From: Brachybacterium halotolerans
GTDB lineage: Bacteria; Actinomycetota; Actinomycetes; Actinomycetales; Dermabacteraceae
Assembly (NCBI RefSeq): GCF_016623465.1
Contig: NZ_JAEDAJ010000002.1
Coordinates: 322,093 to 386,092, forward strand
DNA: 64,000 bases
Direction: 5' to 3'
Shown: positions 1-64,000 of the stretch, in pieces
Layout of the letters: each line of letters starts with the position of its first letter
Numbering within the stretch: position 1 is the first letter of the stretch
Notes under the pieces: model-generated
Seen by the model: the letters and a program-made list of their open reading frames with translations, nothing else
Databases searched by the model: none
Told to the model about the DNA's origin: nothing
Position numbers and translations under genes: made by a program

Positions 1-1
1 A

Positions 2-1168
2 CAGGACGACGTGATGCCGTTCCTGCGCAACGTCACCCGCGGCCGCGGCATCCCCGACGAGCGGCTCGCGGAGGTCGGCGAGCACTACCGTGCGCTCGGC
101 GGGCGCTCCCCCATCAACGAGCAGAACCGCCGTCTGCTCGCGGCGCTGCGCACCGAGCTCGGCGAGCGCGGCCTCGCGGTGCCCGTGCACTGGGGCAATC
201 GCAACTGGACCCCGACCATGCGCCGAGCTGTCGAGCAGATGCACGAGGAGGGACATCGCCGCGTGCTGGCCATCGCGACCAGCGCCTACTCCTCCTACTC
301 CTCGTGCCGGCAGTACCGGGAGGACTTCGGTGCTGCGCTCGTCGAGTCCGGCCTGCTGGGTCGGATGCGGATCGACAAGGTGCGCCCGTACTTCGACCAT
401 CCGGGGTTCCTCGACCCCTTCGTCGACCACCTGGCGGAGGCCCTGGCATCCCTCGCGCGCGCCGGCACGCCGCGCGAGCGAGTGCAGGTGCTGTTCACGA
501 CGCACTCGATCCCCCTCGCGATGGCCGCCGCATCCGGCCCCGCCGAGGAGGGGCACGAGGCGCGCGGCGGGTGGTACCTCGCCCAGCACCAGGCGGCCTG
601 CCGGTACGTGATGGAGCACGCCTCCGGCGAGCACGCGCCGGCCGGCGTCGCGGACGACGCAGCCGTCCCGGGCGCCGCGGTCCCGTGGCGTCTGGTCTTC
701 CAGTCGCGCTCCGGGCCGCCGCAGGTGCCATGGCTCGAGCCCGACGTGAACGACGCCCTCCGGGAGATCGCCCGCGCGGGGACGGCGGACGCGGTGGTGC
801 TCGTACCCATCGGCTTCGTCAGCGACCACGTCGAGGTGATCTGGGACCTCGACACGGAGGCCGCGCAGACGGCGCGGGACGAGGGACTCTCGTTCCTGCG
901 CCTGCCGACCCCCGGCACGGACCCGCGATTCGTCGCCGCGCTCGCGGATCTCGTCGAGGAGCGGATGCGCGCGGACGCACCGCGCGGGTGCGCCACAGAC
1001 TTCGGGGGCACGGCGGATGTCTGCGGGACGGGCTGCTGCCTCTCCGGGAGCTCCCGTTCGAGCGCACGCCCGACCACCTCGGCGCTGGACTCCGCAGCCG
1101 ACGCCCGCACGGCTCTCGGCGACGACGGCGTGAGGCGTGCGCTCCAGGGGTACGGTGTCGGGGCATGA
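2..1168 (+). CDS. hemH: Ferrochelatase (coproporphyrin type likely), 5' end cut by window edge
   Basis: This enzyme inserts Fe2+ into a porphyrin in the cytoplasm; in actinobacteria the substrate is usually coproporphyrin III (CpfC route). The open frame runs to the left edge, and the first visible residues (QDDVMPFLRNV) match the region after the usual GGPE N-terminal motif, so only a short N-terminus is missing. Visible family signatures are the FTTHSIP block with the metal-site His, the QSRSGP block and PIGFVSDHVEV with the catalytic Glu. A C-terminal cysteine group (CATDF, then CGTGCC) resembles the [2Fe-2S] ligands of actinobacterial ferrochelatases. Its stop overlaps the next start (ATGA), so the two genes are translationally coupled. 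The function is well supported; the choice of substrate is family knowledge. Confidence 0.95.
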   Translation, partial: QDDVMPFLRNVTRGRGIPDERLAEVGEHYRALGGRSPINEQNRRLLAALRTELGERGLAVPVHWGNRNWTPTMRRAVEQMHEEGHRRVLAIATSAYSSYSSCRQYREDFGAALVESGLLGRMRIDKVRPYFDHPGFLDPFVDHLAEALASLARAGTPRERVQVLFTTHSIPLAMAAASGPAEEGHEARGGWYLAQHQAACRYVMEHASGEHAPAGVADDAAVPGAAVPWRLVFQSRSGPPQVPWLEPDVNDALREIARAGTADAVVLVPIGFVSDHVEVIWDLDTEAAQTARDEGLSFLRLPTPGTDPRFVAALADLVEERMRADAPRGCATDFGGTADVCGTGCCLSGSSRSSARPTTSALDSAADARTALGDDGVRRALQGYGVGA

Positions 1169-2874
1169 GCAGTGACCATGCCCCTGCCCCGCGCCTGACG
1201 TCGCGGGGCCCGCAGGACGACTCCGCTCGGGCCGGGGCCGACTCGCGCCGGGTCCTGGTGACGGGCGCGACGGGCTACGTGGGGAGCAGGCTCGTGCCCT
1301 CCCTTCTCGAGGAGCGGCTGACGGTGCGCGTGGCCGGGCGCAGCCGTGAGCGCCTGCGCGCGCGCCCGTGGTCCGACGAGGTCGAGATCGCCGTGACGGA
1401 CCTGGACGACCGCACCTCGGTGCGCCGAGCCCTCGCGGACGTCGACGCGGTCGTGTTCCTCGTGCACGCGATGGCCGGAGGCCGCGGTTACCAGGAGCGC
1501 GAGGCGCGGATGGCGCGGATCATGGCCGAGGAGGCGCAGCGCGCCGGCGTCGGCCGGATCGTCTACCTCTCCGGGCTGCATCCGCGCACCCAGGAGCTCA
1601 GCGAGCACATGGCCTCGCGCGAGCGAGTCGCGCAGATACTGCGCGACGGCGGTGTACCCACGCTGGTGCTGGAGGCCGCGACGGTGATCGGCGCGGGGTC
1701 GGCGAGCTTCGAGATCATCCGCCACCTGGCCGAGCGACTGCCCGTCATGCCCGCCCCGAGCTGGGTGCGCAACCGCATCGAACCGGTCGCCGTCACCGAC
1801 GTGCTGCACCACCTGACCCGCGCCGTCGCCGTCCCCGAGCCGGTGGCGGGGACATACGGCCTGGGCAGCGGCGAGCGCGATCTGCGCTTCGCCGATCTGC
1901 TCGAGCAGTACGCCCAGGTGGCCGGTCTTCCGCGGCGTCGCGTGATCGCGCTGCCGCTCCCGGCGCCGTTCCTGTCGGGACTGTGGATCGGGCTGCTCAC
2001 CCCCGTGCCGATCTCGATCGCTGTGCCGCTCGCGCAGTCCATGCGCCACGAGGCGATCACGCACGGACCACTCGCCGAGGAGGTCCTGGGATCACCGCCC
2101 GGCGGCCCCCTGCCGTACCGCAGCGCGGTGCAGGCCGCCCTGGAGGCGCAGAAGTCCGGCGATCTCGCCTCGAGCTGGGACGACGACGCGGAGGCCGCGC
2201 GCGGGCCCGAGGCTCCCCTGCCGGAGGATCCCGACTGGGCGGGTCACACCGTGTTCACGGACCTGCGGGAGCGTCGCGCCGAAGGCGTCGACCCGGCGCA
2301 GATCTGGCGGGTCATCGAGGGCATCGGCGGCGCGTCCGGCTGGTATTCCACGCCTCTGCTGTGGAGGCTGCGTGGGCTCGCGGACCGACTCATCGGCGGC
2401 CCGGGTCTGCGGCGCGGCCGCCGGGACCCGTGGCATCTGCGCGAGGGCGATGCGGTGGACTGGTGGCGCGTGGAGAAGGTCGAGCCCGGCCGGCTGCTCA
2501 CCCTGCGCGCGGAGATGCGGATGACCGGACGGGCGTGGCTGCAGCTGGGCGTCGAGGGGACCGACGGAGCCGAGAGCGCCGACGGGTCCGGCGCGGCCGA
2601 CGCTTCCCGAGGAGCCGGTACGGCCGTCTACCGCCAGCGGGCGGTCTACTTCCCCGACGGCCTGCTGGGGCGGCTCTACTGGTGGGGCATCTCGCCGTTC
2701 CACGCCCTGGTGTTCCCCTCGATGGCGCGCAACATCATCGCGGCCGCGCGGCGGCAGCAGGAGTCGGAGCGGGGCGATCAGGGAGCGGCGGGATCAGGGG
2801 CGACGGAAGGCACCTCCGCTCTCAGGCGCCGAGCAGGCCGATCGCGAGGTAGCCGGCGCAGAGGGCGCCGATGA
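1165..2874 (+). CDS. SDR-type NAD(P)-binding protein with C-terminal DUF2867
   Basis: A 569-aa protein starting at the ATG that overlaps the hemH stop. Residues about 28-38 carry the Rossmann glycine motif GATGYVGSRL of extended or atypical short-chain dehydrogenases (NmrA/complex-I NDUFA9-like). Residues about 355-545 match the DUF2867 type, with WYSTPLLWRLRG and the aromatic run YWWGISPFHALVFPS. The same two-domain architecture is common in actinobacteria, but no substrate is established. The last 35 or so residues are Arg-rich low-complexity sequence and run 53 bp into the convergent DUF202 gene, so the natural C-terminus carries little information. Coupling to ferrochelatase may be only positional. 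Confidence 0.85.
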   Translation: MSSDHAPAPRLTSRGPQDDSARAGADSRRVLVTGATGYVGSRLVPSLLEERLTVRVAGRSRERLRARPWSDEVEIAVTDLDDRTSVRRALADVDAVVFLVHAMAGGRGYQEREARMARIMAEEAQRAGVGRIVYLSGLHPRTQELSEHMASRERVAQILRDGGVPTLVLEAATVIGAGSASFEIIRHLAERLPVMPAPSWVRNRIEPVAVTDVLHHLTRAVAVPEPVAGTYGLGSGERDLRFADLLEQYAQVAGLPRRRVIALPLPAPFLSGLWIGLLTPVPISIAVPLAQSMRHEAITHGPLAEEVLGSPPGGPLPYRSAVQAALEAQKSGDLASSWDDDAEAARGPEAPLPEDPDWAGHTVFTDLRERRAEGVDPAQIWRVIEGIGGASGWYSTPLLWRLRGLADRLIGGPGLRRGRRDPWHLREGDAVDWWRVEKVEPGRLLTLRAEMRMTGRAWLQLGVEGTDGAESADGSGAADASRGAGTAVYRQRAVYFPDGLLGRLYWWGISPFHALVFPSMARNIIAAARRQQESERGDQGAAGSGATEGTSALRRRAGRSRGSRRRGRR

Positions 2875-3232
2875 CGAGCACGGCAGCGGTGCCGGCGAGC
2901 ATCGGCAGGCCGCCGCGGGCGAGGATCCCCTGTCCGCGCAGGCTGTGGTGGGCGCGCCGGTATCCGGTGGCGGCGAGCGCGTAGGCGAGGACGGCGAGGC
3001 CCGCGCCGATCACGCCGACGACCACGGCGAGGATGCCCATCGCCTCGACGGTGAACCGCATGCCCACCAGGCTCGCGACCCCGAAGGCGAGGCAGGTCCG
3101 ACGCCAGGCGAGCAGCGTGCGCTCGGGCTGCAGGCCCTTGTCGAAGACGGCGTCGGGCTCGACGGGCGAGGGACCCGCCGGTCCGCCCGACGCGTCGGAC
3201 CCCGCGGTCCCGTCGGAGGAATCTCGACTCAC
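2822..3232 (-). CDS. DUF202 family small membrane protein (second of pair)
   Basis: A 136-aa protein starting at a GTG that shares bases with the stop of the preceding gene (GTGA overlap). After a Ser/Gly/Pro-rich N-terminus of about 30 residues come the DUF202 signature ERTLLAWRRT and three hydrophobic segments (about residues 44-62, 65-85 and 110-132), giving an integral membrane protein. DUF202 (YidH-like) proteins have no assigned biochemical role. It is the last gene of a tightly overlapping trio FGE-DUF202-DUF202 and probably depends on translation of the upstream genes. Its 3' end overlaps the convergent SDR gene. Confidence 0.85.
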   Translation of the reverse strand: MSRDSSDGTAGSDASGGPAGPSPVEPDAVFDKGLQPERTLLAWRRTCLAFGVASLVGMRFTVEAMGILAVVVGVIGAGLAVLAYALAATGYRRAHHSLRGQGILARGGLPMLAGTAAVLVIGALCAGYLAIGLLGA

Positions 3233-3591
3233 GCGTACAGCCCGATCGTGACCAGGGCGGCCGCGACGACGACGCCGATGACGAGGATCCCGCCGACGGC
3301 GAGACCCGGCAGCGGGGTGCCGGCGCGCAGCGACTTCTCGGTCGCCTTCCATCCGAGCCAGGCCTGGACGGCGGCGAGGGTGCCGAGCACGAGGAACACG
3401 ATCGAGGCGGCGGCCCTCCAGCCCACGGCCTCGGGCAGGGCGAGTGCCTCGAGGGCGAAGGCTCCGGCGTACATCGCCAGGGCCGTGCGCAGCCAGGCCA
3501 GGAAGGTGCGCTCGTTGGCGAGGCTGAAGCGGGGGTCGGGCTCGTCCCCGTCGCGGTAGACGGAGGCGGGGAAGCGACGCGGGGCGGTCAT
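3229..3591 (-). CDS. DUF202 family small membrane protein (first of pair)
   Basis: A 120-aa protein starting at an ATG that overlaps the FGE stop (ATGA). The DUF202 motif NERTFLAWLRTALAMYAGAF lies at about residues 27-46 and is followed by three predicted membrane segments ending at LVTIGLYA. It is related to, but not a recent duplicate of, the next gene: both have the ERTxLAW core but diverge elsewhere. The overlaps on both sides put it in the same transcript as the FGE. A role in supporting or anchoring sulfatase maturation is conceivable from context only. Confidence 0.87.
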   Translation of the reverse strand: MTAPRRFPASVYRDGDEPDPRFSLANERTFLAWLRTALAMYAGAFALEALALPEAVGWRAAASIVFLVLGTLAAVQAWLGWKATEKSLRAGTPLPGLAVGGILVIGVVVAAALVTIGLYA

Positions 3592-4670
3592 GCGGTGGCC
3601 TTTCCGGGGGTGGTTTCGTCTGGGGTAGCGTCGGCAGGGGCGGTGAGGGCGACGGTGCGAAAGCCGGCGTTGCCCATCGAGGAGTCGGGGGTGTTCTGGG
3701 AGCGGGCGGAGTTGCGGTAGCGATTGCAGTAGGAGATGTGGCAGAGGTAGCTGCCGCCGCGCAGGAGCCGTGCATGCCCCTCCTCGGGTCCGGTGGGGTC
3801 GGGGACGGCGCCGTCGGCGTCCCTCTCCACGCCCGGCCGCCGGTACGTCGCGGGGTGGAAGAAGTCCTCGCACCACTCCCACACGTTGCCGACGCTCTGG
3901 AAGAGCCCGTAGCCGTTGGGGGCGAAGGCGCGCACCGGGGCGGTGGTGAGGAAGCCGTCCTCGCGCGTGTTCGTCCGCGGGAAGTCGCCCTGCCAGATGT
4001 TCGCGCGCCAGCCGCCGTGGTCGGCGTCTCCGCCGGTGTCCGGCTCCTCGTCGCCCCACGGGTACTTGGCGCCCTCGAGGCCACCGCGGGAGGCGTACTC
4101 CCATTCGGCCTCGGTGGGCAGACGCCGACCCGCCCATGCGCAGTACGCCTGGGCGTCGTTCCAGCTCACGTGCACCACGGGGTGGTCCTCGAGCCCGTCG
4201 ATGCTCGAGCGCCTGCCGCCCGGGTGCCGCCAGTCGGCGCCCTGCACGCCGGCCCACCAGGGGGTCCCGGAGGCGGGTCCCATGATGTCGGCGTCGTCGG
4301 CCGCGATTGCGAGGTGGAAGACCGCGGAGTAGCCGAAGGCCTCGGCCTCGGTGCGGTGCCCGGTCGCCTCGACAAAGCGGGCGAAGTCGGCGTTCGTCAC
4401 CGTGGTCGCGTCGATGTCGAGGGCGCTGATCGCGACGAGGTGGCGCGGCACCTCGCCGTCGGCGCGGTTCCTGTCCCCGGAGGAGTCGCCCATGGTGAAG
4501 GTGCCGGCGGGGAGGTGGGCCTGGGGGACGAGATCATGGCGCCCGCGCCCCGAATCACGGCGGGAGGAATGAAACGCTGGAGGCGAGACCGAGCCTCCAG
4601 CGTGCTCGAGATCGTCTCTCGTCGGGTTCCCGCAACCGCACCCACAGTCACACGCATCCGCGTTCATCAT
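3588..4670 (-). CDS. Formylglycine-generating enzyme (sulfatase maturase, SUMF1/FGE type)
   Basis: FGE oxidises the Cys of the CxPxR motif in sulfatases to formylglycine, using O2 and a copper cofactor. The 360-aa protein has the family landmarks LPAGTFTMGD, HPVVHVSWNDAQAYCAWAGR, RLPTEAEWEYASRGG, GNVWEWCEDFF and the C-terminal GGSYLCHISYCNRYR block. The latter's two cysteines (about residues 310 and 315) have the spacing of the human active-site pair Cys336/Cys341. The start chosen is the first of two adjacent ATGs preceded by GAGGAG; ATG at 4691 is an alternative. The N-terminus has an unusual CDCGCGC cluster and is about 45 residues longer than typical actinobacterial FGEs. All five sulfatases in the window carry Cys, so this is the obvious activator. 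Confidence 0.93.
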   Translation of the reverse strand: MMNADACDCGCGCGNPTRDDLEHAGGSVSPPAFHSSRRDSGRGRHDLVPQAHLPAGTFTMGDSSGDRNRADGEVPRHLVAISALDIDATTVTNADFARFVEATGHRTEAEAFGYSAVFHLAIAADDADIMGPASGTPWWAGVQGADWRHPGGRRSSIDGLEDHPVVHVSWNDAQAYCAWAGRRLPTEAEWEYASRGGLEGAKYPWGDEEPDTGGDADHGGWRANIWQGDFPRTNTREDGFLTTAPVRAFAPNGYGLFQSVGNVWEWCEDFFHPATYRRPGVERDADGAVPDPTGPEEGHARLLRGGSYLCHISYCNRYRNSARSQNTPDSSMGNAGFRTVALTAPADATPDETTPGKATA

Positions 4671-4817
4671 TCTCCTCGTCTGCACGATCATCCTCCAGCG
4701 CAGTGCTCGACCCAACGCTCCATCGATTCTTGCAGGCACTCAGCCGCGGCGTCGGCGCCACTGCGCCCGGAAAGGACTCCGGCCGAGCCCCTCGGCTCAA
4801 CTCCCCGCACCGGGTGC

Positions 4818-6167
4818 TCAGATGGTTGCGAAGACGTTGAGCAGAGGGTCGGCGCTGCGCTCGAGTTCGGCCCTGAGCGCCGTGCGGGCAGCGAGCAGAT
4901 CGTCGGCACGCGCGGGATCGCCCGCGAGGTTCTCGAGGCAGTCGGGGTCGTTCCGCAGGTCGTAGAGCTCCTCAGGTGCGCGTCGGAGGTAGAACGCCGT
5001 GCGCTCCTCGAGGGCGTCGTCACCCTCCGCGGCGCCGACCATCGCCCCCCAGCTGAGCCCCTGCATGTTCTCCGCGCGGTACTCCTCCTCCCCATCCGAC
5101 CAGGAGTTCCAGACGTACCCCCAGTCGGCGGTCTGCACGCAGCGCATCTCGTATCGCCGCTTGGCGCTCGTCTCATGGAACACCGTGTGCACCCGATCCC
5201 GGCCGGCGATCTCGCGCGCACCGGCGCTCTCCTCGAGCAGCGGCATCAGCGTGCAGCCATCCAGGCCCTCAGGGACCTGCGATCCGATGATCTCGCAGAA
5301 GGTCGGGAAGAGATCCAGCGTGCTCACGAACGGTTCCTCGAGGACCGCGCCCTCGCGGATCCTTCCCGGCCAGGCGACGATCAGCGGCGTCGAGGTGCTG
5401 CGCAGGTAACAGTTCGCCTTGGCGAACGGGAAGGCCATGCCGTTGTCGGACAGGAACACCACGATGGTCTCCTGCGCCTGACCGCTGTCCTCGAGTGCGT
5501 CCAGTACCTCGCCGACCACGTCGTCGCAGCGCCGGGCGGAGCTCAGGTACTGCGCGACCTCTCTGCGCACCTCGGGCAGATCCGGAAGGAAGCCCGGGAC
5601 CTCGACCTCCTCTGCGGAGAACACCCTCGACGGTTCGGGGTACGCGGCGCGCTGCTGTGCACTCCACTTCGCGCGCTCGTCCTCGCTCCCGTGGAACGGG
5701 CGGTGGGGGTCATGCGCGTTGGCCATCAGGAACCACGGGCGAGCATCCTCCGCGGCTTCCGCGATGAACTCCCGCGCGGCCCGTCCGTAGGCCTCCGGAC
5801 TGCGACCGAGGCCCAGCTGCGACATGGACCGGGCGAAGTCCCACTTGAACCTCTCGACGGGTTCGATGTGGTCGACCTTCCCCAGGATCCCCGCGCTGAA
5901 CCCCTGTTCGTGGAGGTGATCGGTGAGGACCCCGATGCCGTCCGCGATGGGGCCGAAGCCCTCAGCGCCGTTGCGGTGCGGCAGGCATCCCGTCATGATC
6001 GCCGACCTGCTGGGCTGACACACTGCGATCGGGACATGACTGCGGCGGAACGACATCCCCGCGGACGCGAGGGCGTCAAGCCGGGGCGTGGCGCAGCGAT
6101 CGCCGCCGAACGCCCCCGGTGTGCGCGCATCCATGTCGTCGGCCGTGATGAGCAGGATGTTCGTCAT
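4818..6167 (-). CDS. Type I sulfatase, sulfamidase-like (sulfatase 1)
   Basis: A 449-aa alkaline-phosphatase-superfamily sulfatase that would hydrolyse a sulfate ester or sulfamate. The N-terminal metal site is NILLITADDMD, and the nucleophile Cys50 lies in CQPSR followed by SAIMTG, the formylglycine consensus. VVFLSDNGMAFPFAK supplies the second metal-binding DN pair. The protein begins directly with the first beta-strand and has no signal peptide, so it is predicted to be cytosolic. The start is supported by GAGGAAC six bases upstream. It is divergent from the MFS gene, with a 25-bp palindrome between them, and the FGE gene lies downstream on the same strand. The overall look resembles heparan N-sulfatase; the substrate is unproven. 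Confidence 0.9.
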   Translation of the reverse strand: MTNILLITADDMDARTPGAFGGDRCATPRLDALASAGMSFRRSHVPIAVCQPSRSAIMTGCLPHRNGAEGFGPIADGIGVLTDHLHEQGFSAGILGKVDHIEPVERFKWDFARSMSQLGLGRSPEAYGRAAREFIAEAAEDARPWFLMANAHDPHRPFHGSEDERAKWSAQQRAAYPEPSRVFSAEEVEVPGFLPDLPEVRREVAQYLSSARRCDDVVGEVLDALEDSGQAQETIVVFLSDNGMAFPFAKANCYLRSTSTPLIVAWPGRIREGAVLEEPFVSTLDLFPTFCEIIGSQVPEGLDGCTLMPLLEESAGAREIAGRDRVHTVFHETSAKRRYEMRCVQTADWGYVWNSWSDGEEEYRAENMQGLSWGAMVGAAEGDDALEERTAFYLRRAPEELYDLRNDPDCLENLAGDPARADDLLAARTALRAELERSADPLLNVFATI

Positions 6168-6219
6168 CAGGTTCCTCTCGTTCCTCTGATCCGGAGCTTG
6201 CCGAGACTCCACTCTACTG

Positions 6220-6244
6220 TTATTTTCTCCTCTGGAGTAACTAA
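6220..6244. promoter_or_regulatory. Putative ROK operator, copy 1
   Basis: Imperfect palindrome with left arm TTATTTTCTCC, 3-nt centre TCT and right arm GGAGTAACTAA; 8 of 11 arm positions are complementary. It sits in the divergent promoter region, 53 bp upstream of sulfatase 1 and 33-51 bp upstream of the MFS start. Two more 25-bp sites of the same layout occur at 8972 and 12195. AT-rich arms around a short centre fit operators of ROK/NagC/XylR repressors. Confidence 0.7.
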
Positions 6245-6295
6245 CGTTGCGCCCTGCTCCAGGCATAACACTTCCCGATGAAGCGAGGTCTCCCC

Positions 6296-7681
6296 GTGAC
6301 ACACGTCGACACCGGCGCACCGCCTGCGCCCTCCCCGACGGCCCGCCGGGTCGCACCCGGAGTCATCTACTTCTTCGGAGCGCTGGGGGCGCTGATCTGG
6401 GGGTACGACAACGGAGTGCTCGCCGGCGCACTGCTGTTCATCGAACCGCAGTTCTCGATGACACCGACTGAGATAGGCCTCGTCGGGTCCTTCCTCTCCA
6501 TCGGCTCCGCCCTCGGGGCCGTCACCTCCGGCCTGCTCGCGAACCCGCTCGGGCGCAAGCGACTGATCTTCATCGCGTCCCTGGTCTTCGCGGTCGGCAT
6601 CGCCCTGGCGACGTTCGCCAGCGGCGTCCCGATGCTCATGCTCGCGCGCCTCGTGCTGGGACTCGGGATCGGGCTCGTGGCGGTCTCGATCCCCGTCTAC
6701 CTGGCCGAGATCTCCCCGGCAGGAGTACGCGGGCGCATCGGCTCCCTCACTCAGCTGATGATCGCCTCCGGCATCCTCCTGGGGTACATCGGCAACCTCG
6801 CACTCTCCCCGTTCGGCGCCTGGCGACTCATGTTCGCGGTCATGATCGTGCCCACGATCGTCCTCGCGATCGGAGTCTGGGTCCTGCCCGAGAGCCCCCG
6901 ATGGCTGCTGCGCAAGGGCCGCCTGGACGAGGCTCGCGCCCAGCTCGCGCAGCAGGTGGACGCCGAGGAGCTCGAGCGCACCGTGAGCGAGATGCAGGAG
7001 TCCCTCGCCACCCGGCGCCTGCCTCTGCGCCAGGCCTTCGCCACGGGACTGGGGAAGATCATCGTGCTCGCGATCGCCCTGGAGATGCTGACGCAGCTGC
7101 TGGGCATCAACACCATCGTCTACTACGCCCCGAGCATCCTGAAGTCGATGGGCTTCTCCGATCACGCCGCTCTCGTCAACACGATCGGCTTCGGCGTGGT
7201 CTCCGTCGTGTTCACGGTGATCGCCGGTCGCGTGATCGACCGCTTGGGCCGGCGCTTCCTGATGGGTTTCGGCGCACTGATCATGGCCGCAGCCATGATC
7301 ACGATGGCCACGCTCTCCGCCACCATCGGATTCACCGTGGGGGTCAGCGGCATCATCGGGATCATCGCTCTGTGCGTGTTCAAAGCGACCTACTCGCTGA
7401 GCTGGGGCACCGCGACCCGTATCGTGGTCTCCGAGCTCCTGCCCACCCGCATCCGCGGATCGATGCAGGGGATCGCGCAGATCTTCAATTACGCCGCGAC
7501 GTTCGTCCTGTCTCTGACCTTCCCGATCCTCCTGGCCACCGGTAGCGGTCTCGCCTTCGCGATCTTCGGGTGCATGGGGATCCTTGCCTCGATCGTCGTC
7601 TTCCTGTTCCTCCCCGAGACCAAGGGCAAGACCCTCGAAGAGATCGAAGCGCAGGTGACCGCCCGCAAGGTCGGGCGCTGA
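6296..7681 (+). CDS. MFS sugar transporter (sugar porter family)
   Basis: A proton-coupled sugar importer of the inner membrane, 461 aa from the GTG at 6296, which has AGCGAGG seven bases upstream. An ATG at 6278 would add six residues but lacks a ribosome-binding site. Sugar-porter signatures are visible: GYDNGVLAGALLF in TM1, GRK in loop 2-3, the PESPRWLL motif after TM6, an Arg/Asp-containing GRVIDRLGRR loop between TM8 and TM9, and PETKGKTLEEIE after TM12. Divergent from sulfatase 1 and sharing the 6220 palindrome, it is the best candidate importer for the sulfated sugar substrates; that specificity is inferred from context. A strong hairpin follows the stop. Confidence 0.92.
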   Translation: MTHVDTGAPPAPSPTARRVAPGVIYFFGALGALIWGYDNGVLAGALLFIEPQFSMTPTEIGLVGSFLSIGSALGAVTSGLLANPLGRKRLIFIASLVFAVGIALATFASGVPMLMLARLVLGLGIGLVAVSIPVYLAEISPAGVRGRIGSLTQLMIASGILLGYIGNLALSPFGAWRLMFAVMIVPTIVLAIGVWVLPESPRWLLRKGRLDEARAQLAQQVDAEELERTVSEMQESLATRRLPLRQAFATGLGKIIVLAIALEMLTQLLGINTIVYYAPSILKSMGFSDHAALVNTIGFGVVSVVFTVIAGRVIDRLGRRFLMGFGALIMAAAMITMATLSATIGFTVGVSGIIGIIALCVFKATYSLSWGTATRIVVSELLPTRIRGSMQGIAQIFNYAATFVLSLTFPILLATGSGLAFAIFGCMGILASIVVFLFLPETKGKTLEEIEAQVTARKVGR

Positions 7682-7688
7682 CGCACCG

Positions 7689-7727
7689 CGGCGCGGCACC
7701 GGGCGACCAGAGCCCGGCGCCGCGCCG
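7689..7727. terminator. Bidirectional hairpin terminator between MFS and ROK genes
   Basis: A 16-bp GC-rich stem with a single A-C mismatch (left arm from 7689, right arm ending at 7727) encloses a 7-nt loop. It starts 8 bp after the MFS stop and lies between two convergent genes. No T-run follows, as is usual for high-GC actinobacteria, so termination activity is inferred from position and stem strength. Confidence 0.65.
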
Positions 7728-7764
7728 ACTCCGTTCGGCCCGAGCACCGCGCCCCCAGGGACCC

Positions 7765-8946
7765 TCAGCCGCGCACGCTGTAGACGAACCTCTCCAGGGC
7801 GACAGCCGCGGCACCGACGACGCCCGAGGCGGACCCGAAGGTGGGCCGGGCCAGCAGCAGAGTCTCTCGCAGGAGAGGGAAGACCCGAGCGCGGGTGGCC
7901 AGGTCCAGTCGCTCCAGGAGCTCGTCGCTCGCACCGTCGAGGATGCCTCCGACGACCACGAGTTCGGGCCCCAGGAGATTGACCGCCGCGGCCAGGCCGA
8001 TCGACAGATCGTCCACGGTGCGCCGCAGGAGCTCGGCCACGGCCGGGTCCTGTGGCGCATGCTCTTCCATGCGCCGCAGCGGGTTCTCCCCCTCGCTCCC
8101 GGGGATCGCAGCCAAGGCGCGCGTGAGCGCCGGCTCCGCGACGACGGCCTCGAGACACCCCGTCGATCCGCACGTGCAGGGCTCTCCCGTATCGGAGACA
8201 TGGACATGGCCGAGCTCGCTCACCCCGTGCCGCCCACCCAGGAAGGGCTCGCCACGCAGGACGAGCCCCAGTCCGACGCCCGTCTTGACGTACACGAAGG
8301 CGAGACTCGACGCGCGAGCTCCGAAGCGGCTCTCCGCGAGAGCCATCGCGGAGACGTTGTGCTCCGCGATGACGGGGAGTCCGAGCTCGGCTTCGACGAT
8401 GTCGGCGACCGGGGCGTCGCTCCAGCCCAGGTTCAGGGACAGTGAGTTGGTTCGACCGTCCGGCTCCACGACGCCGGGGGCCGCGACCCCCACGGCAACG
8501 GGATCGTGCGCCCCGAGGAGGTCCTCGTCCACACGCCGGGCGATCGAGCGCAGCGCCTCGTCCTGCGGCAGCCCGTCATCGAAGGTGAACACGGTCTGCT
8601 CCACCACACGGCCGAGACCGTCGACGATCGCGGCCTGTGCCGTGCCGACCCCGATCTGGATCCCGCACACGGCCAGCGTCTCGGAGCGCAGATGGAGCGC
8701 CACCGCGGGCCGTCCGATGCGCGCGCCCCCCGGGGCGGCCCCCTCTTCGACATACCCGGCCGTCACGAGCGGCGCGACCGCCTTCGTCACCGTCGTCGGC
8801 GAGAGACCGGAGATCTCTGCGATCTCGCTGCGCGAGAGCGGCCCCCGATCGCGCAGGAGCGTGAGCACGAGACCGTCGTGCCGGCCGCTGAGCGGCCCGG
8901 GGAGCTCGACACGTCGACGGCGGTTGCGTGCTGCTGTGGCGGCCAT
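7765..8946 (-). CDS. ROK family transcriptional repressor (NagC/XylR type)
   Basis: A 393-aa regulator. The N-terminal winged helix-turn-helix covers about residues 20-80 (LLRDRGPLSRSEIAEISGLS), followed by an ROK sugar-kinase-like domain with the zinc motif CTCGSTGCLE. The conserved GHVHV and the glycine-rich VGVAAPGVVEPDG are consistent with sugar sensing; whether any kinase activity remains is not clear. The start is the ATG at 8946. The divergent sulfatase 2 gene and the palindrome at 8972-8996 lie just upstream, which suggests autoregulation. Matching palindromes before sulfatase 1/MFS and sulfatase 3 make it the likely local repressor, released by a sugar or sulfated sugar. Confidence 0.92.
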   Translation of the reverse strand: MAATAARNRRRRVELPGPLSGRHDGLVLTLLRDRGPLSRSEIAEISGLSPTTVTKAVAPLVTAGYVEEGAAPGGARIGRPAVALHLRSETLAVCGIQIGVGTAQAAIVDGLGRVVEQTVFTFDDGLPQDEALRSIARRVDEDLLGAHDPVAVGVAAPGVVEPDGRTNSLSLNLGWSDAPVADIVEAELGLPVIAEHNVSAMALAESRFGARASSLAFVYVKTGVGLGLVLRGEPFLGGRHGVSELGHVHVSDTGEPCTCGSTGCLEAVVAEPALTRALAAIPGSEGENPLRRMEEHAPQDPAVAELLRRTVDDLSIGLAAAVNLLGPELVVVGGILDGASDELLERLDLATRARVFPLLRETLLLARPTFGSASGVVGAAAVALERFVYSVRG

Positions 8947-8971
8947 GCCTTGATCGTACAGGCGCGGTGGT

Positions 8972-8996
8972 TTAGTTTTGTGACTGGAGAAAAGAA
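8972..8996. promoter_or_regulatory. Putative ROK operator, copy 2
   Basis: Left arm TTAGTTTTGTG, centre ACT, right arm GGAGAAAAGAA, with the same 25-bp length and centre position as copies 1 and 3. It is located 25 bp upstream of the ROK start and 38 bp upstream of the sulfatase 2 start, so it could control both genes. The right arm matches the other copies better than the left arm. Confidence 0.68.
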
Positions 8997-9034
8997 CGCG
9001 GACCGAGTCCGCACCGAGAACGAGAGGGGTCCCC

Positions 9035-10486
9035 GTGCCCACACGACGACGTCCGAATATCGTCATGATCCTGACCGACGATCACGCCTCGCATTCGATC
9101 AGCGCCTACGGGTCGCTCGTCAACACGACGCCGCGGATCGACGAGATCGGACAGGCGGGCGTGCGTTTCGAGAACTGCTTCGCGACCAACGCCCTGTGCT
9201 CACCGAGCCGGGCATCGATCCTCACCGGAACGTACTCGCACATCAACGGGGTCTCGACGCTGGTCACACCCATCGACGCCTCGCAGCCGACGTTCGTCTC
9301 ACAGCTCAAGGCGGCCGGCTACCGCACGGCGATGGTCGGCAAGTGGCACATGGGCCATGGAGGGGAGCACGACCCCCAGGACTTCGACTACTGGGACGTG
9401 CTGAGCGGATCCGAGGGCCAGGGGGAGTACTGGAACCCCCTCTTCCTCAGCGCCGAGGGCGAGAGGACGGTCGAGGGATACGCGACCGATGTCATCACCG
9501 ACATGGCGACGAACTGGGTGGACGCGCTCGACGGCGAAGACCCGTGGTGCGTCCTCATCTACCACAAGGCGCCCCATCGTCCCTGGCATCCGAAGCCCGA
9601 GCACGCGGACCGTCACAAGCGCGAGATCCCGCTCCCGGCGACCTTCGAGGACGACCTCTCGACGCGGTCCGCGTCGTCCCGACGCGCGCTGATGCGCCTC
9701 GCAGAGAACCTGAACCGCGACGACCTCAAGGAGGACCCGCCCGAGGGCCTCACGTACGAGCAGGCCGCGGTGTGGAAGTACCAGCGGTTCATGGAGGACT
9801 ACCTCGCGTGCGTGGACAGCGTCGACGAGAACGTGGGCAGGGTCATCGACTGGCTGAAGGCCCGTGGGGACTTCGACGACACCGTGCTGATGTACGCCTC
9901 CGATCAGGGGTTCTTCCTCGGCGATCACGGCTGGTTCGACAAGCGGTTCATGTACGAGGAGTCGCTGCGCATGCCGCTGCTCATGAGCTATCCCCACGGG
10001 TTCGCCGGACAGCAGGTGCATGAGGGGCTGGTCTCGAACGTCGACTGGGCGCAGACGATCCTCGATGCGGCCGGGGTCGAGAGCCACGAACGCATGCAGG
10101 GCCGCAGCTTCTGGTCGGATCTCACAGGAGACGAGGACGGCCCCTCGCCCGCCGAGGGCATCTACTACCGGTACTGGGAGCACGACGACACGTTCCACCG
10201 CGCCCCGGCCCACTACGGCTACCGCACGGACCGCTACAAGATCATCTACTTCTACAACGACGGGCTCGGCCTGCCGGGATGCGGCCCCTTCACCTACCCC
10301 CCGGAGTGGGAGCTCTACGACCTCCACGAAGATCCTCAGGAGCTGCACAACGTCTATGACGCACCGGGATACGCGACCATCCGCGAGGAGCTCAAGGCTG
10401 CGATGTGGCGCGAACAGGAACGCCTCGGCGATGCTCCGCACGCGAGTCAGCCGCGCCCCGTGGCGCTCGAGAGCGCAGGCGCCTGA
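9035..10486 (+). CDS. Type I sulfatase (sulfatase 2)
   Basis: A 483-aa sulfatase starting at a GTG preceded by GAGAGGGG. The metal-binding strand is PNIVMILTDDH, the nucleophile Cys55 sits in CSPSRASILTG, and GKWHMGHGG gives the Lys/His pair typical of the active site. YASDQGFFLGDHGWFDKRFM carries the Asp/Gln and Lys residues of N-acetylglucosamine-6-sulfatase or iduronate-2-sulfatase-like enzymes. There is no signal peptide or membrane segment, so a cytosolic location is predicted. It is divergent from the ROK gene and shares operator copy 2. Substrate class (GAG-derived sulfated sugar) is a guess from motif similarity. Confidence 0.92.
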   Translation: MPTRRRPNIVMILTDDHASHSISAYGSLVNTTPRIDEIGQAGVRFENCFATNALCSPSRASILTGTYSHINGVSTLVTPIDASQPTFVSQLKAAGYRTAMVGKWHMGHGGEHDPQDFDYWDVLSGSEGQGEYWNPLFLSAEGERTVEGYATDVITDMATNWVDALDGEDPWCVLIYHKAPHRPWHPKPEHADRHKREIPLPATFEDDLSTRSASSRRALMRLAENLNRDDLKEDPPEGLTYEQAAVWKYQRFMEDYLACVDSVDENVGRVIDWLKARGDFDDTVLMYASDQGFFLGDHGWFDKRFMYEESLRMPLLMSYPHGFAGQQVHEGLVSNVDWAQTILDAAGVESHERMQGRSFWSDLTGDEDGPSPAEGIYYRYWEHDDTFHRAPAHYGYRTDRYKIIYFYNDGLGLPGCGPFTYPPEWELYDLHEDPQELHNVYDAPGYATIREELKAAMWREQERLGDAPHASQPRPVALESAGA

Positions 10487-10517
10487 GCCCTCGAGGGCCC
10501 GACGCGCGTCACCAGGA

Positions 10518-10558
10518 GGGGGGGGGGGGGGGGGGGGGGGGGCCCCCCCCCCCCCCCC
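10518..10558. repeat. G25-C16 homopolymer tract between convergent sulfatase genes
   Basis: Twenty-five consecutive G residues (10518-10542) are followed directly by sixteen C residues (10543-10558), with short complementary flanks (GGAG before, CTCC after). The strand can fold into an almost pure G-C hairpin or form G-quadruplexes. It lies between the ends of two convergent genes, so it could terminate transcription both ways. A tract of this kind is also a classic site of polymerase slippage or assembly error, and its exact length should not be trusted. Confidence 0.8.
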
Positions 10559-10599
10559 TCCCCGTTACGGGGTCCACACCGGCGACACCTCCGGCGCAT

Positions 10600-12156
10600 T
10601 CACCCCGCCGCGAGGAGCCCTCGCATGCGCTCCCAGGGGATCACGCCGTGCGCATCGGCCCATTCCTGCCACGACCCGGCGAGCTCCGCGACAAGGTCCG
10701 GGTGCGCGTGCGCGAGGTTCGTCAGCTCGGACCTGTCGCTGTCGAGGTCGTAGAGCTCCCACGGCGAGTCCGCCTCGCGCACGATCTTCCAACGACCGGC
10801 GCGGGCGGCGCAGTTGCCGATGTGCTCCCAGAACAGCGGCCGCGTCTCGTCGCCGGGCTCGGCACCGCGCAGAACACCGAGCATGGAGACGCCAGGGCCC
10901 GCGGGCACCGCCACGCCGGCGGCCTCAGCCAGGGTCGGCAGCACATCGGTGAGCTGATGGGGGGCCTCGAGGATCCGACCGCCGCTCAGCGACCCGCCCG
11001 GCCACGAGACGATGAAGGGCGTCGCGATGCCCCCCTCGTGCACCCAGCGCTTGTAGAACCGGAAGGGCGTGTTCGAGAGGTTCGCCCAGGCGGCCCCGTA
11101 GCTCGCGAACGTGTCGTCGCCGCCGGGCACGATCTCGGGGCGGTTGCCGATACGCATGGGGCGACCATCGAGAGTCTCCGACGGCTGGCGCTCGAGGAAG
11201 TGAGGGGCGTCCGCAGGAGGCAGCTCCTCTGCGCATGCCCCGTTGTCCGAGAGGAACACGATGATCGTGTCCTGCAGGGCTCCGCTGTCCTCCAGCTGAC
11301 GGAGCACGGCGCCGATCCCTCGGTCCATCGCCTCGACCTGAGCGGCGTACACGGCCATCCGCCGCGACTCCCATGCCGGGTCGCTCGCGTCGTCCCAGGC
11401 GGGCTGCTGGGGGTCTCGCGGGCTGAGCCCCGCGCGCTCGTCGACCACACCCTCGGCGAGCATCCGCTCGTAGCGCTGCTGGCGCAGGGCGTCCCACCCG
11501 GCGGCGTAGACCTCCTCGTATCCGGCGATGTCCTCTTCTCGTGCGTGCAGGGGCCAGTGCGGCGCATTGAACGCGAGGTAGAGGAAGAACGGATCGTCCG
11601 TCCGGGCATGGCTTCGCACGAACGAAGCCGCGCGCTGCGAGATCGCATCCGTGAGGTAGTAGTCCGGGTCCTGCGGCGCCTCCAGCTTCCGCTCTCCGTC
11701 CCACAGATGCCGGGGGTGGAAGTAGTCGTCAGCACCCGGGATGATCCCGTAGAACTCATCGAAGCCGCGGCGCGTCGGGAAGGTCTCGTTGACCTCGGCC
11801 GTGCGCCCCGTCAGGTGCCACTTCCCGAAGAGCCCGGTCGTATACCCGCCCTCGCGGAAGAGCTCGGCCATCGTCGGCACATCCTGCCGGATCTCTCCGG
11901 GGTAACCACCCCTCTCCTCCTGCCGATCCGTGAGCACGCCGATCCCCGTGCTGTGCGGATGGCGCCCCGTGAGCAGGCTCGCCCGGGACGGGCTGCAGCG
12001 CGCCGTGTTGTAGAAGCCGCTGAGGCGCACTCCGTCCCGCGCGAGGCGGTCGAGGTGGGGCGTGCGGATCTCTCCGCCGTAGCAACCGAGGTCCGAGAAG
12101 CCGAGATCGTCGGCCAGGATCAGCAGGACATTGGGGTGGGCCTCCGAGGCGCGCAT
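10600..12156 (-). CDS. Type I sulfatase, arylsulfatase-like (sulfatase 3)
   Basis: A 518-aa arylsulfatase-type enzyme. The metal site is PNVLLILADDLGFSDLGCYG, Cys54 lies in CSPSRASLLTGRHPHSTG, and GKWHL plus IVFLSDNGACAEELP complete the active site. C-terminal WELYDLDSDRSELTNLA is typical of S1 arylsulfatases. The ATG at 12156 is preferred because an upstream in-frame GTG (12207) lies inside operator copy 3; GGAG lies 4 bp before the chosen ATG. There is no export signal, so it is predicted cytosolic. It is convergent with sulfatase 2 across the G/C tract, and the palindrome in front predicts ROK control. Confidence 0.91.
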   Translation of the reverse strand: MRASEAHPNVLLILADDLGFSDLGCYGGEIRTPHLDRLARDGVRLSGFYNTARCSPSRASLLTGRHPHSTGIGVLTDRQEERGGYPGEIRQDVPTMAELFREGGYTTGLFGKWHLTGRTAEVNETFPTRRGFDEFYGIIPGADDYFHPRHLWDGERKLEAPQDPDYYLTDAISQRAASFVRSHARTDDPFFLYLAFNAPHWPLHAREEDIAGYEEVYAAGWDALRQQRYERMLAEGVVDERAGLSPRDPQQPAWDDASDPAWESRRMAVYAAQVEAMDRGIGAVLRQLEDSGALQDTIIVFLSDNGACAEELPPADAPHFLERQPSETLDGRPMRIGNRPEIVPGGDDTFASYGAAWANLSNTPFRFYKRWVHEGGIATPFIVSWPGGSLSGGRILEAPHQLTDVLPTLAEAAGVAVPAGPGVSMLGVLRGAEPGDETRPLFWEHIGNCAARAGRWKIVREADSPWELYDLDSDRSELTNLAHAHPDLVAELAGSWQEWADAHGVIPWERMRGLLAAG

Positions 12157-12194
12157 ACGGCTCCGTACCCGTCGTGATGACACGACGTCTCGAT

Positions 12195-12219
12195 TTCTAT
12201 TCGTCACTGGAGAAACTAA
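12195..12219. promoter_or_regulatory. Putative ROK operator, copy 3
   Basis: Left arm TTCTATTCGTC, centre ACT, right arm GGAGAAACTAA. It is located 38 bp upstream of the sulfatase 3 ATG. The spacing of the arms and the GGAG-AA--AA right-arm core are shared with copies 1 and 2. The right arm is the closest to an ideal half-site. Confidence 0.68.
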
Positions 12220-12365
12220 TTCTCCCAGATGCCCCCGTCAAGCCCTCGCGCACCCTGAGGGCGCTGACGGCCCGACGCCCGCGGGGCCCGCAGAGCCCGG
12301 CAGCGACGAAGGGGCGCAGGCACGCACCTCCGGACGGGCGCTGGCCGCAGCGGGGGCGCTGCCGC

Positions 12366-12890
12366 TCACCGCACCGAGCGGATGAATTGGTTGATGATCG
12401 CCCCCAGGCTTCCGATGATCTCCCACCGATGAAGAGCGCGGGGTAGTTCTCCCCTCCCCCGCCGATCATCAGGAAGAGTGACGCGGTCACCGGAACGAGG
12501 GTCTGCGGCAGCACGTTGGCCAGGTGCAGGACGCCCATGTCCTTCGCGACGTCCTTGCGGGACGGGAGGACTTCGGCGATCAGCGCCCGGTCCACTGCCC
12601 GGTACACCCCGTTGGCGAGTCCCGCCAGCGCGATGGCCACGAGCAACACGGAGAAGCTCGGCGAGATCGCCGCGACGATGTGGGCGAGGGCGACGATCAG
12701 GGCGGAGATCAGAACGCAGATCTTGCGTCGACGGATCTTGTCCGAGACCCATCCTCCGGCGACGCTGGCAGCCACGGTGCACACGGTGAGCACCGTCGTC
12801 GTGGCGAGGACGGCCGTGCCGATGGTCGCATCGGTGCACCCGAAGCGGGAGTCGGAAGCGGGGCACGTCAGCCCTCGACTGAGTGCGATC
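12366..12890 (-). pseudogene. MFS transporter remnant (C-terminal half, frameshifted)
   Basis: The reading frame ending near 12425 encodes membrane-transporter sequence: VAGGWVSDKIRRRK, then a helix LISALIVALAHIVAAI, then the AVDRALIAEVLPSRKDVAKD loop typical of actinobacterial MFS proteins. At about 12422-12430 the homology moves to another frame and continues as IIGSLGAIINQFIRSVR to a stop at 12366, so there is a frameshift near the C-terminus. The N-terminal half is missing. The fragment joins directly to a truncated TetR gene upstream. It is probably the remains of a third importer of this island. Confidence 0.8.
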
Positions 12891-13157
12891 CTTCACGAGC
12901 AGATACCTCAGGAGGGCCACGGCCCCTCCCTCGAAGCGGATCCTTCGGAGCGTCTGCGCACGAGAGGTGTTGCGCTCTCCCAGGAGCGCCATGAGCAGCC
13001 CTTCATTCGTCCCGAAGCGGCGCAGGAACCCCTGCACGCTGATCCCCACTGCTGCAGCGATCTCCTGCAGAGATCCTTGCCGGTACGCGCGCCGCCCGAA
13101 GACCTCCTCCACGGCGGCGAGTATCTGCGTACGGCGCTCGACCGGCGAAAGACGCAC
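12891..13157 (-). pseudogene. TetR-family regulator remnant (DNA-binding domain only)
   Basis: From the GTG at 13157 about 89 residues read as a TetR N-terminal domain, with ERRTQILAAVEEVFGRRAYR followed by the HTH GSLQEIAAAVGISVQGFLRRFG. After LLRYLLVKD the frame becomes Arg-rich nonsense, because another frame takes over with MFS sequence. The ligand-binding domain is therefore lost. A deletion that fused a regulator gene to the end of a neighbouring transporter gene is the simplest explanation. A short DNA-binding peptide could still be made. Confidence 0.78.
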
Positions 13158-13246
13158 CCGGGCCGAGGTGTGTCGTCACGCCTCCAGCATCCCACGGCTG
13201 CCCGGGTGCGCGCCTGGAGCTCACCTCTGGCCCCCATGAGCTGACC

Positions 13247-14989
13247 TCACCGCGCAGCCAGCGCCTCCCCCACCCGCCGCAGCTGCGCGACGCTCACGAG
13301 CCCGGCGGCGGCCATGTCGTACAGGGTCATGCCCGCCGGCACGTTGACGGCCTCGGTGTGGACGACGCCCGGGACCTCGCGGGCGAGCGCCTCGCGGACA
13401 TGGGAGCGCGAGGCGAGCTCGAGCAGCGGGAGCCCGAGCAGATCGGCACCGGGCAGCTCCTCCCGTGAGGGCATGGCGATCGCCATCTCCGCGGCGCGCT
13501 CGGCGTGCGCGCGGGCCAGCAGATGCTCGGTCGTCACCTCGCCCTCGAGGGGAAGGCCGAGGCGCTCGTACTGGCTGCGCGGTGCATCCGCGGCGCGCAT
13601 CGCCTCGACGAGCTGGCCGGCCATCCGCAGCTCGACCTCGTCGTCGAGGATCGGCGAGTGCTGATCTGGATCGGCCTCCAGGTCGAACAGCAGTGTGCCG
13701 TGCTGCCAGGGGTTCATCCAGCCGCCGAGCGCGTCCATCCGCATGGTGCGCAGTCCCTTGGTGAATGCGAAGGGCTCGGCGGGCTCCCATGCGGCGAGCT
13801 CATCGACCCCGAAGCGCGAGCGCATGTGCGTGGGCATCAGCGTGAACTCCTCGAGCGGGGCGTTGTCCCTGCCCGCGCTCGAGCGCATGTACACGTACCG
13901 GCCATCGGTGATGTTCACGTGCCCGCCGTGGACGCCGAACAGGGCGGTGCGCTCGCGGGCCGAAGGATGCGCGAGGTCCCGTCCCTGCATGTCGGGGGTG
14001 GGCTCGATGCCGAAGTAGCGCAGCATCGTGGGGGCGATGTCGATGGTCTGGGCGAGATCGCCGCAGCGCTCGTCGGCCGCACCGGCGCGCGGGTCCCACA
14101 GGAACATCGGCAGGTGCACGAGCTCGTTGAACCAGGGCTGCACGGACTTCGCCCACCAGCCGTGCTCGCCGAGCAGGAAGCCGTGGTCGGTGTTGACGAT
14201 GAGCATCGTGTCATCCCACAGACCGTGGGAGTCCATGGCGTCCAGCACCCGCCCCAGCGAGCGGTCGCACATCGAGACCAGCGCCGCGTATTCGCGGCGG
14301 GCATGCTCGACCTGCGCCTCGGGCTCGGTGACCTTCTGATATCCGGGCCAGTCGAAGGTGGGGCCGTCGTACTGGTGGGGGTAGAGATCCTTGTAGGCCT
14401 GGTGGCTGAAGAAGGGCTCGTGCGGGTCGAACAGCTCGATCTGCAGCATCCAGTCGTCGGCCGCCGCGTTGGTGTCGATGAAGTGGATGCCCGCATCGAC
14501 CGTGCGGGTCTGCGAGTGCTCGGCCTCGGTCGCCATGTATGTGCGGTTCACGCTGTCCTGGGCGACCATGCGCTCGTGCAGCGGGGCGTCGGGGGCGCTC
14601 TGCGCGACCACGCCCTTCCACGGATCCCCCTCCTGACCACGGAAGAACTCCCAGGTCGAGTACCGGGTGTGGTACGTGGCGCCGCCGTCCTCCCAGTAGT
14701 GCGGGTGGTCGGAGGCGAGGTGCGTGTGGACACCGTGGTCCTTGAGGATCTGCGGCATCGAGTCGTCGAAGGGCTCGAGCGGACCCCAGGAGCGGTGCAG
14801 GAAGTTGTACCGGCCGGTGTGCATCTCCCGGCGGGCGGGCATGCACGGCATCGAGCCCGCGTAGAAGTTCTCGAAGGTCACGGCGCGCTGGGCGAGGCGG
14901 GCGAAGTTCGGAGCCTGCACGATCGTGTCGCGGTACTGCTCGAGCATGTGCCGGTTCAGGCTGTCGAACATCAGGATGATGGCCTTCAT
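13247..14989 (-). CDS. Sulfatase family protein with C-M-P-A-R active site (sulfatase 4)
   Basis: A 580-aa protein starting at an ATG that overlaps the PadR stop (ATGA). The N-terminus MKAIILMFDSLNRHMLEQY holds a metal-binding Asp and a Ser/Asn pair instead of the usual DD. The nucleophile Cys49 is in CMPARREMHTGR, which keeps the CxPxR core recognised by FGE but has Ala for Ser. TDHGFLLGEHGWWAKS carries the second Asp/His pair. A roughly 110-residue C-terminal extension after LFDLEADPDQHSPI is Ala/Glu/Leu-rich and unassigned. No signal peptide is seen. Co-transcription with PadR makes it a member of a second regulatory unit in the island; the substrate is unknown. Confidence 0.86.
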   Translation of the reverse strand: MKAIILMFDSLNRHMLEQYRDTIVQAPNFARLAQRAVTFENFYAGSMPCMPARREMHTGRYNFLHRSWGPLEPFDDSMPQILKDHGVHTHLASDHPHYWEDGGATYHTRYSTWEFFRGQEGDPWKGVVAQSAPDAPLHERMVAQDSVNRTYMATEAEHSQTRTVDAGIHFIDTNAAADDWMLQIELFDPHEPFFSHQAYKDLYPHQYDGPTFDWPGYQKVTEPEAQVEHARREYAALVSMCDRSLGRVLDAMDSHGLWDDTMLIVNTDHGFLLGEHGWWAKSVQPWFNELVHLPMFLWDPRAGAADERCGDLAQTIDIAPTMLRYFGIEPTPDMQGRDLAHPSARERTALFGVHGGHVNITDGRYVYMRSSAGRDNAPLEEFTLMPTHMRSRFGVDELAAWEPAEPFAFTKGLRTMRMDALGGWMNPWQHGTLLFDLEADPDQHSPILDDEVELRMAGQLVEAMRAADAPRSQYERLGLPLEGEVTTEHLLARAHAERAAEMAIAMPSREELPGADLLGLPLLELASRSHVREALAREVPGVVHTEAVNVPAGMTLYDMAAAGLVSVAQLRRVGEALAAR

Positions 14990-15609
14990 CGGGCGCGCTC
15001 CTCGGTGGTCTGCGGGTCGTCGGACTGCACTGCGGGCCTCCTCGGCGAGAGCGAGGGCGCATCCTGGATCTGATCGCGCAGCGCCGCGATCCGCGCGATG
15101 TGCGCGTCCTTGGCCTCCGCTCCGGCACGGTGGGACCACTCCCCGACCGCGTCCGCCAGCTCCTCGTCGAAGGGCAGCTCCGGGGTGCGCTCGAGGCGCC
15201 TGTCGCGGAACCGGTAGCGCGCGACCTCCTGGGTGCGCGCCGCGAGCTCCGTGTCCAGGAGACCGATCAGGTCATCCCGCGACATGAACCCGGCGAAGGC
15301 CAGACGCGCCTGGAGATCCGGTTCCTCGAAGCGCGTGGGCGGGCTGTACGGGCCGGTGAGCCAGTCGAGGAAGACGGTCGACCCCTCCTCGGTGAGGCGG
15401 TAGCGCTTCGCGTCCGTCGCACCGGGACGCGGCTCGACGTCGTGCACGACCCACCCGCGCTGCTCCATGCCTGCGAGCGAGCGGTAGACCTGGCTCATCT
15501 GCGTGTTGGCACGCAGGAATCGGCCGTGGGTGTCCATGTACTTCTTGAGGTCGTAGCCGGTCGCGGGCTTCATGGCCAGCACACCGAGCAGCAGGTGCTC
15601 GAGCTTCAA
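14986..15609 (-). CDS. PadR family transcriptional regulator
   Basis: A 207-aa protein. The TTG at 15609 is chosen because a perfect AAGGAGG lies five bases upstream. The N-terminal PadR winged helix is LKLEHLLLGVLAMKPATGYD followed by TQMSQVYRSLAGMEQRGWV and the wing TDAKRYRLTEEG. The C-terminal region is a helical Vir_Cterm-type dimerisation domain. It is translationally coupled to sulfatase 4 and divergent from the second MFS gene. A palindrome centred on ACATGT 39 bp before the start suits a PadR operator, so it likely represses both directions until a small ligand binds. Confidence 0.9.
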   Translation of the reverse strand: MKLEHLLLGVLAMKPATGYDLKKYMDTHGRFLRANTQMSQVYRSLAGMEQRGWVVHDVEPRPGATDAKRYRLTEEGSTVFLDWLTGPYSPPTRFEEPDLQARLAFAGFMSRDDLIGLLDTELAARTQEVARYRFRDRRLERTPELPFDEELADAVGEWSHRAGAEAKDAHIARIAALRDQIQDAPSLSPRRPAVQSDDPQTTEERAR

Positions 15610-15647
15610 CGCGTCCTCCTTCGGAGCTGCAGCTGTGGCTTCCCCAC

Positions 15648-15713
15648 CATTACACATGTGGAATGGATTGCGCAACGGAGCACCTCCGGACGATCCATTG
15701 ACGGAACCGTTCC
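15648..15713. promoter_or_regulatory. Two palindromes in the PadR/MFS divergent promoter region
   Basis: First, 15648-15665 reads CATTACACATGTGGAATG, an 18-bp palindrome with one mismatched pair, centred on ACATGT; known PadR operators contain ATGT and ACAT half-sites. Second, 15703-15713 is GGAAC-C-GTTCC, a perfect 5-bp inverted repeat around one base. Both lie between PadR and the MFS gene. Assigning them to PadR is inference. Confidence 0.6.
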
Positions 15714-15842
15714 AGTTGTGTCATCGTCTGCGCAGCAGGGCATTCGCATTGTGTCATGCCCGACGCGGAAGCCCCCGTCGGCCCGGACCGCTCGTCGGCG
15801 AGCAGTCACGCCCCGCACCTGACGACGACGACAGGAGTCACC

Positions 15843-17198
15843 ATGACCCATCCCGCACAGGGCACGGCTGCACCCGCACTCGAACCCACCGGACCCGCCC
15901 CCTCCACGAAGGTGCCCCACCGCTGGCGGAACCTCATCACGATCACCGGCGCCGAGGTCGTGGACAACACCGAGGCCGGCCTGTTGAACACTCTCTTCCC
16001 CTCGATCGCCGCCGCGCTGCGCCTCGACAACGGCCACCTGGGCATCCTCAGCGCCCTGGGCAAGTTCGCGGCGATCCCGTTCGGTCCGATGTGGGTCTGG
16101 ATCGCCACGCGGATCGGCCGCAAGCAGGCGCTCGTCCTCAACAACGTCATCGGCGGACTGCTCGGCATCGCCGCCGGCATGTCCCCGGGCTTCATCACCC
16201 TGCTGCTGTTCAACACGCTCCTGGCCGGCACCGTGAGCTCGGGCCAGCCGCTGACGAACGCCATCATCGCCGATTCCTTCGACGAGCGGTCCCGGGCGCG
16301 GGCCACCGGGTACTACTACGGCATCCTCACCGCCGTGTCCTCGTTCATCGGCCCCGTCCTCGCCCTGTTCTCCGGGCACCCCGACGGCTGGCGCTGGGGC
16401 ATGTGGATCATCGGCGGGATCTGCCTGTTGTCGTCCCTGCTGATCTCCGCCTTCTACCACGAGCCCGGCATCGGCGCGGCCGAGGCGCAGCTCGCCGATC
16501 TCGATGAGTCGCGACGCGCGTCCAAGGTGACCGTCCGCGGCGTCCTCGCGCTCTTCCGCATCCCCACCTTCTCGATCATGATGCTCTCGCGACTGCTCTC
16601 GGGGCACCTCCTGATCACCGTCTTCGGCATCCAGTTCCTCGTCACCGAGCGAGGGTTCTCCAACGCCACCGCCGCGACGGTCCTCGTGCCCTTCGGACTG
16701 GGGTACGTGATCGCCACCTTCCTCAGCGGCTACGCCGTCGAGCTGCTCGACAGACTCCTCCCCGACCACGGACGCGTCGTGTTCATCCAGGCGGCCCAGT
16801 TCCTCTTCGCGATCGCCGCGCTTCTCGGCACTCAGTTCGAGTGGGGCTCGATCGGCGTGTACGCGATCTTCTGGGCGCTGTTCGGGGCGACGCAGGGCAT
16901 GAACCCGCCGGTGAACCGCCCGATCGTCATGTCCGTGGTCCTGCCGGAGCTGCGGGGCCAGGCCTTCGCGATCTTCCTGACGTTCTTCCAGACGATCGCC
17001 TGGGCGCTGTTCTCGCTCTCCGCCGGGTACCTCGCCGAGGCCCTGGGCATCCAGGGCGTGTTCTTCTGGGTGCTGTTCGTGCTCATGGCCGTCAACGGGG
17101 TCATCCTCGGCGCCCTCTACTTCACCTACCCTCGGGACGCCCGGAGGGTCACCGACGAGCTCGAGGCGCGTCGTCGCAGCGCCGCGCCCTCCGCCTGA
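15843..17198 (+). CDS. MFS transporter (second of sulfatase island)
   Basis: A 451-aa, 12-helix MFS permease starting at an ATG with GGAG five bases upstream. TM1 carries TGAEVVDNTEAGLLNTLFPS and loop 2-3 has TRIGRKQAL; the fourth helix region has SSGQPLTNAIIADSF. The family is clearly different from the sugar porter at 6296, with no PESPR or PETKG motifs. Its stop is 11 bp before sulfatase 5, so the two form an operon and are presumably functionally linked: uptake of a sulfated compound followed by cytosolic desulfation. The substrate cannot be read from sequence. Confidence 0.9.
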   Translation: MTHPAQGTAAPALEPTGPAPSTKVPHRWRNLITITGAEVVDNTEAGLLNTLFPSIAAALRLDNGHLGILSALGKFAAIPFGPMWVWIATRIGRKQALVLNNVIGGLLGIAAGMSPGFITLLLFNTLLAGTVSSGQPLTNAIIADSFDERSRARATGYYYGILTAVSSFIGPVLALFSGHPDGWRWGMWIIGGICLLSSLLISAFYHEPGIGAAEAQLADLDESRRASKVTVRGVLALFRIPTFSIMMLSRLLSGHLLITVFGIQFLVTERGFSNATAATVLVPFGLGYVIATFLSGYAVELLDRLLPDHGRVVFIQAAQFLFAIAALLGTQFEWGSIGVYAIFWALFGATQGMNPPVNRPIVMSVVLPELRGQAFAIFLTFFQTIAWALFSLSAGYLAEALGIQGVFFWVLFVLMAVNGVILGALYFTYPRDARRVTDELEARRRSAAPSA

Positions 17199-17209
17199 AA
17201 GGACCTCGG

Positions 17210-18898
17210 ATGACACACGAGAAGACGCAGTCCCCGCCTCGCAGACCCAACATCCTGTGGATCACGACCCACGACATCAATCCCCACCTGGGCTGCTACG
17301 CCGGCGCCTACCCCGGCGCGGAGCACGCGGTGACCCCGCACCTCGACGATCTCGCGTCCGAGGGACTCCGCTTCGACAATGCGTTCGCCTCGGCGCCGAT
17401 CTGCGCGCCCTCCCGCTCGGCGATCATCACGGGCTGCCATCCTGCGTCCATCGGGACGATCCACATGCGCTCGAAGGCCGTCCCGCCGGCCGGTGTCCGC
17501 ATGTTCACCGAGCACTTCCGCGAGGCCGGCTACTACGTCACCAACAACTCCTTCACGGACTTCCAGATGGCGACGCCGTCGAGCGCCTTCGACGAGTGCA
17601 GCGACACCGCGCACTGGCGAGACCGTCCGGACCCTGACCAGCCGTTCTTCGCGACCTTCCATGGGCTCATCACCCACGAGTCACAGATCCATCTGGACGA
17701 GGAGTCCTTCGAGGAGCGCGTGCCGCACGTGCGTCCCGAGGACCGGCACGCCCCGGAGGACGTCGAACTGCCGCCCTACTATCCGGACACCCAGGTGTTC
17801 CGGGTCGCCTGGGCCCGCTACCTCGACCTCATCGGCGAGATGGACCATTGGGTGGGCACGATCCTCCAGCAGCTCGAGGACGACGGTCTCGCGCAGAGCA
17901 CCATCGTCGTCTTCTGGAGCGACCACGGTCGCGGGATGCCCCGTGCCAAGCGCTGGGCGAACGACTCCGGCCTTCACGAACCTCTCATCATCCGCTGGCC
18001 TGGTCGCATCACCCCAGGCGCGAGGACAGAGGCGCTCGTGCACCTCATGGATCTCGCCCCGAGCATGCTCGCCGCGGCCGGTCTCGAGGTTCCCGACCAC
18101 ATGCAGGCGAGACCCTTCCTCGACAGCTCGGGCCGCCTCGACGAGCACACCAACGACTATGTCTTCGCCAGCAGGGACCGGATGGGCGATCTGCACGACA
18201 TGTCGCGCACTGTCAGAGACTCCCGTTACCGCTACATCCGGCATTACCACCCGGACCGCTCGCCGATGCAGCACTGCACCTACCCCGACGGCTTGAGCAC
18301 CTGGGCGGAGATGCGACGCCTGGCGACCGCGGAGGTCACCCAGCGGGCGATCGGCGATCTGCCGAGTTCCCTCACGCCGCTGCAGAGGACCCTCGTCGCT
18401 CCCAGCAAACCCGAGGAGGAGCTGTACGACCTGCTCGAGGACCCGCACGAGGAGCACGACCTCACGGGAGACCGAGAGCACGCAGAGACCCTGGCCCGGC
18501 TCTCGACCGCTCTCACGGACTGGCAGGAGCGGATCGGCGACCTGGGCTTCCTCACCGAGGACGAGCTGCAGGAGCGCTGGCGCCCCGGCGGAGACTGGCC
18601 GCGCACACCCGAACCCGAGGTCGTCGTCGCGCACGGCGCGGTCGAAGCCCGTTGCAGCGAATCCTCCGCCACCATCATCTGGACCGACGACCCGCCCGCG
18701 GCACACGAGCCCGAGGTCCCGCCGTCTGCCGCGGACAGCATGGGCTCACCGAGGAACGCGATCGGCTCCCCCGTCCCCGATGGACGCGCGTGGAGAATCC
18801 ACTGCGCCGCGTCGCCGATCCCCGCCGACCGCCCCGCGTGGGTCAGAGCCGTGCGACTCGGCTGGCAGCCCAGCGCGGACGTGGCGCTGCGGCACTGA
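17210..18898 (+). CDS. Type I sulfatase with C-terminal CHB_HEX_C-like domain (sulfatase 5)
   Basis: A 562-aa sulfatase whose ATG follows AAAGGA. The metal site is PNILWITTHDINPHLGCY, with His in place of one Asp as in heparan N-sulfatase relatives. Cys65 is in CAPSRSAIITGCHPASIG, and VVFWSDHGRGMPRAKRW supplies the second metal pair. The catalytic core ends near residue 450. The last 95 or so residues (VEARCSESSATIIWTD, then GRAWRIHC and VRAVRLGWQPS) look like the chitobiase/hexosaminidase C-terminal beta-sandwich found on some sulfatases. There is no signal peptide. It is in an operon with the MFS gene 11 bp upstream. Confidence 0.91.
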   Translation: MTHEKTQSPPRRPNILWITTHDINPHLGCYAGAYPGAEHAVTPHLDDLASEGLRFDNAFASAPICAPSRSAIITGCHPASIGTIHMRSKAVPPAGVRMFTEHFREAGYYVTNNSFTDFQMATPSSAFDECSDTAHWRDRPDPDQPFFATFHGLITHESQIHLDEESFEERVPHVRPEDRHAPEDVELPPYYPDTQVFRVAWARYLDLIGEMDHWVGTILQQLEDDGLAQSTIVVFWSDHGRGMPRAKRWANDSGLHEPLIIRWPGRITPGARTEALVHLMDLAPSMLAAAGLEVPDHMQARPFLDSSGRLDEHTNDYVFASRDRMGDLHDMSRTVRDSRYRYIRHYHPDRSPMQHCTYPDGLSTWAEMRRLATAEVTQRAIGDLPSSLTPLQRTLVAPSKPEEELYDLLEDPHEEHDLTGDREHAETLARLSTALTDWQERIGDLGFLTEDELQERWRPGGDWPRTPEPEVVVAHGAVEARCSESSATIIWTDDPPAAHEPEVPPSAADSMGSPRNAIGSPVPDGRAWRIHCAASPIPADRPAWVRAVRLGWQPSADVALRH

Positions 18899-18910
18899 GG
18901 GGCAACGACC

Positions 18911-21469
18911 TCACCGATCTCGCTCCGGAGTGCCCCGCGAGAGCACCACACCGCGCACGGCGTCAGCGTCCTCGCGCAGCGTCTGGGCGCTGGGACGCGC
19001 CTGCCCAGCCGCAGCCGACTGCGGGGCGTACCGCGCCGTGGTGACCGCCGCAGCGATCCGCGCGGCCGCCTCGCGAGCCCCGTCCGGCACCTCCAGGCCC
19101 GCCGACTCCGCGTCGTCCAGCAGTCGGGTCAGCGCCTCGCCGGGCGGAAGCGCCGCATCGAGCTCGAGCACCACCGGATCCTTGCCGTAGAGCCGGCTCC
19201 AGCCCAGCAGGTAGAGCGCCCACGCGCGGTAGTCGACGGCGCGCACCACGTCGGACCAGGCGAGCTCGGCGGCCTGCGACGCGTCCAGCTGCGCCCAGCG
19301 CTGCTCGCGCGCGGCCAGCGCACGTCGCCGCACGCCCGAGCGGGCGAGCGCTCCGCCGCCGACGAGGGCTCCGGCGACGCCGACGCCCCCCAGGCCCCAT
19401 CCCCACCAGGGGACGGCGGCGGGGCCCGCGCCGTCGTCGCTCGCGGAGCTGCTCTCGCTCGATGTTGTCGTGTCCTCCGTGGTGGTGTCGGCCTCGGTGG
19501 TCTCCTCGTCGGCGCTCGTGGTGTCCTCGGCCTGCGTCGCCTCGCTGCTGGGGGTGTCCTCGGCGCTCTCATCGGGGTCGGGAGTGTCCGTGGCGAAGGT
19601 CGGGGTCGAGACGCCGTTGTCGGCCGCGGCGGGCGTGGGCTCGAAGCGCACCCAGCCGTGGTCGGGGCCGAACCAGGTCTCGGGCCAGGCGTGCGCGTGG
19701 TGGTTGGTGATGGTGCGCGCGTCCCCGTCGACATCGCCCGCGGTGAAGCCGATGCTCACGCGCGTGGGGAAGCTCAGGTCGTTCATGACCAGGGCGAACG
19801 TGGCGGCGAACTGCTCGCAGTAGCCCACGCGCTCGGCGAGGAAGGCGTCGATCGGGTTCTCGCCGGGCTTCGAGGTGACCGTGAGCGAGTACTCGAAGTT
19901 CTCGTGGAAGTAGGCGGCGAGCGCGGTGGCGACGTCGTAGGCGGCCTCGGAATCGGCCTGCTGCGAGATCTCGGTGGCGAGCGCGTGGATCGACGGGGTC
20001 GAGCTGACGTTCACGTACCCGTTGTCGTACGGGATGCGCATGTCCGCGTCGGAGACGTCGCGCAGCTCGTCGGGGCCGAAGGAGGTGTCGTCCACGGCGA
20101 CCGAGTAGCGCATGCCGGAGAGGTCCCGCGCTCCCCCGTCGACCACGAGCTCGCCGTTGCTGGCGCCCGTGCGCGCGAGCTCGGCGGAGTCCCCGGCGTC
20201 GGTCCAGCGGATCGGGAACGGCGTGGGCAGGCGGTCGCCGATCAGGTCGGTGATGTGCAGGTCGTAGACGGGATCGCCGTCGGGCCGCGAGGACGCCAGG
20301 CGTCGGTCGGAGAACGACTCCGAGGTGGTCCGGGAGGTCGATCCGCGCTGCTTGCCGGCCTGGAAGCTCTGGCCGTCGAACTGGGTGAGCGCCTGCAGGC
20401 GCAGGTAGCCGGGCTGCCCCACGTCCGTCGTCATGCGCAGCATCTCGCGCTCGCGGCCCTGCATGAGGTTGCGGCGCACGGACACGGAGTCGTCGATCAT
20501 CGCCCCGCCGAGCGCCCCGGCGCGTCCCTGCCAGGCGTTGATGCGGTCGAGGTCGATCGGGAACACGGGGTCCTGGGCGCGCGGCAGCACGGCCGAGACC
20601 GCCGGCGTCGCGACCGCCACGGCGCCCGCGCCGATCAGGCCGAGCGCGGCGCGTCGGCCCATGCGGTCCCCGGCGGCGCCGGGCCCGGCGGCGCCGGGCC
20701 CGGCGGGACGAGCCGCGCCGGACGGCGCGTGCTCGCCCCCGTCGGCCCCCTGCCCACGCGGGCCGCGCGGTCTGCGCAGGCCGAGGCGATCCGGCAGGCC
20801 GCTCACGGCGAGGACGGCGAGCGCGGCGAGGATCGGGCCGACGCTGCTCGCGAAGCCGCCGCCGTCGGGCCGCATGAGGGCGGGCACGAGCATGAACCCC
20901 AGCAGGATCAGCGCGGTGACCATGTGCCAGCCGCCCTCGACGCAGAGGATGTCCAGCGCGAGCACCACGAGTCCGATGAGGGCGAGCACCACGATGCGCG
21001 AGGAGGGCGCCAGGACCAGCGGCGCCTGGGCCTGGAAGAGGATGCTCACGCCCTGGCGGATCACCTCCACCTGCCCGGTCACGAGGGCCGCCGGGCCGCC
21101 CACGGGCAGCGCACCGGTGGCCGCCTCGACCCCCACGCACAGCAGGATCAGGCCTACGACCTGCACGGGGAGGGCGCGCATCCGGCGCGGGCTGAAGGCC
21201 CGCACGATCGCCCCGAGGCCGCCGACGACGACCGCCGCTCCGAGCGGCAGGGTGAACCAGTCGGCGCCGTCCAGCAGCTGCGAGAGCGGGATGGCGGCGA
21301 GCACCACCGCGACGGCGAGCACGAGGCTCATCCGCACAGGGCGCGCCATGAGCCTCTCGCGGAGGGCCTCGCCGGGCGTGCGCGTGCGGGTGGGCGACTG
21401 AGCCTCCGAGCCGCGGCTCCCGGGGTCGGTCGAGGCGGCGGTCGCACCGGTCGGGGCTGGGGCGCTCAT
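18911..21469 (-). CDS. Transglutaminase-like membrane protein (DUF3488/TgpA type)
   Basis: An 852-aa protein starting at an ATG overlapping the DUF58 stop. The N-terminal part (about residues 45-235) has several membrane helices. After a Gly/Ala-rich linker and one more hydrophobic segment (ALGLIGAGAVAVATPAVSAV), a large extracytoplasmic part contains the transglutaminase core, with Cys in ERVGYCEQFAATFALVMN, His in NHHAHAWPETWFG and the following Asp. A Thr/Glu/Asp-rich stretch, a further membrane helix (VPWWGWGLGGVGVAGALVGG) and a cytoplasmic C-terminal DUF4129-like region follow. It is the last gene of a MoxR-DUF58-transglutaminase operon, a common actinobacterial set presumed to act at the cell envelope. 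Confidence 0.9.
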   Translation of the reverse strand: MSAPAPTGATAASTDPGSRGSEAQSPTRTRTPGEALRERLMARPVRMSLVLAVAVVLAAIPLSQLLDGADWFTLPLGAAVVVGGLGAIVRAFSPRRMRALPVQVVGLILLCVGVEAATGALPVGGPAALVTGQVEVIRQGVSILFQAQAPLVLAPSSRIVVLALIGLVVLALDILCVEGGWHMVTALILLGFMLVPALMRPDGGGFASSVGPILAALAVLAVSGLPDRLGLRRPRGPRGQGADGGEHAPSGAARPAGPGAAGPGAAGDRMGRRAALGLIGAGAVAVATPAVSAVLPRAQDPVFPIDLDRINAWQGRAGALGGAMIDDSVSVRRNLMQGREREMLRMTTDVGQPGYLRLQALTQFDGQSFQAGKQRGSTSRTTSESFSDRRLASSRPDGDPVYDLHITDLIGDRLPTPFPIRWTDAGDSAELARTGASNGELVVDGGARDLSGMRYSVAVDDTSFGPDELRDVSDADMRIPYDNGYVNVSSTPSIHALATEISQQADSEAAYDVATALAAYFHENFEYSLTVTSKPGENPIDAFLAERVGYCEQFAATFALVMNDLSFPTRVSIGFTAGDVDGDARTITNHHAHAWPETWFGPDHGWVRFEPTPAAADNGVSTPTFATDTPDPDESAEDTPSSEATQAEDTTSADEETTEADTTTEDTTTSSESSSASDDGAGPAAVPWWGWGLGGVGVAGALVGGGALARSGVRRRALAAREQRWAQLDASQAAELAWSDVVRAVDYRAWALYLLGWSRLYGKDPVVLELDAALPPGEALTRLLDDAESAGLEVPDGAREAAARIAAAVTTARYAPQSAAAGQARPSAQTLREDADAVRGVVLSRGTPERDR

Positions 21470-22773
21470 GATCCGGCCTCGAGCACGTCGCCGAGGCGCG
21501 CGTCGGCCGGGGCGTCCAGACGCAGCCAGGTGCCGTCGTGGGCACTGCGCACCCGCTCGTCGCCGGAGGCGGCGGGGCGCACGGCGATCGCGGTGCGCTG
21601 CGGGGCGCGGGCGGCGAAGCGGTCCAGCTCGAGGGAGCTGAAGGGGTCGCCGTGGTCGGGGCCGAGCGCGATCGCGAGGTCCACCCGGCCGGAGGCGTGG
21701 TCGAGGGCGACGGGCTTCCCCCGCTCCTGCGGGGCGTCGCCGAAGCCCACGCCCGCGAGGTCGATGAGCGCGGCGCGCACGCCGATCGCGCCGGCCTCCG
21801 CATCGAGCGGCGAGGCCCCGCCGGCGCGTCCGGCCATGCGGGTGATCTCGTCGCCGTCGGCGTCCACGACGCGCGTCTCCCATCCGTGGGAGGCGAGGCT
21901 GACCAGCAGGGATGCGGCATGGTCGAGGATCTTGTCCTGCACCGGGTCGCGGCGCTCGGCGCCCACCTCGTCGCCCTCGGCGTCGCGCGGCAGGCGCGTG
22001 TCCAGGACGATCACCGCGCCCTCGCTGCGGGGCAGCTCCTCCTCGCGGGTCATCAGCCGTCCGGCGCGGGCGCTCGCCCGCCAGTGGATGCGGCGCATGT
22101 CGTCGCCCGGGGCGTAGGGCCGCGGGATCACGCCGAGCTCTCCGCTGCCGATCGCCGCGCCGGCGCTCTCGAGGTCGCGCCGTCCGATGCCGATCCGGCT
22201 CGTTCCGGCGTCGTCGACGGGCTCGACGACGGGCAGGCCGACGACGCGGCCGGGCAGCTCCACACGCGCACCGAGCTGCAGGAGACCGAAGGGATCGCGC
22301 AACCGGATCAGGCAGGGGCCGAGCTCGTAGATGCCGCGCCCGCTCACCCGCACGTGGTGGGGCATGCGCGGGGCGAGGCGGAGGTCGCCGGGGCCGCCGA
22401 GTCCCGCGGGCAGCTGCGCGGTCACGGTCCCGCTGCCCAGTGGCACGCGGGCGGCGAGCGCCGTGGGCAGCAGGCGCAGGTCCACGCGGGCGGGAGCGCC
22501 CGCGGTCACGGCGTCGTCGAGCACGCGCCGCGAGAGCCCTAGCCCGATCCGCAGCAGGAGCACCGCGGCCAGGGACATCAGCAGGGCGAGCACGAGTGCG
22601 ATGCCGATCAGGCGGCCGGCGGCGAGCCCGGTGATCTCCCCGCCCGCCCACAGCAGCACGGCGACGACCAGCAGGCAGGCGCCGCGGGCCGTCGGCCGGA
22701 TCCGGGTGCGCCGGGCGCGGGCGCTCGCGACGCCCGCCGTGCCGACGGCTCCGGTCGCCGCGGTCGCCATCAT
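21466..22773 (-). CDS. DUF58 domain-containing membrane protein
   Basis: A 435-aa protein with two adjacent ATGs; GGGGAG precedes them. Two N-terminal hydrophobic helices (about residues 33-75) are followed by a beta-rich region and the DUF58 hallmark RPYAPGDDMRRIHWRASARAG with LMTREEE. Downstream, VIVLDTRLP starts a von Willebrand A-like fold. It lies 10 bp after the MoxR stop and overlaps the transglutaminase gene. MoxR ATPases, DUF58 and transglutaminase-like proteins usually co-occur and are thought to form a chaperone-adaptor module for an envelope complex; the client is unknown. Confidence 0.9.
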   Translation of the reverse strand: MMATAATGAVGTAGVASARARRTRIRPTARGACLLVVAVLLWAGGEITGLAAGRLIGIALVLALLMSLAAVLLLRIGLGLSRRVLDDAVTAGAPARVDLRLLPTALAARVPLGSGTVTAQLPAGLGGPGDLRLAPRMPHHVRVSGRGIYELGPCLIRLRDPFGLLQLGARVELPGRVVGLPVVEPVDDAGTSRIGIGRRDLESAGAAIGSGELGVIPRPYAPGDDMRRIHWRASARAGRLMTREEELPRSEGAVIVLDTRLPRDAEGDEVGAERRDPVQDKILDHAASLLVSLASHGWETRVVDADGDEITRMAGRAGGASPLDAEAGAIGVRAALIDLAGVGFGDAPQERGKPVALDHASGRVDLAIALGPDHGDPFSSLELDRFAARAPQRTAIAVRPAASGDERVRSAHDGTWLRLDAPADARLGDVLEAGS

Positions 22774-22783
22774 GCGCTCCCCA

Positions 22784-23890
22784 TCAGGCCACCGGGACCT
22801 GCGCGAGCACGTCCTCGAGCACGTCGTCGGCCGTGGCGCCGCGCGAGAGGGCGCCGGGGCTGAGATGCAGGCGGTGGCGCCACACGGGGCTGATCACGGC
22901 GCGCAGGTCGCCGGGCTCGACGAAGCCGCGGGCGCCCATCGCCGCGTGCGCCTTCGCGGCGCGCAGCAGGTGCACGCCGGCGCGCGGCGAGGCGCCGAGC
23001 ACGCTGCGTGGATGCTCGCGGGTCGCTGCCGCCAGGCGCACCGCGTACTCGACGAGCGCGGGCGCGGCGTGGACCCGGCGGATCGCGCGCACGTACGCGG
23101 CGATCGTCGCGGGATCGGTGCGGGCGCGCACGGAGTCCACGAGCTCGCGGTCGCCGTCGGGCACGGGCCCGGCCTGGGCGGAGAGCATGCGCGCCTCGGC
23201 CGAGGCCACCGGGTAGCCCATGGTCATCTGGGCGAGGAAGCGGTCGCGCTGCGCCTCGGGCAGCCGATAGGTGCCCTCCATCTCGACGGGGTTCGCGGTC
23301 GCGACCACCATGAAGGGCTCGGGCAGGGCGTAGGTCTGGCCGTCGACGCTGACCTGCCGCTCCTCCATCGCCTCGAGCAGCGCGGACTGGGTCTTCGGGG
23401 AGGCGCGGTTGATCTCGTCGGCGAGCAGCACCTGCGTGAACACGGCGCCCGGGCGGAACTCGAAGCGGCCCGCGGCCTGGTCGAAGATGCTCGCGCCGGT
23501 GACGTCGCCGGGGAGCAGGTCGGGCGTGAACTGGATGCGGTGGCGGTCGGCGCCGAGCGCCGCGGCCAGGGACTTCGCGAGCATGGTCTTGCCGGTGCCG
23601 GGGACGTCCTCGACGAGGACGTGGCCGCCGGTGAGCAACACCATCACGGCGAGCGACGCGGCGTCGGCCTTCCCCTCGACGACCGTCGAGATCTCGTCGA
23701 CGACGTCGCGCGCGGTGCCGGCGATCTCCTCGAGCGTGGCCGGGGAGAGCGGGGCGTCGGAGGCACCCGCCGCGTCGGACCCGGCCGTGCTGCCGGTCCC
23801 GTCGGACGCGCCGTTCGCCCGACGGCGGCCCGTGGGGCCGGTGCCGTCGGGTGCGGGGGTGTCCGCGGTCCTCATCGGGCTCTGTGTCAT
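22784..23890 (-). CDS. MoxR family AAA+ ATPase
   Basis: A 368-aa AAA+ protein starting at an ATG with GGAGAG close upstream. After a Thr/Ala/Gly-rich N-terminus of about 55 residues come Walker A (EDVPGTGKTMLAKSLA), the MoxR insert with FTPDLLPGDVTG, Walker B (VLLADEINRASPKTQSALLE), sensor 1 (VVATANPVEMEGTYRLPEAQ, with arginine finger RDRF) and the C-terminal lid. MoxR ATPases act as chaperones for metal-cofactor or cell-envelope complexes. It is the first gene of the operon with DUF58 and transglutaminase and is divergent from a Ser/Gly/Asp-rich secreted protein. Confidence 0.94.
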   Translation of the reverse strand: MTQSPMRTADTPAPDGTGPTGRRRANGASDGTGSTAGSDAAGASDAPLSPATLEEIAGTARDVVDEISTVVEGKADAASLAVMVLLTGGHVLVEDVPGTGKTMLAKSLAAALGADRHRIQFTPDLLPGDVTGASIFDQAAGRFEFRPGAVFTQVLLADEINRASPKTQSALLEAMEERQVSVDGQTYALPEPFMVVATANPVEMEGTYRLPEAQRDRFLAQMTMGYPVASAEARMLSAQAGPVPDGDRELVDSVRARTDPATIAAYVRAIRRVHAAPALVEYAVRLAAATREHPRSVLGASPRAGVHLLRAAKAHAAMGARGFVEPGDLRAVISPVWRHRLHLSPGALSRGATADDVLEDVLAQVPVA

Positions 23891-24321
23891 CTGCTCTCCT
23901 CGTTCGCGGACGTCGGACGCTCCGCGCGACGTCGCGTCCCGACCGGGGTCGGGGCCCGCGGGGCGGGCACGAAGCGCACAGTCGACCACTGCGGGCCGTC
24001 CCACGCACCCATCCGTGCGCCGATGCACAGGCATGCATGGACCCGGACCACATGTTTGCCAGACCTTGGCCCGGTCCGACGCGCACGGATGCTGTCCTGT
24101 TCATAGATTCTACGGAGCGGCCCGCGGGCCGACCAGGGTTCCCGGGCGGTGCACACGCACCGCGCAGTCGCGCCACAGGCGCGGCACAGCCGGAATCGGC
24201 GGCCACGAGCCGCCGCCGGCGGACCCGCCCGGCACGGACCGGGACGCAGCGGCCAGGAGCCGCACAGCCATCAGCAGTCGAGCAGCACAGGGCCAGGACC
24301 GCCCGCGAGGAGGACGACCAC
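23891..24321. other. Divergent promoter region between moxR and the Ser/Gly/Asp-rich gene
   Basis: 431 bp without a credible gene. The only AT-rich patch is near 24097-24113 (TGTTCATAGATTCTAC), which could be a -10 region for the rightward gene. The stretch 24155-24310 is GC-rich and would form a long 5' leader. No clear palindrome was found. Confidence 0.4.
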
Positions 24322-25755
<1,434 letters not shown>

Positions 25756-26113
25756 CCCGGCGCGTCGGCCCTGGGCCCGTCGACCCGTCGGCCGGGCGTG
25801 ACTCAGGGCCCCCGGCACGCCCACCTGCGCGCCGAGAGCCCCTGCTCTCCCTCGATCCCCTCGCGGGTCCCTGTCCCCCTCGCTCCCCCGGTGTCCGGGG
25901 CTCCCCCGGTTCCGGGTGGATCCCGTGTCCACGGGACTCCCCCGAGCGCCCGGTGCTCCCCCGAGCACCGGGCACTCCCCCCGGAAGTGGCCGGGTCCAA
26001 TCCGACGCGCACACCCGCGCATCCGCATGGACCCGTGCCTGCCGTCGCCGCTCGCACCCCCTGCGAGCGGCGACGGACTCCTGTGTGTCCGCTCTTCTCC
26101 AGCTGACCGCAGC
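25756..26113. other. Convergent intergenic region with several hairpins
   Basis: 358 bp between two converging genes, rich in C-runs. The best structures are 25921-25936 (TCCCGTG, 2-nt loop, CACGGGA) and 25949-25972 (a perfect 10-bp stem, CCCGGTGCTC with a C4 loop and GAGCACCGGG). They probably terminate transcription from both sides. The C-rich stretch between 25867 and 25980 repeats the phrase CTCCCCCG/CTCCCCCGG, so it may have grown by slippage. No gene is seen. Confidence 0.55.
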
Positions 26114-26527
26114 TCAGGCGGACTGCACGCGCACCAGCACATCGAGCTCACCGTGGCCGGCGTCCTCGAGCACCTCGGCGACCGTGGACTGGAGGTCCTC
26201 GACGACCTGCCGCAGCGGCTCCTGGGTGCGCAGACCCACCTCGACGACCACCCGGGCCTGCGCCTCCTCGAGGTGCAGGCCGTAGCGGGCGACGGCGTCG
26301 GGCCGGCGCCGCAGCCGGGCGTCGAGCGCCCGCAGCGTGCTCGTCACGCCGGGCTCGAGACCGCCGACGCCCGGCACGGCGAGCACGGCCTGCACGAGGT
26401 CGTCGGTGAGAACTCCGGTGCTGCTCCTGCTCGCGCGCTCTCCGGCTCGGCCGGTCGCGGCGGCCGCGGCGGGGGCACCGTCGCTGGTGCGGGTGCTCTC
26501 ACTGATGCGGGTGCTGTCACTGGTCAT
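26114..26527 (-). CDS. Asp23/Gls24-like protein, small (second)
   Basis: A 137-aa protein starting at an ATG 11 bp inside the preceding gene. The first 40 or so residues are Ser/Thr/Ala-rich and probably disordered. The remainder (VQAVLAVPGVGGLEPGV through VVEVGLRTQEPLRQVVEDLQ) has the alternating beta-alpha pattern of the Asp23/Gls24 (alkaline shock) fold. Such proteins are membrane-associated via AmaP-like partners and respond to envelope stress in Firmicutes; in actinobacteria their role is poorly known. The operon sigma factor-Asp23-Asp23 suggests a stress or envelope function. Confidence 0.7.
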   Translation of the reverse strand: MTSDSTRISESTRTSDGAPAAAAATGRAGERASRSSTGVLTDDLVQAVLAVPGVGGLEPGVTSTLRALDARLRRRPDAVARYGLHLEEAQARVVVEVGLRTQEPLRQVVEDLQSTVAEVLEDAGHGELDVLVRVQSA

Positions 26528-27107
26528 GGAGGTCCTCGATGTGCACGTCGATGCGGTCGGGGTCGATGCCGAGGTCGCGGTGCAGCGCGGCCGCGGCGGC
26601 GCCGCGGACGTCCTCGGCCAGGCGCACGAGGTCGCGCGCGCCGGGGCTGCCCAGCTGGACGGAGATCCGCAGCGTCACCGCACGCGGCATCCCCCTCTCG
26701 CCGGACCAGCCGCCGTGCGAGGCGGCGCCCTCCTCCGCGTACTCGACCCGGGCGCGCAGGCTGCGCGCGTCCGGCACCGTGTCCACGGCCCGCCGCAGCA
26801 CCGTGTGCAGGGTCAGCTCCGAGACCGACATCGGGCCGCGCCGCGTGGGCGGGACCGAGATCTGTGCTCCCCTGCGCACCTCGGCGCGCACGGACCGCTT
26901 GAGCGCGGCGAGCGCACCGGAGGACACGGACACGCTGGGGTCGCCGGACTTCTCCAGCGCCGCCCATTCCTGGTGGGCCGAGCGGATCAGGCTGTCGTAC
27001 GCGGCCGACTGCTCCGCGGTCTCGACGGGCAGCTCGTGCTCGACGGGCAGCTCGTGCTCGATCGGCGCGCCCTGTGCGTTCTCCTCCGGCTCATGAGGCG
27101 TCTGCAT
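26517..27107 (-). CDS. Asp23/Gls24 family protein (first)
   Basis: A 196-aa protein; the ATG at 27107 follows GGAGGT by four bases, while GTG 27113, which overlaps the sigma-factor stop, is an alternative. The N-terminus has an EHELPV duplication (IEHELPVEHELPVE). The fold region begins around residue 55 (VSVSSGALAALKRSVRAEVR) and ends in LRISVQLGSPGARDLVRLAE and IDVHIEDLH, the usual Asp23 strand-helix order. It is sandwiched with overlaps between the ECF sigma factor and a second Asp23-like gene, so all three are likely translated together. Confidence 0.72.
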   Translation of the reverse strand: MQTPHEPEENAQGAPIEHELPVEHELPVETAEQSAAYDSLIRSAHQEWAALEKSGDPSVSVSSGALAALKRSVRAEVRRGAQISVPPTRRGPMSVSELTLHTVLRRAVDTVPDARSLRARVEYAEEGAASHGGWSGERGMPRAVTLRISVQLGSPGARDLVRLAEDVRGAAAAALHRDLGIDPDRIDVHIEDLHDQ

Positions 27108-27109
27108 GC

Positions 27110-27733
27110 TCACCTCCACTCCTCCATCCTCGCGATGATGTGCGCGCGGGCACGGGCCAGACGGCCGCGCACGGTGGACTCCGGCAGGTCCAGGGCGGAG
27201 GCGATCTCCGCATAGCCCAGGCCGTCGATCTCGCGCAGCACCCAGCACTCCCGCTGGCTCGCCTCGAGCCCGTCGAGCAGCTGGCGCAGCGTGCGCATCT
27301 GGGCGTCGACCACGACCGCGTCGAACGGGTCGCCGTGGCCGCCCGCGTTCGCGCCGCCGCTGCCGGAGCCGACGGCGCCCACGCTCCCGCCCACGCCCGG
27401 CTGCTCGGGGAAGTCCTCGGGGGCGAGCGGGTCCGTGCCGCGCCGCGCGCTGCGGCGCACCACGTCCGTCGACCGCCGGGCGCAGATCTGCAGCAGCCAG
27501 GACCGGAACGCGTCCGGATCCTGCAGCAGGTGCAGGCGCCGCCACGCGGTCAGCAGGGTCTCCTGGACCACGTCCTCGGCGTCGGCGCGGTTGCGCAGCG
27601 TCGCCGATGCCAGGCGCAGCAGCGCGGACTGGTGCCGGTCGATGAGCACCTCGAAGGCGTCGACGTCGCCGTCCTGGGCGCGCAGCACGAGGGTGCGCTC
27701 ATCCATGCGCCGCTCCTGGGAGGCCTCGCTCAC
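27110..27733 (-). CDS. ECF-type RNA polymerase sigma factor
   Basis: A 207-aa sigma-70-family protein. GTG 27733 is chosen because AAGGAG lies six bases upstream; ATG 27706 with its own CAGGAG is also possible. Region 2 is DAFEVLIDRHQSALLRLASA with DAEDVVQETLLTAWR, and region 4 is LRQLLDGLEASQRECWVLRE with GYAEIASALDLPESTVRGRL, giving the HTH for the -35 box. A Gly-rich linker separates them. No anti-sigma gene with a zinc motif lies next to it; two Asp23/Gls24-like genes follow instead, which could be regulators or targets. Confidence 0.92.
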   Translation of the reverse strand: MSEASQERRMDERTLVLRAQDGDVDAFEVLIDRHQSALLRLASATLRNRADAEDVVQETLLTAWRRLHLLQDPDAFRSWLLQICARRSTDVVRRSARRGTDPLAPEDFPEQPGVGGSVGAVGSGSGGANAGGHGDPFDAVVVDAQMRTLRQLLDGLEASQRECWVLREIDGLGYAEIASALDLPESTVRGRLARARAHIIARMEEWR

Positions 27734-27904
27734 CCGCCGCTCCTTCATCCTTCGTGGTTCGGCGCCACCGCTGTCGCTGGACCGCGACCACGGGACGCCT
27801 CTGCATTCCACCAGGAGGACGTCGTCGCGGCTGGAATCCTCACGCCCGGATCCGGTGACACGCGTCACGCAGGATGACGGATGTGGGGCGGCTCGTGTCG
27901 GCTG

Positions 27905-28075
27905 TCAGGGCGACGGGGCGGAGTCAACGGTTCCGCCGTCGAACGGCAGGTGGGGAGCTATCGCCGGGAACACCCACTGGAAGAGCGCGCCGACGAGGAC
28001 CACCGCGAGGGCGACGACGAGCACGACGCGAACCCACAACGGCCCGGGCAGGTGTCGGAACAACCAGGAGTACAT
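27905..28075 (-). CDS. Small membrane protein of sortase locus (56 aa)
   Basis: The ATG at 28075 gives MYSWLFRHLPGPLWVRV, a single membrane helix (LVVALAVVLVGALFQWVFPAI) and a short polar tail. Very similar short proteins with a YSWLWR-type start are found beside class E sortases in actinobacteria. An ATG 66 bp upstream would add 22 residues without similar character. It follows the sortase by 52 bp and is the last gene of the locus. Function unknown, perhaps a sortase accessory. Confidence 0.75.
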   Translation of the reverse strand: MYSWLFRHLPGPLWVRVVLVVALAVVLVGALFQWVFPAIAPHLPFDGGTVDSAPSP

Positions 28076-28127
28076 CGGCAGAACCTCTCGCTTTCGAATC
28101 ACCATGGACGCCTCGGAAGGCCGGTAC

Positions 28128-28862
28128 TCACGCGCCGCCATCCGCAGGAGCCGCAGACGTCCCGACGAGCTCCTTCGGGATGCCGTCCTCGCGCTTGGTC
28201 CAGGAGGTCAGTTCGGCGTGGACGATGTATCGCTCGCGGTCCGAATACATCGGATGGCACGCGGTGAGGGTGAGGAGGCGTCGCGAGGGCTCCGCGCTCG
28301 GATCATCGGGATCAGGGGCGATCACGCCGACGTCGCTCGGCTCGACGACCTCGGAGGCCGTCACCTCATAGATGTAGAAGGTCTTCTCCGTCTCGACGAC
28401 GAGCACCGAGCCCTTCCTCAGCGACGCGATGTCGTAGAACGGCCGACCATACGTGTTCCGGTGCCCGGCCACGGAGAAGTTGCCCACCTCCCCCGGCAGA
28501 GCGGTCTGGGGGTAGTGGCCTGCGCCCTTCACATTGAGGACGCGTTCACGGTCGACGCCTTCGGCCAGAGGGATGCGTTCTCGAGGGAAGTCCGGGACCC
28601 ACAGAGTTCCCCACACCACGCCGTCCTCCGGCGTATCGATGACAGGAGGATCGCCGGCCTGGGGCGGCGCGATGCTCTGGGTGTCCAGGGCCCCCCACCC
28701 CTGGTCGAGCTCGCCGAGGATCTGGTCCTGGCCGCGCTGGGAGATGACGTCGGTCCACCACAGCTGCCAGACCAGGAAGAGCGCAACCAGCGCCGCGAGG
28801 GTGAGCATCACCTCCCCGAGGAGCCCCACGGCCTTCGCGCCCCGGGAGCGGGCGCGGCTCAT
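28128..28862 (-). CDS. srtE: Class E sortase
   Basis: A 244-aa transpeptidase starting at an ATG that overlaps the lipoprotein stop. One N-terminal membrane helix (LLGEVMLTLAALVALFLVWQ) is followed by the sortase beta-barrel. The catalytic His is in VGNFSVAGHRNTYG, the nucleophile Cys in LLTLTACHPMYSDRERY, and the Arg two positions after the YSD motif. Class E enzymes in actinobacteria cleave LAxTG signals; the adhesin encoded at 31702-34794 ends with LANTG, a hydrophobic helix and Arg residues, so it is the obvious substrate. It is part of an overlapping gene run DUF5819-HTTM-lipoprotein-sortase. Confidence 0.93.
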   Translation of the reverse strand: MSRARSRGAKAVGLLGEVMLTLAALVALFLVWQLWWTDVISQRGQDQILGELDQGWGALDTQSIAPPQAGDPPVIDTPEDGVVWGTLWVPDFPRERIPLAEGVDRERVLNVKGAGHYPQTALPGEVGNFSVAGHRNTYGRPFYDIASLRKGSVLVVETEKTFYIYEVTASEVVEPSDVGVIAPDPDDPSAEPSRRLLTLTACHPMYSDRERYIVHAELTSWTKREDGIPKELVGTSAAPADGGA

Positions 28863-29749
28863 GCCAGCCCCTCGTCGTCGCCCTCGCCGCTGGGCGGGAC
28901 GAAGTAGTCCGCATCCGTGCACGCATGCGCGAACTGGTCGAGCGGCCCCTGCAGACCGTCCGACTGCAGGTCGCCGTTCAGGGCGTCCCGCAGAGGGCCG
29001 CGCACGTCCTCGAGGGAGTCCCGCACGGCTCCCGGTTCCGCGGCGTCGATCTCCTCAGTCAGCAGCTGGTCGGCCGCGCGCACGTCGTCCATCCTATCGG
29101 CCGGCACAGTCCGCGGTCCCCGGCCGACGAGCTTGAAGAGGTTGGAGGTCAGCACGTTCGCGTTGGCGAAGACGGTGAGCGTCGACGGCGTGTCCACGAT
29201 GTCCGCGCATACGAGCGCCGACGGCTTCGCGCCGGCCCGGCCGTCTCCCGCCGCCCAGGTCGCGGCCGCCGAATGCGGGGCGCATGACGCCGCGAGGCCG
29301 CGCCAGGACGAGACGAATGCGTCCATGTCGGCATCCTGCCCGCGCTGGGGCTGTTCCCGCATCCATGCAGCGAGCTCGCCCGCGGCGTCGCGGGCCCCCG
29401 AGTCGGCATGAGCGAAGCCTGCGTCGATGTCATCCCCCGTCATCGAGTAGAAAGCGGGGTCGTCCGGGCCGTTGGCTGCCGCTGTCGCGGCGCGGTCGAG
29501 CACGTCACGGGACAGCGGCGCGGCGTAGGTGGGGTCGCCCCAGAACGTCGCGCAGGCGTCGACTGAAGCCGCCTCAGCACTCGGAGAGGCCGACGAGGTG
29601 GCTTCGGTTCCTTCGCCCGTGCTCGCGGACTCGTTCGGCGGTCCGGACGGCTGTGCACATCCCGGAGCGAGAAGGACCAGGAGCAACGGCGCGAGCAGGA
29701 GTGCGCCGCGCGCTGGACGGCGGGCAGGGCGGCGGGTCTCCGCCTTCAT
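28859..29749 (-). CDS. Putative lipoprotein of sortase/HTTM locus
   Basis: A 296-aa protein with a type II signal peptide: basic start MKAETRRPARRPARG, hydrophobic core ALLLAPLLLVLLAP and lipobox LAPGC at about residue 31. Ser/Thr-rich linker follows. The mature part has four cysteines (DACATFWGD, ASCAPHS, LVCADIVD and HACTDADYF) that could form two disulfides. No known domain is recognised. Both ends overlap neighbours by ATGA junctions (HTTM upstream, sortase downstream), which ties it firmly to this locus. It may be a surface partner of the adhesin or of the HTTM protein. Confidence 0.8.
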   Translation of the reverse strand: MKAETRRPARRPARGALLLAPLLLVLLAPGCAQPSGPPNESASTGEGTEATSSASPSAEAASVDACATFWGDPTYAAPLSRDVLDRAATAAANGPDDPAFYSMTGDDIDAGFAHADSGARDAAGELAAWMREQPQRGQDADMDAFVSSWRGLAASCAPHSAAATWAAGDGRAGAKPSALVCADIVDTPSTLTVFANANVLTSNLFKLVGRGPRTVPADRMDDVRAADQLLTEEIDAAEPGAVRDSLEDVRGPLRDALNGDLQSDGLQGPLDQFAHACTDADYFVPPSGEGDDEGLA

Positions 29750-30846
29750 GCCCGGACTCCGGGCTCCGCCGGGGCCGTATCAGGCTCGGCCTCCTCCACC
29801 TCGTCGTCCCCGCCCTTCGCAGTGGCTCGGGAGCTGCGCTTCCGGAAGCGTGCGGCGAGGGAATCCGTGATCCTGTTGCCCAGGAGTGTCCCCTTCAGCC
29901 AGGAGACGATGGCGATCCACGTCGCGCCCGAGACGAGGACGGCATCGGCCGAAGCCATGATCCCGGAGAAGAACGGGAGGCCCATCAGCACTCCGATGCT
30001 CAGGTGCATCCCGAGCAGCGCGATGAGGACTGCGCGGCGCGTGATCGTGTTGAACAGGAGGAAGGGGAATGCGATCTGCGCAAGCACAGTCACGTAGGTC
30101 GCGATGAACACGGGCAGGGCGAAGTAGGTCAGCAGATCCGCCAGCCCGGGGAAGACCCCGTAGGCGACGGACTGCAGCGGGTAGTACACGGCCGTGCCGT
30201 TCTGCCAGAGGTCGCCCTGGACCTTGTAGAGGCCCGCCTCGAGGTAGACCGTGCAGATCTGCGCCACGACCAGGCACAGCCCGATGTTGTGCAGCACGGA
30301 TCCCGTCTGCGTCTCCGCGCTGCGCTTCGCAGCTCGCCGCCGGGCGTCCAGGGACCAGCGGCGGGACACGTCGACCAGGATCAGATAGACGAGCATGATC
30401 CGGATGAAGTAGTTGCCGCCGTCGGAGATCGGCGTGTTCTGCCCGTTCAGAGTCGTGTAGGCGATGAACAGCAGGGGCGTCACGATGCGTGTGCGCCAGC
30501 CGAGAAGGAAGGCGACGACCAACGCGGTGGTGATCGCGTACCAGAGCCAGAAGAGCCCCGGCCCCGCGTGCTGGAGGATGTCGAAGGGGAAGCGGTAGCC
30601 CAGGATCTCCCGATAGGGCTGCATGTATGCGGAGCCCGGCCCCCAGATCCGGGAGGCGATGGGCAGGTTGATGAGCAGCCACCCCAGGAGGAAGATCCCG
30701 GAGGCGATCCGCATGACCGCGAACCCGTAGTCACCATGACGGTCCTCGATGAACCACGTCGTCACGCGGCGTGCCAGGCGAGCCGGGAGGTGGCGTTGAC
30801 GCCGGAGCCAGGTGCGGACGGGTGCGGAGTCAGCGCTCAGGACCAT
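29746..30846 (-). CDS. HTTM domain membrane protein (vitamin K-dependent carboxylase-like/SdpB-like)
   Basis: A 366-aa polytopic protein with about 8 membrane segments. HTTM features are the early RIASGIFLLGWLLINLP helix, GPGLFWLWYAITTALVV, and the lumenal/extracytoplasmic motif YLEAGLYKVQGDLWQNGTAV with YYPLQ, resembling SdpB and gamma-carboxylase-like proteins. The C-terminal tail is charged. The start at ATG 30846 overlaps the DUF5819 gene by 10 bp. DUF5819-HTTM pairs recur in actinobacteria and are reminiscent of SdpA-SdpB, which mature a secreted toxin in Bacillus. Whether this pair modifies the neighbouring secreted proteins is open. Confidence 0.82.
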   Translation of the reverse strand: MVLSADSAPVRTWLRRQRHLPARLARRVTTWFIEDRHGDYGFAVMRIASGIFLLGWLLINLPIASRIWGPGSAYMQPYREILGYRFPFDILQHAGPGLFWLWYAITTALVVAFLLGWRTRIVTPLLFIAYTTLNGQNTPISDGGNYFIRIMLVYLILVDVSRRWSLDARRRAAKRSAETQTGSVLHNIGLCLVVAQICTVYLEAGLYKVQGDLWQNGTAVYYPLQSVAYGVFPGLADLLTYFALPVFIATYVTVLAQIAFPFLLFNTITRRAVLIALLGMHLSIGVLMGLPFFSGIMASADAVLVSGATWIAIVSWLKGTLLGNRITDSLAARFRKRSSRATAKGGDDEVEEAEPDTAPAEPGVRA

Positions 30847-31589
30847 GCTGCGCTCACCTGCTCGTCGAACTCCGTGGCGGGTCGCCAACCGATATTCGTC
30901 CAGGACTGCGAGCGCGTCGGGTTCTTCTCGTGCCGCTTGTCGAAGGCCGGCACGGATTCCCGCATCATCCGCACCTCGACGAGAGTGACGGAGTCCCCGT
31001 ACTGCTGTCGCATGTACAGCGTGCCCAGCCCCACGGCGGTGTCTTCGAGTCGCTGGTAGGAGCGCAGGGTGCTGAGCTGAGCGGGCGAGTACTTCTCGGA
31101 CGCCTTGGACGAATTCAGGTCGACGCCGAAGACGGGATCACCATCGATGTGATTGCCTTCCGCCATGTCGCGCTGCTCGTCGTTGAGCTTCGCGGCGGCG
31201 GACCAGAAGCGCCCGTGGATGACCTTCGAGATGCGGGTCTCCCTGTCGGCGAAGACGTTGTACTTCACGGCTTCCTGCTCTTCCGCGGTCACCTGCCGCC
31301 ACGGCGTGAACTCGGCGCCGGCGTCGGTCCCGCCTGCGCAGACGTCACGATCGCTGACGCAGGCACGGACCAGCATGTACTCGTCCTGGGAGTACGGGCC
31401 GGGGGCGAAGAGGCTCCACCCCTGGTCCAGAGGCCCGAGGAAGTAGCGGTTCAGACCGGGCTGAAGCGACTCCTTCACGGGAGTCGCGGGGCCCGTGAAG
31501 GCGAGGGTCGCCCCGATGTGTGCGGTCGCGAGGGCACCGACCAGTACGAGGACCGCCGCGGGAAATCTGCGGATGCGGGGCGTTGCCAT
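30837..31589 (-). CDS. DUF5819 family protein
   Basis: A 250-aa protein starting at ATG 31589. One N-terminal hydrophobic helix (FPAAVLVLVGALATAHIGAT) leads to an exported domain with the family landmarks LGPLDQGWSLFAPGPYSQDE and two cysteines (RACVSDRDVCAGG). It overlaps the HTTM gene, the usual partner of DUF5819. The SdpA family of Bacillus has the same size, topology and gene position, so an SdpA-like accessory role is plausible but not shown. A strong hairpin separates it from the adhesin gene upstream. Confidence 0.8.
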   Translation of the reverse strand: MATPRIRRFPAAVLVLVGALATAHIGATLAFTGPATPVKESLQPGLNRYFLGPLDQGWSLFAPGPYSQDEYMLVRACVSDRDVCAGGTDAGAEFTPWRQVTAEEQEAVKYNVFADRETRISKVIHGRFWSAAAKLNDEQRDMAEGNHIDGDPVFGVDLNSSKASEKYSPAQLSTLRSYQRLEDTAVGLGTLYMRQQYGDSVTLVEVRMMRESVPAFDKRHEKNPTRSQSWTNIGWRPATEFDEQVSAAWS

Positions 31590-31637
31590 GCAGGGTGTCC
31601 GTTCTGCGAGCTTGTGGCAGTGAGATGGAGGACGGAC

Positions 31638-31683
31638 TGATGGCCGCCTGGGCGACACGGGGGTGTCGCCCAGGCGGCCATCA
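31638..31683. terminator. Perfect 21-bp stem hairpin after the adhesin gene
   Basis: Left arm 31638-31658 and right arm 31663-31683 are perfectly complementary over 21 bp around a GGGG loop (arms begin TGATGGCCGCC and end GGCGGCCATCA). It lies 18 bp after the adhesin stop and 48 bp before the DUF5819 start. It has no T-run. It likely ends or attenuates the adhesin transcript so that the downstream sortase genes are expressed at a lower level. Confidence 0.75.
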
Positions 31684-31701
31684 GCGATGGGTGGGATTCA
31701 C

Positions 31702-34700
31702 TCAGCGAGCGGCACGTCGAGAGATCACGACGCTCGCAGCACCCCCGATCAGGAGCAGCGCAGCGATGCCGACCATCGCGGCGGTGCCGGCGGCGCCGGT
31801 GTTGGCAAGTGACCCGGTGGGGTAGCTCGACGTCCCGGAGCTGCCTGAGCCGCTGGTCCCGGAGCCGGTGCCACCGGCGTTGCCCGAGGCGTTCGCACTC
31901 GAGTTGTCGCCGCTGCCGCTGCTTCCATCGGCAGCGGTCACCGTGAGATCGGCACTGGCGGTCTCACCGGAGTCCGCCGTGGCGACGACCGAGTACTCAC
32001 CCGGGTCCGAACCTTCCGGAACGGTGACCACGGCAGTGAAGCTGCCGTCGTCATCGGTCGTCACGGTGACAGGATCGCCGACCGCATTGCCATCGGGATC
32101 GGTGAGCTGGACGGTGACATCGGTGTTGGGCGGGAAGCCATCGCCGGTCACGGTCGTGGAATCGCCGTCCTCGACCGTGCCGGGATCGACGTCGACCGTC
32201 GGATCCTCGGCGTTGTCGCTGCCGTTGTCCGAACCATTATCCGCAGCGTTGTCGCTGCCGTTGTCAGCAGCGTTGTCGGCGTTGCCATCCGCGGTGTTGT
32301 CGGCAGTGTTGTCACTGTCGTCATCAGTCGCGTTGTCACCACCGTTGTCGGCCGCGTTGTCACCGTCATCATCCGCGGCGTTGTCATCACCGTTGTCGCC
32401 GCCGTTGTCGGCAGTGTTATCGGCGGTGTTCACCTCGGTGTTGTCGGCCGTGTTGTCAGCGGTGTTGTCGGCCGTGTTGTCGGCAGTGTTGTCACTGTCG
32501 TCATCAGTCGCGTTGTCACCGTCATCATCCGCGGCGTTGTCATCACCGTTGTCACTGCTGTTGTCACTGCCGTTGTCGGCCGTGTTATCAGCGGTGTTCA
32601 CCTCGGTGTTGTCAGCCGTGTTGTCAGCGGTGTTGTCGGCCGTGTTGTCGGCAGTGTTGTCACTGTCGTCATCAGTCGCGTTGTCATCACCGTTGTCCGC
32701 AGCGTTGTCACCGTCATCATCCGCGGCGTTGTCATCACCGTTGTCGCCGCCGTTGTCGGCAGTGTTATCGGCGGTGTTCACCTCGGTGTTGTCAGCCGTG
32801 TTGTCAGCGGTGTTGTCGGCCGTGTTGTCGGCAGTGTTGTCACTGTCGTCATCAGTCGCGTTGTCATCACCGTTGTCCGCAGCGTTGTCACCGTCATCAT
32901 CCGCGGCGTTGTCATCACCGGGCTCGTCTGCGTTGGTGACCTCGAGGTCCGTCCGAGCCTCCTCGCCTGAGGAAGCGGTGCCGACGACCCCGTAGTTGGA
33001 GCCTGCCTCCGTGCCCTCCGGCACCGTCAGCTCCGTGGAGAAGTTGCCGTCGTCGTCCGTGGTGACGGAGACCGGTTCGCCCACAGGGTCACCGTTCTCA
33101 TCGACCAGCTGAACCGTGACATCGGTGTTCGGCGGGTAGCCCGAACCGGTCACCGTGGTGGTCTCGCCATCCGCGACGGTCCCGGGATCGACGGTGACGG
33201 CCGGTGTCGCAGCCTCTTCGCTCACGCGAACGCTGGACGAGGCGAGATCGATGTTCACCGCATCGGCGTTCGGCAGCAGCTCCAGGCTGAGCGCGTTGAC
33301 CGTGAACGATCCGTCACCGAGGTAGCCAGGCTCCGGCTGCTCGTTGATGGTGATGGAGACGACCTGAGCCAGGACACCGGAGAGCACCGGGTCAAGGGCC
33401 TCCAGGACCGGATCGACGACTGCGTCCAGGCCGTCGGCCAGCTCGTCGGTCGTCGTCGTGAGAAGCGGCCCGACGACCGCCTGCAAAGGATCAATGAGTG
33501 CGGACTGCACGACCGGCTTGAGGGGAGTCAGCAGCGCTCCGATGCTGACACCACCGGGCAGGCTGCCATCGATATCGATCTCAGGATCACCCTCGGCCGT
33601 GCCAGCGAGCTGACCCAGCGTCCCATCGACAGTGATGTCGACATTGCTGCTCAGGAGAGCGACCGTCACCTTGGCAGGGAGTTCGACGTGCACCTCGGTG
33701 GCGTTCAGCACCTCGGTCACACCCTCGGTGACCTTGGTGGGGAGGGTCGCGAGCGCTTCGTCGACCGCACCGGTGATCTTCGAGATCGTGTCGGCGGTCA
33801 ACAGCTCGGTGTTGGGGCCCAGGCCGTTCAGCGTGTCGCCCTCGACGAGGTTCTCGAGGTTGACCGTGATGGTGCCGTCGTTGAGGTCGATGAGGACGAT
33901 GCCGTTGGCATCGGTCAGCGGCTCGTCCAGCACCGTGGTGCTGAGCTCGTCCAGGGCAGTGTCGAGCCCGTCGATGCCGACCGTTCCACCACCGGCTTCG
34001 ACCGAGGCGACACCGAGGTTGACGTCGATGTCCACGGCATCCGCGACCTGTCCCAGGGCGCCGTCGGTGCCCAGGGTGTCGTCGATCGTGCTGCCGACTC
34101 CGGTGATCGTGGAGTCGACGTCGCTGGCGACGCCGCCCACCAGAGGCGAGTGGAAGCGCAGCTGACCGTCGGCCACGGTGTAGCTGGAAGTGACGTCCTC
34201 GCCGTTCGCGGACGCGGTCGATCCGAGCGCGCCGAGCTCGAGGCTCAGCTCGTCGACGATCTCGTCGGTCAGACCGGAGACGCCGGCCTGATCGAGCAGG
34301 TCGGTGAGATTGACCCTCGCACTGCCGTACTCGCCCACACCGCCCGGGTCGGGGGTGATGGCTCCGTCCTCGCCGAGCACCCCGGCGCTGGCCGTCGAGG
34401 TCGTGGCGTCCGGGGATGAGGCGTAGCTCGAGAAGGCGCCGGCCTCGCCGAGGTACAGCAGCCCGCCGCCATCGGTGTCACTGACCAGGGGGAGGGAGAT
34501 CGAGCCCAGGTCGACGTTCAGGGCGCCGAGCGCCTCAACATCCAGCGGGTTGGCGTTCGGGCCCGGGTCGCTGAGGTTCCCGCTCGCACTGGAACCTGCG
34601 TCCAGCAGGTCCTGGCCCAGCACCTGGCTCGCGATCACCTGCCCCAGCGCTTCGGACTGATCGGTATCCGCCGCGGAGGCGGAGGGGACGGACAAGAGGG

Positions 34701-34794
34701 TCAATCCGGCCGCCGCCACGGATGCCACCAGCGTTCGCGCCAACTTCGGCCTGGTGCTCCGCGGGGACGGCGGTGGTGTCTGCAGACGTTCCAC
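31702..34794 (-). CDS. Sortase-anchored surface protein, choice-of-anchor G type, with Ig-like domains and Asn/Asp repeats
   Basis: A 1030-aa cell-wall protein. GTG 34794 is preferred because AGGAG lies five bases upstream; ATG 34809 adds five residues. Order: signal peptide (about 15-45, ending SASAADTD), a long beta-rich region of the choice-of-anchor G type (about 45-520), Ig-like domain 1 (VTVDPGTVADGETTTVTGSG), about 240 residues of Asn/Asp/Thr/Ala repeats, Ig-like domain 2 (VDVDPGTVEDGDSTTVTGDG), a Ser/Gly linker, then LANTG, a hydrophobic helix (MVGIAALLLIGGAASVVI) and SRRAAR. LANTG fits the class E sortase encoded nearby. The two Ig-like domains are near-duplicates. Probable role: surface adhesion or calcium-binding stalk. 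Confidence 0.87.
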   Translation of the reverse strand: MERLQTPPPSPRSTRPKLARTLVASVAAAGLTLLSVPSASAADTDQSEALGQVIASQVLGQDLLDAGSSASGNLSDPGPNANPLDVEALGALNVDLGSISLPLVSDTDGGGLLYLGEAGAFSSYASSPDATTSTASAGVLGEDGAITPDPGGVGEYGSARVNLTDLLDQAGVSGLTDEIVDELSLELGALGSTASANGEDVTSSYTVADGQLRFHSPLVGGVASDVDSTITGVGSTIDDTLGTDGALGQVADAVDIDVNLGVASVEAGGGTVGIDGLDTALDELSTTVLDEPLTDANGIVLIDLNDGTITVNLENLVEGDTLNGLGPNTELLTADTISKITGAVDEALATLPTKVTEGVTEVLNATEVHVELPAKVTVALLSSNVDITVDGTLGQLAGTAEGDPEIDIDGSLPGGVSIGALLTPLKPVVQSALIDPLQAVVGPLLTTTTDELADGLDAVVDPVLEALDPVLSGVLAQVVSITINEQPEPGYLGDGSFTVNALSLELLPNADAVNIDLASSSVRVSEEAATPAVTVDPGTVADGETTTVTGSGYPPNTDVTVQLVDENGDPVGEPVSVTTDDDGNFSTELTVPEGTEAGSNYGVVGTASSGEEARTDLEVTNADEPGDDNAADDDGDNAADNGDDNATDDDSDNTADNTADNTADNTADNTEVNTADNTADNGGDNGDDNAADDDGDNAADNGDDNATDDDSDNTADNTADNTADNTADNTEVNTADNTADNGSDNSSDNGDDNAADDDGDNATDDDSDNTADNTADNTADNTADNTEVNTADNTADNGGDNGDDNAADDDGDNAADNGGDNATDDDSDNTADNTADGNADNAADNGSDNAADNGSDNGSDNAEDPTVDVDPGTVEDGDSTTVTGDGFPPNTDVTVQLTDPDGNAVGDPVTVTTDDDGSFTAVVTVPEGSDPGEYSVVATADSGETASADLTVTAADGSSGSGDNSSANASGNAGGTGSGTSGSGSSGTSSYPTGSLANTGAAGTAAMVGIAALLLIGGAASVVISRRAAR
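32208..32926 (-). repeat. Tandem Asn/Asp/Thr/Ala-rich coding repeats in the adhesin
   Basis: About 720 bp coding for nested repeats. The small unit is five residues (DNTAD/NTADN). A larger unit of about 52-64 residues starts with GDDNAADDDGDNA, passes through ATDDDSDNTADN and ends with NTEVNTADNTADNG; three copies are nearly complete and a fourth is partial. DNA identity between large units is very high, so recent duplication and length variation by slippage or recombination are likely. The asparagine and aspartate density suggests a flexible or Ca2+-binding stalk. Confidence 0.85.
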
Positions 34795-35277
34795 GTTCGC
34801 TCCTGACATGAGGGTGCCCCCGGGGAAGCGTGGGGGATGTCACGGTGTGACCCTAAGCAGACTTACAGAGTCTGTTCAGCTCCGACAGGGGAATCTCGCC
34901 AGGAAAGCGCTTTGTTGCGCGATTGTTACCGTCCGGTATCCGACACCGACCCCCAGACCCGAGTCGCTTACCAGCACATTCACCCATACCGGACATCCGG
35001 CGCCGATGAGGTCGCGGCCTCCGATGCGCTCGTCGCTCGGCTCATCGGAGCCCTGCACACCACGACGGTGGCGGCCCGCGTTCGCGCCGCTCGATGGACG
35101 TCAAGAGTTCATCGCAGCATCGGGCACTGCTCACCCGCAGCGACGGACGATTCTTCGTGAGACCGCGGGACGGTGCCGAGCACAACACCCCAGGAGCTGA
35201 GGTCGCCGGGTTCTGCTCGGGCCTCGTCCGATGACGCCAACCGTTTCCCTCCACACCCTCGAGAGGTCGACATCTCC
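34795..35277. other. Divergent intergenic region upstream of adhesin and UDP-glucose dehydrogenase genes
   Basis: About 480 bp with no convincing gene. Visible structures are an inverted repeat at 34858-34874 (CAGACT, 5 nt, AGTCTG) just upstream of the adhesin, and an 8-bp inverted pair TCCGGTAT (34932) and ATACCGGA (34986) 46 bp apart. The latter region is slightly AT-richer and could hold the adhesin promoter or operators. No RNA gene was recognised. Confidence 0.4.
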
Positions 35278-36633
35278 GTGAACACTCCCCGGCCGCTCCC
35301 GCCCCTCACGGTCTCCGTGATCGGCTGCGGGTACCTCGGCGCCGTCCACGCGGCGGCCATGGCCGAGCTGGGGCACCGCGTGATCGGGCTCGACGTGGAC
35401 GCGCAGCGGATCGCCGCTCTGAGCGCGGCGCGTCCGCCATTCCACGAGCCGGGCTTCGCCGAGCTGCTCGCACGCACCGTGGCCTCGGGCCGTCTCACCT
35501 TCACCACGGACTACGCCGATCTCGCCGGGACCGATGTCCACTTCCTGGCGCTGGGCACGCCGCAGCGGGCCGACGGCCTGGGAGCGGACCTCGGCATGAT
35601 CGAGTCGGCGCTGGACTCCCTGGTCCCGCTGCTCGCGGCGCGCGGCGGGGCGCGGACCCTGATCGCCGGGAAGTCCACCGTGCCCGTGGGCACCGCCCGC
35701 CGCCTCCACGCGCGCGTGGCCGGGATCGCCGGGGCCACGGTGGTGTGGAACCCGGAGTTCCTGCGCGAGGGCTTCGCGGTCTCCGACACCCTGCGCCCCG
35801 ACCGGCTCGTCTACGGCCTCGCCGATCCCGCGGGCGCCGAGGCCGAGGACGAGGTCGCACTGCTGGACCGCGTGTACGCGCCGATGCTGGCCACGAGCAT
35901 CCCGCGGAAGGTGTACTCGCTGGAATCGGCCGAGCTCGTGAAGGTCTCGGCGAACTCGTTCCTGGCCACGAAGATCTCCTTCATCAACGCGATCTCCGAG
36001 CTGTGCGACATCACCGGCGCTGACGTCGCCGACGTCGCCGAGGCGATCGGCATGGACGACCGGATCGGCCGGAAGTTCCTGCGCGCGGGCGTGGGCTTCG
36101 GCGGCGGCTGCCTGCCCAAGGACCTGCGCGGCCTCATCTCCCGGGCCGGGGAGCTCGGCGCCGTCGACTCCTTCGCGTTCCTGCGCGACATCGACGCGAT
36201 CAACACCGGACGGCGGGAGTACATGCTGCGCCGCGCCCGCACCGCCCTCGGCGACAGCCTCGAGGGCCGACGCGTGGCGGTGCTCGGCGCGGCCTTCAAG
36301 CCCGATACCGACGACGTGCGCGACTCCCCCGCCCTGGACATCGCGGTGCGCCTGGTCGGCGAGGGGGCGGACGTGTCCATCACCGATCCGGCCGCGCTCG
36401 CGAACGTGCGCGCCCGCTTCCCCTCGCTGCATGCGATCGAGGACGTCGAGGAGGCCCTCGCGGGGGCCGAGCTCGTGCTGCTGCTCACCGAATGGCCCCT
36501 CTACCGGAAGCTGGACCCGGCGCGGGTCGGCACGCTCGTCGCCGCGAGGCTTCTCATCGACGGCCGCAACGTGCTCGATCTCGCGGCGTGGCGACGGGCC
36601 GGCTGGGACGCCTCCGGACTCGGCCGGCGCTGA
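35278..36633 (+). CDS. UDP-glucose 6-dehydrogenase family protein
   Basis: A 451-aa NAD-dependent nucleotide-sugar dehydrogenase that would oxidise UDP-glucose (or a related UDP-sugar) to the uronate. The N-terminal Rossmann motif is VSVIGCGYLGAVHAAAMA; STVPVGTARRL follows in the NAD domain; the middle helix has NPEFLREGFAV and KVSANSFLATKISFIN; the catalytic Cys is in GVGFGGGCLPKDLRG; the C-terminal UDP-binding part has GAAFKPDTDDVRDSP. Start: GTG 35278, with GAGAGG 11 bases upstream. It is convergent with arginine deiminase and not in an obvious polysaccharide operon. Confidence 0.93.
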   Translation: MNTPRPLPPLTVSVIGCGYLGAVHAAAMAELGHRVIGLDVDAQRIAALSAARPPFHEPGFAELLARTVASGRLTFTTDYADLAGTDVHFLALGTPQRADGLGADLGMIESALDSLVPLLAARGGARTLIAGKSTVPVGTARRLHARVAGIAGATVVWNPEFLREGFAVSDTLRPDRLVYGLADPAGAEAEDEVALLDRVYAPMLATSIPRKVYSLESAELVKVSANSFLATKISFINAISELCDITGADVADVAEAIGMDDRIGRKFLRAGVGFGGGCLPKDLRGLISRAGELGAVDSFAFLRDIDAINTGRREYMLRRARTALGDSLEGRRVAVLGAAFKPDTDDVRDSPALDIAVRLVGEGADVSITDPAALANVRARFPSLHAIEDVEEALAGAELVLLLTEWPLYRKLDPARVGTLVAARLLIDGRNVLDLAAWRRAGWDASGLGRR

Positions 36634-36656
36634 GCCCCACCCGTCGACGCCGAACC

Positions 36657-37922
36657 TCACCAGTCGACGGGGTCGCGCACGATCGGGCAGGTCATGCAGT
36701 GCCCGCCGCCGCGGCCGCGGCCCAGCTCGGCGCCGCGGATCGTCAGCACCTCGACGCCGGCGTCGCGTAGGGCGGCATTGGTCTGGGTGTTGCGGTCGTA
36801 GGTGATGACGACGCCGGGCTCGAGGGCGACGGCATTGTTGCCGCTGTCCCACTGCTGGCGCTCGGAGGCGTAGAGATCGCCCGCGGTCGCGACCGTGCGC
36901 AGCTCCTTCAGACCCATGGCCTCGGCGACCACATCCACGAAGCGGCGCTCGCCCTCGTCGCGCACCTCCATGCCCAGGGGGTTGTCGGCCGGGCGGATGG
37001 AGAAGGCGTGGATGCCGTCGACGATCGCCGGGTGCACGGTCGCGAGGTCGCGGTCGGCGAAGGTGAACACGGTGTCCAGGTGCATGGCGGCCCGCAGCCG
37101 CGGCATCCCCGCGACCACGATCCGCTCCACGGCGCCTGCCGCGAAGAGCTCGGCGGCGAGCTGGGTGATGGCCTGCCGGGAGCTGCGCTCGCTCATGCCG
37201 ATCAGCAGCGTCCCGTTGCCCACGGGCATCACGTCGCCGCCCTCGAGGGTCGCCTGCCCCCAGTCCCGCTCGGCGTCGCCCCACCACACGCGCGAGCCGG
37301 AGAGCTCGGGGTGGAAGCGGTAGAGGGCCTGCATGAGCAGGGTCTCGTCCTTGCGGGCCGGCCAGTACAGCGGGTTCAGGGTGAGGCCGTCGCCGATCCA
37401 GCAGGTGGTGTCGCGCGTGAACAGGGTGTTGGGCAGCGGCGGCAGCAGGTACTCGGGGGTGCCCACGGATTCGCGCGCGAGGTTCGCGTAGGCGGTGCGA
37501 AGGTCGGCGGGCAGCTCCGTCGTGGCCATGCCCCCGATGAGGACGCGTGCGAGCTCGGGGCCGTCGAGCGCGTCGAGGCTGCTGCGGGTCGCGTCCACGA
37601 GCCCCAGGCCCACGCGATTGGCGATCACCTTGCGGTCCAGCAGCCAGGTGCGGGCCTCGGGCATGTCCATGGCCTCGCCGAGCAGGTCGTGCAGCTCGAG
37701 CACCTCGACGCCGCGCGAGGTCATGGTCTCGACGAAGTCGGCGTGGTCGCGCTGGGCTGCCTCGACCCACATGACGTCGTCGAACAGCAGCTCGTCGCTC
37801 GTGGACGGGGTGAGCCGCTCATGGGCGAGCCCGGGCCGGCACACGAGCGCCTTCCGCAGCCGGCCCACCTCGGAATGGACGCCGGAGGGGGCGGGCGCGG
37901 TCTCGACGGGACGTTCGGGCAT
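36657..37922 (-). CDS. arcA: Arginine deiminase
   Basis: A 421-aa enzyme that hydrolyses L-arginine to citrulline and ammonia in the cytoplasm. Key blocks: [20 protein letters not shown] (substrate-binding), [20 protein letters not shown], the catalytic His in [11 protein letters not shown], and the nucleophile Cys409 in [15 protein letters not shown] near the C-terminus. Start: ATG 37922 after GGGAGG. No ornithine carbamoyltransferase, carbamate kinase or arginine/ornithine antiporter gene is beside it, so it is a stand-alone deiminase here; the rest of the pathway would have to be elsewhere. Confidence 0.94.
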
Positions 37923-38215
37923 GGTGCCTCCCACGGATCGATGGTGCCGCTCGGCCCCGAGCGGCACGGCGTCGGCGTCGCCGTCAGGACGGCTTCGGAC
38001 GTCGGGCGCTCCTGGCATGATCGCGCATCGAGGCCGGGATCGGGAGGAGTTCGCCGGAGGCGGGCCGCATCGACCGTCCGGCGTCCGGGGACCCCGACAG
38101 GGACCCAGGGCCCGGAGGCCCGGGCGCTGGCGGGGATACTGGACTCGCTGCCCTCCGATCCTCCGCACGGCCTCACCGGTCCGTCCGATCCGCCACCACA
38201 CCCTCGGGAGAAGCG

Positions 38216-39328
38216 ATGCCCGCCTCCGACGCCTCCGATCTCGACCTCCGCGCCCTGCCGAAGGCAGTCCTGCACGACCACCTCGACGGCGGGGTGCGCC
38301 CGCAGACCGTCCTCGACCTCTCGCGCGAACTGAGCATCGAGCCGCCCGCGCCGACCGCTGAGGGCATCGCCGACTGGTTCGCCGAGGCCGCGGACTCCGG
38401 ATCCCTCCCCCGCTACCTCGAGACCTTCTCGCGCGTGCTCGCGCTGATGCAGACCCCGGAGTCCCTGCGCCGGGTGGCCCGCGAGTTCGTGGAGGACATG
38501 GCGGCCGACGGCGCCGTCTACGCCGAGACCCGCTGGGCCCCGGAGCAGCACCTCGAGGGCGGGCTGAGCATGGAGGAGGCCGTCGAGGCGGTGCAGGCGG
38601 GCCTCGACGAGGGCACCGCGCAGGTCGAGGCGTCGGGCGGGCGGATCCTCGTCGGCCAGATCCTCTGCCAGATGCGCCAGAACGCCCCGCGCGAGGAGAT
38701 CGTGGACCTCGCGATCGCGCGCCGGGGCCGCGGAGTCGTCGGCATCGACCTCGCCGGTCCCGAGGACGGCTTCCCCGCCTCCCGCTTCCGCCCGCAGCTC
38801 GAGCGGGCCCGCGCCGCCGGCGTCCACGTGACGATCCACGCCGGGGAGGCCGCGGGCGTCGACTCGATCGCCGACGCCCTGGACTGCGGCGCCGAGCGCC
38901 TGGGCCACGGCGTGCGTCTCATCGACGACATCGACTCGGGCGAGGTCGGCCCGACGGCCCGCCGAGTCCGCGACCACGGCGTGGTGCTCGAGGTCTGCCC
39001 GAGCTCGAACCTGCAGACCGGCGCCTTCGCCGACATGCCCTCGCATCCCGTGGACGCTCTGCGGCGCGCGGGCATGCGGGTCGCGGTGAGCTCCGACAAT
39101 CGCCTCATGAGCAGGACCCGGACCAGCCGGGAGCTCGGGCGGATCGTGGACACCTTCTCCTGGGGGCTCGACGAGCTCGAGCAGGCGACGCTCATCGGCC
39201 TGGACAGCGGCTTCGCCTCCTACGAGCAGCGCCGCGCCCTGCGCGAGGAGGTCGTCGTGCCCGCCTACCAGGCCGCACGGACCGCCGCCGGGTCCCCTGG
39301 GGACGGCAGCGCCGGGCAGGCGCTCTGA
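38216..39328 (+). CDS. add: Adenosine deaminase
   Basis: A 370-aa zinc amidohydrolase converting adenosine to inosine. Metal ligands are visible in [11 protein letters not shown] (HxH) and [19 protein letters not shown] and [11 protein letters not shown] complete the fold, and [10 protein letters not shown] replaces the classical TDDP block as in other actinobacterial enzymes. Start: ATG 38216, with GGGAGAAG directly upstream. Its stop shares a base with the ATG of the next gene (TGATG), so the pentapeptide-repeat protein is co-expressed. Confidence 0.93.
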
Positions 39329-40080
39329 TGGCCGCGCGCCGCGGCTCCCGCTCCCCCAACGCCTCCCGCTCCGGCGGGGCCTCCCGCTCCGGCGGGGCCT
39401 CGCGCTCCGGCGGGGCGGCACGTTCGTCCGACGCCGTCGCCGCGCCCCGCGTCGATACGCTCGTGCTGCGGGATCTCGAGGACTCCCCCGCCGATGCCCT
39501 CGACTCCTACGCGTCCCTCGAGGGGAGGCGGTTCGACGGGGCCGACGTCTCCGGCCGTGATCTGCACGGGCTCGCGCTCGACGAGTGCGAGCTGGTCGAT
39601 GTCACGGCGCACGAGACCGACCTGCAGGATGCCCGTCTCACCGAGGTGCGCATCGAGCGCCTGAACGCCCCCGCGCTGAAGGCGGGCCGGGCCACCCTGC
39701 ACGGCGCCGAGATCACGGCCTCGCGAATCGGCGCGCTCGAGCTGTTCGACGCCGACCTCGACTCTGTCGTCCTCACGGGCTGCAAGCTGGACTGGTTGAA
39801 CCTGCGCGGTGCGCACCTGGTCGACGTGGTGCTGCGCGACTGCACGCTCGCGGAGCTCGACCTCGGCGAGGCCAACGCGACGCGCGTGTGCTTCGAGAAC
39901 TGCCGCGCCGAGACGGTGACCTTCACCGGCGCGCGCCTCGCGGACGTGGACCTGCGCGGCCTGGAAACGAGCGCGCTCGCGGGCATCGGCGGCATGCGCG
40001 GCGCCGTGGTCTCCGTCGCGCAGGCGACCGCCTGGGCGGAGGACTTCGCCGCCCACCTGGGGATCCGCGTCAGCGGGTGA
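39328..40080 (+). CDS. Pentapeptide repeat-containing protein
   Basis: A 250-aa protein coupled to add by a TGATG junction. Residues 1-40 are basic and contain three tandem SRSGGA repeats from an 18-bp DNA repeat (about 39367-39420). From residue 60 on it has pentapeptide-type A(D/N)Lxx repeats such as FDGADVSGRDLHGLALDE, LFDADLDSVVLTGCKLDWLN and LRGAHLVDVVLRDCTLAELD, which would form a right-handed quadrilateral beta-helix. Such proteins range from DNA mimics to unknown roles; no function can be given here. A terminator-like hairpin follows. Confidence 0.85.
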   Translation: MAARRGSRSPNASRSGGASRSGGASRSGGAARSSDAVAAPRVDTLVLRDLEDSPADALDSYASLEGRRFDGADVSGRDLHGLALDECELVDVTAHETDLQDARLTEVRIERLNAPALKAGRATLHGAEITASRIGALELFDADLDSVVLTGCKLDWLNLRGAHLVDVVLRDCTLAELDLGEANATRVCFENCRAETVTFTGARLADVDLRGLETSALAGIGGMRGAVVSVAQATAWAEDFAAHLGIRVSG

Positions 40081-40091
40081 CGGCTGACGAG

Positions 40092-40124
40092 CCGACGGCC
40101 GGCCGAATCGGCCAGGTCCGTCGG
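40092..40124. terminator. Bidirectional hairpin between pentapeptide protein and asd
   Basis: Outer arms CCGACGG and CCGTCGG enclose an inner hairpin GGCCG-AAT-CGGCC. It lies 11 bp after the upstream stop and 21 bp after the asd stop on the other strand, which suits termination for both convergent genes. There is no T-run. Confidence 0.6.
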
Positions 40125-40145
40125 ACCCGTCGGATATGTGGTCGA

Positions 40146-42622
<2,477 letters not shown>

Positions 42623-43280
42623 CGGGTGCGGGCTCCTTCATCTCGGTCACGGGGTCGGTCGGCGTCGGGATCGCCGGCCAGTGGTGGCCGACGAACCGTC
42701 CGATCCCGCTGAAAAGTCGGGGCGCACGTGTTCCACCAGGTCAGCGCGGGTGCGCGAGTGCGCGCTGCCGTCGGTCCGGGAGCGCGCGACCGACGGTGGG
42801 CACGGAACGCGGGCCCGCGGCGCGCGGACCCGTCGACGATTCTACGATCCGACGGCCGACGGGGCACGGGGTCGCCCGGGGAGCGGACTGCGGGGAGCGT
42901 GGGCGGAGCGATCCGGAGCGGGTCGGGCACCATGCGGAATGTGGAGTGGTCTGACCGGGCGATGTCGCTGGTCTCGCTGGCTCTCCGGAGATTCGGGGTC
43001 GGTGCTCGGCGCGCGGAACGAGCCGACGTCACCCGTGATCTCGCCGAACGTGTGCCAGTGAGGTGGCCTGCAGGCGAAGCAGAGCAGAGGCGTTGCGCAA
43101 TCACCGCCTAGGACCCGATCGTGAACCGTAGCCCGTATCGAATGGGGTGTCGCGTTGAGGTATACCCCAGAGCAACAGTGACGCTGCGCCGGAGAAACTG
43201 TCGCCCAAGGTCCGCTTCACACGCGCAAGAGATCAGCCCGCCTCACGACGGTCCCGCCACTCAGATGAGAACCTGTTGCT
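42623..43280. other. Long intergenic region upstream of lysC and the NUDIX gene
   Basis: About 660 bp with no credible gene. The left part (42623-43050) has normal high GC and is presumably the lysC promoter/leader; no riboswitch could be recognised. From about 43050 composition changes and a diverged copy of the MITE-like repeat begins. This marks the left edge of the lower-GC accessory stretch. Confidence 0.5.
43058..43169. repeat. MITE-like repeat, diverged copy C
   Basis: The right end GCGTTGAGGTATACCCCAG (TTGAGG at 43155) matches the terminal motif of the copies at 46892 and 48146. The left end near 43058 (GTGAGGTGGCCTGC) is weaker. The interior contains CCGCCTAGGACCC, which resembles the reverse complement of the GGGTCC-TA-ACGGCGG core in the other copies, so the inside may be inverted or rearranged. 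Confidence 0.5.
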
Positions 43281-43688
43281 ATGCGAACGCGTCGTACGAG
43301 AGTTGGGGTCTTCGCCGTGATCTGCGACGGCGCCCGTCTTCTGCTCGCCCATCAAGTCGGGTCCGGCCGATGGTCACTGCCGGGCGGAGGGGTGCACTTT
43401 GGTGAACCGCCTGCTGAAGCGTTAATTCGCGAAGTGGACGAAGAAGTAGGGCTTCAGGTGGTTCGGGCAGAGATCCTTGGAGTGCATGACAATGTCTACG
43501 ATCCCGGGGACGGCGTGCAGCGTCATGGAGTCCGACTCCTGTACAGCGCACATGTAGAGGGGGTGCCGGAGCCGCGCTCTCCCCACGAGGTAGATGAGGT
43601 GCGCTTCTTCTCCGTCGATGACCTGCCTGCTCCGTTGACGGAGTGGGCTGCGCGCGCGGCGCACCTCATTGGCACTGGACCCCGCTAG
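43281..43688 (+). CDS. NUDIX hydrolase
   Basis: A 135-aa protein that would hydrolyse a nucleoside diphosphate linked to another moiety. A complete NUDIX box is visible (GGGVHFGEPPAEALIREV followed by DEEVGL), matching GX5EX7REUXEEXGU. The N-terminus VGVFAVICDGARLLLAHQ and the central VRLLYSAHVEG are typical strands. There is no good ribosome-binding site before ATG 43281, so a leaderless message is possible. It is the first gene of the accessory stretch; specificity unknown. Confidence 0.9.
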   Translation: MRTRRTRVGVFAVICDGARLLLAHQVGSGRWSLPGGGVHFGEPPAEALIREVDEEVGLQVVRAEILGVHDNVYDPGDGVQRHGVRLLYSAHVEGVPEPRSPHEVDEVRFFSVDDLPAPLTEWAARAAHLIGTGPR

Positions 43689-43831
43689 CGCGAGGCTGCC
43701 TCTTCGTGAAGAAGGCCTGCACCAACCTCTGACCCGAATGGGACCGCTTCTGGCGCGGGCGAGGGATCGGGTTCGTGCTAACTCGTTTCCGCGATGTGCT
43801 CGCGCTGCCCGGCCGTGGGGTGCACTCCCGC

Positions 43832-44416
43832 TCAGGGCAGGTCTTCCCGCACCGCTCGCAAGGTGCGTTGGCTGTAGGCCGCTAGTGCAGGTTTGAGCGC
43901 CGCCCACTCGCCAAATTTGTAGTCGGCAGCCTTGACTAGCTTGGAGGCCAGGTCAGGCCGTTGCCTCCGGACGTACACCCGTGCCTTGAGTGCGTGGGCG
44001 GGCAGTGACGCGATCTTGATTCGGTCGACATCTTCAATCATCGGGAGCGAGTTCGCGATGTTGTCCCAGGTTGTGCGACTCTCCTCCTCGAGCAGATAGG
44101 CGCCTTGATACCCAAGCTCGTTCACTGCGTAGTCGGCCATCACTCGGGCTTCCGACCTCGTAGCCGCGGTCGGCCCTCCGCTGAAGATCAGTCGCGTCTC
44201 AGCGGTCGGATCGATGGACCGTAGAGCTACTTGAACGCGGATCTGGTTGACGAAGTTGGCATCTGGCTGAGGGTTCTTGAATCCCAGCACCACAATCGCC
44301 TCCGAGCTTCCGGGCGGGTCGTTGACAAGGGTCAGTGACCATCGGCGGTTCTGCCACTCGCCCCAGGCCCATATTCCTGCAGCCACGGCGCCCGCAATTG
44401 CTAGTCCTCGACGCAT
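43832..44416 (-). CDS. YdcF/ElyC/SanA family (DUF218) protein
   Basis: A 194-aa protein with one N-terminal hydrophobic segment (LAIAGAVAAGIWAWGEW), possibly a membrane anchor. The DUF218 core shows EAIVVLGFKNPQPDANFVNQ, the SGG motif (RLIFSGGPTAATRSEARVM) and EEESRTTWDNIANSLPMI, which are conserved in the family. Members affect envelope or vancomycin sensitivity in E. coli, but the biochemical activity is unsettled. Codon use and GC are lower than in the flanking chromosome, consistent with acquired DNA. Confidence 0.85.
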   Translation of the reverse strand: MRRGLAIAGAVAAGIWAWGEWQNRRWSLTLVNDPPGSSEAIVVLGFKNPQPDANFVNQIRVQVALRSIDPTAETRLIFSGGPTAATRSEARVMADYAVNELGYQGAYLLEEESRTTWDNIANSLPMIEDVDRIKIASLPAHALKARVYVRRQRPDLASKLVKAADYKFGEWAALKPALAAYSQRTLRAVREDLP

Positions 44417-44684
44417 GCGTCAGACACTAGCGCGCGATATGCCAGGGCACTACCACGTCGTCGACCTCGGCGTACAGGACCGCCGGGCTGTTGACCTCCA
44501 ACCACCGATTATGGTTCGCCGTCCCCAGCGTGCTTCCAGTCTCTAGCCGGGCGCGCGGCGTCCTGAACCACGCGATCCATCCAGGGTTGGCGAGGCAGGG
44601 AGCCAATTACCCCCAGTGGAAATTAGCCGAGCTCGGCTACTTCCTCCATGTATGGTCGCGCCACCGTTAGGGGCTGATGCGAGA

Positions 44685-45767
44685 TCAGGTGCCACCTGCT
44701 CGTGCGACAGGTCCGCTCCCCATCGAGGCATCTGCCACGCTGGACGGTAGATAGACGATGGCGTCGAAATCCGTGGAGGGGCGGTGCAGCTCGAACTCTC
44801 GACGGGCGGCGAGTTCCGTGAGGCTGCTGTCGAGCTTCCAGCCGATGAATCGGCGCGGCCCGGGGTGAGTGAACTCGGCTGCGGTGACGAAGTCCGCTCG
44901 AAGGGATTTCAAGGCCGCCTCTGTTGTATTCGGGCCGGCGGTGGGCAGCGGGACACTGCGGTAATCTTTGTCACCGCTGGAAGGGTCGACCGCTCGGCAG
45001 GCACCTTCTCCACACAGGATTCCGATCGACGTGTACCTGGTGCCGATTCGCGAGTGGAGTACCTGGCCCATTGACGGTCCGCCAAAGTTGTCGGGGTTGC
45101 GCGCGACGTGCTCGTTGTGCGCCCAGACCACAGTGATGCCTCGATGGGGACGGCTCTCCAGCAGCGTCTCGGCCATGTGCGTGTCGCGTCGGTGCAGCCC
45201 TTGCAGGTCGGGTTCAGCAAGGTAGACGTCGATGTAGCGCAGCAGTTGGCGTGCGGCTGCCGAGGTGTGCGGGTTGCGATGTCGAGCGAAGTGTCTGCAG
45301 GCCCGGCGTGTTTCGTCGAGCTCCGACTCAACAAGTGGCTCGCGTCGCGCGATCCGTCGCAAAGGCGGCACCCATGCGCCGGCGTCGAGGAGTGCGAGCG
45401 CCGAATGGTGCGCGGGCTTGGAATCGATGCCGAGGAAGCGCACGCGTTCCTGAGCCGGCAGGGTCGCGTTGATGGACTGCAGGCGCGCGATCCCCTCGCT
45501 GATCGTGGTGGTGCGCCAGAGGCTGAGAGCATCGCGCCAGGGTTCAGCGAGATCTCCCCCGTGGTTCAGAGCCTGGTCGACTCGGGTTCCGAGGACGTAG
45601 GAGTCCTCGAATGCGACCGCGCCGAGCAATCCCCTCGAGGCGAGCTCGCAGATCACATCGAACTTCCATGAGAAGGCGTTCGCACTGCCGTGGGTGGGCT
45701 CGCCCAGGCCGAGCACGCCGTCCGCCTGAACCAGAGGGAGGATTCGGTCGGTCAGGCGCACGTTCAC
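44685..45767 (-). CDS. Erythromycin esterase-like protein (PF05139 type)
   Basis: A 360-aa protein starting at GTG 45767 (weak ribosome-binding site). Signature blocks of the erythromycin-esterase family: VLGLGEPTHGSANAFSWK with the metal/catalytic Glu and His, VAFEDSYVLGTRVD, RFLGIDSKPAHHSA, and VVWAHNEHVARNPDNFGG with the essential His. It is slightly short at the N-terminus compared with EreA. The family includes macrolide esterases and many proteins of unknown substrate, so resistance is possible but not implied. It lies among other small-molecule-modifying genes in the low-GC stretch. Confidence 0.85.
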   Translation of the reverse strand: MNVRLTDRILPLVQADGVLGLGEPTHGSANAFSWKFDVICELASRGLLGAVAFEDSYVLGTRVDQALNHGGDLAEPWRDALSLWRTTTISEGIARLQSINATLPAQERVRFLGIDSKPAHHSALALLDAGAWVPPLRRIARREPLVESELDETRRACRHFARHRNPHTSAAARQLLRYIDVYLAEPDLQGLHRRDTHMAETLLESRPHRGITVVWAHNEHVARNPDNFGGPSMGQVLHSRIGTRYTSIGILCGEGACRAVDPSSGDKDYRSVPLPTAGPNTTEAALKSLRADFVTAAEFTHPGPRRFIGWKLDSSLTELAARREFELHRPSTDFDAIVYLPSSVADASMGSGPVARAGGT

Positions 45768-45941
45768 CTTGCCAGTCTTTCATCGCGACGATGACCGAGC
45801 TCGCTCGTCGTGCGATCGGTCCACTCGCGCACCCGTCAACGTGAAGGTTGGCGCAGACCCGGCCACGACGGGCGCGCAGACGCCCGCGCGGCGGGGTGCT
45901 CCGTGGAGGGCAGCGCACGGGACAAGACCGTGTGCGACGCG

Positions 45942-46883
45942 TCAGTCCGGCCTGTCGCCGTTCGGGTCGAACAGGGTGCCTTCATCGGCGCGACGCTCGA
46001 AGTTCCCGAGTGCGTGGTCACGGAGGAATCGAAGCCCCGCGAGGTGCGCGGCCGCTGCAACCTGCAGAGGCAGGGCCGCTCGGTGGAGCATCGCCCTTCG
46101 GACTTCGTCCGGTGGACCCAGCGGCGCAACATTCGCCGCGCCGTGGAAGCTGATCAGAGGTGCGAGGTCGATCGCGGGATCGCCGATACAGGCATGGTCA
46201 AAGTCGATGATCGAGTCGACTCGGTCGTTCGTCCACAGAATGTTGTGAGGGCCGAAGTCGCCGTGACAGAGCGTGAGCGAGGCGCCTCTTTCGGCATCGA
46301 TCAGGCTCTCCACGCGCTCTGCAGCACAGGCGCGCACCGACTCGTGGAGCAAGGGAATCAAGACGCGGCGAACGATGTCCGGCCAGCGTTCCCCTCCGCA
46401 CCACGCACGTGTCGGCGGCAGGGTGTCGCCAACGCGTGATGATGCCACTCGGAGCGAATCCAGCGTCTCGGCGTACGCGGCGAGACGCTGGGACTTGCAT
46501 GTTTGGAGATCGGCTGCGGATGCCCCCGGCGCGGTCGTCACCAAGGTGAGCCACGTTCGCGGAACCTCAGACCAGATCGGCCCCCCGATGACCCTGGGCA
46601 CGACGAGGGACAGTCGGCAGGCTTCCAGTGCCGCGAGCACGGAAGCTTCGCGCCGACTGCGCTCGCGTCCTCGATGACCCTGGATCGCGCGCACTGTCGG
46701 GCCGTCCGGGGCAGTCAGTACGAGATGGAACGCCCCGCGGTGCATGTCGCCTGCGTTCCAGTCGTGTTCGGGCCACCGGGCAACCGCCTCCTCGACAAGG
46801 ACATCCCGGATCTCTTCCACGAATCCACGGTACGGCCAACGGCCGGATTCTCGCGCGTCGCTGGTGACCCCAATTGCACACAT
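45942..46883 (-). CDS. Aminoglycoside phosphotransferase-family (APH-like) protein
   Basis: A 313-aa kinase-like protein. The catalytic loop is LTLCHGDFGPHNILW and the metal-binding motif is DSIIDFDHACIGDPAIDLAP, both intact. The N-lobe contains HLVLTAPDGPTVRAIQG. APH-family proteins phosphorylate antibiotics, homoserine, choline or other small molecules, so the substrate is open. The first ATG (46883) lies 8 bp from the end of a MITE-like repeat, and AGGGG between them could serve as ribosome-binding site; the insertion may have provided or altered the 5' end. Confidence 0.85.
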   Translation of the reverse strand: MCAIGVTSDARESGRWPYRGFVEEIRDVLVEEAVARWPEHDWNAGDMHRGAFHLVLTAPDGPTVRAIQGHRGRERSRREASVLAALEACRLSLVVPRVIGGPIWSEVPRTWLTLVTTAPGASAADLQTCKSQRLAAYAETLDSLRVASSRVGDTLPPTRAWCGGERWPDIVRRVLIPLLHESVRACAAERVESLIDAERGASLTLCHGDFGPHNILWTNDRVDSIIDFDHACIGDPAIDLAPLISFHGAANVAPLGPPDEVRRAMLHRAALPLQVAAAAHLAGLRFLRDHALGNFERRADEGTLFDPNGDRPD

Positions 46884-46891
46884 CTGCCCCT

Positions 46892-46995
46892 TTGAGGCCT
46901 ACCCTGCGCGGCAATTACGCGACCGTAGATTCCTCGGTCACACAGGGTCCAAAACGGCGGTTCTGTAAAAGATCTCCAGGTCGAGGTAGACCCCA
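46892..46995. repeat. MITE-like repeat, copy A
   Basis: A 104-bp element between the divergent APH-like and GNAT genes. Ends TTGAGGCCTACCC (left) and GGTAGACCCCA (right) are imperfect inverted repeats. The interior shares TTACGCGACCG, CACAGGGTCC and ACGGCGGTTCTG with the copy at 48146. No transposase is encoded. Confidence 0.7.
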
Positions 46996-47052
46996 GCCGG
47001 ACGAACGAAGATCCCGGAAATCCCGTTGCTGCCCGGGGCTACCGTTGGCCCT

Positions 47053-47988
47053 ATGCACTCCATTGGCTGCACACCGCACCTGTCGCCGTGGAACGGGACG
47101 ATGGACGCCGATGGGTTGGGAATCCAGCGGGCACTGTCCGACATGTTCCCTGCCTGCACGCACCCTGGAGGGCTCGCGTGGGAGATCAGCACGGGCCAGC
47201 TTCCCGACCACAAGGTCATCGCTCATTCCCCCACGGGAGTCACGGGATGGGCCGCGTTCTCTGCCGATGACACACGGCTCGAGTGCGCCCCCGAGGACGA
47301 CGCCACCACAGCAGCCCTCACGTCGTGGCTGTTCGACATCGCCGCCGGCTCGCGGTTCAGCATCGCCGTTCATCACGAGCAGCATTCCCTTCAACAGGAT
47401 CTGATCAGCCGTGGTTTTGTCGCGGAAGATCTTCCTCTCGCCGGTCTGAGCCATGCGGCCGAGAGCGTCGCAGCGCACGCGCCCTCCGGCTATCGCATAC
47501 GCCCCCTGGAGGACGGTGAACAGGGGCGGCGCATCCAGACCCACAGGCGAGCATGGAAGCCCGCGGAGCTCCCCTTCACAGATGGCTCCGGTGGGGACAT
47601 CGACCCGAATGCGGAGAGCAGGTTCAGTTCTTCGGCGCTCGAGAGCATGCTGGCCGCACCGATCTACAGGCGGGACCTGGATCTGGTGATCGAAGCACCG
47701 GACGGGTCACTGGCCGGCTGCTGCACCGTCTGGCTGGACCCCGTGAGCGGTTGGGCAGAGCTGGAGCCGCTGGGCATCGTCCCCTCGCATCGAGGACTCG
47801 GCCTGGCGCAGACACTCGCACTGGACGCGTGCCGCCTCACGGGCGAGCTGGGTGGGCACTCCGTGTTCATCAACTCTGCCCCGCTGCCCTACTACCGCGC
47901 CCCCTGGGACGCGTACCTCAAGGCGGGCTTCACCCCCATGAACAGAGGTACCCGGATGACACAGGCGGAAGACGGCCATTCCCACTGA
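47053..47988 (+). CDS. GNAT-family N-acetyltransferase (two-domain)
   Basis: A 311-aa protein with a degenerate N-terminal GNAT half (about residues 1-140) and a C-terminal half carrying the acetyl-CoA motif A: ELEPLGIVPSHRGLGLAQTL (R/Q-x-x-G-x-G/A pattern HRGLGLA). This tandem arrangement resembles mycothiol-synthase-like proteins. The acceptor is unknown. It starts 57 bp after the right end of repeat copy A and has no strong ribosome-binding site. Part of the accessory stretch of modifying enzymes. Confidence 0.82.
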   Translation: MHSIGCTPHLSPWNGTMDADGLGIQRALSDMFPACTHPGGLAWEISTGQLPDHKVIAHSPTGVTGWAAFSADDTRLECAPEDDATTAALTSWLFDIAAGSRFSIAVHHEQHSLQQDLISRGFVAEDLPLAGLSHAAESVAAHAPSGYRIRPLEDGEQGRRIQTHRRAWKPAELPFTDGSGGDIDPNAESRFSSSALESMLAAPIYRRDLDLVIEAPDGSLAGCCTVWLDPVSGWAELEPLGIVPSHRGLGLAQTLALDACRLTGELGGHSVFINSAPLPYYRAPWDAYLKAGFTPMNRGTRMTQAEDGHSH

Positions 47989-48481
47989 CACCCGCTCCCG
48001 ACTGACCTCAAACGCACAGATGCACCCCGTTGGAATGCACCCTGCATGTCATCTACGTGGCCGCAGCTACGGCGTCACACACGGTCCACGCCAGTGAGGG
48101 ACTCCTGCACAGCGCGAGACACCTCGATGGCACAGATTCGTCGCGTTGAGGTCTGCCCTGGGCAACAGTTACGCGACCGAAGTCTTCTCTATTGCACAGG
48201 GTCCTAGACGGCGGTTCTGCGACAGATCTGCGGGTTGGGGTGTACCTCAAGTGACGCCAGGCGCGCCTCGTGACGCACCCTCACGCGCTCGGCGTGATGC
48301 CTTCGAGAAGCGCTGCTGCTCGAAGGTACTGAGGATCGCTTCTGACCCGACCCTCCACGCTGCGGCCCGGCACGGCCTCGACGAGGACTACTCGACCGAC
48401 CAGATCGTGGGACACTTGCGCCGCTCGCCGCCGCTCGCCTCGCCCCTGCTCCGCTCCACCACCTTCCCGAGGTTCATCGCC
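47989..48481. other. Intergenic region before the PucR regulator, containing repeat copy B
   Basis: About 490 bp. The open frame of the PucR gene extends back to 48146, but the extra part translates the repeat and lacks similarity to PucR proteins. 47989-48140 shows nothing recognisable. 48251-48481 returns to higher GC and should contain the pucR promoter. Confidence 0.5.
48146..48250. repeat. MITE-like repeat, copy B
   Basis: A 105-bp element with ends TTGAGGTCTGCCC and GGTGTACCTCAA, imperfect inverted repeats. The two end motifs start 89 bp apart, exactly as in copy A. The interior motifs TTACGCGACCG, CACAGGGTCC and ACGGCGGTTCTG are shared with copy A. It may mark the right edge of the accessory stretch. 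Confidence 0.7.
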
Positions 48482-49609
48482 ATGATCGCCCCGCCCCGCC
48501 CCGTCCTCGACGGGGTCCTCAACGCACTCGCCCGTGCGCATGAGGAGCTCGTGGACCTGACGTGCACTCGCATCCACGACGAACTCGCCTCTTACGCCTA
48601 CGTCGACGCCTCGGCGCTGGCGGAGGCCGTGGGCAGGAATCTGCGCACGGCGCTCACGGCCCTTCGCACGTCGCGGGTGCCTGATCCCGAGGAGCTGAGC
48701 GACGCGGCGCAGACCGCCCGCGAGCGGTTCCTCGCGGACATCCCCGTGGAGGAGATCGTCCGCGGCTTCCGCATCTCCATCGCCCTGATCCATGAGCGGT
48801 TCGTCGACCTCGCGATCTCGCAGCAGCTTTCGGCGGCGCAGTCGGTCGCAGGCGTCCGCGTGATGTGGGGCGTGGCCGACGCGTTCACCACCCGGATCAT
48901 CACCGAATACCACGACCTGGAGGTCGACAGCGCCCTCCACGACGCCCAACGCCGCATGGCGGTAGTGCGCGACCTCCTGGCCGGGGTGCCCCGGCGAGGC
49001 ATGCTCGAGCCGCGCACCGAGTACGCGGCTATCCGCTGCGCCGTGCCCGAGGGCGCGCCGGCGGAGCAGATGCGACGCCACCTGCAGCGATCCGGCTCAC
49101 TGCCCGAGGCGAGGGCCCACGTGGTCACCGACGGCAGCTCCTGCTTCGGGATCGTGGCCGGGCGCCCCGCAGATCCCGGAGCGCCCGTGGGGCTGGGCCC
49201 CTTCGGACCCCCTGACCAGCTGCCGGTCTCCGACCGGACCGCGAAGGACGCGCTCCACCTCGCTCACGACCTCGGACGCGACGGGGTCCAGTCGATCGAG
49301 GACCTCGGGTGGCGGCTCGCCCTCGCCGCCCGTCCCGACGTCCGACGGCACTACGCGCAGCGCCTGCTCGACCCGATCGTCGACCAGGGCCGCTTCGGCG
49401 CCGAGGTCCTCGCCGCCGTGGACGCCTGGATCCGCTCGGGGCAGAGCATCCCGCGCACCGCCGAGCGCCTCGTCGTGCACCCCAACACGGTGCGGTACCG
49501 GCTGCGCCGGTTCGAAGCGCTCACGGGCGCGGACCTCGCGGACCCCGACGACGTGACCGGCGCCCGATGCGCCATCGAGCTCGGCAGCCCGGACGTGCCC
49601 TCGTTGTAG
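48482..49609 (+). CDS. PucR family transcriptional regulator
   Basis: A 375-aa regulator starting at ATG 48482, with GAGG nine bases upstream; the frame is open further back but only through repeat DNA. The middle region has the helical sensor-like part (DIPVEEIVRGFRISIALIHE), then a degenerate GGDEF-like CdaR domain, and the C-terminal PucR HTH with TAERLVVHPNTVRYRLRRFE followed by ALTGADL. It lies directly upstream of the CoA-transferase genes on the same strand and probably activates them in response to a catabolic intermediate. Confidence 0.9.
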   Translation: MIAPPRPVLDGVLNALARAHEELVDLTCTRIHDELASYAYVDASALAEAVGRNLRTALTALRTSRVPDPEELSDAAQTARERFLADIPVEEIVRGFRISIALIHERFVDLAISQQLSAAQSVAGVRVMWGVADAFTTRIITEYHDLEVDSALHDAQRRMAVVRDLLAGVPRRGMLEPRTEYAAIRCAVPEGAPAEQMRRHLQRSGSLPEARAHVVTDGSSCFGIVAGRPADPGAPVGLGPFGPPDQLPVSDRTAKDALHLAHDLGRDGVQSIEDLGWRLALAARPDVRRHYAQRLLDPIVDQGRFGAEVLAAVDAWIRSGQSIPRTAERLVVHPNTVRYRLRRFEALTGADLADPDDVTGARCAIELGSPDVPSL

Positions 49610-49772
49610 ATCCGCACAATCCCGACCGCTCCGGCGTTGTCCGCTCGTGCGTGGCGGTCCGGCCCCGCAGCTCCTAGGCTCGAGGACGACCCGTCTCCCG
49701 TGCGCGGCGACCGCCGCGAGCGACCTCGGAGGATCGGGGCGTCCGCGCGACGATCATGCGGGAGGAACAACG

Positions 49773-50489
49773 GTGTCCAAGGTCTCGGACGACGTGTCGG
49801 AGCAGCTCCGGAGCGTCCTGCGCGATGGGATGACCATCGCGGTGGGCGGATTCGGTCTGTGCGGCATCCCCACCGACCTCATCAGAATCGTGCGCGAGAC
49901 CGGGGTCCGGGACCTCACTGTCGCCTCGAACAACCTGGGGGTGGACGGCAAGGGCCTGGGGCTCCTGTTGGAGAACGGCCAGATCAGCAAGGTCCTCGCG
50001 AGCTACGTGGGCGAGAACGCCCTGTTCATGCGCCGATACATCGACGGCGAACTCGACGTCGAGTTCGTCCCTCAGGGCACGCTCGCCGAGCGCATGCGCG
50101 CGGGCGGCAGCGGGATCCCTGCCTTCTTCACGCCCACGGGCGTCGGCACCGAGGTCGCCGAGGGCAAGCCGACGGCCGAGTTCGACGGCCGTACCCATGT
50201 TCTCGAGCGCGCCATCGTCGCCGACCTCGGCCTGGTCCACGCGCATACCGCGGACACGGACGGCAACCTCCGCTACCGCCTCACCGCGCGCAACTTCAAC
50301 CCCCTGGCCGCCATGTGCGGGCGCACGACCTTCGCGCAGGCGGAGAACATCGTCGGGGCCGGCGCGCTCGCCCCCGACGACATCCACACCCCCGGCGTCT
50401 TCGTCCACCACGTCTCGCAGGCGGTGAGCCCGACGGAGATCGAGCAGCGCACCGTGCGACCCCGGACCGACGAGCAGGAGACGGCCTGA
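49773..50489 (+). CDS. scoA: 3-oxoacid CoA-transferase subunit A
   Basis: A 238-aa alpha subunit. GTG 49773 follows GGGAGGA. The nucleotide/CoA-binding glycine motif is [30 protein letters not shown] follows, and [20 protein letters not shown] is the family signature. With subunit B it transfers CoA from succinyl-CoA (or another donor) to acetoacetate or a similar 3-oxoacid. One base separates its stop from the scoB start. Facing a carnitine-type cluster, acetoacetate is the expected acceptor. Confidence 0.93.
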
Positions 50490-50490
50490 G

Positions 50491-51129
50491 ATGACCTGGA
50501 CCCGAGACGAGATGGCCGCGATCGCCGCGTCCGAGCTGCACGACGGCGACTGCGTGAACCTGGGCATCGGGATGCCGACGCTCGTGGCGAACAACCTGCC
50601 CGAGGGCGTCGACATCGTCCTCCAGAGCGAGAACGGCGTGCTGGGGATGGGCCCCTTCCCCTATGACGGCGACGAGGACCCGGATCTCATCAACGCCGGG
50701 AAGCAGACCATCACCCTGCGCCGCGGCGCCTCGATCTTCGACTCCGCCACCTCCTTCGCGATGATCCGCGGCGGCAAGATGACCACGGCCATCCTCGGCG
50801 CCATGCAGGTTACGGGCGACGGCGACATCGCGAACTGGCAGATTCCCGGCAAGCTCGTCAAGGGCATGGGCGGTGCCATGGACCTGGTCGCCGGCGCGCG
50901 CCGGGTGATCGTGATGATGCAGCACACCGCGAAGGACGGCAGCCCGAAGATCCTCCGCGAGTGCACGCTGCCGCGCACCGGCGTGGGCGTGGTCGACCGG
51001 ATCATCACCGACCGCGCGGTGCTCGACGTCGGGGAGGACGGCCTGGTGCTCTCGGCCATGGCTCCCGGCGTCACCGTCGAGGAGCTGCGCGAGGCCACCG
51101 AGCCGGGCTTCACCCTTGCCCTCGACTGA
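50491..51129 (+). CDS. scoB: 3-oxoacid CoA-transferase subunit B
   Basis: A 212-aa beta subunit. The catalytic glutamate that forms the CoA thioester lies in [37 protein letters not shown] is the N-terminal signature, and [20 protein letters not shown] is typical of the family. It pairs with the scoA product in the cytoplasm. Its stop is immediately followed by thiolase sequence lacking a start, so a deletion seems to have ended exactly here. Confidence 0.94.
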
Positions 51130-52008
51130 CCCTCCCAACGGGACGAGTGGATCGTCGGCTGCGTCGGCTCGACCGGCCGGGACGCCTACATCTCCCGGCG
51201 CGTCAGCCTCGGGGCCGGCGCGCGCGAGAGCTCCACGGCCCTGACCGTCAACCGGCTGTGTGGCTCCGGGATGCAGGCGATCGCGCTCGGCGCCGGGGAG
51301 CTGCTCGTCGGCGAGTCGGACGTCGCCGAGCGCTTCGGCGTCGCCCGCGCGGAGCAGGACGCCTTCGCGCTCGAGTCGCAGCGCCGTGCGCGCGCCGCCC
51401 AGGGCGACCGCGCGGTTGCGGAAGAGATCATCCCGGTCACGGTCCGCGGCCATCGCGGCGACGTCATCATCGACGCCGACGAGCACCCTCGCGAGGTCAC
51501 CCTCGAGAAGCTCGCGGGGATGCGCCCGGTCTTCCGCGAGGGCGGCACCGTCACGGCGGGCAACTCCTCGGGCATCAACGACGGCGCCGCCGCCCTGGTC
51601 TTCACGCGCGCCTCAGTCGCCCGCGCGCGCGGGGCGCCGCCGATCGCGGAGCTCGTGGACTTCACCAAGGTCGGCATCGACCCGGCGATCATGGGCTACG
51701 GGCCGAAGCCCGCCGTGGACCGGCTGCTCGCCCGCACCGGCGTCGACGTCGCGGACCTGGACTGGATCGAGCTCAACGAGGCCTTCGCCGCCCAGGCGGT
51801 CCCGGTGATCCGCGACCTCGGCCTCGACGAGTCGGTCGTGAACCCGCTCGGCGGCGCCATCGCCTGGGGCCACCCGATCGGCGCCACCGGCGCCATCATC
51901 AGCGCCCGCACGATCGCGGGCCTGCGCCGGACCGGCGGTGAGCTGGGGCTCGCGACCATGTGCATCGGCGGCGGCCAGGCGGTCGCGAGCCTGTGGCGCG
52001 CGCTCTGA
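51130..52008 (+). pseudogene. Acetyl-CoA acetyltransferase (thiolase) remnant with two deletions
   Basis: Thiolase sequence begins directly after the scoB stop (IVGCVGSTGRDAYISRRVSL) with no start codon, so about the first 45-50 residues are missing. The Cys nucleophile region is present (TVNRLCGSGMQAIALGAGEL), but GESDV jumps straight to AERFGVARAEQDAF, skipping about 80-90 residues that normally include the AGGxESMS motif. The C-terminal His (GGAIAWGHPIGATG) and Cys (GLATMCIGGGQAVA) are intact. An ATG at 51271 could start a 245-aa product lacking the Cys nucleophile region. Both joins are in frame with the remaining sequence. Confidence 0.85.
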
Positions 52009-52031
52009 TACGCGCGGACCAGCCCTGACGC

Positions 52032-53096
52032 CTACCGGCGCGGGCCGGCCGCATGCGCGGCCGCGAACACCCCGGCCTCCGCGAGCGTCTCGTTCGCCGC
52101 GTCGAGGATGCGTCCGAAATGCAGGTACGAGTGCAGGATGCCGGGTGCCTCGCGGTAGTCGTGGGGGACGCCGCCGCGGCGCAGGAGCTCGGCGAAGGCG
52201 CGACTGTCGTCGGCGAGAGGGTCCAGGGCCGCCGACCGCACGAGGACCGGCGGCAGGCCGGACAGGTCCGCCGTGATCGGACGCGCCCAGGGCGCGTCCG
52301 CGTCCGCGGGGTCGGCGTAGAGGGCCTCGGCGAAGGCGGAGAGCTCCTCCATCGCCATCCCGTCCCAGTCCCCGCCCCAGAGGCGGCGTGAGGCCGAGTC
52401 CGCGAGGCCGAAGCCGCCGTAGAACAGCAGCAGCGAGCGCAGCCGGTCGAAGACCTCGGGGCCCGTGACGGCGCCGTCGGCGAAGCCGCCGACCTGGTCG
52501 TCCCGCAGCTTGAGGGCCGCCCCGATGGAGAGCCCCGCGCCCGCGGAGTCGCCGGCGAGGGCGAGCCGGCGCGGGTCGATCCCCCACTCCTCGCCGCGCA
52601 CGGCGAGATGGGCGGCGACCGCGGCGGTCTCGTGCATGGCCTGCGGGTGCTTCGCCTCGGGCGAGAGCGAGTAGTCGACGGCCACCACCACCGCGCCGCT
52701 GTGGTGGGCGAGCATCCGGTGGATGCGGTCGTGCGTGTCGAGGTCCCCGAGGGTGAACCCGCCGCCGTGGAGGAAGACGATCGCGGGCGCGCCCGTGCGG
52801 GCGGCGGTCGTCGGGCGGTGGCACCGCACCGGGACCTCGGCCCCGGCGACGGGGAGCACGACATCCCGCGTGGAGGCCATCGCCGGGCCGCCGACGTTCC
52901 AGAAGGCCCGCTCCGCCCGGTAGTCCGCCCGCGCCGCCTCGAGCGGGTCCTCGGGCAGGCTCAGCTCGGCGCGTCGGCGGGCCTCGTCCGCGTACTGGTG
53001 CTCGAGCACCCGCCGCATCTGGGGACTCAGCGCCTCGATCAGGTGATCGGGCAGTTCCTCGACCCGCTGCGCCGGGGCGGCGTGTCCGTCGGTCAT
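52032..53096 (-). CDS. Alpha/beta hydrolase, hormone-sensitive-lipase type esterase
   Basis: A 354-aa carboxylesterase starting at ATG 53096 after GAGGAG. The oxyanion motif is IVFLHGGGFTLGDLDTHDR, the nucleophile Ser is in LALAGDSAGAGLSIGAALKL, the catalytic Asp in ALDPLADDSRAF and the His in PGILHSYLHFGRI: a complete family IV triad. It is the last gene of the ABC-transporter operon. In Pseudomonas, lipolytic enzymes sit in or near carnitine clusters and hydrolyse acylcarnitines, so an acylcarnitine esterase is a reasonable context-based guess. Confidence 0.9.
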   Translation of the reverse strand: MTDGHAAPAQRVEELPDHLIEALSPQMRRVLEHQYADEARRRAELSLPEDPLEAARADYRAERAFWNVGGPAMASTRDVVLPVAGAEVPVRCHRPTTAARTGAPAIVFLHGGGFTLGDLDTHDRIHRMLAHHSGAVVVAVDYSLSPEAKHPQAMHETAAVAAHLAVRGEEWGIDPRRLALAGDSAGAGLSIGAALKLRDDQVGGFADGAVTGPEVFDRLRSLLLFYGGFGLADSASRRLWGGDWDGMAMEELSAFAEALYADPADADAPWARPITADLSGLPPVLVRSAALDPLADDSRAFAELLRRGGVPHDYREAPGILHSYLHFGRILDAANETLAEAGVFAAAHAAGPRR

Positions 53097-53118
53097 GGCG
53101 ACTCCTCGTCCTTCGTGC

Positions 53119-54873
53119 TCACAGCTGCGGGATGTTCGACAGCAGCGTCCGGGTGTACTCGTGGGTGGGGTTCTCGAGCACGGCGTCGACCGTCCCGCGA
53201 TCGACGATGTGCCCCTTGTTGAGCACCGCGATGTGGTCGGACACGTGCCGAGCGAGCGTGATGTTATGGGTAACGAAGAGGATCGCCAGTCCGCGTTCCT
53301 CACGCAGCGTGTTCAGCAACGCGATGATCGAGGCCTGGACCGAGACGTCGAGCGCGCTGGTCACCTCGTCGCACACGAGCACGCTCGGCGCGTTGACGAG
53401 GGCCCGGGCGATCGCCGCGCGCTGGCGCTCGCCGCCCGAGAGGTCCCCCGGACGCCGGTCGTAGAAGGAGCGCCCCAGCCGCACCGTGTCGAGCGCCTCC
53501 TCGACGACGGCCCGCCGCCCGCCGCGCGGCAGCCGACGGCTGAGCTCGAGCGGGACGGTGAGCGACTGCCCGATGGTCCGGCGCGGGTTCAGGGAGGAGA
53601 ACGGGGACTGGAAGACGTACTGGATGCCCTGTCGGCTCTCTAGGGAGCGGGCGCGGGTCGAGCGCGCGAGCTCCTCCCCGTGCAGGCTGACGGAGCCCTC
53701 GTAGCCGTCGACGAGGCCCGCCACGCAGCGGGACAGGGTTGTCTTGCCCGATCCGGACTCCCCCAGCAGCATGAGCGACTCCCCCGGCTGCAGGGTCATG
53801 TCGATGCCGCTCAGCACGGTGTTCGACCCGAAGCGCATGCTGAGGTCCCTCACCTGCAACAGATCGCCCTCGCGCGCATCGTCCGCCCCGCCGTCCGGGG
53901 CCGGGGCGCTCTCGACCGCGGCGGGGGGCGTGTCCCGTCCCGCCTCCGCGTGCTCCGACCCCTCCGCGGTCCCGGCCCGCTCCGTGGCGCGGCCGGGCTC
54001 GGGGACCGCGTGGGTGAGCTGCTTGCGGCCCTGCAGGTCGGGCACGGCGGCGAGCAGCCGGCGGGTGTACGGGTGCTCGGCGTCGTGGAGCACCTTGTGG
54101 ACCGGTCCCTCCTCGACGAGCTCGCCGCGCAGCATGACGGCGACGCGGTCCGCGAGCTCGGCGACGACCGCGAGATCGTGGGTGATGTAGAGGCTCGCGA
54201 CGTCGTGCCTGCGCGTCATGTCGCGGATGGTGTCGAGGACGTGCGCCTGCGTGGAGACGTCCAGCCCGGTGGTCGGCTCGTCGAGGACGAGCACGTCGGG
54301 CAGCATGGCGAAGGCCATGGCGATGCCGATCCGCTGCTGCTGGCCGCCGGAGAGCTGGTGGGGCCAGCGCCGCTGGTACTCCCGCGTCGAGGGCAGCCCG
54401 ACGTCCTCGAGGGCCTCGCCCACGCGGGCCTCGCGCTCCCGGGCGGAGCTGCCGTAGCCGTGGACGTCGAGGACCTCGCGGATCTGCTCGCCCACGCGCA
54501 TCGCGGGGTTGAGCGAGAGGGCGGGGTCCTGCGGGATGTAGGCCACGCGGGAGCCGCGCAGCGAGCGCACCTGGTCGGCGCCCAGATCCTCCATCCGCAC
54601 CGGCTCGCCCTCGCGCGGGAGCAGCTCGATGCCCCCGCCGGTGCGCTCGACGCCTGCGCGATAGTGGCCCAGGCACGCGAGCCCGGCGGTGGTCTTCCCC
54701 GATCCGGATTCGCCGACCAGGCCCAGGACCTGCCCGCGCAGCAGCTCGAGGTCGATGCCGTGGAGGATCTCGTCCCCCGCGACGGCGCTCACGCGCAGCT
54801 GGTCGATCCGCAGGACCATCGACGGCGCGCCGTCGACGGCCGGGGTCGAGGCGGTGGACGGTGCGGTACTCAT
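53119..54873 (-). CDS. ABC transporter ATP-binding protein, fused DppD-DppF type
   Basis: A 584-aa protein with two complete ATPase domains. Domain 1: Walker A GLVGESGSGKTTAGLACLG, signature QLSGGQQQRIGIAMAFA, Walker B VLVLDEPTTGLDV. Domain 2 (from about residue 340): Walker A LLGESGSGKTTLSRCVAG, signature LSGGERQRAAIARAL, Walker B VLVCDEVTSALDV. A Glu/Ala/Pro-rich linker of about 60 residues joins them. It energises uptake through the adjacent permeases; ATGA overlap with the upstream permease gene. The family usually imports peptides, nickel or small amphiphilic compounds. Confidence 0.94.
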   Translation of the reverse strand: MSTAPSTASTPAVDGAPSMVLRIDQLRVSAVAGDEILHGIDLELLRGQVLGLVGESGSGKTTAGLACLGHYRAGVERTGGGIELLPREGEPVRMEDLGADQVRSLRGSRVAYIPQDPALSLNPAMRVGEQIREVLDVHGYGSSAREREARVGEALEDVGLPSTREYQRRWPHQLSGGQQQRIGIAMAFAMLPDVLVLDEPTTGLDVSTQAHVLDTIRDMTRRHDVASLYITHDLAVVAELADRVAVMLRGELVEEGPVHKVLHDAEHPYTRRLLAAVPDLQGRKQLTHAVPEPGRATERAGTAEGSEHAEAGRDTPPAAVESAPAPDGGADDAREGDLLQVRDLSMRFGSNTVLSGIDMTLQPGESLMLLGESGSGKTTLSRCVAGLVDGYEGSVSLHGEELARSTRARSLESRQGIQYVFQSPFSSLNPRRTIGQSLTVPLELSRRLPRGGRRAVVEEALDTVRLGRSFYDRRPGDLSGGERQRAAIARALVNAPSVLVCDEVTSALDVSVQASIIALLNTLREERGLAILFVTHNITLARHVSDHIAVLNKGHIVDRGTVDAVLENPTHEYTRTLLSNIPQL

Positions 54874-55814
54874 AGTCCCTCCACGTTCGTCGAGGCCGTC
54901 GCCCGCGCGATGGCGTCGGCCAGCAGGTTGGTGCCGATCGTCAGCACGGCGATCGCCAGGACCGGGAGCAGGACGCCCCACGGCTGGATGCTGAGCGCGA
55001 TCCGGTTCTCGTTGATCATCAGTCCCCAGTCGGCGGTGGGCGGCTGCATCCCCAGGCCCAGGAAGGACAGCGAGGCGATGGCGCCGATCGAGTAGGTCAG
55101 CCGCAGCCCGGCCTCGACGCTCAGCGGGCCGGTCACGTTCGGCACGATCTCGCGGAAGATGATGTGGCTGCGCGGCATGGCGTACATCTCGGCGGCCCGG
55201 ATGTAGTCCTCGTTGATGACGTTGAGGGTCGCCGCCCGGGCGACTCTCGCCACACGCGGTGCGTGGGTCAGGCCGATGACGGCGATCAGCACCCAGCCGT
55301 GGGAGCCGAGGACGACGATCGCGAGCATCGCGAACACGAGCTGCGGGACGGCGAGCAGCACGTCGTTGCAGCGCATGAGGATCGCGTCGAGGATCCCGCC
55401 CGCGTAGGCGGCGAGCATCCCGAACGCGGCGCCCACGATCAGGCCGATGGCCGTGGCGGCGACTGCGTAGACGACCAGCAGGGTGCCGCCGGCGAGGAAC
55501 CGGGAGGCGACCGAGCGGCCCAGCTCGTCGGTCCCGAAAAGGCCCCAGGACTGGAAGGGGCGGGCGGCGAACTCCGTCGGCCCGTGCCCGGTGAGCACCG
55601 GGGCGAGCGGAGGACCGGCGAAGGCCAGCACCACGATCACCGCGGTGAGGACGATGCCGATCCGGCCCTCGGACTGCGCCCAGACGCGGCGCAGGATGGG
55701 GACGGGGCGGGAGGCCGACTCCTTGACGGCCCCCGCCTCCTCGCCCGGCGCGTCGGACCGGTCGGGTCCGCCGGGTCCGTCCCCGGTGAGCGCAACAGCA
55801 GCGGAATCGCTCAT
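54870..55814 (-). CDS. ABC transporter permease, DppC type
   Basis: A 314-aa inner-membrane permease with one N-terminal helix (GIVLTAVIVVLAFAGPPLAP) and a five-helix BPD core. The EAA loop is visible as NEDYIRAAEMYAMPRSHIIF followed by REIVPNV. FGTDELGRSVASRFLAGG is the periplasmic signature of the DppC group. Both ends overlap neighbours (DppB upstream, ATPase downstream), so the transporter is made as one unit. Confidence 0.93.
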   Translation of the reverse strand: MSDSAAVALTGDGPGGPDRSDAPGEEAGAVKESASRPVPILRRVWAQSEGRIGIVLTAVIVVLAFAGPPLAPVLTGHGPTEFAARPFQSWGLFGTDELGRSVASRFLAGGTLLVVYAVAATAIGLIVGAAFGMLAAYAGGILDAILMRCNDVLLAVPQLVFAMLAIVVLGSHGWVLIAVIGLTHAPRVARVARAATLNVINEDYIRAAEMYAMPRSHIIFREIVPNVTGPLSVEAGLRLTYSIGAIASLSFLGLGMQPPTADWGLMINENRIALSIQPWGVLLPVLAIAVLTIGTNLLADAIARATASTNVEGL

Positions 55815-56761
55815 GACTGGCTCCTCAGCTTCGGATTGGACAGGATCCCGACGATGTCGGCGAGCAGGTTCACCACGACGTACACGGCCGCGACGATCAT
55901 CGAGACCGCCTGGACGACCTGGACGTCGCGGAAGTTGACGGCGTCGATGAGCGCCTGGCCCATGCCGGGATAGCGGAACAGGAACTCGGCGACCACGACG
56001 CCGCCCGCGAGCCAGGCCAGCTGGATCGCGATCACCTGGGCAACGGGGCCGACCGCGTGCGGCAGCGCGTGGCGCAGGATCACGCGACGCTCGGGCACGC
56101 CCTTGAGACGGGCCATCTCGACGTACCCGGAGTCGAGGACGTCGAGCATGGTCGCGCGCATCATGCGGGCGATGTACGGCGCGACCACCAGGGCGAGGGT
56201 GATGGTCGGCAGGATCATCTGCGAGGGCAGGCGCCAGGGCGCGACCCCGGGCGGAGCCATCGTCACCGCCGGCAGGACCTGGAAGACCGAGGTGGCCAGG
56301 AGCGTGACCAAGGCGATGCCGATCACGAACTCGGGCAGCGCGGCGAGCGCGAGGCTCACCCAGGTCACGGCACTGTCACGGCGGGTGCCGTGGTGCAGCG
56401 CGGAGTAGATCCCGAAGCCGATGCCGAGCGGCACGGACACGATCGCGGCCAGGCACATGAGCACGAGACTCGAGACCAGGCGCTGCGAGAGCAGCGCGCT
56501 CACGGGACCGCCCGAGGACGTCGAGTACCCGAAGTCGCCGACGAACAGCCCTCCGAGCCAGTAGAAGTACCGAACGATCGCGGGCTTGTCGAGGTCCATC
56601 TCGGCGTTGAGCGCGGCGATCCGCTCGGGGGTCGCCTGCTGGCCGAGGATGGCGCGCGCCGGATCGCCCGGCAGCAGCAGGGTCGCGCAGAAGATCACGA
56701 CGGAGACGGCGAGCAGGATCACGACCGACAGGACGAGCCTGCGCAGGATGAGTCGACGCAT
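55811..56761 (-). CDS. ABC transporter permease, DppB type
   Basis: A 316-aa permease starting with MRRLILRRLVLSVVILLAVS, then LLPGDPARAILGQQATPERI, the typical DppB periplasmic stretch, and the EAA motif in DSGYVEMARLKGVPERRVIL. Six helices are predicted. The start shares one base with the stop of the substrate-binding gene (TGATG). Partner of the DppC-type permease. Confidence 0.93.
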   Translation of the reverse strand: MRRLILRRLVLSVVILLAVSVVIFCATLLLPGDPARAILGQQATPERIAALNAEMDLDKPAIVRYFYWLGGLFVGDFGYSTSSGGPVSALLSQRLVSSLVLMCLAAIVSVPLGIGFGIYSALHHGTRRDSAVTWVSLALAALPEFVIGIALVTLLATSVFQVLPAVTMAPPGVAPWRLPSQMILPTITLALVVAPYIARMMRATMLDVLDSGYVEMARLKGVPERRVILRHALPHAVGPVAQVIAIQLAWLAGGVVVAEFLFRYPGMGQALIDAVNFRDVQVVQAVSMIVAAVYVVVNLLADIVGILSNPKLRSQS

Positions 56762-58344
56762 CAGGACACCTCCCCCAGCCACACGCGGCGGAAGGTGTAC
56801 CCGGACAGGGGCAGCCCCGTCGCGTTCTCCACGAGACCGACGACGTACCCCTGGTAGGCGTCGACCTGGTTGCCGAATCCCCAGATGATGTATCCGCCCT
56901 CCTCGAAGAGCTGCTTCTGCGCCTCGCGGATGAGGTTCCTGCGGGCCTTTTCGTCGAGTTCGGCGCGGATGGCGTCGATCCGCTTCGCGAACTCCTCGTC
57001 GGTGAAGTGGGTTTCGTTGAACGGCGAGCCCTCGAGCACGCAGGAGACCGCCTGCGAGGTGAAGTTGCGCGTGTACCAGAAGCTCTGCGCGAAGTCCCAC
57101 TGCAGGTAGTCCTCGCCGAAGAACGTGGTGGTGTCCACGCGGCGGATGCTGATCCTGATCCCGGCGTCCTTCGCCTGCTCGGCGAACACCTGCGCGGCCT
57201 CGACCGCGCCCGACTGGATCGGGGCCGTGACCAGCTCGACGTCGATGCCGTCGGGATGCCCCGCCTCGGCGAGCAGTCGCTTTGCCTCGGCGAGGTCCTG
57301 CTCCCGCTGCGGGAAGTCCTTCGGGTAGTCCGGGTCCAGCGGCGCGAACATGTCGTTACCGGCCCGGCCGTAGCCGGAGAAGACCTGCTCGATCATCTGC
57401 GGGCGGTCGACGGCCAGGCGCATGGCCTGTCGCACGCGGACGTCGTCGAAGGGCTTCACGTCCACGCGCATGGTGAAGGGCAGCCACATGCCGGTCTCGG
57501 AGTTGAGGATCTTCATCCGCTCGTCGGACCCGAGGACATCCACGAGCGCGAGCGGGATCTGGCCGATGCAGTCCACCTGGCTGGACAGCAGCGCGTTGAC
57601 CATCGCGTCGGTGTCGTTGAAGTTCAGCAGCTGCACCTGGTCGAGGTAGGGCGCGCCGTCCCAGTACTCGGTGTTGGCCTTCAGCACCGTGGACTGCCCG
57701 GGGTCGAAGGACGCGAGAGAGAACGGTCCGGTGCCGATCGGCGCCTCCGGGTCGTAGCCGTGAGGGACGATGCCCTGGGAGTACTGGCCGACGATGTCGT
57801 CCAGCGCGCTGTCAGGCTCGTGGAGGTGGAATTCGACGGTGTGGTCGTCGACCGCGACGATCTTGTCCAGGGCGGCCAGGCCCGCGGCGCCCGACTTCGG
57901 GTCGTCGGGGTCGATGATCCGCTCGAAGGTGAACACCACGTCGTCCGCCGTCAGCGGGGAGCCGTCGTGGAAGGTCACGTGCCGGCGCAGCTTCGCGGTC
58001 CAGATGGTCGCCTCAGCGTTCGGCTCGAAGGACTCGGCGAGCCGGTGCTCGAGCTGGTAGTCATCGCCGCGCAGCAGCAGCGGATCGTACAGGTTGATGA
58101 CGCGGGCGGAGTCGCCGGAGTTCACGGGCGTGTGCGCGTCGACGCTGTCGGCCGACGAGCCGCCGACCAGTCCGACCCGCAGGGTTCCACCGCGGCGCGG
58201 CTCGCCGTCCACGTCGACCTCGGGGGCCGCCGCGCGGCCGCACGCCGAGAGCAGACCCAAGCATCCGATCCCTGCGGCGCCGCCCAGCAGCGTCCTGCGG
58301 CTGGGTCCCGCCGGGACCTTGCCCGCCATTCTGCGCCCGCTCAT
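56761..58344 (-). CDS. ABC transporter substrate-binding lipoprotein, SBP family 5
   Basis: A 527-aa exported binding protein starting at ATG 58344 with GAGGAAG upstream. The leader has SRRTLLGGAAGIGC, a twin-arginine-like pattern, and a lipobox LLSAC at about residue 35, so it is probably a Tat-exported lipoprotein. Family 5 hallmarks: RRHVTFHDGSPLTADDVVFT and IGTGPFSLASFDPGQ. It captures the substrate for the Dpp-type permeases. Next to carnitine-degrading genes, a carnitine, acylcarnitine or betaine-like ligand is possible, although known carnitine importers mostly belong to other families. Confidence 0.92.
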   Translation of the reverse strand: MSGRRMAGKVPAGPSRRTLLGGAAGIGCLGLLSACGRAAAPEVDVDGEPRRGGTLRVGLVGGSSADSVDAHTPVNSGDSARVINLYDPLLLRGDDYQLEHRLAESFEPNAEATIWTAKLRRHVTFHDGSPLTADDVVFTFERIIDPDDPKSGAAGLAALDKIVAVDDHTVEFHLHEPDSALDDIVGQYSQGIVPHGYDPEAPIGTGPFSLASFDPGQSTVLKANTEYWDGAPYLDQVQLLNFNDTDAMVNALLSSQVDCIGQIPLALVDVLGSDERMKILNSETGMWLPFTMRVDVKPFDDVRVRQAMRLAVDRPQMIEQVFSGYGRAGNDMFAPLDPDYPKDFPQREQDLAEAKRLLAEAGHPDGIDVELVTAPIQSGAVEAAQVFAEQAKDAGIRISIRRVDTTTFFGEDYLQWDFAQSFWYTRNFTSQAVSCVLEGSPFNETHFTDEEFAKRIDAIRAELDEKARRNLIREAQKQLFEEGGYIIWGFGNQVDAYQGYVVGLVENATGLPLSGYTFRRVWLGEVS

Positions 58345-58445
58345 CGCTTCCTCTCCGTCACGGTGTCTCCTCCTCGTGCGTCGATCTGGCCCGATGTCCT
58401 GCCCGGGTCCGATGTCTCGCCCGCCGCTGATGTCTCCCCTGGCAC

Positions 58446-58886
58446 TCAGACGCCCACCGACCGTCCCGCCCACGCGGGAGCTCCGGCGAGCGCCGCCTGC
58501 GCGGCGGCACGAGTCGCGGCGGGCAGGGCCGAGGCGCGCCCCGTCCCCCGGTCGACATGGATGCCGAGCAGCTCCTCGGTGGCGACCGGCTCGCCGTCGA
58601 CGGTCATCTCGTGGGCCAGCTGCAGCTTCTTCTCCGCGATGGCGATCACGTCGCTGCGCACCTCGAGCCGGGCGTCCGGCCCGACCTCCCGGAGGTAGCG
58701 CACATGCGCCTCGACGGTGAACAGCGAGCAGCCCGTGCTCTCGCGGTACTCGGGCCCGAGGCCGAGGGCGGCCATCGCCTCGTCGGTCGCGTAGCCGAAC
58801 ACGAGGACGTAGTAGGCCTCGGAGAGGTGGCCGTTGTAGTCGATCCACTCGGGCAGGACGGGCGTCGCGAACGTCGTGAGGCTCAT
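58446..58886 (-). CDS. cdhB: Hotdog-fold thioesterase, probable betainyl-CoA thioesterase
   Basis: A 146-aa protein with the 4HBT signature EWIDYNGHLSEAYYVLVF (catalytic Asp in the DYNGH motif). It starts at an ATG overlapping the dehydrogenase stop. In Pseudomonas and rhizobia the equivalent gene, sometimes fused to carnitine dehydrogenase, hydrolyses betainyl-CoA to glycine betaine. The same adjacency here supports that role. The gap of about 100 bp to the substrate-binding gene contains several GATGTC repeats but no clear terminator. Confidence 0.83.
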   Translation of the reverse strand: MSLTTFATPVLPEWIDYNGHLSEAYYVLVFGYATDEAMAALGLGPEYRESTGCSLFTVEAHVRYLREVGPDARLEVRSDVIAIAEKKLQLAHEMTVDGEPVATEELLGIHVDRGTGRASALPAATRAAAQAALAGAPAWAGRSVGV

Positions 58887-59947
58887 GCGCTCGCCCCCGT
58901 GCCGCCTGCCCTCTCGCCGGTGCTCGCGCCCATATCTCCGGTGTTCGCCCCCGCGCCGCCGGTCGTCGGCTTCTCGGCGGCACCCGGGAGGGAGGCGCGC
59001 AGCTCCTGGGAGAGCCGGCGGATAGCGATGATCGAGGCGTCGCGGGCGGCGACGAGCTCGGTGAAGCTGCGTCCGGCGATCTCGTCCTCGCAGCCGTCGA
59101 TGACCTTCTGGCGCAGGTCGTCGGTGAGCTCCGGGGCGGTCAGGCGGGTCCACGGCGCGAGCAACGAGGGTCCGAAGTGGTCGAGCATGTGGGCCATTCC
59201 GCCCTCGCCGCCGGCCAGGGCGAAGGTGAGCATGGGGCCCTGCAGCGGCCAGCGCAGGCCGGGGCCGTCGGTGATCGAGCGGTCGATCTGGTCGACCGTC
59301 GCCTCGCCCGCGTCCACCATGTGCAGCGCCTCGCGCCAGAGCGCCTCCTGCAGCCGGTTAGCGATGAAGCCGGGCACCTCGCGGTCCATGCGGATCACGG
59401 ACTTCCCGATCCGCTCGTAGAACTCGGCGGCCCAGTCGACGGCAGCCGCATCGGTCGCCTCGCCGCCGACGACCTCGACGAGAGGGATCAGGTACGGCGG
59501 GTTGAAGGGGTGGCCGACGACGAGCCGGTCCGCGAGACCCGCCTGCGCGGCCGTCGTGGCCATCTCGGTCATCGAGTACCCGGAGGTCGAGGACGCGATG
59601 ACGACGTCCGGCGGGGCGGCGGCGGCGACCTCTGCCAGCAGGTCCTGCTTCATGGCGAGGTCTTCCGGGGCGGACTCCTGGACGAAGCCGACGCCCTCGA
59701 GCGCCTCGGCAAGGTCGCTGTGCACGCTCCAGGCGGAGGGGTCCGCTCCCTCGGCGAGCCCGAGCTCGGTCAGGGCGGGCCAGGCCGCGTCGATCAGCCG
59801 CTCGAGCTTCTCCCCGGCCGTCGGGCTGGGGTCCCAGACGCGCACGCGCAGTCCGTGGGCGAGGAAGTAGGCGGCCCAGCCGCCGCCGATCGTTCCCGCT
59901 CCGACGCATCCGACGGTGTCGATGGTTCCGGGCTCGCGCAGTGGCAT
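58883..59947 (-). CDS. cdhA: L-carnitine 3-dehydrogenase (3-hydroxyacyl-CoA dehydrogenase family)
   Basis: A 354-aa NAD-dependent dehydrogenase. N-terminal NAD motif: VGCVGAGTIGGGWAAYFLAH; SSTSGYSMTEM is the substrate region; the catalytic His is in VVGHPFNPPYLIPLVEVVGG; the C-terminal helical domain has FIANRLQEALWREALHMV. Lack of the usual CoA-binding features and the neighbours (BKACE, thioesterase) point to carnitine dehydrogenase, converting L-carnitine to 3-dehydrocarnitine. The last 35 residues are Gly/Ala/Thr-rich, with repeats such as GANTGDMGASTGE, and probably disordered. Confidence 0.85.
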   Translation of the reverse strand: MPLREPGTIDTVGCVGAGTIGGGWAAYFLAHGLRVRVWDPSPTAGEKLERLIDAAWPALTELGLAEGADPSAWSVHSDLAEALEGVGFVQESAPEDLAMKQDLLAEVAAAAPPDVVIASSTSGYSMTEMATTAAQAGLADRLVVGHPFNPPYLIPLVEVVGGEATDAAAVDWAAEFYERIGKSVIRMDREVPGFIANRLQEALWREALHMVDAGEATVDQIDRSITDGPGLRWPLQGPMLTFALAGGEGGMAHMLDHFGPSLLAPWTRLTAPELTDDLRQKVIDGCEDEIAGRSFTELVAARDASIIAIRRLSQELRASLPGAAEKPTTGGAGANTGDMGASTGERAGGTGASA

Positions 59948-60007
59948 GGTGTGGTGGTCTCCTCTTTCCTGGGCGGTGCTGCTGTGTGTGGTGATGTGGG
60001 ACGGGCG

Positions 60008-60892
60008 TCAGTGGGCGGCGAGCCCGAGGATGTCGCGCGCCTCGTTCGGTGAGGCGACGCGAGCGCCCATGCCCTCGATGAGGGTGCGCGCGCGCTCGAC
60101 CAGCTGGGCGTTGGTGGCCTTCACGCCCTTGGACAGGTAGAGGTTGTCCTCGAGCCCGACGCGCACGTGCCCTCCGGCGAGGACGGACTGCGCAACCCAC
60201 GGGAGCTGATGGCGGCCGATGCCGAAGGACGTGAACTGCGCCGTGGCCGGGAGCATGTCCACCATGGCGGTGAGCAGTCCGGTGCTCACAGGCGCGCCGT
60301 AGGGGATGCCCATGCACAGCTGGTACATCGGCGGATCGTCCAGCAGCCCCTCCTCATACATGACGTTGGCGAACCAGAGGTTGCCGGTGTCGAAGATCTC
60401 GAGCTCTGGCTTCACGCCGAGCTCACGGATCCGCGCCGCGCCCTCGCGCATCATGTCGGGGGTCGAGACGTAGATGTTCGAGCCCTCGCCGAAGTTCAGG
60501 GTGCCGCAGTCCAGGGTGCAGATCTCCGGGCGCAGTGCCTCGACGTGTGCGAGGCGTTCCGCCTGCGGGACCAGGTCGGTGCCGTCGAGGTGGCGGGTGG
60601 GGTCCTTCGGATCGATGACGAGGTCGCCGCCCATCCCCGCGGTCATGTTGATGACCGGGTCGACATCGGACTCGCGGACGAGGCGCGCGACCTCGGCGTA
60701 GAAGGCGGTCTCGCGCGAGCCCTGACGGGTGCGGGGGTCCCGCACGTGGATGTGGATCACGGAGGCGCCAGCGCGGGCGGCGGCGATCCCGGAATCCGCG
60801 ATCTCCTGCGGGGCGACCGGGACGTGCTCGCTCTTGCCCGCCGTGTCGCCGGCTCCGGTGAGCGCGCAGGTGAGGATGACGTGACGGTTCAT
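60008..60892 (-). CDS. cdhC: Beta-keto acid cleavage enzyme (BKACE), probable dehydrocarnitine cleavage
   Basis: A 294-aa DUF849-family enzyme. Zinc ligands are in [52 protein letters not shown] and [15 protein letters not shown] are family signatures. BKACE enzymes react a beta-keto acid with acetyl-CoA; with 3-dehydrocarnitine the products are betainyl-CoA and acetoacetate. Start ATG 60892, after GGGGATGTCCTC on the other strand. First structural gene after the XRE-TetR regulator, followed 60 bp later by carnitine dehydrogenase. Confidence 0.88.
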
Positions 60893-61030
60893 GGGGATGT
60901 CCTCGGCTTCGTGTCGTGCTGCTGGGGTCATGGCGGTCCTGCCGCGCGCGGCAGAGGGTGATCGTCGGGTCCGTCGCCGGACCTGGCGATGCGAGGGCGG
61001 GCGGGTGCGCGGACCCGCCCGGGGATGGTG

Positions 61031-61999
61031 TCAGGGGTGGGCGGCGAGCTCGGCGTCGATGTGCGCATCGACCATGGCGAGCATCTGCTCCGGGCCGAGC
61101 AGCCCCGTGAGCACGCGGATCCCGAGCCCGTCGAAGAGCGCGGTCAGCCGCAGCACGGCGTCCTCGAGGGGCTGCTCGCGGAGGTCGCCCGAGGCGATCC
61201 CTTCCGCGACGATGTCCCTCACCGTGCTCTCCCAGCGGCCGTAGCTCTCGGCGTGGTGCACCCGGGTCGACTCGCTGTGCGCGGAGATCGCCCACGTCTG
61301 CGCCCAGATCGACCACTCCTCGCGGACGAGCGGCTCCTGCGGCAGCTGGATCCGCACGAGCGCGCGGAGCCGGTCGAGCGGAGGCTGGGCGAACTCCAGA
61401 CCCGCGACCTGCCGGTCGTACGCAAGCTTCACGCTGTACCGCAGGGTCTCCGCGAACAGCTCTTCCTTGTCCTCGAAGTGATAGTGGACGGTCGGCGGAG
61501 AGACGCCGGCAGCGGCCGCGACCTCGGAGATTCGCACCTGGGCGAATCCCCGATCGGCGAAGAGCTGCCACGCCTCCTGGACGATGCGCCGGCGCCGCAG
61601 ACTGCTCGCGGCGGGAGCCTGGGACTCCCAGGCCGGCAGGGCGCTGCGCGCGGGAGCGGCCGCCGACTCCGCATCCGAGTCCGAGCCGGTGAGCAGCCAG
61701 CTGACTGTCACGCCGGTGATGGTCGCCAGGGCGAACAGCTCGTCAGGCTGGAACCGTCGCGCGCCCTTCAAGGACTTCGAGAGCTTCGTTTCCTCCAGCC
61801 GCATCTGCCGAGCGACCTCGCGCTGCGACAACCCCGACCCCTGGATTGCGGTCCGGAACCGGACCATCCGGGTATCTCGCTGGGTCGGGGCCGTTTCTCC
61901 AAGAGCTGGCGCACCGACCCACCGCTGCTCATGGGTCACGAGCTCCGCGTCGCCACCCGGAACGCCGGGCCGCTTAGGGGGAAGATCGCTCGATGTCAC
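61031..61999 (-). CDS. Transcriptional regulator with XRE-type HTH fused to a TetR domain
   Basis: A 322-aa protein starting at GTG 61999. Residues about 45-105 form a Cro/C1-type HTH (FRTAIQGSGLSQREVARQMR, then ETKLSKSLKGARRFQPDE, then ITGVTVSWLLTG). After an Ala/Ser linker, residues about 132-322 form a TetR protein with HTH ISEVAAAAGVSPPTVHYHFE and a C-terminal ligand domain. Two separate DNA-binding domains in one chain is uncommon but known in actinobacteria. It heads the carnitine-type operon; direct repeats upstream could be its operator. Likely ligand: carnitine or a pathway intermediate. Confidence 0.88.
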   Translation of the reverse strand: MTSSDLPPKRPGVPGGDAELVTHEQRWVGAPALGETAPTQRDTRMVRFRTAIQGSGLSQREVARQMRLEETKLSKSLKGARRFQPDELFALATITGVTVSWLLTGSDSDAESAAAPARSALPAWESQAPAASSLRRRRIVQEAWQLFADRGFAQVRISEVAAAAGVSPPTVHYHFEDKEELFAETLRYSVKLAYDRQVAGLEFAQPPLDRLRALVRIQLPQEPLVREEWSIWAQTWAISAHSESTRVHHAESYGRWESTVRDIVAEGIASGDLREQPLEDAVLRLTALFDGLGIRVLTGLLGPEQMLAMVDAHIDAELAAHP

Positions 62000-62024
62000 C
62001 CGACGAGACTAGGGGGAGCGTGCG

Positions 62025-62065
62025 AGAATCGCAACTCCTCGATTCGTCGTCAGCCAGAATCGCAA
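62025..62065. promoter_or_regulatory. Direct and inverted repeats upstream of the XRE-TetR gene
   Basis: AGAATCGCAA occurs at 62025-62034 and again at 62056-62065 (31 bp apart, about three helix turns). Between them CGATTC (62040-62045) pairs with GAATCG (62026-62031) as an inverted repeat. The block starts 26 bp upstream of the regulator's start codon, so autoregulation by either HTH is plausible. Confidence 0.55.
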
Positions 62066-62672
62066 GCATCATGATGTCCGAGCTGGCCGTGGCAACCCAG
62101 ACAGCTCCGGCTATCCCGACAACCGCGATGAACCCGGCGAGGTCCTGCTGACGGCGCGGCCACTGTCAGAGCCCGGCGCCACGGGAAGTGACCCGCCGCG
62201 AGGCACCCATGAGGCGACCACACTGGCGGGCTACCGCGCGGTCGAGGCCGCAATGTCCTTACACCGTGCCTGCCGTCCTCCGCTCCCCCGAACACCTGCG
62301 ATCACGTGCTCCTCTGCATCTGGAGTCTGACACCTCCAGAATCTTTTCCGTCAGACGGCTCCAGGCACGACTATTCGGCCCATCGGTGTCGGGTCGACTG
62401 AGCTTTTCGCTCTTACTACCAGGCCGCGGTACTGCACGGATTCACTCCCTTCACCACCGACTCTTTGTGCCCCGCCCGCGCCGGAAACGTGCTGGTCGCC
62501 AGGAGAACGAGCGCGTGGTTCAAGCACCTTCAGCAGCGGCGGCGCCTCATGCTGCTTCACCACCACGAACGTGATAGTGGAGGCACGACTGCGAAGCGGC
62601 AGACCGCAGAAGCCGGGGCGCTGCCTTCACAATCGGCCACCGCGCTCTCCGGGATGGAATCGCCTGCCGGCG
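62066..62672. other. Intergenic region without a recognised gene
   Basis: About 600 bp of lower GC than its neighbours. Short frames exist on both strands, e.g. 62351-62566 minus (71 residues), but none has a good start, clear codon bias or a recognisable motif. The only pattern noted is a short hairpin-like CTGGAG/CTCCAG pair near 62318-62364. It may be the remains of an older gene or insertion. Confidence 0.4.
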
Positions 62673-63506
62673 TCAGTCCGCGGCACCCTCCTCGACGAAG
62701 TGGGTGTCGTTCACGGACGTCGCCTTCCACGTGCCCGCCTCGTAGACGAGGGTGCTCACGGCGGCGTTCTCGATGCCTCCGTGCACGTTGCTGAGGTCCG
62801 CCTTCAGCGTGGTCAGGACGCACATGATGGTGATGCCGCTGGAGACCACGAGGACATTGCCGCCCCCAGCCTTCGTCTGCGCAGCCCCGATCGCATCGAG
62901 TGCCTTCAAGGCGCGCTCGGAGACGTCGGCCGACGTCTCCACCGGGAGATCGGTGTCCCCTGCGACGACAGCGATCGAGTCGAGGACATCGAGGTAGTCG
63001 AGCTTCCCCATGTCCGCCATCAGCGCCTTCTGGTCCGCGTATCCCTGATCCTCGGCGATTGCGTCCCACATGACCGCGTTCCTGTCCCCCTCGAACGGGC
63101 CGAAGGCCATCTCACGGAGGCGCTCGTCGCGCTCCGGTTCGAGGCTCGACCCGGCGGTGTCGAGCGCGTCGTGCGCGGTCGTGTAGTGGCGCACCATTTC
63201 GGCGCAGTATGCGCCGCCGAACTCGATTCCCGCCTTCGCGAGCCCCGTGCCGAGCTGCTTCGCGACCTTGCTTCCCGGATCCGTGAGCGGGGAGTCCGCC
63301 CAGCCTTGGACCCGGTCGAGCTCGTTGAGCAACGTCTCCCCGTGGCGCGTGAGGTAGATCGTCACGGGCTCGCCGCCGGCACCCGCTCCGTCGGAACCCG
63401 ATCCGCCAGAGCCCTTCGACGGTGCGCAGGCGACCAGGGAGGTCGTGGCCGCGGTGGCCACGGCTGCCGCGGCCAGGCCGCGCCGGGTGACTCGCGCTGT
63501 GCTCAT
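62673..63506 (-). CDS. Histidine phosphatase superfamily lipoprotein
   Basis: A 277-aa exported phosphatase-like protein. Start ATG 63506 with GGAG six bases upstream. A Tat-like leader TRRGLAAAAVATAATTSLVAC ends in a lipobox Cys at about residue 27, followed by a Gly/Ser linker. The catalytic motif is IYLTRHGETLLNELDRVQGW (RHG with nucleophile His); EMVRHYTTAHDAL and LREMAFGPFEG follow, and the second His is expected near NVLVVSSGITIMC, where the usual SHG reads SSG. Loss of that His may mean low or no catalytic activity. Substrate unknown. Confidence 0.85.
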   Translation of the reverse strand: MSTARVTRRGLAAAAVATAATTSLVACAPSKGSGGSGSDGAGAGGEPVTIYLTRHGETLLNELDRVQGWADSPLTDPGSKVAKQLGTGLAKAGIEFGGAYCAEMVRHYTTAHDALDTAGSSLEPERDERLREMAFGPFEGDRNAVMWDAIAEDQGYADQKALMADMGKLDYLDVLDSIAVVAGDTDLPVETSADVSERALKALDAIGAAQTKAGGGNVLVVSSGITIMCVLTTLKADLSNVHGGIENAAVSTLVYEAGTWKATSVNDTHFVEEGAAD

Positions 63507-63559
63507 GCTGGTCTCCGTCTCGTGTGGGGAATCCGCCGCACGCCGGATGGCGGGGCCGG

Positions 63560-64000
63560 TCACAGCGTCAGTCCGTGGCCGAAGCGGAACAGGGGGTCCG
63601 CGGTGTCGAAGGGGACGTCGGAGCGGCTCGCGCGGACGGCCTCCATGCTGCGCGGCACCTCGAACGGGAGCCGGCCCTTCGCCTCGGCCGCGCCGGTGAG
63701 CACGTCCAGGAGGGCGCGCGGGCTCGCGCCGAAATCGGCCACGACGGCCGCCGCGGAGTCCACGATCGGCTCGAGGATCGCCGGGCGATCGAGGAACACG
63801 TCGACGACGGTCGGCACCTGCGCCGCGACCGCGGCCACATGGTCGAGCACGTGCTGGGGGAAGTCCAGGGAGCCCGAGTGGAAGAAGTTCTCGAAGGTCG
63901 TGCCGCGCTCCTCGAAGGGCGCTCGCAGTCGCAGCACGGCGGCGTCGGCCGCGGCCGGATCGTCCACGACGGTGCCGTACTCGGCGGCGACCTCCGGGTC
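63560..64000 (-). CDS. Glycoside hydrolase family 3, C-terminal part (cut by window edge)
   Basis: The open frame reaches the right edge; 146 residues are visible. RAPFEERGTTFENFFHSGSL followed by VPTVVDVFLDRPAILEPIVD is the second (alpha/beta sandwich) domain of GH3 beta-glucosidase/xylosidase proteins, and the end DTADPLFRFGHGLTL matches the conserved PLFPFGYGLSY-type terminus. The catalytic N-terminal barrel is outside the window, so specificity cannot be given. It is 53 bp upstream of the histidine-phosphatase gene on the same strand. Confidence 0.85.
   Translation of the reverse strand, partial: DPEVAAEYGTVVDDPAAADAAVLRLRAPFEERGTTFENFFHSGSLDFPQHVLDHVAAVAAQVPTVVDVFLDRPAILEPIVDSAAAVVADFGASPRALLDVLTGAAEAKGRLPFEVPRSMEAVRASRSDVPFDTADPLFRFGHGLTL

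Follow-up and report, generated by a model that had tools for sequence, protein, structure and literature searches.

The locus raises the question of how a group of sulfatase genes in Brachybacterium halotolerans is controlled, and to what its regulator responds. The whole 64-kb stretch of DNA that was analysed (hereafter the window) was examined for regulator genes, shared promoter-region sites and promoter boxes, and the sites were compared with those at the promoters of related regulators in distant bacteria.

The sulfatase cluster and its ROK protein

The cluster contains the PF00884 sulfatases 1 (4818..6167, minus strand; CQPSR at residue 50), 2 (9035..10486, plus strand; CSPSR at residue 55) and 3 (10600..12156, minus strand, start ATG at 12156; CSPSR at residue 54). 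An FGE-type sulfatase-modifying factor (PF03781; 3588..4739, minus strand) lies directly downstream of sulfatase 1 and, given the same strand and the adjacency of the genes, is probably co-transcribed with it as an operon. Uptake is represented by a sugar porter of the MFS type (6278..7681, plus strand), which scores over the cut-off of TIGR00879, and a scan of 15 window proteins in the range from 1 to 22.7 kb found no glycoside hydrolase. The distance from the ferrochelatase to the transglutaminase gene is about 18 kb here versus about 80-110 kb in the five relatives in which both genes were matched on one contig (G037, G019, G004, G008 and G033), and no clean empty site for the island was found among those five. 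The genome also carries a second ferrochelatase at C12:199313.

The regulator candidate is a protein of 393 amino acids (7765..8946, minus strand) with a winged helix-turn-helix (HTH_24, about residues 24-67) followed by a ROK domain (PF00480, residues 94-385, E 1.5e-43, 149.9 bits). Its CTCGSTGCLE stretch at residue 257 matches CxCGxxGCxE, the zinc motif of ROK-family repressors, and its GH motif is retained. DxGxT, the kinase ATP motif whose absence is expected of such repressors, had no match in the protein sequence. Judged by its HTH and ROK domain, the zinc motif and the lack of DxGxT, the protein is a predicted ROK-family transcriptional repressor. NagC/Mlc-type models score best on it, and the NCBIfam scores for NagC and Mlc (138.5 and 126.9 bits) are far under the equivalog cut-offs (650 and 530), which ruled out an orthologue of either. 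The genome holds 16 PF00480 matches, this ROK included, with one gene counted as two pieces.

Three related sites around rok

Three 25-bp sites accompany these genes: copy 1 (6220..6244, plus strand; TTATTTTCTCCTCTGGAGTAACTAA) in the sulfatase 1/MFS gap, copy 2 (8972..8996, plus strand; TTAGTTTTGTGACTGGAGAAAAGAA) between ROK and sulfatase 2, where 25 bp separate it from the downstream rok ATG, and copy 3 (12195..12219, minus strand; TTCTATTCGTCACTGGAGAAACTAA) upstream of sulfatase 3. A sequence-only reading had placed them at exactly these letters, with a common right arm GGAG-AA--AA and a 3-nt centre ending in CT, and all of this is found in the sequences, as are the position of copies 1 and 2 in divergent gaps, the in-frame GTG (12207-12205) overlapping copy 3 and the absence of any copy from the PadR half of the island. 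The description of the sites as three palindromes holds for copy 1, whose arms agree at 9/11 positions, but fails for copies 2 (5/11) and 3 (6/11). Agreement of 9/11 occurs at 56 window positions, whereas 6/11 is reached at 4,912 (7.7%) and 5/11 at 12,873 (20%) of 63,976, so that, taken singly, neither copy 2 nor copy 3 is significant as a palindrome. Palindrome statistics alone were dropped as support for these two copies, such agreement being commonplace. The consensus of the three sites is palindromic, copy 1 is the one copy that makes a good palindrome on its own, and copies 2 and 3 are putative asymmetric operators.

As a set, rather than each singly, the three sites are far above chance. 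Copies are identical to each other at 16/25, 19/25 and 18/25 positions in the pairwise comparisons. The pattern TTAGTTT-N11-AAACTAA with at most 3 mismatches has exactly 3 matches in 64 kb versus 0.01 expected, a count reached in 0/100 shuffles. The sequence-only reading had proposed a search of the genome for further copies; in the 3.85-Mb assembly the same pattern and threshold gave the window sites and none beyond them (3/3 places, all within 6 kb around rok), with 2 forward and 2 reverse hits for the reversed pattern as control.

Predicted promoter boxes fused to the putative operators

A strict promoter scan of positions 6100-12400 found no promoter; a looser one (TANNNT with a -35 box at 16-18 bp) gave the predicted promoters described here. 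They belong to MFS (6198..6226, plus strand; TTGCCG and TATTTT), sulfatase 2 (8950..8978, plus strand; TTGATC and TAGTTT) and sulfatase 3 (12213..12241, minus strand; TTGACG and TAGTTT), each with a 17-bp spacer. At 3/3 sites, operator positions 2-7 coincide with the -10 box TA[GT]TTT, 17 bp past a TTGnnn -35 box. The arrangement TTG-N20-TANNTT occurs in the 64-kb window at the three operators only. As background, TTG stands at exactly 17 bp from 4 of the 46 TANNNT in the window, three of these four being at operators, and a -35 of at least 4/6 stands at 17 bp from 7 of the 46. The earlier suggestion that the sites act as operators is supported, with the addition of a predicted -10 box fused to each, which it had missed. 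For the divergent genes only weak guesses can be offered, namely a possible -10 TAGAGT of sulfatase 1-FGE (6211..6216, minus strand), whose -35 would fall in operator 1 with 2/6 matches, and a possible -10 TACGAT of rok (8953..8958, minus strand), placed on the assumption of a leaderless mRNA starting at ATG 8946 and with a -35 in operator 2, likewise 2/6.

Related regulators in distant bacteria

Among 47 genomes of the family, this ROK gene was found at E<=1e-40 in the own genome only. A match was present in 53/396 genomes of the order (E<=1e-35), one of them clade kin (G293), in 2/186 genomes of G293's family (E<=1e-48), in 4/394 of the class including the own genome (E<=1e-48) and in 3/22 of G761's family (E<=1e-55), the order and class draws being samples from larger groups. 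A scan of named genomes gave one confirmed match (30%, Geobacter MAG). Kin closer than 48% in ROK identity did not turn up in these draws.

The resulting ROK clade has nine members, eight of them in five other genomes from two genera and two other families, with a branch support of 99/100 in a comparison of the 9 with 17 other ROKs and with 10 paralogues from the own genome. By eye from the alignment, the HTH recognition region reads S[PA]TT[VI][ST][KR] in 8/9 clade members (SIATISK in the ninth) and in 0/17 non-clade ROKs, of which L096 and L099 read SATTVSS. Relatives of the window sulfatases lie within the fetched 20 kb at four of the five other clade loci, at the fifth about 10.5 kb away, and at 0/17 non-clade loci (18 kb fetched each). 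The clade neighbours further include a family-5 ABC importer (G293), GFO/IDH/MocA and xylose-isomerase-like proteins (G761), CBM6-bearing GSDH proteins (G761, G696 and G600) and a pectate-lyase-like protein (G535).

The sequence-only reading had named relatives that keep the ROK gene and lose the sites as evidence against it; in the distant kin, the promoters of 7/8 other clade rok genes keep a similar site as their best match, and the eighth gene, inside an apparent operon, is without one. Permutation p-values were below 0.05 for 5/8 clade ROKs, 0.06 for two more and 0.64 for one, and below 0.05 also for 3/17 non-clade ROKs, including two genes that are almost identical to each other and carry a similar site. 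Matrices whose remote sites had been chosen with the window matrix were discarded as circular, and a blind motif run was used in their place. Derived from the 7 remote clade promoters without any window sequence, the blind motif ranked copies 1, 2 and 3 first, second and third of 63,976 positions (28.8, 25.9 and 23.2 at the sites, at most 10.9 elsewhere), and the next two positions are again these sites, displaced by 1 bp; the siteless eighth promoter was excluded, a choice that followed the permutation result. With 12 control sets of random non-clade promoters, run with fewer starting seeds, the three window sites took ranks 1, 2 and 5 in one set and 1, 3 and 140 in another, and part of the signal is therefore general to ROK or AT-rich promoters. 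A matrix from G293 and G535 only gave 19.7 at position 43422, outside the island, versus 22.3 at site 3.

The fused promoter layout (TANNNT inside the operator, -35 of at least 4/6 at 17-18 bp) was judged at 17 remote sites by a mechanical rule that counted either orientation, and is present at 7 and missing at 10. Alignment A1 adds to these seven G600 6019 (3/6) and two sites fitted by eye, G696 14010 and G293 1086, whose -10 is non-TA or shifted; A1 and the model R1 thus represent a selected set, from which the other 7 remote sites are excluded. Over six genomes the composite-element model matched places at ROK loci only (14/14 matches at E<=1), 13 of the 14 being its own training sites. Paired remote sites, about 130-170 bp apart, were first read as looping pairs; since the model hits at the pairs of G696, G761, G600 and G293 (955/1086) lie on opposite strands, two back-to-back promoters fit, and this reading replaced the first.

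Proposed regulation and alternatives

We propose, with a probability of roughly 0.85, that the ROK protein encoded at 7765-8946 binds the three sites as its operators and is the local repressor of a cluster for sulfated-sugar utilisation. Since the predicted -10 box and transcription start of MFS, sulfatase 2 and sulfatase 3 lie in the operator, one arm of which doubles as the -10, a ROK dimer bound there would exclude RNA polymerase; the starts are predicted near 6233 (plus strand), 8985 (plus strand) and 12206 (minus strand). Operators 1 and 2 might also span the -35 regions of the divergent promoters proposed for sulfatase 1-FGE and rok, from which joint control and autoregulation of rok could follow. 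The inducer would be a product of uptake or breakdown, with a sugar or sulfated sugar brought in by the MFS porter as the likeliest candidate; by analogy with the family, its binding to the ROK domain would free the DNA. On the predicted sites, the locus would belong among local ROK regulons, its sites being confined to the cluster of the regulator and related regulators keeping related promoter sites.

The alternative that deserves most consideration, though an improbable one, differs solely in the effector: ROK would bind the sites but sense sulfur status, for example an intermediate of sulfate assimilation, and the sulfatases would serve sulfur scavenging instead of sugar use. Such a regulator exists in CysR, a ROK-type protein that needs O-acetylserine or O-acetylhomoserine to bind DNA, and whose better-kept single arm and leaderless transcript, as given in the available part of that report (PMC2580772), are echoed here by the window sites and the possible leaderless rok mRNA; the lack of a glycoside hydrolase among the scanned proteins points the same way. 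Sugar sensing is nevertheless favoured by the retained GH and zinc motifs and the NagC/Mlc-type scores, by the sugar porter and by the importer, GFO/IDH/MocA, xylose-isomerase-like, CBM6-GSDH and pectate-lyase-like neighbours of the clade, and CysR is at best a distant ROK member (PMC2580772).

Binding of the sites by an unrelated factor or by one of the genome's other ROK proteins is very improbable. The many PF00480 matches would provide candidates, and ROK operators look alike, with a similar site even at the non-clade L096 and L099 promoters; yet every genomic site found is around this rok, and the motif follows this ROK clade into two other families. The absence of sites elsewhere in the own genome and the remote-promoter motif likewise support ROK as the putative binder, as the sequence-only reading had supposed.

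Still less credit is due to the view that no operator exists and that AT-rich promoters are alike by chance or recent duplication. The outer arm does double as a -10 box, and high scores for AT-rich motifs are common where the gaps themselves are AT-rich (12/300 column-permuted matrices put the three sites exactly in the top three), but the likeness covers 25 bp with a GC core, CTGGAG, is absent from the spacers and flanks, and the blind motif separates the sites (23-29) from everything else. Equally hard to credit is activation of the sulfatase genes by ROK from these sites: CysR, another ROK-type regulator, does activate certain genes, but its activating sites, in the accessible text, lie upstream of the -35 (PMC2580772), whereas the sites here lie on the predicted -10 and start.

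Returning to the proposed ROK repressor, a wider reading is tentative and, on balance, doubtful: the clade may be a distinct one for sulfated glycans in high-GC bacteria of three families, with a portable 48-bp operator/-10 cassette (TTGACn-N17-TTANTTT...) that recruits sulfatase, transporter and lyase genes, and a ROK domain that may sense the sulfated sugar directly. Our estimate of it was lowered slightly because just 7/17 remote sites pass the mechanical rule. If it were true, one 48-bp acquisition would recruit a gene into the regulon.

The regulatory principle is ordinary local gene control of a known type. The predicted operator together with a ligand-sensing protein gives a testable handle on the substrate of the sulfatase cluster; a reporter on one of these promoters could reveal its sulfated sugar, and the operator can be used to locate more regulons of this type.

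Comparison with known systems

A literature search, with subscription journals mostly outside its coverage, gave no description of this ROK clade or operator. With NagC/Mlc (NCBIfam models, PDB 1z6r) the window protein has its domain order in common, an HTH and then a ROK domain, along almost its entire length. AtsR2 of Bifidobacterium breve, also a ROK protein, reportedly regulates a glycosulfatase-MFS cluster through an operator identified in gel-shift assays; that cluster is said to have a radical-type maturase where the window has FGE. The available part of a description of bifidobacterial ROK regulons makes no mention of sulfatase (PMC4746261).

CysR/SsuR of Corynebacterium glutamicum resembles the present system in its ROK type, inverted repeat, leaderless transcripts and sulfur-related targets, and one arm of the CysR repeat is much better conserved than the other, as in the window sites; differences are the sulfur effector that CysR requires for binding and the position of the activating sites (PMC2580772). 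RokB of Streptomyces coelicolor, as far as the accessible text describes it, binds imperfect repeats; its novH site, TTTGTTC-N11-GAACAAA, has the same 7-11-7 layout as TTAGTTT-N11-AAACTAA, with other arm sequences. The bidirectional promoter of RokB itself holds two sites, and the regulon is one of amino-acid metabolism and transport, not sulfatases (PMC4856308). Deleting the ROK gene of a pneumococcal accessory island increased transcription of the sulfatase and PTS genes according to the available part of the report, which describes no operator, and a ROK repressor, sugar uptake, a sulfatase and a maturation factor stand together as they do here, although the organism is distant and a PTS takes the place of the MFS (PMC3283741).

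Predicted operator sites of the sulfatase cluster

Our analysis supports the three 25-bp sites at 6220-6244, 8972-8996 and 12195-12219 as predicted operators of the local ROK repressor. The sequence-only reading, which described them as palindromes of identical geometry defining a local ROK sulfatase regulon, was confirmed in the presence of these sequences at their positions, in the shared right arm GGAG-AA--AA and in the CT ending each centre. As palindromes, copy 1 held up (9/11 arm positions complementary), and copies 2 and 3 (5/11 and 6/11) were unconvincing on their own; the site consensus TTAGTTTCTCC-AGT-GGAGAAACTAA is symmetric. A search with TTAGTTT-N11-AAACTAA, allowing up to 3 mismatches, gave exactly 3 matches in the window against 0.01 expected and only these same sites in the 3.85-Mb assembly, and a longer pattern including the core recovered the same three. 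As a set, the sites are far from chance. The window search also bore out the absence of a copy from the PadR half of the island (sulfatase 4, PadR, MFS, sulfatase 5).

According to Pfam and NCBIfam, the cluster consists of sulfatase 1 (4818-6167, minus strand), an MFS sugar porter (6278-7681, plus), ROK (7765-8946, minus), sulfatase 2 (9035-10486, plus) and sulfatase 3 (10600-12156, minus). All three sulfatases carry the active-site motif CxPxR. The gene for an FGE-type maturation factor (3588-4739) immediately follows sulfatase 1 in the same orientation and thus probably shares its transcription unit. An MFS transporter fragment (12197-12793, minus; profile positions 43-155 of 347), apparently a decayed gene, precedes sulfatase 3 in the same orientation; when it was compared with two intact MFS genes, no clear similarity emerged (best E 0.13). 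The ferrochelatase at 11-1168, beside the island, may be an extra copy, since a second one, 58% identical, exists at C12:199313 in the host genome. Elsewhere, the 25 bases GCAGTGTTGTCACTGTCGTCATCAG occur four times (32303, 32483, 32651 and 32831; spacing 168-180 bp) in ORF 31702-34809, which suggests an internally repeated protein.

The ROK clade and its sulfatase linkage

The window ROK combines a winged HTH with a ROK domain; the zinc motif CTCGSTGCLE is present and the kinase motif DxGxT absent. Comparison with NCBIfam ruled out a NagC or Mlc orthologue. Within the host's family it was found in its own genome only (1 of 47), and the nearest kin found (39-48% identity) belong to two further families, with three genes from a first genus (two in G293, one in G535) and five from a second (across G600, G696 and G761). 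The window protein and these eight, analysed in a tree together with 17 other ROKs and 10 paralogues from the host genome, fell on one side of a branch with support 99/100, and the recognition region S[PA]TT[VI][ST][KR] was counted by eye in the alignment in 8/9 of them and 0/17 non-clade proteins.

Kin of the window sulfatases were present at 4 of the 5 clade loci (G293, G535, G761 and G600; 20 kb fetched each), with sulfatase 2 and 3 copies 60-66% identical in G293 and G535 and a sulfatase 1 copy 57% identical in G600. The first stretch fetched from G696 lacked such kin; 20 kb more per side revealed one, some 10.5 kb away from the ROK gene. None occurred at E<=1e-8 at 17 non-clade ROK loci, which are part of the ROK matches in genomes of the order and were held at a fixed 18 kb each, whereas the G696 flanks were widened. 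The ROK clade is sulfatase-linked. Sulfatase 5 of the PadR half (16841-18898) has 37-39% kin at the clade loci of G293, G535, G761 and G600, despite having no ROK site in the window.

Conservation of the sites with the clade

Relatives that keep the ROK gene mostly keep a similar site too: when a matrix built solely on the window sites was applied, 7/8 other clade rok promoters had a best site scoring 11.9-20.7, and the eighth gene, inside an apparent operon, had none (-5.4). Against column-permuted controls, five of these eight promoters reached p<0.05 and two 0.06, as compared with 3/17 non-clade ROKs at p<0.05, two of which are near-identical genes with the site GTAGTTTCTCC. One non-clade ROK gene, present in two genomes (loci L096 and L099), carries at its promoter the site GTAGTTTCTCCAGACATTTGAGAAA, which closely resembles the window operator arm.

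As a non-circular test, seven clade promoters, with no window sequence added, were used to learn a palindromic 25-bp motif, the eighth being omitted. Its best solution ranked the window sites 1, 2 and 3 of 63,976 (28.8, 25.9 and 23.2, versus <=10.9 elsewhere), followed by two 1-bp shifts of the same sites. Among 12 control runs on random sets of seven non-clade promoters, with fewer starting seeds, one gave ranks 1, 2, 5 and one 1, 3, 140; across the remaining ten, no window site ranked better than 26, which was reached. Judged by these ranks, the motif is partly general to ROK operators, yet clearly points to this clade. A second operator-like pair, 131 bp apart in both G293 (L065:955-1110) and G535 (L125:1408-1563), adjoins other genes, in G535 one for a pectate-lyase-like protein, and may widen the regulon there.

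Predicted promoters fused to operators

Reading toward the gene, operator positions 2-7 are TATTTT (MFS), TAGTTT (sulfatase 2) and TAGTTT (sulfatase 3), preceded at a distance of exactly 17 bp by TTGCCG, TTGATC and TTGACG, respectively. On both strands of the window, TTG-N20-TANNTT occurs at the three operators only. By a mechanical rule, 7/17 tabulated remote sites have the same layout at 17 or 18 bp (six with TTGACA, TTGACG or TTGACC, one with TTGCCG) and 10/17 lack it. A composite-element model trained on 13 sites (three from the window and 10 chosen among the remote ones) gave at least 14 matches at E<=1 over six genomes, all at ROK loci; 13 of the 14 were training sites, and one, in G600, was not. 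Further sites may have been missed, because scoring was limited to 150 candidates in each genome out of the 419-1,729 flagged at first look.

From this layout, transcription is predicted to start inside the operators, and ROK would repress by excluding RNA polymerase. The suggestion that the site helps to fix the start of sulfatase 3 gains support, as GTG 12207 sits at the predicted transcription start, which makes ATG 12156 the likelier start codon. The predicted 5' leader of sulfatase 2 holds a 9-pair stem-loop (8995-9015), situated between operator 2 and the start of the gene and terminator-like on the minus strand; 1.3 such sites are expected by chance in the region.

For the divergent genes, -10-like hexamers lie just beyond the operators (TAGAGT for sulfatase 1-FGE, TACGAT for rok) and the -35 regions, which the operators would cover, are weak. 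The position of TACGAT was chosen to fit a leaderless mRNA, as supposed here for rok and as described for cysR and ssuR (PMC2580772).

Comparison with known ROK systems

T-rich and A-rich arms are a well-known trait of ROK operators (PMC4856308, PMC2580772), and a ROK repressor of a pneumococcal sulfatase-transporter island is on record (PMC3283741). The predicted window regulon, in which ROK would control sulfatase and transporter genes, is therefore of an already known kind. AtsR2 of Bifidobacterium breve is presumably a closer parallel to the window ROK than the pneumococcal case. What is added beyond the known cases is the promoter-fused operator and the sulfatase-linked ROK clade.
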